Positions 1 through 34,542 of a stretch of DNA of 34,542 nt are shown here, piece by piece; position 1 is the first letter of the stretch, and the number at the start of each line of letters is the position of its first letter. This stretch comes from Chloroflexota bacterium. Lineage in GTDB: Bacteria; Chloroflexota; Anaerolineae; Anaerolineales; Villigracilaceae. Below the pieces are notes generated by a model, which made no database searches, had not been told where the DNA came from, and saw only the letters and a program-made list of their open reading frames with translations. Location of the stretch: positions 1-34,542 of the forward strand of contig JAKAKJ010000069.1 in the NCBI GenBank assembly GCA_021824575.1, in the 5' to 3' direction. The position numbers and the translations under genes are program-made.

Positions 1-797
1 TCGCCGATCTGGCCGCGCTCGAATCAGAATTGGACAACGATACCGCGCTGGTGACATTCTCGCATGTTGTTTTCAAAAGCGGCTACCTGTATGATATGGA
101 GCGCATCACCAGGATGGCTCACGATGCAGGCGCGCTCGTCTTGTGGGATTTGAGTCATTCCGTCGGCACGGTGCCGATTGTTCTGGATGCTTGCAACGCT
201 GACTTCGCTGTTGGTTGCACTTATAAATATCTTAACGGCGGGCCGGGCGCGCAGGCGTTTTTATATGTCCGCAAAGAATTGCAGGAGAAAACTTCTTCGC
301 CCATCTGGGCATGGTGGGGACAAAATACCCCATTCGATTTTGATCTCGATTACATTCCAGCGTCAGACATCAAACACTTTCTGACCGGTTCGCAGCCAAT
401 CCTTTCCCTGCTTGCAATGGAAGAATCTCTCAATCCGACTCTGGAAGCAGGGATGGAAGCCATCCGTGCGAAATCAGTGCGGATGACTGAATATGCCATT
501 GCCTTACATGACGCCCTCCTCGCTCCGGTTGGATTCACGCTCGGCTCGCCGCGGGACGCTGAACGGCGCGGCTCACACATCAGCGTTCGCCACGCTGACG
601 GCTACCGCATCAACCGCGCCCTGATCGAAGAAATGAATCTGATCCCGGATTTTCGCGCGCCGGATAATATACGTCTGGGCTTTGCGCCACTCTACACATC
701 CTTCGCTGAAATATGGGACGGCATGGATCGCATCCGCCGTGTGGTGGAAGAGAAACGCTACGAAAAATATTCACAACAAAGATTGACGGTGACGTAA
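1..797 (+). CDS. kynU: Kynureninase, C-terminal part (5' truncated by window edge)
   Basis: The reading frame is open from base 3, so the gene begins outside the window; about 265 residues are visible. Kynureninase is a PLP-dependent enzyme that cleaves kynurenine or 3-hydroxykynurenine to anthranilate or 3-hydroxyanthranilate plus alanine, in tryptophan breakdown or de novo NAD synthesis. The family signatures are clear: the PLP-contacting WDLSHSVG segment, the ADFAVGCTYKYLNGGPG segment carrying the Schiff-base lysine (the K of YKYLNGG), a WWGQ segment, and the GSQPILSL stretch. The C-terminal small domain is complete, ending in a normal stop. No other kyn gene is visible, so the pathway context lies upstream. 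The next gene is on the opposite strand beyond an inverted repeat. The family assignment is firm; the substrate preference cannot be read from the sequence. Confidence 0.93.
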   Translation, partial: ADLAALESELDNDTALVTFSHVVFKSGYLYDMERITRMAHDAGALVLWDLSHSVGTVPIVLDACNADFAVGCTYKYLNGGPGAQAFLYVRKELQEKTSSPIWAWWGQNTPFDFDLDYIPASDIKHFLTGSQPILSLLAMEESLNPTLEAGMEAIRAKSVRMTEYAIALHDALLAPVGFTLGSPRDAERRGSHISVRHADGYRINRALIEEMNLIPDFRAPDNIRLGFAPLYTSFAEIWDGMDRIRRVVEEKRYEKYSQQRLTVT

Positions 798-925
798 AAG
801 CATCGTTACCAACCACCGTGCTTGCAGAATATGTAATGAGCAGGATTCCAATGATCAGCAAGCAGTTTTCAGTAGACAACCCAAGTTACCGTATTTCTTT
901 CCATCCCATTGTTCGACTCAAAACT

Positions 926-993
926 TTAACGCGAAGACGCCAAGGCGCCAAGATTTAATTTCTCTTCTTTGCGACTCAGCGTCTCCGCGTTAA
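926..993. repeat. Imperfect inverted repeat between converging genes
   Basis: The arms TTAACGCGAAGACGC (926-940) and GCGTCTCCGCGTTAA (979-993) are near-perfect reverse complements separated by 38 bases that include CAAGGCGCCAAG. The element lies between the 3' ends of the kynureninase gene and the convergent aminopeptidase fusion. It looks like a dispersed intergenic palindrome and may act as a bidirectional terminator, although it lacks a clean T-tract. Nothing else is recognisable in 798-1025. Confidence 0.6.
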
Positions 994-1025
994 TTTCTTT
1001 GGGAATGCAACATCGCATCCACAGG

Positions 1026-3152
1026 TCATTCTTTTTCTGCCTGCTCGGGGATTGGCAATGTTTCAATCAAATCACGCGTGTGGAACTTCTCGATATATTC
1101 GCGCGTTTCCCAATAATCCAAATCCAACTCATCTGCAATTTCGAACACACTTTGCTTTCCTTCAAAGCGCATCATCATTTTTTCGATGGCGCGGTTGAGT
1201 TTCCAATTCACCTGCCAATCCACAAATAGGCCATTGCCAGAGAGAAATACCGGTCCGCGGAATTTGCGCTTCGGGACAAAATTGCTGGCATAAACACGGA
1301 TGATCTCCTCGGCAACATCCGCGGCTTCCTGCAGTTTATCTTCATGCATGATATCGAGATTGTCATCCGTCGTATGATATTCAGGGTACGGGTAACGACT
1401 GATGGAAAGACACGGCACGTTGATACCGGGGCCATTCAAAACGCGTTCATCGTTGGCGATAATGTCAGCAAAGGTACCTTCGCGGAAATGATTTCCGCGT
1501 TTCTTCAAGACATATTGTCCGACACGATCGAGCATGTGATCGTACTGGCGCGTGTGCTGCAATGCAATCGTGTTGTCGTTGCCGGTCATCTCAAGGAAGA
1601 TTCCGCCGCGGAAACGCGGGATCAAATCTTCGTGATGAGCAAGGTACGCGATGGTGCCAATCGTCTCAGGTCCGAACAGGAAGCGGACGCTCATCGAGCC
1701 GTGCGGCAGCGGATTGGCCGCGAGTCGACGCGCAACTTCGAGCGCGGCCACCACACCTGCCGCATCGTCGTTCGCCTGATTCGGATGGCAGATGTGCGAC
1801 ATGATGAACATCTCCCCCGCCGCGAGATTCGGTCCACCGAGCGGATGAGCAATCGAACTCCCAACTTTGAATCCCTGCGCCGGATCAGTGACGAATTCGG
1901 ATTTGATCACGGCATGGTATTTTTTATCATGTGGCAATGTGTCGAACAGATTCTTCGGCAGACAGAATCCCCAGTCGCGATCGTAATATTTGAATTTCCA
2001 CGGAATAGCATGTGGGCGATCCGCGTTATAAAACAAATGCGGCGCGAGTTCATCCCACGTCAACACTTGATCAATCGGCAGTGAATACGAAACGAGATGA
2101 AGAACGTTATCTTTGAAATCCACAATGCGTTGGCCATCTTCGGTTTCAAGATACGCGTCATGGACAACGTATCGCTCCGGCACATACCACGTCCAGACTT
2201 TTTTGAGCGGCTCGTAGGTTTCGATTTTGTATTCAGCATTCTCCGGCATGTACGAGCCAACAATGTCCAATGCCTTGTCGAGTCCATCTGATGCCAGCGT
2301 GCGATGCAAAGGAACAATCTCTGCCAGAACATCTTTCAGGCTCGAGATTTTCTTCATCTCTGGAATCCAATCCTTCGCTTTTTCCGGCGTCTCAATAATG
2401 TAGGTCAGCCCGGGACCTCTATGCTCTTTCATGGCATTGACCGCCACACGAAAAACATCGTTGCACTTCATCAGGCGCACATCGCCAAGGCCAACCTTTT
2501 TCATCTTCACGACCTGGCTATCCAGCAATGCGCCAATCGGCTCGAAGTCCAGCACCACGCCGCGATCCACGTCGCGGACGAACATCGTGTACGTCAATTC
2601 ATGTGGCTTGCCTGCGAAGTCAATGCCAACGCCTTTGAATTCCTTCAAGAAACGATAATCAACACCCGCCGCCTGCTCGCAATGATGCAGGAATGTAATG
2701 CTTTTGCTGTATGGCAAACCGATGATCAAAATCTTCGCGTCCCAATCGCGAAATTTTTTGAAGATGGTCGTTTCGCCAAAACAATCATTGCTGGTGTGCG
2801 CAGCAAGTTCATCGGCATGTTTGCCAATGGCAGCCATCGAATAAATTGCGTGGAACATGCGTTTCGCGCGCGGGTCCTGTCGAACCAGTTCGGTCATCGC
2901 ACCCATTTGTGAAGGCGTGGTGCGAATATCCCACGGCACGCCTTTGAGAAAATCATAATTAAATGTCGGCATGATCAGCGTGCCATCTTTGCCAACCACT
3001 TCAAGGATCGCATCAATCACCGTTTGCGGTCCGCCCTCCACGCCGCCGGGTGCGCGTCCGAGTGACGAATATGCGCTGTGAACAAAAATCGTGTCGCCTG
3101 CTTCCATTCCCAAAGAACGGAATTCGTCCATAAGGAAATTCTTTGTGATCAT
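1026..3152 (-). CDS. Fusion: AAC(3)-like acetyltransferase + DUF4910/DUF2172-type metallo-aminopeptidase
   Basis: A 708-residue protein with two unrelated halves. Residues 1-265 resemble the antibiotic N3-acetyltransferase fold, with HSAYSSLG near 25, MPTF near 61-64, and the SITFLHHCE segment at 151-159 that matches the family's His/Glu active-site region. Residues 270-700 match the DUF4910/DUF2172 aminopeptidase family: SHICHPNQANDDAAG at 452-466 and GPETIG at 494-499 hold M28-like zinc ligands (His453 or His456, Asp463, Glu496), EYHTTDDN (His593) supplies another, and a winged-helix-like tail of about 80 residues follows. No signal peptide is seen, so it is probably cytoplasmic. Both families occur separately in surface-polysaccharide and antibiotic-type clusters, so sugar or amino-sugar modification is possible but unproven. 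The start is ATG with AGGAAGG about 6 bases upstream. The domain calls are good; the reaction is unknown. Confidence 0.82.
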   Translation of the reverse strand: MITKNFLMDEFRSLGMEAGDTIFVHSAYSSLGRAPGGVEGGPQTVIDAILEVVGKDGTLIMPTFNYDFLKGVPWDIRTTPSQMGAMTELVRQDPRAKRMFHAIYSMAAIGKHADELAAHTSNDCFGETTIFKKFRDWDAKILIIGLPYSKSITFLHHCEQAAGVDYRFLKEFKGVGIDFAGKPHELTYTMFVRDVDRGVVLDFEPIGALLDSQVVKMKKVGLGDVRLMKCNDVFRVAVNAMKEHRGPGLTYIIETPEKAKDWIPEMKKISSLKDVLAEIVPLHRTLASDGLDKALDIVGSYMPENAEYKIETYEPLKKVWTWYVPERYVVHDAYLETEDGQRIVDFKDNVLHLVSYSLPIDQVLTWDELAPHLFYNADRPHAIPWKFKYYDRDWGFCLPKNLFDTLPHDKKYHAVIKSEFVTDPAQGFKVGSSIAHPLGGPNLAAGEMFIMSHICHPNQANDDAAGVVAALEVARRLAANPLPHGSMSVRFLFGPETIGTIAYLAHHEDLIPRFRGGIFLEMTGNDNTIALQHTRQYDHMLDRVGQYVLKKRGNHFREGTFADIIANDERVLNGPGINVPCLSISRYPYPEYHTTDDNLDIMHEDKLQEAADVAEEIIRVYASNFVPKRKFRGPVFLSGNGLFVDWQVNWKLNRAIEKMMMRFEGKQSVFEIADELDLDYWETREYIEKFHTRDLIETLPIPEQAEKE

Positions 3153-3284
3153 TCAATGCCTTCCTAACTTCGATGCAATTTTGAAAATTGTAACATAATG
3201 AAAAGAACGACCTCTTTGCCTGCCCTCAGCTTTTTGTTGACAATGTGCCCGCCTCTTTCCCGGACGTAAAACGGATTCCGTTAT

Positions 3285-3779
3285 CTAAAGCGCCGCCCAT
3301 TTTCGAATCTGATCGTGATGCGCGCGCCACGCCTCCCATGCAGACTTTGCCCATTCTCTCGCGACGCGCTGATATTCTTCGAGTCCTTCCGCGTCCGCCG
3401 CATTGACAATGGTGATTGGTCCCATCGAAGTTGGCGGCTCGAGCCAAAAAAATTGATCACTGAATTGTGCTGCACGACTACGGGTCCTGATCACCTGAGC
3501 CTCCGGCAATCCTTTTTCGAGCAAATAATACAGGGCGATCAAATGCACGGCCACCGACTGGATCGCTTGTCGATTCGGTCGACCGGGATGCTGAACCGTG
3601 TACGCATCCACCGACAAGCGATACACAGTCGGATAGTTATATTCTCCATAATCTCGCGCAAGCAAGACGCCATAAACAGACCAACATCCAGGCGATGACA
3701 ACATATATCTATGTGTTGGCCCGTCCATGTTTGGAACCATCGCGCCGCAACTGAAACAATTGGTTAGATTTGTATCCAT
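3285..3779 (-). CDS. DUF5946 family protein
   Basis: A 164-residue soluble protein. The N terminus has CFSCGA followed by GPTHRYMLSSPGCWSVYG, and then SVDAYTVQHPG; this order (CxxCGA, GPTHxY, SSPGCW, VDAYxVQHPG) is the hallmark I recognise for the DUF5946 family. The cysteines and histidines could bind a metal, but that is inference. No function is known for the family. It lies between the aminopeptidase fusion and the glycosyltransferase, all on the minus strand, with gaps of 132 and 42 bases; co-transcription with the upstream glycosyltransferase gene is possible. The start is ATG with only a weak ribosome binding site. Confidence 0.72.
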   Translation of the reverse strand: MDTNLTNCFSCGAMVPNMDGPTHRYMLSSPGCWSVYGVLLARDYGEYNYPTVYRLSVDAYTVQHPGRPNRQAIQSVAVHLIALYYLLEKGLPEAQVIRTRSRAAQFSDQFFWLEPPTSMGPITIVNAADAEGLEEYQRVAREWAKSAWEAWRAHHDQIRKWAAL

Positions 3780-3821
3780 TGATTATTTGGGCAAGAAATT
3801 CAAATCAAGCATAATAATAAT

Positions 3822-5321
3822 CTACTGAGAACGCACGAACAGAAAGTCGCCTCCGGATTCGCTGGAAACCGTCTTGAAACCAAGGCTCACTATTTGTGCA
3901 CGGACATCCCCAGTTGTGTTGCGTGGAGCAACAACATAGGCAATATCAGGATTCGCATTTACCTTGTCCCTTAATTCATTAATCGTATCCACTGTCACAA
4001 TGACCGGTAATGAATGATCTGGTTTCTCAAACCGCAAGAAATAATAATCTAAGATGATTTTATAACTGGAAGAAAAAATTAAGACTTCCTGCCCAGGCTG
4101 ATATTTGGAGATAATCGTTTGGGCAATTGCTCCCCCAGTCCCCTTTGAGTAATCATAAACCGCCTTGATATACGGCAAAGGGCTGGCGCAGATTACTGCC
4201 AATATTGCAATCATGGAAACATACCTTGTTACAGTTGGTTTAATTAAGACGATGCACTCAACCATAAAAATAGATACGAGAAGCAAAAGCAAAGGTGCTA
4301 AATGAATGATTTGTCTAGCAGAAAAGAAATAATGTTTATAGGTGTCCAGTCCCACAATCAAAGCAAATTGCAGAAAGAATGCAACCAGCAAGCTCAAAAC
4401 CAATTGATATTCTTTGTATTGCTTGATAACGATAAACAATCCGCCAATCATCCCAATCATTAGAATAATATGCCACACGCCAAACGATCCCAAACCCGCA
4501 TCCAGTCGTATTGCCTGTAATCCCAAACCTTCCAATATTACATCCGAGTGAAAGCCTAAATCATAGGAAAAGGTCTGTCCAGAATTGAAAAACAAATATC
4601 CTGGAACATAGCATGCAATCAAGACAATACTACTTACAAGGAACTTCGAGAAATCACCCTTCTTGATTGAAAATTGAAACACGGAGTTTTTATAGGATGT
4701 GTAGATCACCAATATCAAAACAAATCCTGTTATCACAGTGAAGAGCACATACGGGTGAAAATACTCGCCAATAAGCGTTACAGACACATAAAACAGCCAA
4801 TTACGGACGGATGGCTCCTTTATAGCCCGTATCAACAGTAAAGTGGATGCGGCATAAAAAAATACTAGAGAAGCATAAAAACGCATCTCTTGTGAATATT
4901 GAATATAAACTGGTGAAAGAGATAATAATAAAGCAACAAGAAAAGAGGCCGATTTCTTATCGGGAAAATCCAACTCGCGAACCAGACAGAAATATATAAC
5001 GATTGAAAGCGTTCCCCAAACAACCGAAGGAAACCGCATGACTTTTTCATCCAAGCTAATCATTGCCATGAGGCGGGTAACTAAATAGTCGAGTGGCATT
5101 GCCCCTGCGTGCTGGCGCACGATCATCAAAGTATCCATGATGCGAGGCTGGATAGCCGCGAGCGCCTGTCCTGCCTCGTCCAGCCAAAAGCTGTCTTTGC
5201 CAACTTTATAGTATCTCAAGCCAAAGCCAAGAAACACGATTGCCAGCAGAATACAGACTTCCAATGTGTGTAAAAATTTATTGGTGTTATAAAAACCCCG
5301 AGATTCATCGCTCATTGTCAT
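3822..5321 (-). CDS. GT39/ArnT-like polytopic membrane glycosyltransferase
   Basis: A 499-residue protein with about 11-12 hydrophobic segments. The first periplasmic loop after the first membrane segment carries SFWLDEAGQ (Asp48-Glu49), the acidic pair typical of the PMT/ArnT/GT39 fold that uses polyprenyl-phosphate sugars. Such enzymes transfer a sugar from a lipid carrier to proteins or envelope glycans on the outer face of the membrane. A C-terminal soluble domain of about 100 residues follows the last membrane segment. The gene is clearly richer in A+T than its neighbours, with many AAA, ATT and TTA codons, which suggests horizontal acquisition. Two ATG codons (5321 and 5315) could start translation and neither has a strong ribosome binding site. 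Donor and acceptor are unknown. Confidence 0.78.
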   Translation of the reverse strand: MTMSDESRGFYNTNKFLHTLEVCILLAIVFLGFGLRYYKVGKDSFWLDEAGQALAAIQPRIMDTLMIVRQHAGAMPLDYLVTRLMAMISLDEKVMRFPSVVWGTLSIVIYFCLVRELDFPDKKSASFLVALLLSLSPVYIQYSQEMRFYASLVFFYAASTLLLIRAIKEPSVRNWLFYVSVTLIGEYFHPYVLFTVITGFVLILVIYTSYKNSVFQFSIKKGDFSKFLVSSIVLIACYVPGYLFFNSGQTFSYDLGFHSDVILEGLGLQAIRLDAGLGSFGVWHIILMIGMIGGLFIVIKQYKEYQLVLSLLVAFFLQFALIVGLDTYKHYFFSARQIIHLAPLLLLLVSIFMVECIVLIKPTVTRYVSMIAILAVICASPLPYIKAVYDYSKGTGGAIAQTIISKYQPGQEVLIFSSSYKIILDYYFLRFEKPDHSLPVIVTVDTINELRDKVNANPDIAYVVAPRNTTGDVRAQIVSLGFKTVSSESGGDFLFVRSQ

Positions 5322-5421
5322 CTTGTGTTCTACATACCTTTCTCTGGTATGATAATTTCATTGAAAGCGTAATTATATTGCATCCATCCCATATTTCATT
5401 GGAGGATTTAGAACAGCCGCA

Positions 5422-6069
5422 ATGGAAATTAAAACCAACTATGTTGATAATCAAATTTTGATTACCGATAAGCCTGCGGGTATATCCGTCTTGCCCGACG
5501 GCTGGGAAAAAGATTCGCAGTATCTTGTAAAGGTATTGGAAGAAGAATATGGAAAGATATTTATTGTTCATCGTCTGGACAAAACCACATCTGGCGTAAT
5601 GGTCTTCGCTCGGACCGCTGATGCGCATCGTTCTCTCAACATGCAATTCGACAAACATGAAGCACGGAAGATTTATCACGCCATCGCGATTGGCAGTCCA
5701 AAATGGGATGAACACATTGCAAAACATCCGCTGCGAGTTAATGTGGGACACAGGCATCGCACGATGGTAGACGATAAAAACGGGAAACCTTCCGAGACAA
5801 GATTCAAAATCCTTAAACGGTATCCGCATCACGTTTTGCTTGAAGCGGAACTGATGACAGGACGCACGCATCAAATTCGAGTCCATGCGTACGCGTCGGG
5901 GCATCCGCTTTTGGGCGATATCCTTTACAGCGCGCAAGAAACAGACATCATCGCGCGTCCTGCCCTGCATGCATATTCTTTGTCGTTCACGCATCCGCAA
6001 ACAACTGAACGATTGACGTTCACCGCGCCCTACCCCGCTGATTTTGAAAATGCATTATTAAATTTGTAG
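5422..6069 (+). CDS. RluA-family RNA pseudouridine synthase
   Basis: A 215-residue protein. The family isomerises selected uridines in rRNA or tRNA. The catalytic motif is the HRLDKTTSG segment, where the Asp is the nucleophile; ILITDKPAG near the N terminus and the ELMTGRTHQIRVH segment are the other conserved blocks. It lacks an N-terminal S4 domain, which together with the small size is more like RluA/TruC or RluE-sized members than RluC/RluD. The stop codon lies within a 29-bp palindrome (6066-6094). The target site in RNA cannot be inferred. It diverges from the glycosyltransferase gene across a 100-base AT-rich intergenic region. Confidence 0.9.
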   Translation: MEIKTNYVDNQILITDKPAGISVLPDGWEKDSQYLVKVLEEEYGKIFIVHRLDKTTSGVMVFARTADAHRSLNMQFDKHEARKIYHAIAIGSPKWDEHIAKHPLRVNVGHRHRTMVDDKNGKPSETRFKILKRYPHHVLLEAELMTGRTHQIRVHAYASGHPLLGDILYSAQETDIIARPALHAYSLSFTHPQTTERLTFTAPYPADFENALLNL

Positions 6070-6094
6070 GGGCACAGCGGCGCTGTGCCCCTAC
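6066..6094. repeat. 29-bp perfect palindromic repeat, copy 1 (terminator-like)
   Basis: GTAGGGGCACAGC, a 3-base centre, then GCTGTGCCCCTAC. Arm sequences are identical to copy 2 at 7444-7472, on the other side of the DUF1015 gene. The RluA stop codon TAG is inside the left arm. It is placed to act as a bidirectional terminator between the convergent RluA and DUF1015 genes, but no strong T-tract follows. Confidence 0.85.
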
Positions 6095-6097
6095 GGG

Positions 6098-7414
6098 TTA
6101 TGCAATTTTACGGGCTTCCATATAAAATCTTTTTTCGCGCGCCTCGCCCATGGAAAACGTTTTGCGCGGCAAGGCACCATCGAGAATCACTGTCTTGAAC
6201 AGGTCAGACTTGCTCATGCCGGGCAAATAAATTCCAGCGTTGTTTGGCTGGCCGCCAAGGCGCACGACAACATCTTCCCCATGAACGTAATCAATTTTTT
6301 CCGCGCTGCCGTCTTTCATATATTGATCAAGGAAAGGTTGGATCGTGCCGACCGGAAGATTGGATGACGGATGCGCGATCTCAAGCACGCCGAATCCCTT
6401 CCCGGCTACAATCAGACCAATGGCTTGTTTTTCACCATCAGCAGCATCCACACGATTCACCATTTCTTCGGCGTTTGCAACCGAAGTGTATGTGAAATTC
6501 GCGCCAAAGGTTGACTGAAGCGCGGCAAACAAGCTCTTCTTCAATCCAAACAGCACGCGATGAATGGGTTCAAACTCCAAACCTTCATCATGGACGTTTT
6601 CGATTTCGACCAAGGCGTAGCGCGCGGGATGATCCATGCCGACCTGCGGCTTGATCTTTTCCCAAATGGCTTTGGCCGTGGCCAGTGAATGATTACCATC
6701 ACCCATCGCAAAAAGCAAAACAGGTTTATCTTTGCCGATGCCATATTTCGCGGCGAAGGTCTCAGGTTTGGATAAATCACGCAAAGCAGAGACAACTTTG
6801 TTTTCAAAATCTGCATTGACCGCATACCCCGCGAGATGACCGCTATCTAGCATCAAATCAAAATCGTAAAGTTTTTCAAGTTTTGATTTCGCCGCGGACA
6901 ATGGTTCGATGACCATGTGATTCGGGTCGTCAATCAACACCAAAATGTGCGGCAATTCCAGCGCCGCGCCTTCGCGGATTTTCATGCGCGGCGGCAGACG
7001 ATCAATAATTGTTCCCTCCGTTGCGCGAATCAAACTGCTGGAACCTTTGTTGTAATCGTAATGCTCGAGGTCAAGTGCCAACACGATGCCTTTGCGTGTC
7101 TTGCCCGCCACAGTGCGCTCAACATAGATCAAGCCTTCGCGCGGCTGGAGAATGCCGGCATCCAAATATTCCCGCATCGTGGATTGAATGTTTTGAATGC
7201 GCTGCTCTGCGCCCGGTTTCTCCAAATACACTTCGGGGAAAGTTAAGTTCAAAGTCGAAGGCGCATCACCGACGATCTGTTCAACTTGATTCCAATATTC
7301 CGGCTCGGACGTAAATTGATCGCAGGCGATGACCGCCCATTTCTTCAAATCTATGCCGGGTTTGGGAAGATAAATTTGCGGGATTTGAATGCCAATATCG
7401 CTAATGATTTTCAT
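6098..7414 (-). CDS. DUF1015 family protein
   Basis: A protein of about 438 residues starting MKIISDIGIQIPQIYLPKP. The segment FAMGDGNHSLATAKAIWE is the hallmark of the DUF1015 family, whose biochemical role is not established. Conserved stretches also include WAVIACDQFTSEPEYW near the N terminus and PNNAGIYLPGMSKSDLF near the C terminus. I chose ATG at 7414 because AAAGGA lies about 13 bases upstream; a longer frame reaching GTG at 7453 starts inside a palindromic repeat and is unlikely. It sits directly downstream of serA on the same strand (68-base gap), so it may be co-transcribed unless the palindrome at 7444-7472 terminates transcription. The link to serine metabolism is only positional. 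Confidence 0.85.
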   Translation of the reverse strand: MKIISDIGIQIPQIYLPKPGIDLKKWAVIACDQFTSEPEYWNQVEQIVGDAPSTLNLTFPEVYLEKPGAEQRIQNIQSTMREYLDAGILQPREGLIYVERTVAGKTRKGIVLALDLEHYDYNKGSSSLIRATEGTIIDRLPPRMKIREGAALELPHILVLIDDPNHMVIEPLSAAKSKLEKLYDFDLMLDSGHLAGYAVNADFENKVVSALRDLSKPETFAAKYGIGKDKPVLLFAMGDGNHSLATAKAIWEKIKPQVGMDHPARYALVEIENVHDEGLEFEPIHRVLFGLKKSLFAALQSTFGANFTYTSVANAEEMVNRVDAADGEKQAIGLIVAGKGFGVLEIAHPSSNLPVGTIQPFLDQYMKDGSAEKIDYVHGEDVVVRLGGQPNNAGIYLPGMSKSDLFKTVILDGALPRKTFSMGEAREKRFYMEARKIA

Positions 7415-7443
7415 CTGACAAATTTTTCCTTTGATGGAATCGT

Positions 7444-7472
7444 GTAGGGGCACAGCGATGCTGTGCCCCTAC
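7444..7472. repeat. 29-bp perfect palindromic repeat, copy 2
   Basis: Same 13-base arms as the copy at 6066-6094 (GTAGGGGCACAGC / GCTGTGCCCCTAC) with a different 3-base centre (GAT instead of GGC). It lies between serA and the DUF1015 gene, so the DUF1015 gene is bracketed by identical-arm palindromes. A related but distinct palindrome occurs at 18150-18180. Confidence 0.85.
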
Positions 7473-7481
7473 AAATGGTAT

Positions 7482-8393
7482 TTACGCAGGCTGCATCTTC
7501 TTGGCGAATGCAATTAACTTCTCAGCCACTTCCGCGCCGACGCGGCCTTGTGCTTCTTTCGTCGCGGCGCCGATGTGCGGCGAGCCAATGACGTTATCGA
7601 GTTTGAGCAATTTCCAATCGGTTGGCGGTTCCTCGGCGAAGACATCCAGCGCCGCGCCCGCGACCTTGCCGCTGGTCAAGGCGTCATACAACGCGTTCTC
7701 GTCAATGATTCCGCCGCGCGCACAGTTGATGATCCGCACACCATTTTTCATCCTGGCAAATTGATCTTTGCCAATCATGTTCGCGGACTCTTTTGTCTTC
7801 GGCAGATGCAAGCTGATGTAATCGGCCTGTGCCAAAAGTTCATCGAGCGAAACAAGTTTTACGCCAGCAAGTTCTTTCACGTATGGATCATACGCGACCA
7901 CGGTCATGCCCAGTGCAGAGGCGCGCTTGGCAACTTCCTTGCCAATGTTGCCGACGCCAATCAGGCCCAGGGTCTTTCCGCCGATCTCATCGCCTTCGAA
8001 AGCTTTCTTATCCCACTTCTCGGACTTCATCGAAGCGGTGGCTTTGTGCATCGAACGCGCCAGCATGAACATGTAGCCAATCGTCAATTCAGCGACCGAT
8101 GCGGAACTGGCAAGCGGGGTGTTCATCACGGCGATGCCCTTTGACTTGGCGTGTTCGACATCAATCGTGTCAAGGCCCACGCCGCCGCGCACGATCACTT
8201 TCAGATTTGGACAAACGTCAATCAACGGCTGCCGCACTTTGGTCCGGGAACGAACGACCATGCCTTCATAGGCGGGCAACACCTTCATCAAATCTTCCGG
8301 TGTGATGTCGTCGCGCACATCCACAGTCAATCCCGCGGCGCGCATTTGCTCGATGGCTTCTTTTTCGGTCTTATCGCAAACGAGAATTTTCAT
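7482..8393 (-). CDS. serA: D-3-phosphoglycerate dehydrogenase, short form without ACT domain
   Basis: A 303-residue protein. It oxidises 3-phosphoglycerate to 3-phosphohydroxypyruvate with NAD, the first committed step of serine synthesis. Visible motifs: VIVRGGVGLDTID, the Rossmann loop GLIGVGNIGKEVA, the catalytic Arg in NCARGGIIDE, Glu in DVFAEEPP and His in GSPHIGAAT. The protein ends right after the substrate-binding domain, so the C-terminal ACT or ASB regulatory domains of longer SerA proteins are missing and serine feedback through ACT is not expected. The start is ATG at 8393 because AGGAGG lies 6 bases upstream; a start 18 bases earlier is less likely. It is transcribed divergently from serC, the gene for the next enzyme. 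Assigned as SerA rather than another 2-hydroxyacid dehydrogenase mainly by sequence and by serC next door. Confidence 0.9.
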   Translation of the reverse strand: MKILVCDKTEKEAIEQMRAAGLTVDVRDDITPEDLMKVLPAYEGMVVRSRTKVRQPLIDVCPNLKVIVRGGVGLDTIDVEHAKSKGIAVMNTPLASSASVAELTIGYMFMLARSMHKATASMKSEKWDKKAFEGDEIGGKTLGLIGVGNIGKEVAKRASALGMTVVAYDPYVKELAGVKLVSLDELLAQADYISLHLPKTKESANMIGKDQFARMKNGVRIINCARGGIIDENALYDALTSGKVAGAALDVFAEEPPTDWKLLKLDNVIGSPHIGAATKEAQGRVGAEVAEKLIAFAKKMQPA

Positions 8394-8425
8394 TGTGATC
8401 CTCCTGATCAAGTCTGGAAATTAAT

Positions 8426-8462
8426 AACAGGGACCCGCCCGGCGAACCGGCTTGTCCCTGTT
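8426..8462 (-). promoter_or_regulatory. Strong stem-loop in the serA 5' leader
   Basis: AACAGGGAC (8426-8434) pairs with GTCCCTGTT (8454-8462), and the interior holds CCGG-CGAA-CCGG, so the element can form a long stem. It lies in the transcribed leader of serA, about 33 bases upstream of the start codon and downstream of the predicted promoter. It could be an attenuator or mRNA-stability element, or a dispersed palindrome with no role. Confidence 0.55.
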
Positions 8463-8488
8463 TGAAAAGTCGTTCTTTCACGCGAATC

Positions 8489-8517
8489 ATTCTAACAACG
8501 AGAAAATTCTTTGTCAA
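8489..8517 (-). promoter_or_regulatory. Predicted sigma-70-type promoter of serA
   Basis: On the minus strand: TTGACA (8517-8512), 17-base spacer, TAGAAT (8494-8489). The -35 matches consensus fully and the -10 at 5 of 6. Transcription would start near 8483, giving a leader of about 90 bases that contains the stem-loop at 8426-8462. Confidence 0.75.
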
Positions 8518-8552
8518 CGACATACATCAGGCGCAAAATGTGCCGATTGTTC

Positions 8553-8582
8553 TTGGCGATTTGTCTGACAAATCGTTATAAT
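8553..8582 (+). promoter_or_regulatory. Predicted serC promoter with a 19-bp perfect palindrome as candidate operator
   Basis: TTGGCG (8553-8558), an 18-base spacer, then TATAAT (8577-8582). Between the boxes lies CGATTTGTC-T-GACAAATCG (8557-8575), a perfect palindrome with 9-base arms and a single central base. A repressor bound there would block polymerase directly. No regulator gene is adjacent, so the binding protein is unknown. Transcription would start near 8589, leaving a leader of about 60 bases. Confidence 0.72.
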
Positions 8583-8648
8583 GAGTTGAATTGCAAATTC
8601 TCGTCAGCTTTCTGGCGAATCTGAAAACCAAATCAAGGAGTCAATGTC

Positions 8649-9737
8649 ATGTCCGATCCCAAACGCGTATACAACTTCAATCCCGGCCCGGCGGCTCTGC
8701 CCCTGGAAGTACTGCAGCAGGCGCAAGCCGAAATGCTGGACTACAAAGGCACAGGCATGTCGGTGATGGAAATCAGCCATCGTTCAAAAGAATTCGAAGG
8801 CATTATTCAAACCGCCGAAGCGGATCTGCGCGAACTGTACGGCATTCCATCCAATTACAAGATCATGTTCCTGCAAGGCGGCGCGTCGCTGCAATTTGCG
8901 ATGCTGCCCATGAACCTGCGCGCCACCGGTTCCGCCGATTACATCGTGACTGGCACGTGGAGCAAAACCGCCATCAAAGAAGCTTCGAAACTCGGAACGA
9001 CTCACGCCGTGGCGAACACCGAAGCAGATGGATTCAAGAGTCTGCCCGCGAAACTTGATCTCGATCCAAAAGCCGCGTATTTGCACTTCACGTCCAACGA
9101 GACGATTCACGGCGTGGAATATTTCAATGAGCCGACTCCGCTGGCAGGTGTCCCGTTGGTTTGCGATGCGTCGTCGGATTTCATCAGCCGACCGATTGAC
9201 ATTTCCAAATATGCTTTGATCTACGCCGGGGCGCAAAAGAACGCGGGACCTGCGGGCGTGGTCGTCGTGATCGTGCGTGATGACATGCTCGAGCGGACTC
9301 CCGCCAACCTGCCCGTCATGCTCGATTACAAAGCCTTGGCTGCCAGCGGATCATTGCACAATACTCCTCCCTGCTGGTCAATCTATATCACTGGTCTCGT
9401 TTTCAAGTGGGCCAAGGGCCTCGGCGGACTTGCCGCGATTGCCAAGCGCAATCGCACCAAAGCAGATTTGGTTTACAAAGCCATTGACGAGAGCGGCGGC
9501 TTCTATCGTGGACATGCCAACAAAGATGCGCGCTCGGTAATGAACATTCCGTTCAGACTTCCGTCCGAAGAATTGGAAGATACTTTTGCGAAGGAAGCCA
9601 AGAGCAATGACTTGATCGGTCTTAAAGGTCATCGCTCCGTCGGCGGGATGCGCGCTTCACTCTACAACGCGTTGGACGTCAAAGCCGCGGAAGAGCTGAC
9701 CAAGTTCATGCGTGAGTTCCAGAAGAAACACGGATAA
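8649..9737 (+). CDS. serC: Phosphoserine aminotransferase
   Basis: A 362-residue PLP enzyme of the class-V aminotransferase fold that converts 3-phosphohydroxypyruvate and glutamate to phosphoserine and 2-oxoglutarate. The N terminus YNFNPGPAALP, the MSVMEISHRSKEF block, the QGGASLQF block and the PLP lysine in YAGAQKNAGPAG (Lys197) are all diagnostic. AAGGAG lies 8 bases before the ATG. The product completes the second step of serine synthesis begun by the divergently transcribed serA; no serB is visible. The last 147 bases (residues 315-362) recur in diverged form at 11792-11938, on the far side of a 2-kb block, so the 3' end of this gene may have been replaced or regenerated by an insertion. 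Confidence 0.96.
   Translation: MSDPKRVYNFNPGPAALPLEVLQQAQAEMLDYKGTGMSVMEISHRSKEFEGIIQTAEADLRELYGIPSNYKIMFLQGGASLQFAMLPMNLRATGSADYIVTGTWSKTAIKEASKLGTTHAVANTEADGFKSLPAKLDLDPKAAYLHFTSNETIHGVEYFNEPTPLAGVPLVCDASSDFISRPIDISKYALIYAGAQKNAGPAGVVVVIVRDDMLERTPANLPVMLDYKALAASGSLHNTPPCWSIYITGLVFKWAKGLGGLAAIAKRNRTKADLVYKAIDESGGFYRGHANKDARSVMNIPFRLPSEELEDTFAKEAKSNDLIGLKGHRSVGGMRASLYNALDVKAAEELTKFMREFQKKHG
9591..9737 (+). repeat. Direct repeat R1: 3' end of serC
   Basis: 147 bases encoding serC residues 315-362 and the stop. It aligns without gaps to 11792-11938, with 129 of 147 identical bases. Fourteen codons differ; 11 changes are synonymous and three change residues (Leu to Ile, Glu to Ser, Lys to Gln). 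The longest identical run is 35 bases (9624-9658 versus 11825-11859). Confidence 0.9.
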
Positions 9738-9757
9738 TTTCCATTCGCAGATGATTT

Positions 9758-9793
9758 GGCCGTGGAGGTTTGAAACCTCCATGGCCCTTTTTA
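9758..9793 (+). terminator. Rho-independent terminator after serC
   Basis: GGCC-G-TGGAGGTTT, a 1-base loop centre, AAACCTCCA-T-GGCC, then CTTTTTAT. It lies 20 bases past the serC stop. The core GGAGGTTT-G-AAACCTCC is shared with the terminator after the serC fragment at 11975-12010. Confidence 0.85.
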
Positions 9794-9853
9794 TGCAGGT
9801 GGCGAAACTCGCGGGGCATTCCAGAGTCAGTTGCACGCTGCATTGGACAGCTT

Positions 9854-10537
9854 TCAATGCTTTCTCAGTTTAGCAAATCCTTTTTCTAATGTGCCGCCTA
9901 TTACTCCTAAAATGGCAGCAACGATGGGAGTTAATGATAGATGAAAGAAGCATGCTCCCAGGAAATCTTCCATCACAAAAGCATTGAAATCACTCATACC
10001 ACTTCGCGCAAAGTCTTGAAAATTTCCTTCTGCCTTGAAAACCAATTCTTGTTGAGTCGTTCCGCGAAAAAGGTAATACGTAATTAGAACGAATATCAAC
10101 CATATAACAGAACTAAGCATAGCGGCGATTACAGCGGCGGAAACTCCGTTCTTAATGCTTTTATGTCGATGTGCCACCCATACACCAGATAAAAAATATA
10201 AAACGAACACACTGCCAAATTCGATGATTCCCCAGCTCGAATTGTCTTTGGGTAGAAGCGCATATTCAAGCAGTATCTCGCTGGCAAAAATGATTCCAGC
10301 AAATAGCCCGAATATAGTAGCCGGTGTAAGTACCTTGGATTGGATGTGAGGGAAAACGAAAACGCCGATCAATCCATAGGCAATAAGAATAAAACAAGCG
10401 CCGGCAATGCTGAGAAAACTTGTTGCTGGGACAAACAGACGACCCAGAAAAACCAAGATTAACCCAAGCAAAACGCCGATTAGAAAAATGCTCGGGACAA
10501 TATTTGAGATAGTGTTCTTGTTGCCGGAAATCATCAT
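9854..10537 (-). CDS. Polytopic membrane protein of unknown function
   Basis: A 227-residue protein with about six hydrophobic segments (roughly residues 13-33, 40-60, 72-92, 104-121, 132-156, 195-215). I do not recognise the family. A soluble stretch at about 160-195 (KAEGNFQDFARSGMSDF) separates the last two membrane segments. It is the last of three minus-strand genes for small membrane proteins, 41 bases downstream of the DoxX-like gene, so it is probably in an operon with it. Base composition is AT-rich compared with serC. The whole group lies between two copies of the serC 3' end, which suggests it was acquired. The start could be either of the first two Met codons. Confidence 0.6.
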   Translation of the reverse strand: MMISGNKNTISNIVPSIFLIGVLLGLILVFLGRLFVPATSFLSIAGACFILIAYGLIGVFVFPHIQSKVLTPATIFGLFAGIIFASEILLEYALLPKDNSSWGIIEFGSVFVLYFLSGVWVAHRHKSIKNGVSAAVIAAMLSSVIWLIFVLITYYLFRGTTQQELVFKAEGNFQDFARSGMSDFNAFVMEDFLGACFFHLSLTPIVAAILGVIGGTLEKGFAKLRKH

Positions 10538-10578
10538 TACTACCGTGACAATTATTTCTGGTTTGAATACTCAGTAGT

Positions 10579-10965
10579 TCACAAAGAAACAAGCATCCAC
10601 CGTCCATAGGCAACAAGGACAGCAAACGCGAAAAGAACGACACTAACAAAAATCTTGGGGCTTGTGCGGCTTTTGACATGAAAGAAAATTGAAGCCAGCA
10701 GCATGGCAGAGAGAACTGCGGACATTACCGGTGTTATCCACACTGGCGACCCTAAAACGCCGGGCAGAACTAACCCGATTGCCGCAATAAACGTACAGAT
10801 TGAAATAAGACCATGTAAAGGCCGGGAAAACGCGCCCATCTTTTGAATCGCATCTTGCATTGTCGATTGAGATTGGCGAAGACCATGTGTGTAGGAAACA
10901 GAAATCATCTTTATGCATAGGATTATTTGGATAATCCACAATGTTATATTGATGGCTGTATTCAT
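10579..10965 (-). CDS. DoxX-like small four-helix membrane protein
   Basis: A 128-residue protein with four hydrophobic helices. The start INITLWIIQIILCIKMI, a GAFSRPLHGLISICTFIAAIGLVLPG segment and the YGRW motif near the end are the pattern of the DoxX-like/DoxX_2 proteins, a family of poorly defined membrane proteins. The start is ATG at 10965: AGGAGG ends 5 bases upstream, and a GTG two codons earlier overlaps that site. It is preceded by the methyltransferase-like gene (83-base gap) and followed by a membrane protein gene, all on the same strand. The function is not assigned; DoxX-type roles in thiosulfate oxidation should not be presumed. Confidence 0.65.
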   Translation of the reverse strand: MNTAINITLWIIQIILCIKMISVSYTHGLRQSQSTMQDAIQKMGAFSRPLHGLISICTFIAAIGLVLPGVLGSPVWITPVMSAVLSAMLLASIFFHVKSRTSPKIFVSVVLFAFAVLVAYGRWMLVSL

Positions 10966-11048
10966 TATCACCTCCTAGCAAGAACTTATAGGTTTAGTTA
11001 CACGATGGTTCGCGTTAGCCACTTGCCAAGTGCAAGCGCTTGCCTGGA

Positions 11049-11462
11049 CTAGAACCACGTTCTGCTTCGATAAGCAATGTATTCTTCTCCGAACATCCCT
11101 GCCAAAACCTGCTCTTCGCGCCTGAGGCGAGCAACCTGGACCATTATTACTATTGCCCAAATGATGAGCGCCGGCCAACCTTGGAGAGCTAAGACAACGA
11201 AAAGGAAGGCCAGCGTGCCGAAGACATAAATAGGATGTCGGATCTTCGAATACAGACCTTGTGTCACAAGATGGCGCGCTTGCGCTGTGACAGAGAAAGC
11301 ATCTCCCAGTTGCCAGCGGGCCACGAACCACAACACGGCACATACAAGCGAAAGGCAAAGTGCAGTGTAGGACAGCGCATTGTGTAATCCAGCTATGACG
11401 CCAAACCCAAAGAAGGCCAGATAGACCAAATATGAAAATATGTCGATCCATTGAAGCTTCAC
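11049..11462 (-). CDS. Isoprenylcysteine/phospholipid methyltransferase-like membrane protein
   Basis: A 137-residue integral membrane protein. The pair LVTQGLYSKIRHPIYVFGTL and RREEQVLAGMFGEEYIAYRSRTWF is the SAM-binding C-terminal signature of the ICMT/PEMT methyltransferase family (RHPxY...E(E)..L...FGxxYxxY). These enzymes methylate membrane-embedded substrates; bacterial members mostly have unknown substrates. The protein is short, with three to four membrane helices. The start chosen is GTG at 11462, because GGAGG lies 5 bases upstream; a TTG at 11480 opens the frame but overlaps that site. It is the first gene of the three-gene minus-strand block. Confidence 0.75.
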   Translation of the reverse strand: MKLQWIDIFSYLVYLAFFGFGVIAGLHNALSYTALCLSLVCAVLWFVARWQLGDAFSVTAQARHLVTQGLYSKIRHPIYVFGTLAFLFVVLALQGWPALIIWAIVIMVQVARLRREEQVLAGMFGEEYIAYRSRTWF

Positions 11463-11636
11463 GCAACCCTCCAGTGCCAATTATCCTTGCTTGGCAATCC
11501 CTTTACCTATCCCGCCGCCCAACTATGACTCATTTACAGCGATTTTGCTATAAAACTCCTTTTATTTTGCCTATTTCATTATAGGCAACTGGTATCGAAT
11601 AGGCAATAGACTCCGGAACTGAATTTCCGTTTGTCA

Positions 11637-11800
11637 TGCTTCCACGAGAAGATGGCAGGATTGCAAAGGAAGATAGCAAACTTCTAAAGGAATTTCGCGA
11701 AACTGCAAAGGAAGACAGCAATCTTCTAAAGGAAGATCGCGGGATTGCAAAGGAAGACGACGATCTTCTTCGAGAAGATGGCGAAATTGTAAAGGAAGCC
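11637..11800 (+). repeat. 42-bp minisatellite (about four units)
   Basis: Tandem 42-base units at 11651-11692, 11693-11734 and 11735-11776, preceded by a partial unit from 11637 and followed by a partial unit that runs into the serC fragment. Each unit contains AAGGAAGA followed by AGCAA or GACGA and CTTCT, and in one frame encodes 14-residue repeats of the pattern xxxxAKEDxxLLKE. Units have point differences, so the array is not freshly expanded. Confidence 0.8.
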
Positions 11801-11938
11801 AAGAGCAATGATTTGATCGGAATCAAAGGTCATCGCTCCGTCGGCGGGATGCGCGCTTCGTTATACAACGCGTTGGATGTCAAAGCCGCTGAATCTTTGA
11901 CACAGTTCATGCGCGAGTTCCAGAAGAAGCACGGGTAA
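11792..11938 (+). pseudogene. serC': serC 3'-end fragment (direct repeat R2)
   Basis: Encodes 48 residues matching the C terminus of SerC (KEAKSNDLIG... to ...EFQKKHG) with three substitutions, and keeps the same stop position. The rest of serC is absent. The frame is open through the minisatellite back to an ATG at 11636, so a 100-residue chimera (charged 14-residue repeats plus SerC tail) could in principle be translated, but no ribosome binding site is visible and it lacks the PLP-binding part. Most differences from the intact gene are synonymous, so the fragment diverged while it was still part of a functional serC. Confidence 0.82.
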
Positions 11939-11974
11939 AAGATAATCCACAGATTACGCAGATTTACAAATTTA

Positions 11975-12010
11975 GAACTCGGAGGTTTTGAAAACCTCCG
12001 AGTTCTTTTT
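11975..12010 (+). terminator. Rho-independent terminator after the serC fragment
   Basis: GAACTCGGAGGTTTT, a G loop centre, AAAACCTCCGAGTTC, then TTTTTG. The 15-base arms are perfect. It resembles the serC terminator at 9758-9793 in its GGAGGTTT core, which suggests that the duplication includes or borrowed the terminator. Confidence 0.85.
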
Positions 12011-12055
12011 GTAAAAACGTGACCTACAAGTTTGCTTCAGAGATCATTGAATTAT

Positions 12056-13483
12056 TCATGGGGCTTTCCATACGATATAGAAAATCTCATTGCCAGAGGA
12101 ACCACCGGGACCAGCAATCATAACAGTCACCTCATATCGTTCACCAGGCACCAAGAGGCTGAGATCAGAAAGTGTGACATGATCCGAGTCACATGAAACT
12201 GGTTGGGAATATATAAATCCTGTGCTACTATTTCGAGATACAAACACTTTGCATCCACCTCCAACCAAACCTGCTGGCGGTTGCCAACTCACATATAGGC
12301 TGTTTTCATTTTGAACAGCGCTTATATTTGTAGCTGGCGGCACGATAGATTGGGTATAGTTAACCTTTTGAACCAACACAACCTTTCCATTCTTATAATA
12401 AGTAAAAGTGTAAACGCCGCTTTGGGGTAAGCCGCTGTTCGGCGGTCCGTAGAGGACCCAGCGCCGCGTTACTTCTCCAGAGTACTGATTACTATTGAAA
12501 TCCTTCCTTAAGTGGAAAATCATGCCACTGGGTGCCGTTACAGTTACGTCAGTCAGGTTCCAGAGAAAGCAAGTATCGAGGACAGTATAGTCCGCGGTGC
12601 AATTGGTTTTAAATTCATAAGATAGAACCCCACCCGGATCCTCGTTACCCCAAACCTGTGGGTAAGCGAGAGGGACTCCAAAAGTTGAATCGACAATCGT
12701 CCCTGGCTGCTGAGCATCCGCAATACTTCCATCAGTATTCAGCGTCCAAACACGAATATCGTCAACACACACTTGCAAATGCGGTGATGTTGTGAATGCA
12801 GCAGGGCCAGTGCTTCGTTGGATATCGGAACCCATTTTTACAGGAAAATTGTCAATGTAATACTTGATCTCACTACCTGCTACCTCCAATCTTATCAAAT
12901 ACCACACATTACCAGATATCCATTCAAATTGTCGATTTCCAATGCCGATGTATGGTTGCGGACCAAATTGGAGGTCTTCAACCTTACTAACGAAGTTGAG
13001 TGCCGCGTTATAACCGTTGTTCATTGAGTCAACGCGAGCAAACAATGAGAAATATTGTTCGTCATCATGTACTGCAACAGATTTAACTCTAATTTCAACC
13101 GCATAATTATTCCATGTATCAGCACCAAAATTGACATTCAAGAAACCGCCGTCTTCTTGGTTGCACAAAATATGATTCCCCGTATCATCAACTTCCATTT
13201 TCCATTTTGGTATCGCGCTGATTGCGCTCTCTGCTGTATCTGATTCGAAATTCTGCTTGAACAATAAAGCGGAGTCGGGAATAATAGGTCCAGTCGCACG
13301 GCCAGAAGAAAATTCCAATGTTGGAGTGGGTGCCGGGGTTGATGTTGGCCGTGGTGTTTCGGTTGAAACAGGCGTTGGAGTGAATGCGACAAGACTTGGC
13401 TCGCTGGCAGAAATACTCAGCCCAGAATTACTGCAAGATGAAAGCAAAACAGCTATTGTACATAACAAAATGATTCGTTTCAT
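12056..13483 (-). CDS. Secreted lipoprotein with LamG-like and fibronectin-III-like domains
   Basis: A 475-residue protein. The signal peptide MKRIILLCTIAVLLSSC ends in a lipobox (Cys at 17), followed by a Pro/Thr-rich linker (about residues 35-60). Residues 75-250 look like a concanavalin/LamG-type jelly roll (KQNFESD start, WNNYAVEIRVK, WYLIRLEV, YYIDN, and the HLQVCVDDIRVW end), typical of carbohydrate or matrix binding. A middle domain (about 265-370) is unassigned. The last 90 residues (ATNISAVQNENSLYVSWQPP ... PGERYEVTVMIAG) are fibronectin-III-like. It is probably anchored on the outside of the membrane. ATG at 13483 follows AGGAGG by 6 bases. No enzyme motif is seen. It is more AT-rich than recA or serC. 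Confidence 0.72.
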   Translation of the reverse strand: MKRIILLCTIAVLLSSCSNSGLSISASEPSLVAFTPTPVSTETPRPTSTPAPTPTLEFSSGRATGPIIPDSALLFKQNFESDTAESAISAIPKWKMEVDDTGNHILCNQEDGGFLNVNFGADTWNNYAVEIRVKSVAVHDDEQYFSLFARVDSMNNGYNAALNFVSKVEDLQFGPQPYIGIGNRQFEWISGNVWYLIRLEVAGSEIKYYIDNFPVKMGSDIQRSTGPAAFTTSPHLQVCVDDIRVWTLNTDGSIADAQQPGTIVDSTFGVPLAYPQVWGNEDPGGVLSYEFKTNCTADYTVLDTCFLWNLTDVTVTAPSGMIFHLRKDFNSNQYSGEVTRRWVLYGPPNSGLPQSGVYTFTYYKNGKVVLVQKVNYTQSIVPPATNISAVQNENSLYVSWQPPAGLVGGGCKVFVSRNSSTGFIYSQPVSCDSDHVTLSDLSLLVPGERYEVTVMIAGPGGSSGNEIFYIVWKAP

Positions 13484-13509
13484 TGTCAACCTCCTGCCGA
13501 ATAGTTAAG

Positions 13510-13515
13510 ATTATA
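13510..13515 (-). promoter_or_regulatory. -10 box for the LamG-like lipoprotein gene
   Basis: TATAAT on the minus strand, 27 bases upstream of the ATG at 13483. I see no convincing -35 at 16-18 bases, so the call rests on the -10 match and its position. Confidence 0.45.
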
Positions 13516-13568
13516 CGCCAGCATCTCCATTGCAGAAAACCTACAAAACCAACCCGCCACATGTAACT

Positions 13569-13577
13569 TGTTATAAT
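13569..13577 (+). promoter_or_regulatory. Extended -10 promoter, probably giving a leaderless mRNA
   Basis: TGTTATAAT, an extended -10 (TGnTATAAT). The box ends 7 bases before the ATG at 13585, so transcription should begin at or next to the start codon. There is no ribosome binding site between them. Confidence 0.6.
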
Positions 13578-13584
13578 TCCGCCC

Positions 13585-13932
13585 ATGGATTTTTTCTTCC
13601 CCGAAGATAACTTACAACGGGCAACGCCCGCAGAGACGCATATCACCAAATTGACCGCCGAGCCATATCCCGATGGGCAGCGCGTGCGCGTGGACTTGGA
13701 AATCACGCCATTCCAGCAGCGTCCAACCATCGAAGTGAAATTAACCGACGCGAACAACGATGAAGTTGCCACGGCCAGCATCGTCGAGCCGATGATGTGG
13801 AAAATCGAATTCACGATGCACCTGCGCGGCGCGAACGCCAATCCGTTCAAGATCGAAGCAAAATTATTCTATCCCGATGGTCCGCAGGCCGAACCGGTGA
13901 CACATACGTTTGAAGTTCCCGTTGCAAATTAA
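13585..13932 (+). CDS. Small beta-rich protein of unknown function
   Basis: A 115-residue soluble protein starting MDFFFPEDNLQRATP, with no signal peptide and no membrane segment. Alternating polar/hydrophobic strands (RVRVDLEITPF, TIEVKLTD, KIEFTMHLRG, FKIEAKLFYP, HTFEVPV) suggest an Ig-like or beta-sandwich fold. I do not recognise the family. No Shine-Dalgarno precedes the ATG, and the promoter -10 is only 7 bases away, so the message is likely leaderless. It ends 5 bases before the TolB-like gene and may be co-transcribed with it and the M23 gene. Confidence 0.65.
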   Translation: MDFFFPEDNLQRATPAETHITKLTAEPYPDGQRVRVDLEITPFQQRPTIEVKLTDANNDEVATASIVEPMMWKIEFTMHLRGANANPFKIEAKLFYPDGPQAEPVTHTFEVPVAN

Positions 13933-13937
13933 CAAGA

Positions 13938-15881
13938 ATGTTGTCTTCCCATAAATCTTCGGCGGGACTGAAGTCCCTTCTCAGTTCGTGGAAAGCCCGT
14001 AAGGGCTTCCACGTATTGAGGTGGGGACTTTTAGTCCCCGGCCTTTTAATCATCACCATTCTTGCCTTAACGCTAGCGGGCTGCGTAAAACAGACAACCG
14101 ACTCCCCCACTCCATCGCCAACGGTTGAAACGCCCACGCCGACATTATCGCTTATGGACAGCGCAAAGAATAATAATGTAATGATCCTGTCCATCGAAGA
14201 GAATGGGGACGCGCATCTCTTCGCGTATGACCCAGCCAAATCGAAGCTGACGCGTCTCACGTCCGGGAATTGGAGCGACATCACACCCGCGTTGAGTCCC
14301 GATGGAAAGTTCATCGCCTTCGCGTCCAATCGAAGCGGGCACTGGGACATCTACGAACTCATCATCCAGACCGGCGAAGTCAAACAATTAACGAACACGC
14401 CCGAATATGATTCATCGCCTGCATGGTCACCGGACATGGCGTGGATCGCGTACGAAACATACCAAAACGGCAACCTCGATATTGCCATCCTTTCGCTCAA
14501 CGATGCGAGTCAAAAACCGATTCTGTTGACGAGCGGCTCGTCATCGAATCATTCGCCGGTCTGGTCTCCGAACGGACGCGAAATTGCATTCGTGTCCGAC
14601 CGCTCCGGCAATTCGGATATCTGGATCGCGGACTTGAATAAAACCGACAATCGTTTCACCGATTTGACAAACACAACGCAGACCGCGGAAACACATCCGG
14701 CGTGGAGCCCAGATGGAAGCCATCTTGCGTGGGCCGCATCTTCGACGACGAATCTCTCAAACAACGGCATTTATGTTTGGGATGAAAAAAATCCGGACAA
14801 AGCGCCGGTTTGGGTCGGCGATGGAAATTGGCCCGCATGGAATCCGCGCGGCGATGCAATCGTTACATCGGTGGACGAGCCGAATCAGGAAATGCTGACA
14901 GCGTACACATTGCAAGGTCAGCCTTTGCTTTTGCCCACACCTCTGCCCGGACATTTAGATGGTTTGATATGGCCCAGTCTCACCCTGCCAGGTCAGATGC
15001 CGCTCGCATATCAACAAGCCGCGGAGCAAACTCCGCCCGCGCTTTGGGAGCCGCTCATCACGCCGATAACAGGCGTGCCCGCGCAACGTTGGTATGTTGT
15101 TCCGCTCCCAGACGTGCAAGCGCCATATCCCGAATTGCATGATCTCGTCAAGGATTCATTCGAGGCATTGCGCCAGCGCGTTATCCAGGAAACCGGATGG
15201 GACGCACTTGCGAGTCTCCAAAACGCGTACGTGCCGTTGACCACCGCACTCGATCCGGGACTTGGACAGGATTGGCTTTACACTGGACGCGCATTTGCCA
15301 TCAACTCGTTGATGGTCAATGCCGGATGGATGACAGTCGCGCGCGAAGACATTGGCGCGCAAACGTATTGGCGTTTGTATTTGCGCGCGCAGAATCAGGA
15401 TGGCACACAGGGCGCGCCGATTGAAGATCCGCCGTGGGATTTGAATGCCCGCTACGAATTGGACCCGGTAACGTATGAGGCGGGCGGAAAATATTCCTCC
15501 ATCCCAGCCGGATACTGGATTGACTTCACATCGTTGGCCGCCGCGTACGGCTGGGAACGTTTGCCCGCTTTGCCCAATTGGCGAAACTATTATGCGGGCG
15601 CGCGCTTTACTGAATTTGCAAAGACAGACGGCCTCGATTGGAATTCCGCGATGCTGGAGTTGTATCCGCCCGAAGCGCTGTACACCGCGACACCGGTCCT
15701 GCCTCCAACCGGCACGCCGACGAAGACGCCGATTCCGTCCAGCACCCCCGCACCGACGAGAACTCCGTACGCAACCGGCACGCCGACGCTTTCGCCCACG
15801 CCATCCAACACGCCGACCCCGAGCAATACACCATTGCCGACAGACACGCCGCCGACGATTATTCCAACTTTTAACCCGTGA
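13938..15881 (+). CDS. TolB-like (PD40) beta-propeller lipoprotein with unassigned C-terminal domain
   Basis: Up to 647 residues. A hydrophobic segment ending in the lipobox LTLAGC (Cys at 49) makes it an exported lipoprotein, followed by a short PT-rich linker. Residues 75-290 hold at least four PD40/TolB propeller repeats (ALSPDGKFIAFASNRSG, AWSPDMAWIAYET, VWSPNGREIAFVSDRSG, AWSPDGSHLAWA), usually protein- or ligand-binding. Residues 385-600 form a separate domain I cannot name (GLGQDWLYTGRAF, NWRNYYAGARF). The tail is Pro/Thr-rich low complexity. The first 26 codons lie in a palindromic repeat, so translation may instead start at TTG 14016, which gives a compact signal peptide. The M23 gene overlaps its stop by four bases, so the two products are probably co-translated and work together at the surface. 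Confidence 0.78.
   Translation: MLSSHKSSAGLKSLLSSWKARKGFHVLRWGLLVPGLLIITILALTLAGCVKQTTDSPTPSPTVETPTPTLSLMDSAKNNNVMILSIEENGDAHLFAYDPAKSKLTRLTSGNWSDITPALSPDGKFIAFASNRSGHWDIYELIIQTGEVKQLTNTPEYDSSPAWSPDMAWIAYETYQNGNLDIAILSLNDASQKPILLTSGSSSNHSPVWSPNGREIAFVSDRSGNSDIWIADLNKTDNRFTDLTNTTQTAETHPAWSPDGSHLAWAASSTTNLSNNGIYVWDEKNPDKAPVWVGDGNWPAWNPRGDAIVTSVDEPNQEMLTAYTLQGQPLLLPTPLPGHLDGLIWPSLTLPGQMPLAYQQAAEQTPPALWEPLITPITGVPAQRWYVVPLPDVQAPYPELHDLVKDSFEALRQRVIQETGWDALASLQNAYVPLTTALDPGLGQDWLYTGRAFAINSLMVNAGWMTVAREDIGAQTYWRLYLRAQNQDGTQGAPIEDPPWDLNARYELDPVTYEAGGKYSSIPAGYWIDFTSLAAAYGWERLPALPNWRNYYAGARFTEFAKTDGLDWNSAMLELYPPEALYTATPVLPPTGTPTKTPIPSSTPAPTRTPYATGTPTLSPTPSNTPTPSNTPLPTDTPPTIIPTFNP
13964..14039. repeat. 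Tandem of three palindromes overlapping the start of the TolB-like gene
   Basis: Three adjacent stem-loops: GGGACT-GA-AGTCCC (13964-13977), GTGGAAAGCCC with GGGCTTCCAC (13988-14012) and GGGGACT-TTT-AGTCCCC (14023-14039). This has the look of a mobile intergenic palindrome cluster. It is read as coding sequence if the gene starts at 13938. Confidence 0.8.
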
Positions 15882-16924
15882 AGCGAATCGTACTGTTTGT
15901 TTTATTGGCTGCATTACTAAGCGGATGCGCGGTCGCATCGAAATCAACCCCGACGCCAGTTGTCGCTGGTTTAACGGAATCCGTTTCCCAGTCTGAGAGC
16001 GAAGCGGCCACCCCAACGCTCGAACCGTTTCGATTTGATCTTCCGACGCCAGGCGCGCCGCCCGTTTCGGGATGGCGTCCGCCGTTATATCCAATTCCGT
16101 GGGCTGTCTCACCATACGACCATTTTTATTTTGCGCGCCCGATTGCGGCGGATGAAGTGAACTGGCCGCTCGCCATCTATCGCTACGGCGGCGTCTTCTT
16201 TGGCAACACAGTCCACACCGGCGTGGATATTGACGCTCCCTACGGCACGCCGATTATCGCCGCGGGGCCTGGCACGGTTATTTGGGCAGATTGGGGCTTA
16301 TTCACCGAAGCGCCCGGCAATCACGCTGATCCATACGGGCAGGCCGTTGCCATCCGCATGGATTTTGGTTACAAGGGTCAGCAGCTTTATTCAGTTTATG
16401 CTCACATGAGCAAGATCATTGCGGTAGTTGGGCAACATGTCAACACTGGCGATGTGATCGGCTTGGTTGGCGCGACCGGTGCAACAACCGGTCCGCATGT
16501 GCACTTCGAAGTTCGTTTGGGATACAACTCGTTCTATCGGACGTTCAATCCCGAACTTTGGATGGCACCGCCGGAAGGCTGGGGCGTTTTGGTTGGCAGC
16601 ATTAGCGACGATAATTTGATGACGCTTCAACAACTCGAAGTGTATGTCACCAACACAACAACAAACAACACACTGATGGTAAAAACGTACGGCCCCGGCC
16701 CGGTCAATCATGATCCGTATTACGATGAGAATATGGTGCTTGGCGATTTGCCAGCCGGGTTGTACAAAGTGGTTTTGAACTTCGATGGATTGAAACAAGA
16801 CTGGATGTACATCTATCCCGGTCAGGTAACATACTTCACCTTCCGCGGCACACAGGGATTCAAAGTCGGCCCGCCTCCAACGCCGAAGCTGGATTTTCTT
16901 CCAACGGTCACGCCTACGCCATAG
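15878..16924 (+). CDS. M23-family peptidase lipoprotein
   Basis: A 348-residue protein starting at GTG in a GTGA overlap with the preceding stop. The signal peptide VLLAALLSGC ends in a lipobox (Cys17). Residues 105-215 form an M23/LytM-like peptidase: zinc ligands in HTGVDIDAP, the YAHMS segment and the GPHVHFEVR segment are all intact, so it should be an active endopeptidase on peptidoglycan cross-bridges or a similar substrate. About 130 residues of beta-rich sequence follow (LQQLEVYVTN ... YIYPGQVTYFTF), ending in a PT-rich tail. Translational coupling to the propeller lipoprotein suggests a shared complex at the cell envelope. Confidence 0.85.
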   Translation: MKRIVLFVLLAALLSGCAVASKSTPTPVVAGLTESVSQSESEAATPTLEPFRFDLPTPGAPPVSGWRPPLYPIPWAVSPYDHFYFARPIAADEVNWPLAIYRYGGVFFGNTVHTGVDIDAPYGTPIIAAGPGTVIWADWGLFTEAPGNHADPYGQAVAIRMDFGYKGQQLYSVYAHMSKIIAVVGQHVNTGDVIGLVGATGATTGPHVHFEVRLGYNSFYRTFNPELWMAPPEGWGVLVGSISDDNLMTLQQLEVYVTNTTTNNTLMVKTYGPGPVNHDPYYDENMVLGDLPAGLYKVVLNFDGLKQDWMYIYPGQVTYFTFRGTQGFKVGPPPTPKLDFLPTVTPTP

Positions 16925-16952
16925 CCAAAGCAAATTCCCAATTTGCCGTCCC

Positions 16953-16980
16953 TTGACGGACTGAACATCTGTGCTATACT
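16953..16980 (+). promoter_or_regulatory. recA promoter with a LexA-type SOS box in the spacer
   Basis: TTGACG (16953-16958), a 16-base spacer, then TATACT (16975-16980). Inside the spacer, GAAC-ATCT-GTGC (16963-16974) matches the GAAC-N4-GTTC SOS box of Gram-positive-type LexA with one mismatch. A repressor there would occlude both promoter boxes. No lexA gene is in the window. Confidence 0.6.
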
Positions 16981-17028
16981 TTTGCCAACCACAATTTGAC
17001 CCGTAAATTTGTATTTGGAGAATAAACC

Positions 17029-18144
<1,116 letters not shown>

Positions 18145-18149
18145 TTTTC

Positions 18150-18180
18150 TGTAGGGACGAAGCATCGCTTCGCCCCTACA
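18150..18180. repeat. 31-bp palindrome after recA (third, related palindrome)
   Basis: TGTAGGGACGAAGC, a 3-base centre, GCTTCGCCCCTACA; one arm mismatch (a possible G-U pair). It shares the GTAGGG...CCCTAC ends with the two copies around the DUF1015 gene but has a different inner sequence (CGAAGC rather than CACAGC). It may act as the recA terminator. Confidence 0.75.
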
Positions 18181-18194
18181 TTATTTTTGGGGAT

Positions 18195-18746
18195 ATGAGA
18201 CATCGCTTCTTTCCGCGCTCGAACCGGATCGCCGTTATATCAATTTTGATTCTGGCCCTGAGTTCGTGCGCGCCAACCTCCACACCGACACCTTTCGTCG
18301 CGCCCACGGAAGCGCCGCAGCTCCTTCAGGCCGCACAACCGACCGCCATTATTTCAACGCCGACCATTGTTCCAACTCCGATTCTTCCGACTCCAACTTC
18401 CACACCCCCATGCACCAACAATTTGACCTTTGATCGAGATGTCACGATTCAAGATGGAACAACCGTCACACCTAATCAATCCATTGACAAGCGATGGCTG
18501 GTGACCAACAGCGGGACCTGCAATTGGGATTCAAGCTATCACTTGAAGTTGATTGGCGGTGACGCAATGGGTGCGGCCGCTGAACAAGCCCTGTATCCCG
18601 CCCGCGCGGGAGCGCAAGTCACCCTTCGAATCATTTTCGCCGCGCCTTCGACTGCCGGGGATTATCAAGGCGATTGGCAGGCCATCGCACCAGATGGGAC
18701 AGCGTTTGGCGATGATGTGTCCATCAAAATCTCTGTGTCGCCATAA
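18195..18746 (+). CDS. Lipoprotein with NBR1-Ig-like domain
   Basis: A 183-residue protein. MRHRFFPRSNRIAVISILILALSSC is a lipoprotein signal with Cys25, then a long Pro/Thr linker. The domain from about residue 80 to the end (NLTFDRDVTIQDGTTVTPNQS, the WLVTNSGTCNWD segment, LIIFAAP-like strand, GDYQGDWQAIAPDG) matches the NBR1/Next-to-BRCA1 central Ig-like domain, which bacteria use as an extracellular adhesive or carrier module. I chose ATG at 18195 with GGGG upstream; an in-frame extension to 18141 overlaps the recA stop and the palindrome and is unlikely. The partner is unknown. Confidence 0.75.
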   Translation: MRHRFFPRSNRIAVISILILALSSCAPTSTPTPFVAPTEAPQLLQAAQPTAIISTPTIVPTPILPTPTSTPPCTNNLTFDRDVTIQDGTTVTPNQSIDKRWLVTNSGTCNWDSSYHLKLIGGDAMGAAAEQALYPARAGAQVTLRIIFAAPSTAGDYQGDWQAIAPDGTAFGDDVSIKISVSP

Positions 18747-18769
18747 TCGCTTCAAAATGGAGCAGGCTC

Positions 18770-19411
18770 ATGAAGACGACAAATGCAAAACAAATTCTCA
18801 CTCAAAAAGAACCAGCCAGACTCTACGAAGTAGTTGAGCCTGCGCTCAAAGATGCTGAACTGCGCGACCTGCTTGTCGAAGGAAGTTTCGCAAAAGACGA
18901 GACTTATCGCTACAACTGCGTGCGCGTTCTATTTCGTGCAATCGCGCAGAGTCCTGATTTGTTCTATCAATATTGGGATCGTTTCGAAAAGATGATTGAC
19001 AGTCCCAATGGCTTTCATCGTTCTGCAGCCGCACAAGCCATCGCTTATCTGTCATCTGTGGATACTGATTGCAGGCTGGATTTGATCTTCGACCATTATC
19101 TTGATCTGCTCGATGATAACAAAGTGATGGTCACGCATTACTTCATCGAAACGCTGAAATTGATTTGCCTTGCCAGACCTGATTTTCAACACAAGATCAT
19201 CTCCGCTTTGCTAAACATTGATAAAACAAAACATCCGCTCAAACGCAAAGATTTGCTAAAAGCAGATGTAATCAATACGTTCGACCAACTCTTCGATGTT
19301 CTGCCCCCACCCGATCAAAGAAAAGCAGTGGCTTTCGCCGGCGCGCAATTGGATTGCAGCAGTTCGAAGACGCGCAAGGCAGCGAAGGAATTTCAACAGA
19401 AGCACAAATGA
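18770..19411 (+). CDS. HEAT/ARM-like helical repeat protein, function unknown
   Basis: A 213-residue soluble, mostly helical protein. Repeated helix pairs such as YRYNCVRVLFRAIAQSPDLF, FHRSAAAQAIAYLSSVD and VTHYFIETLKLICLARPDF are spaced about 40 residues apart, as in HEAT-type scaffolds. No catalytic motif or signal peptide is seen. It follows the NBR1-Ig lipoprotein by 23 bases on the same strand and ends just before a terminator. AT-rich relative to recA. The fold is inferred from pattern only. Confidence 0.62.
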   Translation: MKTTNAKQILTQKEPARLYEVVEPALKDAELRDLLVEGSFAKDETYRYNCVRVLFRAIAQSPDLFYQYWDRFEKMIDSPNGFHRSAAAQAIAYLSSVDTDCRLDLIFDHYLDLLDDNKVMVTHYFIETLKLICLARPDFQHKIISALLNIDKTKHPLKRKDLLKADVINTFDQLFDVLPPPDQRKAVAFAGAQLDCSSSKTRKAAKEFQQKHK

Positions 19412-19438
19412 GAAAACTTTTCGCTCATGCCCATCCAA

Positions 19439-19463
19439 ATGGATGGGCCGTTTTGTCTCGTTC
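19439..19463 (+). terminator. Terminator after the helical-repeat gene
   Basis: GCCCATCC-AAAT-GGATGGGC (19439-19458), a perfect 8-base stem with a tetraloop, followed by CGTTTTGTCT. It separates the recA-side genes from the cytochrome bd module. Confidence 0.75.
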
Positions 19464-19551
19464 CGTTTGAGAAAAAGTTCACATGATTTTTGTAACACAG
19501 CAGATGTGACATTCCGTACTTTATATTTTTCGCAAAAACCTTTACAGTTTG

Positions 19552-19565
19552 GGTAATCGTTTACC
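19552..19565 (+). promoter_or_regulatory. Candidate operator upstream of the Rrf2 gene
   Basis: GGTAA-TCGT-TTACC, a short inverted repeat 19 bases upstream of the start codon. Its place near the expected promoter makes it a candidate autoregulatory site for the Rrf2 protein. The arms are only 5 bases, so this could be chance. Confidence 0.35.
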
Positions 19566-19583
19566 TAATCCGTAAGGGTCGAA

Positions 19584-20033
19584 ATGCTTCGAATCAACCG
19601 CCAAACCGATTATGCTGTCCGTGTAGTCTTAGCCCTTGCAAAACGCGGCGAAGGCGCTAAATTGTCCACGAACGAGATTCAGCAGGAGATGCTGATTCCA
19701 CCTTCGTTCATGTCGCGAATCGTAGCTCAATTGGCAAAAACCGGCCTGCTTAACACCTTCCCCGGCCGCGAGGGCGGATTGATGCTTCCGCGTCCGGCAG
19801 CGCAAATCACGCTCAAAGATGTGGTCGAGGCTTTCGAGGGGCCAATTCTTCTTTCCGTGTGCATGCAGGCCAAAGGTGAAGATGACTGCCCCTTCCGGGC
19901 TAATTGTCCCGTCCGCACCAAGTGGGGACGCGTGCAAGTCGCCATGTTGCGCGAGATGGCATCCATTACTTTTGAAGATCTGGCAAAAGAATCTTTAGCG
20001 GTTCCCCTTGCAATTTCCAATCTAGTTTCATGA
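19584..20033 (+). CDS. Rrf2-family transcriptional regulator with Fe-S cysteines
   Basis: A 149-residue winged-helix regulator. The N terminus MLRINRQTDYAVRVVLALAK and the helix IPPSFMSRIVAQLAKTGLL followed by GREGGLMLPRP form the Rrf2 DNA-binding domain. Three cysteines, Cys93, Cys102 and Cys108 (CX8CX5C), are where IscR and NsrR bind an iron-sulfur cluster; the first spacing is longer than the CX5CX5C of those two. It is immediately upstream of cydA on the same strand, so it most likely senses redox state, NO, oxygen or iron-sulfur status and controls the cytochrome bd genes. AAGGG lies just before the ATG. Confidence 0.88.
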   Translation: MLRINRQTDYAVRVVLALAKRGEGAKLSTNEIQQEMLIPPSFMSRIVAQLAKTGLLNTFPGREGGLMLPRPAAQITLKDVVEAFEGPILLSVCMQAKGEDDCPFRANCPVRTKWGRVQVAMLREMASITFEDLAKESLAVPLAISNLVS

Positions 20034-20037
20034 TTGA

Positions 20038-20071
20038 GTATGCAGCCGGAGGGCATGCATACCAAATTTTT
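20038..20071 (+). promoter_or_regulatory. Stem-loop with T-tract between the regulator and cydA
   Basis: GTATGC (20038-20043) can pair with GCATAC (20057-20062), followed by CAAATTTTTTT. It is terminator-like but the stem is only 6 bases, and it lies within 15 bases of the cydA ribosome binding site AAGGAG. It may be a weak terminator or attenuator that separates regulator and oxidase expression. Confidence 0.4.
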
Positions 20072-20085
20072 TTGAAGGAGAAGCT

Positions 20086-21471
20086 ATGGATCCACTTACT
20101 CTATCGCGGTGGCAATTCGGTCTGACAACCGTTTACCACTTCCTCTTCGTCCCGCTCACCTTGGGTCTTGGCTGGTTCGTTGCCTACATGCAAACCCGCT
20201 ACTACCAGACCAAAGATGAGACATTCCACAAAATGGCCAAGTTTTGGGGAAAGCTGTTCCTGATCAACTTTGCCATCGGTGTGGTGACGGGCATCGTACA
20301 GGAATTCCAGTTCGGCATGAACTGGTCGGAATACAGCCGCTTCGTGGGCGACATCTTCGGCGCGCCGCTCGCCATCGAAGCATTGCTGGCTTTCTTTCTC
20401 GAATCCACTTTCCTTGGAATATGGATTTTCGGCGAAGGCAAAGTGCCTGAGAAAGTTCATTTGGCTTCGATCTGGCTGGCCGCCATCGGCTCGAACCTTT
20501 CCGCGTTATGGATTCTGCTCGCCAACGGCTGGATGCAGCATCCGGTTGGCTTCGTTATTGACCCGGCAACGGGCCGCCCAATGCTGAATGATTTCTTTGC
20601 CCTTGCCACCAACCCCAAAGGCTGGCTCTTTTTCTTCCACACCATTGCATCCGGATTGGCAACCGCCAGTTTCCTGATCCTGGGCGTGAGCGCCTATCAC
20701 ATCGTCCGCCAAAACAGCGTGACATTGTTCAAGCGTTCCTTCCAGATGGCCGCCATCGTTGGATTGATTGCGGCAGCGCTGGTCATCATTGACGGACACA
20801 CGCAAGGTCAATACGTCTATCAGACTCAGCCGATGAAGATGGCATCCATTGAGGCGCTTTGGAACACGGAGCAGCCCGCTTCATTCTCTGTCCTGACCAT
20901 TGGCGATCTGAGCGGCAAGAAAGAAGTTTGGTCCCTGCGTATTCCTGGTGTGACCAGCTTCCTGGCTTGCAACAATTTCAATTGTGCAGTACAGGGTGTG
21001 TATAACATCCAAGCGCAATATCAGCAGCAGTATGGACCCGGTGACTACATTCCACTGATGGTTTTCACCTACTGGACATTCCGCTTTATGTTCCTGACCG
21101 GCTTCCTGATGGCATTCCTTGCGATTGTCTTTCTGTTTGCCTTGCGTAAGGACATCGAAAAGGCTAAATGGATGAAGTGGGTTCCGTGGGTCATCGTTCT
21201 GCCTTATATCGCCAACATCAGCGGCTGGCTCCTGACCGAGATGGGTCGCCAGCCGTGGATTGTGCAGGGACTGCTCAAAGTCCAGGATGCGGTTTCGCCG
21301 AATCTGACCACCGTGGATCTGCTCATTTCGCTGATTGGCTATGTAGTTGTGTATGGCATATTAGCCGCTGCGGATTTCTATCTGATGAAGAAATACGCTA
21401 CTGCAGGCGTTGATATCCCCATGCAAGAATCTGTTGACCCTTCCTCTACGCTCGTCGGAGCGCAGGATTAA
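20086..21471 (+). CDS. cydA: Cytochrome bd quinol oxidase subunit I
   Basis: A 461-residue membrane protein that oxidises quinol and reduces oxygen to water, with three hemes. Heme ligands are visible: His18 (VYHFLFVPLTLG), His185 (FFFHTIASG) and Met335 (TFRFMFLTGF). Glu98 and Glu106 (IEALLAFFLEST) fit the proton-channel glutamates, and GRQPW (387-391) is the family signature. The Q-loop is short (no long insertion as in E. coli-type enzymes) and contains two cysteines five residues apart (Cys295 and Cys300). AAGGAG precedes the ATG by 6 bases. It is followed after 15 bases by cydB. Confidence 0.97.
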   Translation: MDPLTLSRWQFGLTTVYHFLFVPLTLGLGWFVAYMQTRYYQTKDETFHKMAKFWGKLFLINFAIGVVTGIVQEFQFGMNWSEYSRFVGDIFGAPLAIEALLAFFLESTFLGIWIFGEGKVPEKVHLASIWLAAIGSNLSALWILLANGWMQHPVGFVIDPATGRPMLNDFFALATNPKGWLFFFHTIASGLATASFLILGVSAYHIVRQNSVTLFKRSFQMAAIVGLIAAALVIIDGHTQGQYVYQTQPMKMASIEALWNTEQPASFSVLTIGDLSGKKEVWSLRIPGVTSFLACNNFNCAVQGVYNIQAQYQQQYGPGDYIPLMVFTYWTFRFMFLTGFLMAFLAIVFLFALRKDIEKAKWMKWVPWVIVLPYIANISGWLLTEMGRQPWIVQGLLKVQDAVSPNLTTVDLLISLIGYVVVYGILAAADFYLMKKYATAGVDIPMQESVDPSSTLVGAQD

Positions 21472-21486
21472 TCGCGGAGGAACAAA

Positions 21487-22512
21487 ATGTCCTACGAATT
21501 TCTCCAAATACTTTGGTTCATCTTGATCGCCGTACTATGGATCGGCTTCTACTTCCTCGAAGGTTTTGACTTCGGCGTGGGAATGCTCCTGCCCTTCCTC
21601 AGTAAAAAGGATGTCGAACGCCGCGCCATCATCAATGCAATTGGTACAACCTGGGATGGCAACGAGGTCTGGCTCTTGACCGCTGGCGGTGCGACTTTTG
21701 CGGCATTTCCGCAATGGTATGCCACCATGTTCAGCGGTTTTTATCTGGCGCTGTTCCTGCTTCTGGTTGGGCTGATCATCCGCGGCGTCTCGTTCGAATA
21801 TCGTTCGAAAGATCCCGATCCCAAATGGCGCAATACGTTTGACTGGATGATCGCGGTCGGTTCATTCCTGCCCGCCCTCCTGCTTGGAACTGCTTTCGCC
21901 AACCTCGCCCGCGGCGTCCCGATTGATGCAAAGATGATGTACACCGGCAATCTGTTTACGTTGTTGAATCCTTATGGATTAATTGGCGGTCTGGCCACCG
22001 TGTCGGTTTTCCTTCTGCACGGAGCCAACTTCCTCGGTCTGAAGCTCGAAGGCGAATTGCGCGAACGCGTCCATGCGCTCTCCAAAAAACTTTATATTGC
22101 CGCCGCGATCATCACCGCATTACTGCTGGTCGGCACTTATTTCTACACCGACATCACCACAAAATTAGGTGTTGATCCTGGCATTACACCGATTGCAGCT
22201 TACGCCGCGTTGCTGTTGACCATCTTCTTCATCAACCGCAAGATGGAAGGCTGGGCCTTCATCATGACGGCGCTCCACATCGTGCTGACGCAGGTCACGT
22301 TCTTCATGCTGATGTTCCCGCGCGTGATGATCTCCAGCCTCAATCCGGATTGGAGCCTGACCATCTACAACGCCTCATCATCTCAATACACATTGTCGGT
22401 GATGAGCATCGTTGCCTTGATCTTCGTCCCCATTGTGCTTGCTTATCAAGGCTGGACCTATTACATGTTCCGCAAGCGTATCAGCACGGATAAGAAAAGC
22501 CTGGTTTACTAA
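21487..22512 (+). CDS. cydB: Cytochrome bd quinol oxidase subunit II
   Basis: A 341-residue membrane protein with about eight to nine helices, partner of CydA in the oxidase. The N-terminal block ILWFILIAVLWIGFYFLEGFDFGVG and GTTWDGNEVWLLTAGGATFAAFP are diagnostic of CydB. GGAGG lies 6-7 bases before the ATG. It is followed by a very strong hairpin (22522-22557) and then the cydDC gene on the same strand, so transcription into cydDC may be partly limited. Confidence 0.97.
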   Translation: MSYEFLQILWFILIAVLWIGFYFLEGFDFGVGMLLPFLSKKDVERRAIINAIGTTWDGNEVWLLTAGGATFAAFPQWYATMFSGFYLALFLLLVGLIIRGVSFEYRSKDPDPKWRNTFDWMIAVGSFLPALLLGTAFANLARGVPIDAKMMYTGNLFTLLNPYGLIGGLATVSVFLLHGANFLGLKLEGELRERVHALSKKLYIAAAIITALLLVGTYFYTDITTKLGVDPGITPIAAYAALLLTIFFINRKMEGWAFIMTALHIVLTQVTFFMLMFPRVMISSLNPDWSLTIYNASSSQYTLSVMSIVALIFVPIVLAYQGWTYYMFRKRISTDKKSLVY

Positions 22513-22521
22513 AGTTTGCAA

Positions 22522-22557
22522 GTTGGAAGGTTGCAGGCTACGCCTCAACCTTCCAAC
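22522..22557 (+). repeat. Strong hairpin between cydB and cydDC
   Basis: GTTGGAAGGTTG (22522-22533) pairs with CAACCTTCCAAC (22546-22557), and the interior AGGC-TAC-GCCT extends the stem past one unpaired base. There is no T-tract, so it is more likely an mRNA stabiliser or dispersed palindrome than a full terminator. Similar CAACCTTC words occur in the linker of CydDC. Confidence 0.8.
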
Positions 22558-22584
22558 CATTTAACTTGACACTTGATACACAGC

Positions 22585-25500
22585 ATGCACCGCAGACTTC
22601 TTGCCCTCGCCCGCGACTCACGCATCGCCCTTGCCTTCACAATTCTTTCCGGACTTTTCATCGGACTGCTGGCAATCGGCCAATCCTACCTCATCAGCAC
22701 TACCGTCAATGACGTCTTCCTCGAGAAGCAAACTCTGCTCCAGGTCGCACATTGGATGCAGCTGCTCCTCATCGTCATCGCCGCGCGCGGACTGCTGACA
22801 TGGCTCAACGAAGTCGCGGCGAATGCAGTCGCGGTGCGCGTCAAAACAGATTTACGCGAGCGACTCTTTGCCCACATACTCGCGCTCGGCCCCGCTTTCA
22901 GCCGAAGCGAACGCACCGGTGAGCTGACCACAGCCGCGGTCGAGGGAATCGAGGCGCTGGATGCATACTTCAGTCAATATCTTCCGCAACTTGTCATCAG
23001 CACGCTTGTCCCCGTCAGCATTTTGATTCTTGTCTTTCCGCTCGATCCGTTATCCGGCGTTGTGCTTTTATTGACCGCGCCGCTCATCCCATTTTTTATG
23101 TACATGATTGGCCGCGGCGCGGAAGTTGTGACCAAGCGGCAATATGAAACGTTGAGCCGTCTCTCCGCGCATTTCCTCGACAGCCTGCAGGGATTGACCA
23201 CGCTCAAATTATTTGGCCAATCCAAAGCGCAGACGCAGAACATTGCAAAAGTCAGCGACCAGTTCCGCGATACGACACTGAAAGTGTTGCAGGTCACTTT
23301 CCTTTCAGCATTTGCGCTCGAATTACTTGCGACCATCAGCACCGCCATCATTGCAGTCGAAGTGGGTTTGCGTTTGCTTTACGGGCAGATGCAATTTCAT
23401 GAAGCGTTATTCTTATTAATTCTCGCGCCCGAATTCTATTTGCCGCTTCGTATGTTGGGATTGCGCTTTCACGCGGGTATGGCGGGAACAAGCGCGGCGC
23501 GGCGTATTTTCCAAATTCTCGACATCCCAGTTGTCAGCGGCCAGTCTTCAGCAATCAGCAACCAGTCATTGCAAGAAATATCTTCCATTGAGTTTGAAAA
23601 TGTTTCTTTCACTTATCCATCCGAGAGCAAACCCGCTTTAGAAAACATCAACCTGACCATCAAGCGCGGCCAGCATATTGCTCTTGTTGGCAAAACAGGC
23701 GCAGGTAAATCAACGCTCGTAAATCTTCTGCTTGGCTTCATTCGACCAGCAGAAGGCCAAATCGTTATCAACCACCTGCAACTTACGAATTACGAATTAC
23801 GCAGCGACATTGCCTGGGTTCCGCAAAAGCCCTACCTCTTCCATGACACGATCGCCGCGAACATTCGCCTCGGAAAACCAAATGCGGCAGACGAAGAAAT
23901 CGTTTCTGCCGCCCGCACGGCGCATCTGGAAGAGTTCATCGAATCGCTTCCAGAAAAATACGAAACGGTTATCGGCGAAAGCGGCGCGCGTCTTTCCAGT
24001 GGACAAGCTCAACGACTCGCACTCGCCCGCGCATTTCTCAAAGGTGCACCGATTTTGATTCTCGACGAGCCAACATCAAGCCTCGATCCCGAAACCGAAT
24101 CCCTGCTCGAAGAATCCACGCGCCACTTGATGCAAAATCGAACCGTCATCACCATCGCTCATCGTTTGAACACAATTTTCAACGCCGACCAAATTATTGT
24201 TCTTGACGAGGGCCGCATCGTCGAAGTTGGCGAGCACCATGAACTGATGGCACACAATGGCGCGTATGCAAAGATAGTCAAAGCCAATACGGTGAAAAGT
24301 GAAAAGCAGGGAGGAACAAGTGAGAGCGAAATTCGAGGCCTTTCTCAAGCCTCTCAATCATCAATTCCCACTTCTAATGCTCAACTTCTCCAACCTTCAA
24401 GCCTTCAAGCCTTTAAACTTTCCAACCCAAATGATCAACTGCCTATCGCCTTCCGCCTTCTGCAATTTCTCAACGGTTCCTGGAACTGGGTCGCGCTTTC
24501 GGTTTTGCTTGGCGGCCTCACCATCGGAAGCAGCGTCGCACTAATGGGCACTTCGGCGTGGCTCATTTCGGAAGCCGCGCTCCGTCCATCCATCGCTGTG
24601 CTCGAAGTTGCCATCGTCGGCGTGCGTTTCTTCGGCATCGCCCGCGCCGTCTTCCGCTACCTTGAGCGTCTCGTTTCACACAACGTCACATTCAAGCTGC
24701 TGGGCCGATTGCGCGTTTGGTTTTATGAAAAAATCGAACCACTCGCTCCCGCGCGTTTGATGGACTATCGCGCCGGCGATTTATTGGCGCGCATCATCGG
24801 CGATGTGGAAACATTGGAAAATTTCTACGTGCGCGTCGTGGCTCCGCCGTTGACCGCGATGCTCGTCGCGGTTGGCACATCCATCTTCCTCGCTTCGACC
24901 GACCCGCGGCTGGCCGCGCTCTTAATTGGTTTTTTCCTGCTCCTCGGCTTGATCCTGCCCATCCTCGCGCAGACGATGAGTCAGCGCCCTGGCATTGAAG
25001 CCATCGCCCGTCGCGCGGATCTGCACATTCAACTTGTGGACGGCATTCAGGGCCTGGCCGACATTTTATCGTTTGGCCGCGGGAATGATCGCCTCGCACA
25101 GATCAAACACACCGGCAAAGAGTACGGCAAATCGCAAAAACGCATGGCGCACATCAACGGCATATTTTCCGGGCTGACAACTTTTCTAACGAACTTTGCA
25201 TTATGGCTGGTTTTATTTCTGGCGATCCCACAAGTTAGCGCGGGACACATGGACGGCGTGATGCTGGCAACATTGGCTTTGCTTACCCTGGCATCTTTCG
25301 AAGCCGTGACTCCCCTGCCCCTCGCCGCCCAAATGTGGACGAGCACGCGCGAGGCCGCACGGCGTTTGTTCGAAGTGGTGGATACAGAGCCAGCAATCAA
25401 TGAACAGCCATCAGCAGCCAGTGACCAGCTGCAAATCACAAATCAAGAATTACGAATTACCGATTTATCCTTTACCTACCCAGGTCAATCCACTCCTGCC

Positions 25501-26190
25501 CTTCGACACATCACCTTCAACCTTAAACCCGGAGCCTCGGTCGCCATCGTCGGGCCGAGCGGCGCGGGGAAAAGCACACTCGCGAATGTGCTGCTGAGAT
25601 TCTGGGATTATCACTCGGGCGAGATCTGCCTGGGAGGAGAATCGCTCAAAGCGTACGCGCCGGATGAAGTCCGCGAACAAATCGCTTACGTCTCGCAGAA
25701 CACATATTTTTTCAACACATCAGTCTATGAAAATCTGCGAATGGCTCGCCGCCGCGTCAAAAAGGAGGAAATCGAAGCCGCCGCGCGCGCCGTGCAAATC
25801 CACGACTTCATCATGAGTTTGCCAAAAGGCTATGACACGTTGATCGGCGAGCAGGGGCTGCGTTTGAGCGGCGGCGAACTCCAGCGCCTCGCCGTCGCGC
25901 GAGCCATCATCAAGGACGCGCCGATTTTGATTCTGGACGAACCCACCGCCAATTTGGACACGTTGACCGAAAGACAGGTATTGGAAACATTATTCGCCTT
26001 GATGCGGAGAAAAACTTCCCTGCTCATCACACACCGCTTGATCGGTTTGGAAAATGCGGATGAGATTCTGGCGATGGATCACGGACAGATTATCGAGCGC
26101 GGAACTCATCAGCAGCTTCTCGGCCAAAACGGTTTGTATCGCCACTTGCTGGATTTGCAGAACCGCGTCCTCACCGAAACGTCTGTTTAA
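22585..26190 (+). CDS. cydDC: CydD-CydC fused ABC transporter (single polypeptide)
   Basis: About 1201 residues containing two complete ABC half-transporters in CydD then CydC order. Residue numbers count from an in-frame TTG at 22573. Half 1: membrane domain 15-310, Walker A VGKTGAGKST (372-381), signature LSSGQ, Walker B ILILDEP. Half 2: membrane domain 630-925, Walker A VGPSGAGKST, signature LSGGE, Walker B ILILDEP. CydDC exports glutathione or cysteine, or handles heme, and is needed to assemble cytochrome bd; the location after cydAB supports that role. In most bacteria cydD and cydC are separate genes; fused forms exist. The first signature is LSSGQ instead of LSGGQ, which may weaken that ATP site. 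The linker (about 570-625) and short stretches at 323-333, 401-411 and 941-962 have a repetitive repeat-derived look. ATG at 22585 is preferred; no good ribosome binding site is seen. Confidence 0.93.
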   Translation: MHRRLLALARDSRIALAFTILSGLFIGLLAIGQSYLISTTVNDVFLEKQTLLQVAHWMQLLLIVIAARGLLTWLNEVAANAVAVRVKTDLRERLFAHILALGPAFSRSERTGELTTAAVEGIEALDAYFSQYLPQLVISTLVPVSILILVFPLDPLSGVVLLLTAPLIPFFMYMIGRGAEVVTKRQYETLSRLSAHFLDSLQGLTTLKLFGQSKAQTQNIAKVSDQFRDTTLKVLQVTFLSAFALELLATISTAIIAVEVGLRLLYGQMQFHEALFLLILAPEFYLPLRMLGLRFHAGMAGTSAARRIFQILDIPVVSGQSSAISNQSLQEISSIEFENVSFTYPSESKPALENINLTIKRGQHIALVGKTGAGKSTLVNLLLGFIRPAEGQIVINHLQLTNYELRSDIAWVPQKPYLFHDTIAANIRLGKPNAADEEIVSAARTAHLEEFIESLPEKYETVIGESGARLSSGQAQRLALARAFLKGAPILILDEPTSSLDPETESLLEESTRHLMQNRTVITIAHRLNTIFNADQIIVLDEGRIVEVGEHHELMAHNGAYAKIVKANTVKSEKQGGTSESEIRGLSQASQSSIPTSNAQLLQPSSLQAFKLSNPNDQLPIAFRLLQFLNGSWNWVALSVLLGGLTIGSSVALMGTSAWLISEAALRPSIAVLEVAIVGVRFFGIARAVFRYLERLVSHNVTFKLLGRLRVWFYEKIEPLAPARLMDYRAGDLLARIIGDVETLENFYVRVVAPPLTAMLVAVGTSIFLASTDPRLAALLIGFFLLLGLILPILAQTMSQRPGIEAIARRADLHIQLVDGIQGLADILSFGRGNDRLAQIKHTGKEYGKSQKRMAHINGIFSGLTTFLTNFALWLVLFLAIPQVSAGHMDGVMLATLALLTLASFEAVTPLPLAAQMWTSTREAARRLFEVVDTEPAINEQPSAASDQLQITNQELRITDLSFTYPGQSTPALRHITFNLKPGASVAIVGPSGAGKSTLANVLLRFWDYHSGEICLGGESLKAYAPDEVREQIAYVSQNTYFFNTSVYENLRMARRRVKKEEIEAAARAVQIHDFIMSLPKGYDTLIGEQGLRLSGGELQRLAVARAIIKDAPILILDEPTANLDTLTERQVLETLFALMRRKTSLLITHRLIGLENADEILAMDHGQIIERGTHQQLLGQNGLYRHLLDLQNRVLTETSV

Positions 26191-26215
26191 CAAATTCAAA
26201 CGCCGATGCTATACT
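26187..26215 (+). promoter_or_regulatory. Promoter of the 26260 gene
   Basis: TTAACA (26187-26192), a 17-base spacer, TATACT (26210-26215) preceded by TG one base away (extended -10). It overlaps the end of cydDC and would start transcription near 26222, making the next gene independent of the cyd operon. Confidence 0.65.
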
Positions 26216-26259
26216 TGCGCCAATAATTCATCCATGAAATTGCCTGATGGAGGAGAAGC

Positions 26260-26823
26260 GTGTCGAAGAGCCGCAGGAAGCAAAAGGCCAAATCTATGGC
26301 GGGGAAAAACAAACTATCCGCGGGGAAGCTGAACAGCAGACGCGGGTCGCCCGTTTGGCGTTTCAATTATTTCCGCTCTGTTGTCCTGACCAGTTTGCTC
26401 AATGATCTCTATAATCTTGAACAGACCGGCATCGAAGATAAACACTGCAAGAAAATCGCGGCATCGCTGACCTACTTCAGCAATGCCGCGACGGATATTC
26501 CATCTGCAGGGCCTTTCATGGGACCGCTTTACAAAGATATCGAAAAATTCATCGAGCTATATCAAGCATGGAACGACATCAAAGGCAGGGACTTGGAAGA
26601 GGCCGCGTCGCGCCGCGAGCTTCGAATTAAACTGATGGCTCAACGCCAGACAATCACAAACAAAGCGCGAAAACTTCAATTTGCCATCCAGGAAAATGTA
26701 GATACCCAGTTAATGAAATCCGGCTTCGATGCGCTGAGCGAATTGATCACTGCCGTGCCCGACCTGCTCGGAAATCTGGGCAAAGCTTTGGGCGAATTCG
26801 CCAAACGAGGCGGCATTCCATAA
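26260..26823 (+). CDS. Helical protein of unknown function with a basic N terminus
   Basis: A 187-residue protein starting at GTG with GGAGGAG 4-6 bases upstream. The first 35 residues are strongly basic (MSKSRRKQKAKS ... SRRG) and look disordered or nucleic-acid-binding. The rest is predicted helical (SLLNDLYNLEQTGIEDKHCKKI, DIEKFIELYQAWNDIKGRDLEEAASRREL, LISELITAVPDLL-like), with an amphipathic, Gly-rich end. No signal peptide or known motif. I do not recognise the family. It has its own promoter and is followed convergently by a lipoprotein gene. Confidence 0.65.
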   Translation: MSKSRRKQKAKSMAGKNKLSAGKLNSRRGSPVWRFNYFRSVVLTSLLNDLYNLEQTGIEDKHCKKIAASLTYFSNAATDIPSAGPFMGPLYKDIEKFIELYQAWNDIKGRDLEEAASRRELRIKLMAQRQTITNKARKLQFAIQENVDTQLMKSGFDALSELITAVPDLLGNLGKALGEFAKRGGIP

Positions 26824-26909
26824 TGAAGTTTGCCGGGTCGAATCAACGTGGGAGTTTTCAAAAACAATTCAGGTGTTGCATGTTCAATGCAGCATCCGAA
26901 TTGTTTTAT

Positions 26910-27587
26910 CTACGAACCAGCTTTTTTCTGCAAGAATTGAACGATCCCGTTTACCACACTTGGCGGAAGGAAATCGCTGAAGCCCTGACGCCCGCCCGCA
27001 CGCGGAGTTCCACCGTTCCCAAACGCGCCGGGTGTCCCTCTGGCCGGAGGCGTGAACGTGCCACCGTTGGATTGAAATCCGCCGAAGCCGACTCCAGGCC
27101 CGGCCACCGCGATGCCAGCCTGTTGAAAAGCCGCAAAAATATCCTGCCGGCTCAAATTCATCGCTGTGATTGCCTGGATCTGTTCCGGCGTCATCGCACT
27201 TTGGATGGCAGCGAATTGCGCGCTTACCTGCTGCATCATGGCCGCGTTGGGCCGCGCGCCGGGCGTGCCAAAACCGCCGGATGGAGTTGCCGAACTTTCC
27301 GTTTGCTGCAACGATTGCCATAAAGGCAGAAGCTTGGCAGCCTCCTGCGCGGTGATGGCATTGGATGTGCCATCCAACTTCAATATTCCAGCCGCAAGCT
27401 GCAAAGCCGTCAGGCCGTCCGTCGGGGTTCCATTAATCGGCGCTGAACCTGCTGAATTCGACGCGCCCGCATACGTTCCGGGCGATCCGCCGGTCGAGTT
27501 GGATTGTCCGGAAGCTGCCGCAGTTCCACATGCCGATAATGTCAATGCAAGAATGCTAAAAATTGTGGCGACAATAATTCTTTTCAT
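26910..27587 (-). CDS. Secreted lipoprotein of unknown function, Gly/Pro-rich C terminus
   Basis: A 225-residue protein. MKRIIVATIFSILALTLSAC is a lipoprotein signal with Cys20, then a Gly/Ser/Thr-rich linker. The middle (about 60-155) contains LQLAAGILKLDGTSNAITAQEAAKLLPLW and MTPEQIQAITAMNLSRQDI; the EGT/DGT...A(V/I)TAEQA pattern followed by LLPLW occurs in uncharacterised secreted proteins of Gram-positive-type and Chloroflexota bacteria. The C-terminal third is Gly/Pro-rich. AAGGAGATCAA directly precedes the ATG. It is convergent with the 26260 gene and divergent from rho. Confidence 0.7.
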   Translation of the reverse strand: MKRIIVATIFSILALTLSACGTAAASGQSNSTGGSPGTYAGASNSAGSAPINGTPTDGLTALQLAAGILKLDGTSNAITAQEAAKLLPLWQSLQQTESSATPSGGFGTPGARPNAAMMQQVSAQFAAIQSAMTPEQIQAITAMNLSRQDIFAAFQQAGIAVAGPGVGFGGFQSNGGTFTPPARGTPGAFGNGGTPRAGGRQGFSDFLPPSVVNGIVQFLQKKAGS

Positions 27588-27615
27588 TTGATCTCCTTGT
27601 TTCTACAGGGCGGGT

Positions 27616-27624
27616 AGTATAACA
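27616..27624 (-). promoter_or_regulatory. Extended -10 promoter of the lipoprotein gene
   Basis: On the minus strand TGTTATACT, an extended -10 box about 28 bases upstream of the ATG at 27587. No good -35 is needed with this class. A 10-base palindrome AAGCGCGCTT (27624-27633) abuts it upstream. Confidence 0.55.
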
Positions 27625-27746
27625 AGCGCGCTTACGAAGGAGGTATAGAAAATATATTGATTCCATAAGAGAGACTTTTGTGCGTAAAACGAGGATGAAC
27701 TCGTGCAATTCTGACTTTGGGAAAGCCCCACAAGGTTGAAAATCGC

Positions 27747-27775
27747 TTGCATCCACTGAACGAGCGTGCTATAAT
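27747..27775 (+). promoter_or_regulatory. Predicted rho promoter and long leader
   Basis: TTGCAT (27747-27752), a 17-base spacer and TATAAT (27770-27775) with TG one base before it (extended -10). Transcription near 27782 gives a leader of about 170 bases before rho. The leader contains a small hairpin (CCCG...CGGG near 27893-27908). Apart from this and the lipoprotein promoter, I see nothing in 27588-27954. Confidence 0.55.
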
Positions 27776-27954
27776 GCAAACAACTTCCCCGGATAATCAA
27801 CAATTCAATTCCCACATCGCGGTATCTGTAAACCCATAATCCTGTTATCTTGAACAATTTCCCCTTTCAACAAAATCCATTTTGAAATCAGCCCGCACCT
27901 ATACGGGGGCGCTGGCTTCATCCCAACATTCATTATTCCAAAAGGCATCGAACC

Positions 27955-29232
27955 ATGAAAATTCTAGAGCTTGAAAACGAACCGCTGGCAAAACTACGCA
28001 AGCTTGCCAAAGATGCAAATGTGCCTAATTTCAACCGCCTGAAGAAGGAATCACTCATCCTTCAAATTCGTCAGGTGGAAGCGCAGAAGGAGGGCATCGA
28101 ACTGCGAGGCGGCATCCTCGAGATTATGAGCGAAGGCATCGGCTTCCTGCGGGCCGCCAACTATCGAATCAGCGATCAGGACGTTTACGTCTCGCAGGCG
28201 CAGCTCCGCCGTTATGATCTCCGCTCGGGAGACCTGGTCATCGGGCATGTTCGTCCGCCGCGAGAATCTGAAAGGCATTTTGGATTGCTCAAGGTGGAAA
28301 CGGTCAACGGCATTGACCCGGAGGAGGCGGCCCGCCGCCCGGTCTTTGAGAATCTCACCCCGATCTTCCCCGACAAACGCTTCGACCTGGAGACGGATCA
28401 CGATACCTTGGCCCCGCGCTTAATTAATCTCATTGCGCCCATCGGACGCGGCCAGCGCGGTTTGATCGTTTCTCCTCCCAAAGCGGGGAAAACCACCATC
28501 CTCAAGCAAATTGCGAACGCCATCTCAACCAAATATCCCGACGTGCATTTGATGGTCGCGCTGATCGGCGAACGCCCGGAAGAAGTAACCGACATGGATC
28601 GTTCGGTGGAAGCGGAAGTTGTGGCTTCGACCTTTGACGAACCCGTTACTTCCCATGTCCGCACGGCGGAAATTGCCTTAGACAGAGCTAAGAGAATGGT
28701 GGAGATCGGCCGTCATGTGGTAATCTTAATGGACTCGATTACCCGTCTGGCGCGTGCATACAACCTTGTGGTCAACCCATCGGGGCGCACGCTTTCGGGC
28801 GGCATGGATCCTTCGGCGCTGTATCCGCCCAAACGTTTCTTCGGCGCGGCGCGCAACATCGAAGAAGGCGGCTCGCTGACCATCATTGCCACCTGCCTGG
28901 TGGATACCGGCTCCCGTTTGGATGATGTTGTCTACGAAGAATTCAAAGGCACCGGTAACATGGAATTGGTTCTCTCGCGCAAATTGCAGGAGCGCCGCAT
29001 CTTCCCCGCTGTGGAAATCGAACGCTCATCCACGCGCCGCGAAGACTTGCTCCTTGGCCCGGATATCCTGCAGCGCGTCTGGCTGATGCGCCGCATGTAC
29101 GGACAGATGACCACACCTCCGCCGCAGGGCGCTGGCATGGACCAAACGGTTGCGACCGAAGCCATCCTCACCCGCCTCGACCGCGCCAAGAACAACCAGC
29201 AATTCCTTGAAACATTGACGGAAGAAAACTAA
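27955..29232 (+). CDS. rho: Transcription termination factor Rho
   Basis: A 425-residue hexameric RNA helicase that terminates transcription. The N terminus (MKILELENEPLAKLRKLAKDANV ... ILQIR) is the Rho_N helical domain; residues 48-118 are the cold-shock RNA-binding domain (GILEIMSEGIGFLRAANYR). Walker A is PPKAGKTT (174-181), GERPEEVTDM and the Q-loop region NPSGRTLSGGMDPSAL are intact, and the R-loop is KGTGNMEL. There is no large insertion between Rho_N and the cold-shock domain, unlike in Actinobacteria and some others. It begins a run of four co-directional genes (LysM/M23, birA, small membrane protein). Confidence 0.98.
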   Translation: MKILELENEPLAKLRKLAKDANVPNFNRLKKESLILQIRQVEAQKEGIELRGGILEIMSEGIGFLRAANYRISDQDVYVSQAQLRRYDLRSGDLVIGHVRPPRESERHFGLLKVETVNGIDPEEAARRPVFENLTPIFPDKRFDLETDHDTLAPRLINLIAPIGRGQRGLIVSPPKAGKTTILKQIANAISTKYPDVHLMVALIGERPEEVTDMDRSVEAEVVASTFDEPVTSHVRTAEIALDRAKRMVEIGRHVVILMDSITRLARAYNLVVNPSGRTLSGGMDPSALYPPKRFFGAARNIEEGGSLTIIATCLVDTGSRLDDVVYEEFKGTGNMELVLSRKLQERRIFPAVEIERSSTRREDLLLGPDILQRVWLMRRMYGQMTTPPPQGAGMDQTVATEAILTRLDRAKNNQQFLETLTEEN

Positions 29233-29248
29233 ACACAAATAATTCAAA

Positions 29249-30331
29249 ATGAAATTCGATCTCAAGAAATACATCCAAAGCTTCACAACCAATCGTTTTA
29301 GTTTGATCTCATGGGGAGTCACAATTGTTGTCGTAATTGCGTTGCTGGGAACCACCCTTTGGTGGGCTCAGTCTGGCGGCGCTGCATCCGCCGCGCATCC
29401 AGAATCGACCGCATCGGCGAATCAATCACAGCCCGTGGTCAATCTTCCAACCTCGGGCCAGGCTCAAAACATTGCCGCAATCTCCAGCATTGGCCGCCAG
29501 CTCAATCTCAAAACGGACATTTCCCAGCAGGCAAGCTATCAGATTACGACCTATCAAGTTATGAAAGGCGACTCGGTTTTCGCGATTGCCAAACAATTCA
29601 ACATCAAACCCGAGTCCATTTTATACAGCAACAAGAACACGCTTCACGATAACCCGCAGAATCTAACCCCCGGCATGACGCTCGAAATTCCTCCGGTGGA
29701 TGGGCTGATCTACACGTGGAAAGACGGCGACACCATTGATTCGGTCGCCAAGGAATTCAAGGCGAAACCGGAAGATATATTGAACTGGCCGGGCAACGAC
29801 ATTGATCTGACCAACCCGCAGATCAAACCGGGCACGGTAATCATGATCCCGGGCGGACAACGCGAACTAATATCATGGCTCGAGTTTGTGCCAACATATC
29901 AGCGCGGCAACGGAACGGCGACATCCGAGTTGGGCGGCGGAAGTTGTCCGAATCTGGCTGGCTCGCCGCCATACCTCTGGCCGACCAATGGCCCACACAC
30001 AATTTCAGGCAATGACTTTAGTCCGACACATCTAGGCATAGATATAACAGCCTTTGAAGGCACGCCAGTGCTTGCCTCCGGCGCGGGTGTAGTGGTCTAT
30101 GCCGGCTGGAGTCAATACGGTTATGGCAACGTGATCGAAATTGATCACGGCGGCGGCTGGGCTACTGTTTACGCTCACTTGAGCCAGTTCAACGTCAAAG
30201 TATGCGATTATGTCAGCGCCGGGCAAGTGATAGCCCTTTCCGGTTCCACTGGTAATTCCACTGGCCCGCACCTGCATTTTGAAGTCCGTAAAAACGGAAC
30301 TGCCGTGGATCCATGGCAAATCGTTTCGTGA
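29249..30331 (+). CDS. LysM-domain M23 peptidase (membrane-anchored)
   Basis: A 360-residue protein with one N-terminal membrane segment (about residues 20-40, SLISWGVTIVVVIALLGTTLWW), no lipobox. Two LysM peptidoglycan-binding modules follow: YQVMKGDSVFAIAKQFNIKP (from about 105) and YTWKDGDTIDSVAKEFKAKP (from about 152). Residues 255-358 are an M23 peptidase with intact zinc ligands in HLGIDITAFEGTP, YAHLS and GPHLHFEVRKNG. It would cleave peptidoglycan cross-links outside the membrane while tethered, in cell-wall remodelling or division. It starts 16 bases after rho with no visible Shine-Dalgarno, so translation may be coupled. Confidence 0.92.
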   Translation: MKFDLKKYIQSFTTNRFSLISWGVTIVVVIALLGTTLWWAQSGGAASAAHPESTASANQSQPVVNLPTSGQAQNIAAISSIGRQLNLKTDISQQASYQITTYQVMKGDSVFAIAKQFNIKPESILYSNKNTLHDNPQNLTPGMTLEIPPVDGLIYTWKDGDTIDSVAKEFKAKPEDILNWPGNDIDLTNPQIKPGTVIMIPGGQRELISWLEFVPTYQRGNGTATSELGGGSCPNLAGSPPYLWPTNGPHTISGNDFSPTHLGIDITAFEGTPVLASGAGVVVYAGWSQYGYGNVIEIDHGGGWATVYAHLSQFNVKVCDYVSAGQVIALSGSTGNSTGPHLHFEVRKNGTAVDPWQIVS

Positions 30332-30332
30332 A

Positions 30333-31121
30333 GTGAATCAATCCGAATTACAAGCCGCTCTTGGAGGTCTCTCTTTGGGCGGCTTTCGTTTTTTTCAGAG
30401 CATTGGTTCGACCAACGATGAAGCGCGCACATGGTCAAATCAGGACGCGCCGGATTTGTCTTTGGTCGTGGCGGATGAACAGACTGCTGGCCGAGGCCGA
30501 TCGGGGCGAAGATGGCTTACGCCTCCCGGAACGGCTCTAGCTTTTAGTTTGATCCTGCGCCCCAACGCGGCGGAACGCACGTACCCCGCGCGGACAACGG
30601 GATTGGGCGCGGTTGTCTTGGTAGAATCTCTGCAGATGTTTGGACTCGCCGCGCAAATCAAGTGGCCGAATGATGTTTTGATCAACCAACGCAAAGTCGC
30701 GGGAATTTTGGTCGAATCGGTTTGGACAGGAGACGAACTCGAAGCATTTATTTTAGGAATCGGGGTCAACGTTTTGGCCGCGTCCGTGCCAGCTGCTGAC
30801 CAGTTGCTTTTCCCGGCGACCAGCCTCGAGTCCGAGTTGAACGAACCGCTTGACCGCCTGGAATGTTTGAAGGAAATTTTGTCGGCATTGATTCGATGGC
30901 GTCCAAAAATCGGGACGGATGAATTTATCAGAGCGTGGGAAAGTTATCTCGCGTTTCGCGGCGAGCAGGTTCATGTGCGAAAAGATAATGAGTCGACTCT
31001 AACAGGAGAGCTTCTCGGCCTTGGGCCTGATGGAAGTCTTCGCCTGTTTGCAAATGACAAATCCCTTGCAATCCAGTTTGGCGAAATTCATCTGCGGCCC
31101 GCCGATGATAAAATCAAATAA
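30333..31121 (+). CDS. birA: Biotin--[acetyl-CoA-carboxylase] ligase, monofunctional
   Basis: About 262 residues from GTG at 30333, two bases past the preceding stop; the frame is open back to an ATG at 30279 inside the M23 gene, but that would add 18 residues overlapping it. The enzyme adenylates biotin and attaches it to carboxylase carrier proteins. The adenylate-binding motif GRGRSGRRWLTPPG and IKWPNDVLINQRKVAGILVE are diagnostic, as is the C-terminal SH3-like domain. There is no N-terminal DNA-binding domain, so it does not act as a biotin repressor. It is followed by a small membrane protein gene after 14 bases. Confidence 0.92.
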   Translation: MNQSELQAALGGLSLGGFRFFQSIGSTNDEARTWSNQDAPDLSLVVADEQTAGRGRSGRRWLTPPGTALAFSLILRPNAAERTYPARTTGLGAVVLVESLQMFGLAAQIKWPNDVLINQRKVAGILVESVWTGDELEAFILGIGVNVLAASVPAADQLLFPATSLESELNEPLDRLECLKEILSALIRWRPKIGTDEFIRAWESYLAFRGEQVHVRKDNESTLTGELLGLGPDGSLRLFANDKSLAIQFGEIHLRPADDKIK

Positions 31122-31135
31122 AGTCAGAGGTCACA

Positions 31136-31363
31136 ATGTTTGATAATTTGCGTGAGCAGGCCAACTCCAGTCCATTCTACGAAGAGGAAGCGCAATTCCA
31201 GCCTGCGGCTGGGACTCCTGCCCCGCCGCCAGCCCGCCCTTCAACAGGGAGGCTTCTTGGCATGACGGCCTTCCAGCGTTTTGTCCTGGCTGTAATGCTG
31301 ATGATGGTCGTCTGCGTCTTGGGCAGCATGATGCTGCTCGTCACAGGAAAAATTGTGTTCTAA
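31136..31363 (+). CDS. Small single-pass membrane protein of unknown function
   Basis: A 75-residue protein: a soluble Pro/Ala-rich N terminus (to about residue 40) and one C-terminal membrane helix (FVLAVMLMMVVCVLGSMMLLVTG). AGAGG lies 6 bases upstream of the ATG. It is the last gene of the rho-birA run and ends at the shared terminator. No family is recognised. Confidence 0.7.
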   Translation: MFDNLREQANSSPFYEEEAQFQPAAGTPAPPPARPSTGRLLGMTAFQRFVLAVMLMMVVCVLGSMMLLVTGKIVF

Positions 31364-31397
31364 AAAATCGGCCGGGAATAATCCCGGCCGATTTTTT
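31362..31397. terminator. Bidirectional terminator between the birA operon and gyrA
   Basis: AAAAAATCGGCCGGGA-ATAA-TCCCGGCCGATTTTTT: perfect arms with A- and T-tracts on the two sides. It serves the small membrane protein gene on the plus strand and gyrA on the minus strand, and overlaps both stop codons. Confidence 0.95.
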
Positions 31398-33918
31398 ATT
31401 CTGACTTCAGTTGTTCTTCAATTTTCTCTTTCTCTTCGGCTTTCTCTTCCCCATTCACCTGCGCTCCGGCGCGCTTCAAATCTTCAGCGGCAATACGGGC
31501 CACCGACGCCACATAATCGCCTTCCTGCGGCTTGATCAGATGCACGCCTTTCGTGGCACGTCCCGATTGCTTGACGGCTTTGACTTTCAGTCGCAATGCC
31601 ACGCCATTCGCTGTGATGATGGTCAGATCGTCGTCTTTATGAACCACGCGCGCCGCGGCAATCTTTCCAATTTCGGGCAGCACCTTCTGGTCTATCGTCG
31701 CAATGCCATGCGTGGCGCGGCCTTTGGGCGTATATTCCTTCAATGGCGTCTGTTTACCAAAACCGCCAGTCGTGATAACGAGCAGCGAACTATCCTTATC
31801 CACAACATCCATGCTGGTGACGGCATCGCCTTCCGCGAGGCGAATGCCCTGCACGCCCGCGGCTTGGCGTCCCATCGAGCGGACTTTTTCCTCGCTGAAT
31901 CTCAAAGCTTGTCCGCGTTCGGTTACGAAGATGACTTCATCCTTGCCGGAGGTCGGGCGCGCCCAGCCGAGGGTGTCGCCGTCATCCAAATTCATGGCGA
32001 TCAAACCCGAAGGGCGGACCGACGCGAACTCTTCCATGTCCACGCGCTTGACTTTGCCGCGCGTGGTCGCCAACATACAATAGCCATGCGCCGAAAAATC
32101 CGAAACAGCAATGGCAGCGGTCACGCGTTCATCCGGCTCAAGCGAAAGCACGTTGACCAATGGAATGCCTTTGGCTGTGCGATCCGCATCCGGGATTTGA
32201 TAAACCTTTTCAGAATAGACTTTGCCGCGGTCGGAGAAGAACAGCATCGAGTCCAGACTGCGAGCGGGGATGAGCATCATGACTTCGTCTTCCTCTTTGG
32301 TCGTGTGCCCCATCACGCCGCGCCCACCGCGGCTCTGCAGGCGAAAAACGGATGCCGCCACACGCTTGACATAACCGCGTTCCGTGATGCTGATCAACAC
32401 CGCTTCATCCTGGACCAAATCTTCTTCGGTCAATTCCTCCTTCGCGTCCGATGCAATGCGCGTACGGCGGTCATCGCCATATTTCTCGGCAAGCTCCTTC
32501 ATGTCGGTCTGGATCAGCGCCAGAATTTTCTTCGGGTGCGCCAAGAGATCCTCAAGATACGCAATTTGATCAGCAACCTGCTTGTGTTCATCTTCGATTT
32601 TCTTGCGTTCCAGCGCGGCCAGGCGGCGCAGTTGCATGTCGAGGATGGCTTGGGCTTGAAGGTCGCTCAATTTGAAGCGCTTCATCAAATTGGTTTTCGC
32701 AACATCGGCATCCTGCGATTCGCGGATAGTCTTGATGACCGCGTCGAGATTGTTCAGCGCGATCAAATAACCATCGAGGATGTGCTGACGGGCGCGCGCT
32801 TTCGCCAAGTCAAAGTTCGAACGGCGGACGATGACCGTCTGGCGATGTTCGATGAAAATTTGCAGAGCACGCTTGAGCGGCAATGTGCGCGGTTCGCCGC
32901 CCACCAGGGCCAGCATCTGCACACCAAAGGTAGATTGCAATGCCGTGTATTTATAAAGTTGATTGAGAACTTTCTTGGGCTGCGCGCCGCGCTTGAGTTC
33001 GATGACGATGCTCATGCCGCGTTGATCGGACTCGTCACGCAAGTCAGAGATTTGGTCAATCTTATCCTCGCGCACCAATTCTGCGATGCGCTCGATCAGG
33101 GTTGTCTTATTGACCTGATATGGAATTTCGGTAATGATGATCTCGAATTTTCCGCCCTTGCCTTCCTCGATATGTGCGGTGCCACGGACGACGAGGCGTC
33201 CGTGGCCGGTTGCAAACGCGGACTCGATCCCCTCGCGGCCGACGATGATGCCGCCTGTCGGGAAATCCGGGCCGGGCACGAATTTCATCAATTCGTCAAC
33301 AGTAACGTCCTCGATCTCATCGTACTTATCAATTAGAAAGCTAATGGCATCAGCCAGTTCGCGCAAATTGTGCGGCGGGATGTTCGTCGCCATGCCAACC
33401 GCGATACCCGACGCGCCGTTCATCAAAAGGTTCGGGATTCGGGACGGCAAAACCAGCGGCTCTTCCAGCGAATCGTCGAAGTTCGGGCCGAAATCAACGG
33501 TATCCCTGTCAATGTCGGCCAGCATTTCCTCGGCTAGGCGGTGCAGGCGGGCTTCGGTATAACGCATGGCCGCCGGCGCGTCGCCGTCAATCGAGCCGAA
33601 GTTGCCCTGTCCATCCACCAACAGATAGCGCATGGAAAAATCCTGCGCCATGCGCGCCATACTTTCATAGACCGCCGCATCGCCATGCGGGTGATATTTG
33701 CCCAGCACCTCCCCAACGATACGGGCAGACTTTTTATACGAAGAATTGGAGCGTATGCCCATGTCCTGCATGGCAAACAAGATACGACGATGAACGGGCT
33801 TGAGCCCGTCGCGGGCATCTGGCAGGGCGCGCGCCACGATCACGCTCATGGCGTAATCGAGATAAGCCGTACGCATCTGGGCGTCAATATCAACTTGTTG
33901 GATGGTTCCGATGTCCAT
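31396..33918 (-). CDS. gyrA: DNA gyrase subunit A
   Basis: An 840-residue type II topoisomerase subunit that cuts and passes DNA to introduce negative supercoils. The catalytic tyrosine is Tyr120 ([10 protein letters not shown]). The GyrA-box QSRGGRG (528-534), in the C-terminal DNA-wrapping domain, identifies gyrase rather than ParC; the second residue is Ser instead of the usual Arg/Lys. In the quinolone-resistance-determining region the sequence is [11 protein letters not shown] (76-86), with Ala81 and Glu85 at the E. coli Ser83 and Asp87 positions. The C terminus is acidic and Lys/Glu-rich. The leader contains a stem-loop, and an extended -10 promoter lies about 95 bases upstream. gyrB is not in the window. 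Confidence 0.98.
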
Positions 33919-33943
33919 GGAGGCTTCCTAAAATGGCATAAAA

Positions 33944-33978
33944 AGACACGAAGACGGCCTTGTTTTGACTTCGTGTCT
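33944..33978 (-). promoter_or_regulatory. Stem-loop in the gyrA leader
   Basis: AGACACGAAG (33944-33953) pairs with CTTCGTGTCT (33969-33978), a perfect 10-base stem with a 15-base loop, 26 bases upstream of the gyrA start. It is in the transcribed leader; a role in expression control is only inferred. Confidence 0.55.
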
Positions 33979-34009
33979 ATTAGATGAAGTGCTGATTTTG
34001 ATTAGGCTA

Positions 34010-34018
34010 ATTATACCA
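34010..34018 (-). promoter_or_regulatory. Extended -10 promoter of gyrA
   Basis: On the minus strand TGGTATAAT, with a weak -35 (TTAATA, 16-base spacer). Transcription would begin near 34003, giving a leader of about 85 bases that holds the stem-loop. Confidence 0.6.
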
Positions 34019-34107
34019 CCGCGACCTTGTTTATTAACGCCCGATTCCAGCAATATTCTCGATGACAGAAAAATTAAAAACCCGCCTTTCAGCGAGTTTA
34101 TCCTGTG

Positions 34108-34191
<84 letters not shown>

Positions 34192-34205
34192 CTAAATGCA
34201 CGCCA

Positions 34206-34233
34206 ATTTTATCCTAAACAATTTCTTTGTCAA
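34206..34233 (-). promoter_or_regulatory. Predicted promoter of tRNA-Leu
   Basis: TTGACA (34233-34228), a 16-base spacer and TAAAAT (34211-34206) on the minus strand, 15 bases before the mature tRNA end. Confidence 0.7.
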
Positions 34234-34424
34234 CCTGAATGCGAAACTCTGATCAACTAAGGCAATGTACATTAAGCTCGCTGCCCTGCATCCCCCGTGA
34301 CATTCAGCAAAGTCAACAATCCATACATACCTTTTTCATCTGTGTGAAATGTCGGTGCCATAAAATAAGAACAGAGATGAGGAACAAAATCGTTTATTGT
34401 TTCGTCATTGGCTCATCCTTTAGT

Positions 34425-34542
34425 AGTGTAGGATTGTTTCTGTAAATTGCAATGAAAGGTAGGTCAAGTGTTATCCTTGCGGTTGCGAGACCAAAAAGGA
34501 GAAGTACATGACCTACCGCGAAGATTTTACACTACCTGCAGA
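34425..34542 (+). mobile_element. Probable left end of an IS256-family insertion sequence (truncated by window)
   Basis: The inference rests mostly on the start of a transposase-like frame at 34508. The element boundary is guessed from GTGTAGGATTG at about 34426, which would be the outer part of the terminal inverted repeat; the right end is not available for comparison. In the stretch 34234-34424 I see no gene or structure I can support. Confidence 0.45.
34508..34542 (+). CDS. Transposase N-terminus, IS256-type (3' truncated by window edge)
   Basis: Only 11-12 residues are visible (MTYREDFTLPA). This beginning resembles IS256-family transposases I know from Chloroflexota, where a short Asp/Phe-Thr-Leu-Pro start precedes the ELLEQ segment. 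AAGGAG lies 6 bases before the ATG, a strong ribosome binding site. The rest of the gene is outside the window, so the family call is tentative. Confidence 0.45.
   Translation, partial: MTYREDFTLPA

Follow-up and report, generated by a model that had tools for sequence, protein, structure and literature searches.

Displaced gene ends and repeated gain of small gene blocks downstream of serC in Anaerolineales

The repeated serC end

How did the serC gene of a Chloroflexota chromosome come to be followed by a block of opposite-strand genes and then by a second copy of its own 3' end? In the present study, we analysed a stretch of 34,542 nt of contig JAKAKJ010000069.1 (the window), whose features are listed in Table 1. 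The functional end (t1) and the distal copy (t2) were identical at 129 of 147 positions, without gaps and with the same TAA; BLAST extended the pair to 152 nt (E 2.9e-44). Fourteen codons were changed, 11 of them silently, and three ORFs lay between the copies. The initial annotation had read this as an insertion that apparently brought a new serC end and displaced the old one, with both copies diverging under selection, and our results agreed on each point. The insert apparently restored the end of its target gene, leaving serC intact, and the distal copy looked native. As that annotation had noted from the letters, no integrase was visible; no tyrosine recombinase was found on the window's contig.

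Table 1. Features of the serC locus in the window
Feature	Position	Strand	Remarks
serC, phosphoserine aminotransferase (class V aminotransferase)	8649..9737	+	intact; Pfam Aminotran_5, E 2.3e-41
t1, functional serC 3' end	9591..9737	+	137/147 identical to G002, 127/147 to G003
Terminator-like hairpin after t1	9758..9786	+	consensus scan
Cargo gene 1, 227-aa protein without assigned family	9854..10537	-	weak ECF-transporter Pfam match, sub-cutoff
Cargo gene 2, DoxX-like membrane protein (DoxX_2)	10579..10971	-	PF13564, E 9.3e-08
Cargo gene 3, PEMT/ICMT-type methyltransferase	11049..11480	-	PF04191, E 6.9e-12
Putative 100-aa fusion ORF, minisatellite in frame with serC end	11636..11938	+	no Pfam match
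21-nt minisatellite	about 11639..11790	+	direct repeats, spacing 21/42
t2, orphan serC 3' end	11792..11938	+	sequence comparison; post-stop TAAAAGAT
Terminator-like hairpin after t2	11974..12006	+	consensus scan
477-aa gene within variable region	12056..13489	-	weak sub-cutoff fn3 match; possibly an older insertion
c2, first conserved gene right of hotspot	13585..13932	+	position by similarity; no Pfam match
c0, PD40 repeat protein, conserved right flank	13938..15881	+	

The GC content from serC to c2 was 0.45 vs 0.51 for the window. The AAAGGAAG that recurs in the minisatellite, read directly from the sequence, was similar to serC at the joint and possibly represents a microhomology joint with serC. 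The frame at 10975-11466, which overlaps cargo gene 3, gave no Pfam match. Four terminator-like sites were found vs 3.0 expected by shuffling, which is weak as functional evidence.

A genome-wide tendency to duplicate gene ends was not seen in the screened part of this genome, 381,557 bp (the window, 20 sampled stretches and L195) with 309 ORFs of 150 aa or longer. By our reading, serC was the only one of these ORFs followed by an orphan 3'-end fragment. The remaining pairs were paralogues, internal repeats, short matches or a 5'-end copy (L262); at L248, a pair of repeat-domain ORFs had common ends, but both were long genes.

The serC hotspot in related genomes

We compared 79 serC loci from 78 genomes, the window included. 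In 17 of them c2 began no more than 200 nt after the serC stop (empty sites), and in 19, again with the window, variable genes, mostly on the opposite strand, occupied the 0.6-10 kb between serC and c2 (filled sites); the other 43 were uninformative, c2 being not found or the order rearranged. The empty site expected by the initial annotation thus exists in relatives. Its right neighbour is c2, not the gene at 12 kb originally named, because that gene sits inside the same variable region. Flanking long direct repeats and an empty site, as target duplication requires, were both present at serC.

Cargo lay mostly on one strand in 18 of the 19 filled loci, and 16 of the 19 had no orphan end. A search with one 31-aa query at E 0.01, which divergent short ends could escape, revealed additional serC 3' ends in five of 152 family genomes, four of these in the window's genus. 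This count leaves out G112:C304, which begins within serC at the edge of its contig, and discounts short or low-identity matches in G010, G012, G022, G062, G111, G128, G132b, G155, G161 and G172. A direct comparison of arrangements was provided by G005, with the order serC-c15-c16-c17-c2, and G003, with serC-TA-orphan end-c15-c16-c17-c2: the module of G003 lies nearest serC, and the old 3' end was left downstream. A BglII-like nuclease was found at the serC of G002, a locus without an orphan end; restriction-modification cargo was not found in the window. These results indicated that the 3' end of serC is a hotspot where small blocks of foreign genes have repeatedly been gained.

A repeated 3' end as a general property of bacterial serC was not supported. 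None of 75 loci with at least 500 nt downstream, taken from the best 80 and with titles mostly outside Chloroflexota (L316, L360 and L382 within), repeated the 3' end, and one 32-bp internal match was seen (L380).

The orphan ends at serC had a common 3' side and different start points, with lengths from 147 to 36 nt measured to the end of the stop codon. The 35-bp run identical in the two copies of the window (9624-9658 and 11825-11859), earlier proposed as a crossover core, proved to be a conserved serC stretch: it matched at 35/35 positions in G002, 34/35 in G005 and 33/35 in G003, all genus relatives, and at 27-32/35 in six more distant relatives. Six other aligned orphan ends began inside or after this run, none of them containing it whole. 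By eye, 23 nt of serC-like sequence were also recognised at the end of contig C63, again with a start inside the run. A fixed-site integrase is unlikely, because orphan starts differ and the whole run occurs only in the window's orphan copy.

The sequence after the stop codon bore on which end is native. The t1 copy is followed by TAATTTCC, unlike the TAAAAGAT of G002 and G005. Besides the serC of these two genomes, TAAAAGAT followed t2 of the window's genome (G000) and of G003 and the orphan end of G004; it was absent after t1 of G000 and G003 and after the orphan ends of G001 and C63. Since its post-stop sequence matches that of relatives without a duplicated end, t2 looks like the displaced native serC end, and t1 would have arrived with the insertion. 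The similarity to relatives changed across the hotspot. Along serC, the informative sites switched close to nt 494 of the gene, which lies about 450 nt before the repeat (permutation p 0.0015). The serC gene appears mosaic, with a G002-like 3' half; this signal comes from one gene and three sequences, and the recombinant could be G003.

Displaced gene ends at herA and selection on the copies

The same pattern of displaced gene ends was observed at a gene for a HerA-like ATPase (herA). Here the gene was followed by toxin-antitoxin or restriction-modification genes, behind which lay truncated copies of the herA 3' end, in some cases as stacks, with lengths of about 32 to 141 nt and one near 240. 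Genomes with more than one HerA-end match belonged to seven genera; the figure of 20 of 43 herA loci is a biased rate, since L296-L315 were chosen for extra fragments and L266-L295 as best matches. Stacking was evident in one array: the junction of a HerA end with a MazE/PIN module lay at the gene itself in L297, L304 and L315, and at an orphan end in L296, which has a BrnT gene upstream, so that the newest module lies nearest herA and old 3' ends lie downstream. Methylase and DpnI-family genes were among the herA-module ORFs, of which 90 of 99 listed were scanned (nine antisense ORFs of L307 were dropped); PF00589 was not among the Pfam families of these 90.

An import tract was not found in L304, where the closest sequence throughout the last 660 nt was that of the genus relative L305, whose cargo is different. 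For the MazE/PIN module, recent transfer between genera was not shown, the modules being 75-83% identical between loci and the herA genes 75-88%. Several full/orphan pairs of herA had private residues in common, as read from the alignments, which fits within-lineage duplication or import from very close relatives.

We then considered selection on the copies. The pN/pS between full and orphan ends was 0.152, pooled over 22 alignments (3 serC, 19 herA), local alignments being biased toward conserved stretches and those under 30 nt being skipped. L306 and L309 were outside these counts, and L311, whose supposed full gene is only a 102-aa frame, was dropped; with L311 the value was 0.164 over 23. 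Between functional copies, pN/pS was 0.272 for herA (17 pairs) and 0.098 for serC (3 pairs). Simulated duplication in place with a neutral orphan gave 0.566-0.693 across four settings, with minima of 0.375-0.499 in 300 runs per setting. In 229 loci (1.88 Mb), a set enriched for serC and herA loci, 3'-end copies lay downstream of the gene in 19 cases vs none upstream, and 5'-end copies were divided into six downstream vs five upstream.

Proposed mechanism, alternatives and known systems

We consider it reasonably probable that the modules arise by homologous import of a relative's gene end together with cargo, the far side being joined illegitimately, and that this is serially repeated. Incoming DNA would bring a relative's serC 3' end, its terminator and cargo; the incoming end would pair with the resident serC, and since the homologous crossover would fall inside the gene, serC would stay intact. 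Illegitimate joining would connect the far side to a point inside the resident serC end or in the spacer before c2, and a joint inside the resident gene would leave the old end and terminator downstream as a 5'-truncated orphan. Repeated rounds would stack modules with the newest nearest the gene, and a module between two gene ends could additionally be passed on through ordinary homologous recombination. At herA the same process would act, and much of the cargo there consists of addiction modules (toxin-antitoxin and, once, restriction-modification). Transformation or other uptake of linear DNA would be the entry route, and addiction may be the reason that cargo is kept. ComEC is present; this is no proof of competence, because E. 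coli and nine others of 14 control genomes have it as well. In its textbook form, homology-facilitated illegitimate recombination tends to remove recipient DNA, not to duplicate it; this counts against our reading, as do the 16 of 19 filled serC sites without an orphan end, the orphan ends of G001 and C63 without TAAAAGAT and the failure to find an import tract in L304.

Tentatively, a gene-end copy plus an addiction module may form a self-contained mobile unit without a recombinase in Anaerolineales. The copied 3' end would then serve as homology arm, as protection of the gene at arrival and as terminator carrier, and would label the old end as it moves further down an array that grows; several loci of this kind would exist, serC and herA among them.

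The alternatives were weighed against the same data. Insertion with a long target duplication in place, both ends being recipient-derived and diverging later, seems unlikely to us: the cargo does lie between long direct repeats and includes toxin-antitoxin genes and, more rarely, restriction-modification genes, private residues are common to several herA pairs and L304 has no import tract, but the pooled pN/pS lies far under the 0.57-0.69 simulated for a decaying orphan, and the window's serC copies differ in sequence type and post-stop context. We find it improbable that a tyrosine recombinase acted in trans, integrating site-specifically into the gene 3' end from an attP with a replacement end, as in e14 or phage 21. 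Such an enzyme would suit the apparently supplied replacement end, the prevailing cargo strand at 18 of 19 filled serC loci, a junction at ATGCGYGCTT common to G003 and C63 and the eight PF00589 matches elsewhere in the genome. Against it, junctions vary widely and the whole 35-bp run is confined to the window's orphan copy; no PF00589 match lies on C14 or C63, no integrase was found on the window's contig and PF00589 is not among the Pfam families of the 90 herA-module ORFs; and the phenomenon recurs at an unrelated gene. A phage-borne serC end was likewise not found, one degenerate serC-end pattern giving 0 matches in viral_contigs; in a phage collection, a serC-like end occurred in 10 records at 51-60% identity, four annotated as aminotransferase and six unannotated. 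The phage-like site-specific element initially suggested is thus not borne out, given variable junctions, no fixed core and no integrase on the contig.

That the modules are integron cassettes, with gene ends serving the integron integrase as secondary sites, is very improbable. Of the 152 family genomes, 84, among them the present one, have TIGR02249 integrases above the cutoff, attC-like repeats lie between serC and c2 in G130, and attC-like half-sites, read by eye, flank a transposase gene beside the serC-like stretch of C63. The attC scan, whose sensitivity is low (of the six repeat copies in G130 it detected one), found 0 sites in 18 of 19 filled serC regions and in the contigs of G001, G004 and C63, G130 being the exception at serC. 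An assembly or binning artefact is hardly credible: most genomes are draft assemblies and the 3.2-kb contig C63, whose serC end resembles that of G005, is possibly misbinned, but the window has its full and orphan ends on one contig, with a divergence of about 12%, and more than one HerA-end match was seen in genomes from seven genera.

Import of a relative's gene end with cargo touches the long-standing question of how toxin-antitoxin and restriction-modification genes without a recombinase travel between chromosomes. Stacked gene ends beside core genes would log the order of arrival and perhaps each donor lineage, and the route would therefore be testable directly by sequence. An intact gene with orphan 3' ends behind it would also be a simple search signal for acquired defence or addiction modules.

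Several known systems invite comparison. In icd, the replacement 3' end of e14 or phage 21 reportedly restores the target gene, as here; unlike that case, no integrase was found on the window's contig, and there is no fixed core, the cargo is small and modules stack serially. As in integron cassette arrays, small modules are stacked at a single place, with one orientation prevailing at serC; unlike in such arrays, no attC was found in the window region and gene ends lie between modules. Insertion with long (and variable) target duplication was reportedly described by Nobusato in 2000 and Furuta in 2010 for restriction-modification genes. That system places addiction-type cargo between long direct target repeats, as here. 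Such insertion of restriction-modification genes is mentioned in PMC3031569 and referenced in PMC3874152. Here, by contrast, the repeats are gene 3' ends, found at two genes, modules stack, the serC copies look like different lineages and toxin-antitoxin genes are common herA cargo. Serial displacement in T6SS/Rhs loci is also similar: a conserved stretch anchors new modules, which shift old 3' ends and partner genes downstream, arrays are built serially, no integrase is known, and homology-facilitated illegitimate recombination plus plain homologous transfer has been proposed. A T6SS/Rhs module replaces an effector gene or its variable end plus the immunity partner, whereas here it is a housekeeping gene that has its end displaced, with hardly any change in its protein, and the cargo is unrelated to the gene.

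Orphan gene ends at serC

A genuine insertion hotspot, at which gene ends have been displaced, lies at the 3' end of serC. In the window (contig C14 of draft genome G000, 3.64 Mb), we confirmed the observation of the initial annotation that the last 147 bp of serC recur downstream without gaps and with the same TAA (129/147 identical; 14 codons changed, 11 of them silent), with three genes on the opposite strand between the copies. A terminator-like hairpin was found 3' of both copies; such sites were hardly commoner than chance. The initial annotation had also proposed phage-like integration with a 35-bp identical run as a candidate crossover core. The run was present, but no crossover is needed to account for its identity, because the same stretch was identical or near-identical in the serC genes of G002 (35/35), G005 (34/35) and G003 (33/35); six more distant relatives matched at 27-32/35. 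Repeats similar to the 21-nt minisatellite of the window were observed in contigs of G154, G172 and G175.

Extra serC ends were sought in 152 family genomes with one 31-aa query and in six genus genomes with one pattern search. They were found in 5/152 family genomes (G000, G001, G003, G004 and G032), with one in the window and one in the 3.2-kb contig C63 of G000, and two in G001. A search downstream of serC in 75 outgroup loci gave no additional 3' end. All orphan ends retained the 3' side, and their lengths, counted up to and including the stop codon, varied; the 67-nt copy of G001 had CAA at the stop position. The far end of C63 entered a 23-nt serC-like stretch. Since the C63 copy resembled serC of G005 (89% and 92% over its two last segments), this contig may belong to a different strain or have been binned wrongly.

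Features at serC, herA and integron integrase loci
Feature	Sequence	Position or strand	Length or description
serC	window	8649-9737	ordinary class V aminotransferase gene
serC 3' end (t1)	window	9591-9737 (+)	
Orphan serC end (t2)	window	11792-11938 (+)	147 nt
Cargo between t1 and t2	window	opposite strand	unassigned 227-aa protein; DoxX-like protein; PEMT/ICMT-type methyltransferase
21-nt minisatellite	window	11636-11938	coordinates of its in-frame fusion with the serC end
Orphan serC end	C63		~90 nt
Orphan serC end	G003		84 nt
Orphan serC end	G032		81 nt
Orphan serC ends	G001		67 and 36 nt
Orphan serC end	G004		47 nt
DDE transposase gene	C63 (L034)	1-1760	514 aa; between attC-like half-sites, beside serC-like stretch at contig end
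attC-like repeats	G130 (L135)	1721-8638	six, in the serC-c2 interval; apparent cassette array
Direct repeat	G170 (L218)	1434-1452, 2126-2144	19 bp; around DUF433/DUF5615-like module beside cytochrome P450 gene
Integron integrase gene end	G011 (L181)	1321-1356, 1697-1732	36 bp; recurs 340 nt downstream
Repeats	G124 (L198)	5871-15237	several, ~190-330 bp, 87-97% identical; region fetched for integron integrase
Integron integrase matches	G000:C71	56168-59640	two pieces ~2.5 kb apart

Gene order around serC was mapped at 79 loci of 78 genomes, the window included. Where it was kept, the order of the genes to the right was serC-c2-c0-c5-c6, with c5 and c0 swapped in some. The start of c2 lay <200 nt from the serC stop at 17 loci (nine genera) and at 0.6-10 kb at 19; at the remaining 43, c2 was not found or the order was rearranged. 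The filled stretches differed in gene content, with a BglII-like nuclease in that of G002, and the opposite strand predominated in 18/19, the exception being G018. A clean pair was formed by G005 (serC-c15-c16-c17-c2) versus G003 (serC, toxin-antitoxin genes, orphan serC end, c15-c16-c17-c2). The empty site predicted in the initial annotation, serC followed by gene 12056-13489, differed from the observed one because this gene lies within the variable region itself.

The sequence TAAAAGAT was found at the stop of the distal copies of G000 and G003, of the G004 orphan, and of serC in G002 and G005, where the end is not duplicated. The functional serC ends of G000 and G003 had another stop context, and TAAAAGAT was also absent from the G001 and C63 orphan ends. 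Because TAAAAGAT is common to the distal copies and the unduplicated genes, the native end of G000 and G003 would seem to be the distal copy, now displaced, with the functional end as the new arrival. The t1 copy was identical to G002 at 137/147 positions and to G003 at 127/147; for t2 the values were 133/147 and 134/147. Near nt 494 of serC, the informative sites changed to favour G002 (permutation p 0.0015). To the right of the hotspot, c0, c5 and c6 of G000 were 91-97% identical to those of G003 versus 69-85% for G002; serC and its two left neighbours were about equally close to both. The recombinant could be G003 rather than G000, and whichever genome recombined, the hotspot divides regions of different history.

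Orphan ends of herA and their cargo

C63 carried a toxin-antitoxin module (DUF433 + DUF5615); in G003 and G001 its DNA was 90-91% identical, and some match to it was found in 24/152 family genomes. In G163, G034, G162 and G125, a module of this kind, or one next to it, adjoined repeated copies of the 3' end of a HerA-like ATPase gene (DUF87/HerA by Pfam in the two stretches scanned, L219 and L221). A 44-aa HerA end query matched 118/152 genomes, 22 of which, in seven genera, had at least two matches, the second not always being an orphan end. Of 43 distinct herA loci in a selected set, 20 had one or more copies of the end downstream; copies measured ~32 to 141 nt, and one (L309) ~240. A Pfam scan of 90 ORFs on both strands, whose counts give no rate, revealed PIN, Phd/YefM, MazE, CopG-type, BrnT, HepT, nucleotidyltransferase and DUF433/DUF5615 families in the herA modules, with a cytosine methylase and DpnI once each. 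PADLOC returned type II methyltransferases and nucleases among the first 25 of 65 families.

A MazE-antitoxin and PIN-toxin module of ~715 bp was common to L297, L304, L315 and L296, starting ~5-13 nt past a HerA stop, with its end lying ~4-45 nt short of a HerA end copy. In the first three this stop was the gene's own (the herA 5' side being lost at the contig end in L297 and L315); in L296 it was that of an orphan end, which was separated from full herA by a gene for a BrnT toxin and a partner gene that had no Pfam match. Since the same junction occurs at herA itself in the other three, the sequences indicate that it was displaced downstream intact in L296. The gene after the last HerA end copy in L296 (h21) was the direct herA neighbour in L292. 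As separate observations, L311 (G168:C12) had two HerA-end copies ~85% alike, neither joined to a full-length gene in that stretch, and a short inserted palindrome (CCTGTCCCGC..GCGGGG type) that may be mobile lay inside or beside HerA end copies or post-stop stretches in L297 (in frame), L300, L307 and L315.

Origin of the displaced ends

Pooled pN/pS between full and orphan ends was 0.152 in 22 alignments (3 serC, 0.167; 19 herA, 0.149), a value that local alignments bias downward, with 126.3 synonymous differences over 333.3 sites and 79.7 nonsynonymous over 1385.7. Functional copies gave 0.272 for herA (17 pairs) and 0.098 for serC (3 pairs). Simulated in-place duplication with a neutral orphan yielded means of 0.566-0.693 and minima of 0.375-0.499 under four settings (300 runs each); thus most of the divergence probably dates from a time when the two copies served as functional gene ends in separate genomes. 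As several herA pairs share private residues between full and orphan end, imported ends must often have come from close relatives. Among 229 loci (1.88 Mb), a set in which serC and herA are overrepresented, 3'-end copies were 19 downstream and 0 upstream (2 serC, 16 herA, 1 integron integrase), and 5'-end copies 6 and 5. The integrase gene of L181 may be a third case of an orphaned gene end. Matches to the integron integrase model TIGR02249 exceeded its cutoff in 84/152 family genomes.

DNA imported by homologous recombination with its anchor in the gene, and joined on its far side at varying points within the resident end, would account for the intact gene, newcomer end, truncated native end and variable starts, as well as the serial order and the absence of an integrase. 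By direct reading, minisatellite AAAGGAAG meets serC GAAGGAAG in the window, plausibly a microhomology joint. ComEC was present, which is no proof of competence. Addiction would presumably keep such cargo in place; the window cargo was not addiction-type.

Relation to known systems

None of the open-licence papers listed in literature searches described arrays of gene ends at serC or herA, and the interest lies more in the recurrence at herA with toxin-antitoxin cargo than in the window alone. For restriction-modification genes, PMC3031569 states that target duplications are long and of variable extent, and PMC3874152 cites such duplication. In V. cholerae T6SS loci, according to PMC5361080, serial displacement moves the 3' ends of old effectors, and immunity genes, backward, and homology-facilitated illegitimate recombination was proposed. 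The hotspot described here is best read as a form of serial displacement by recombination, in a new variant.
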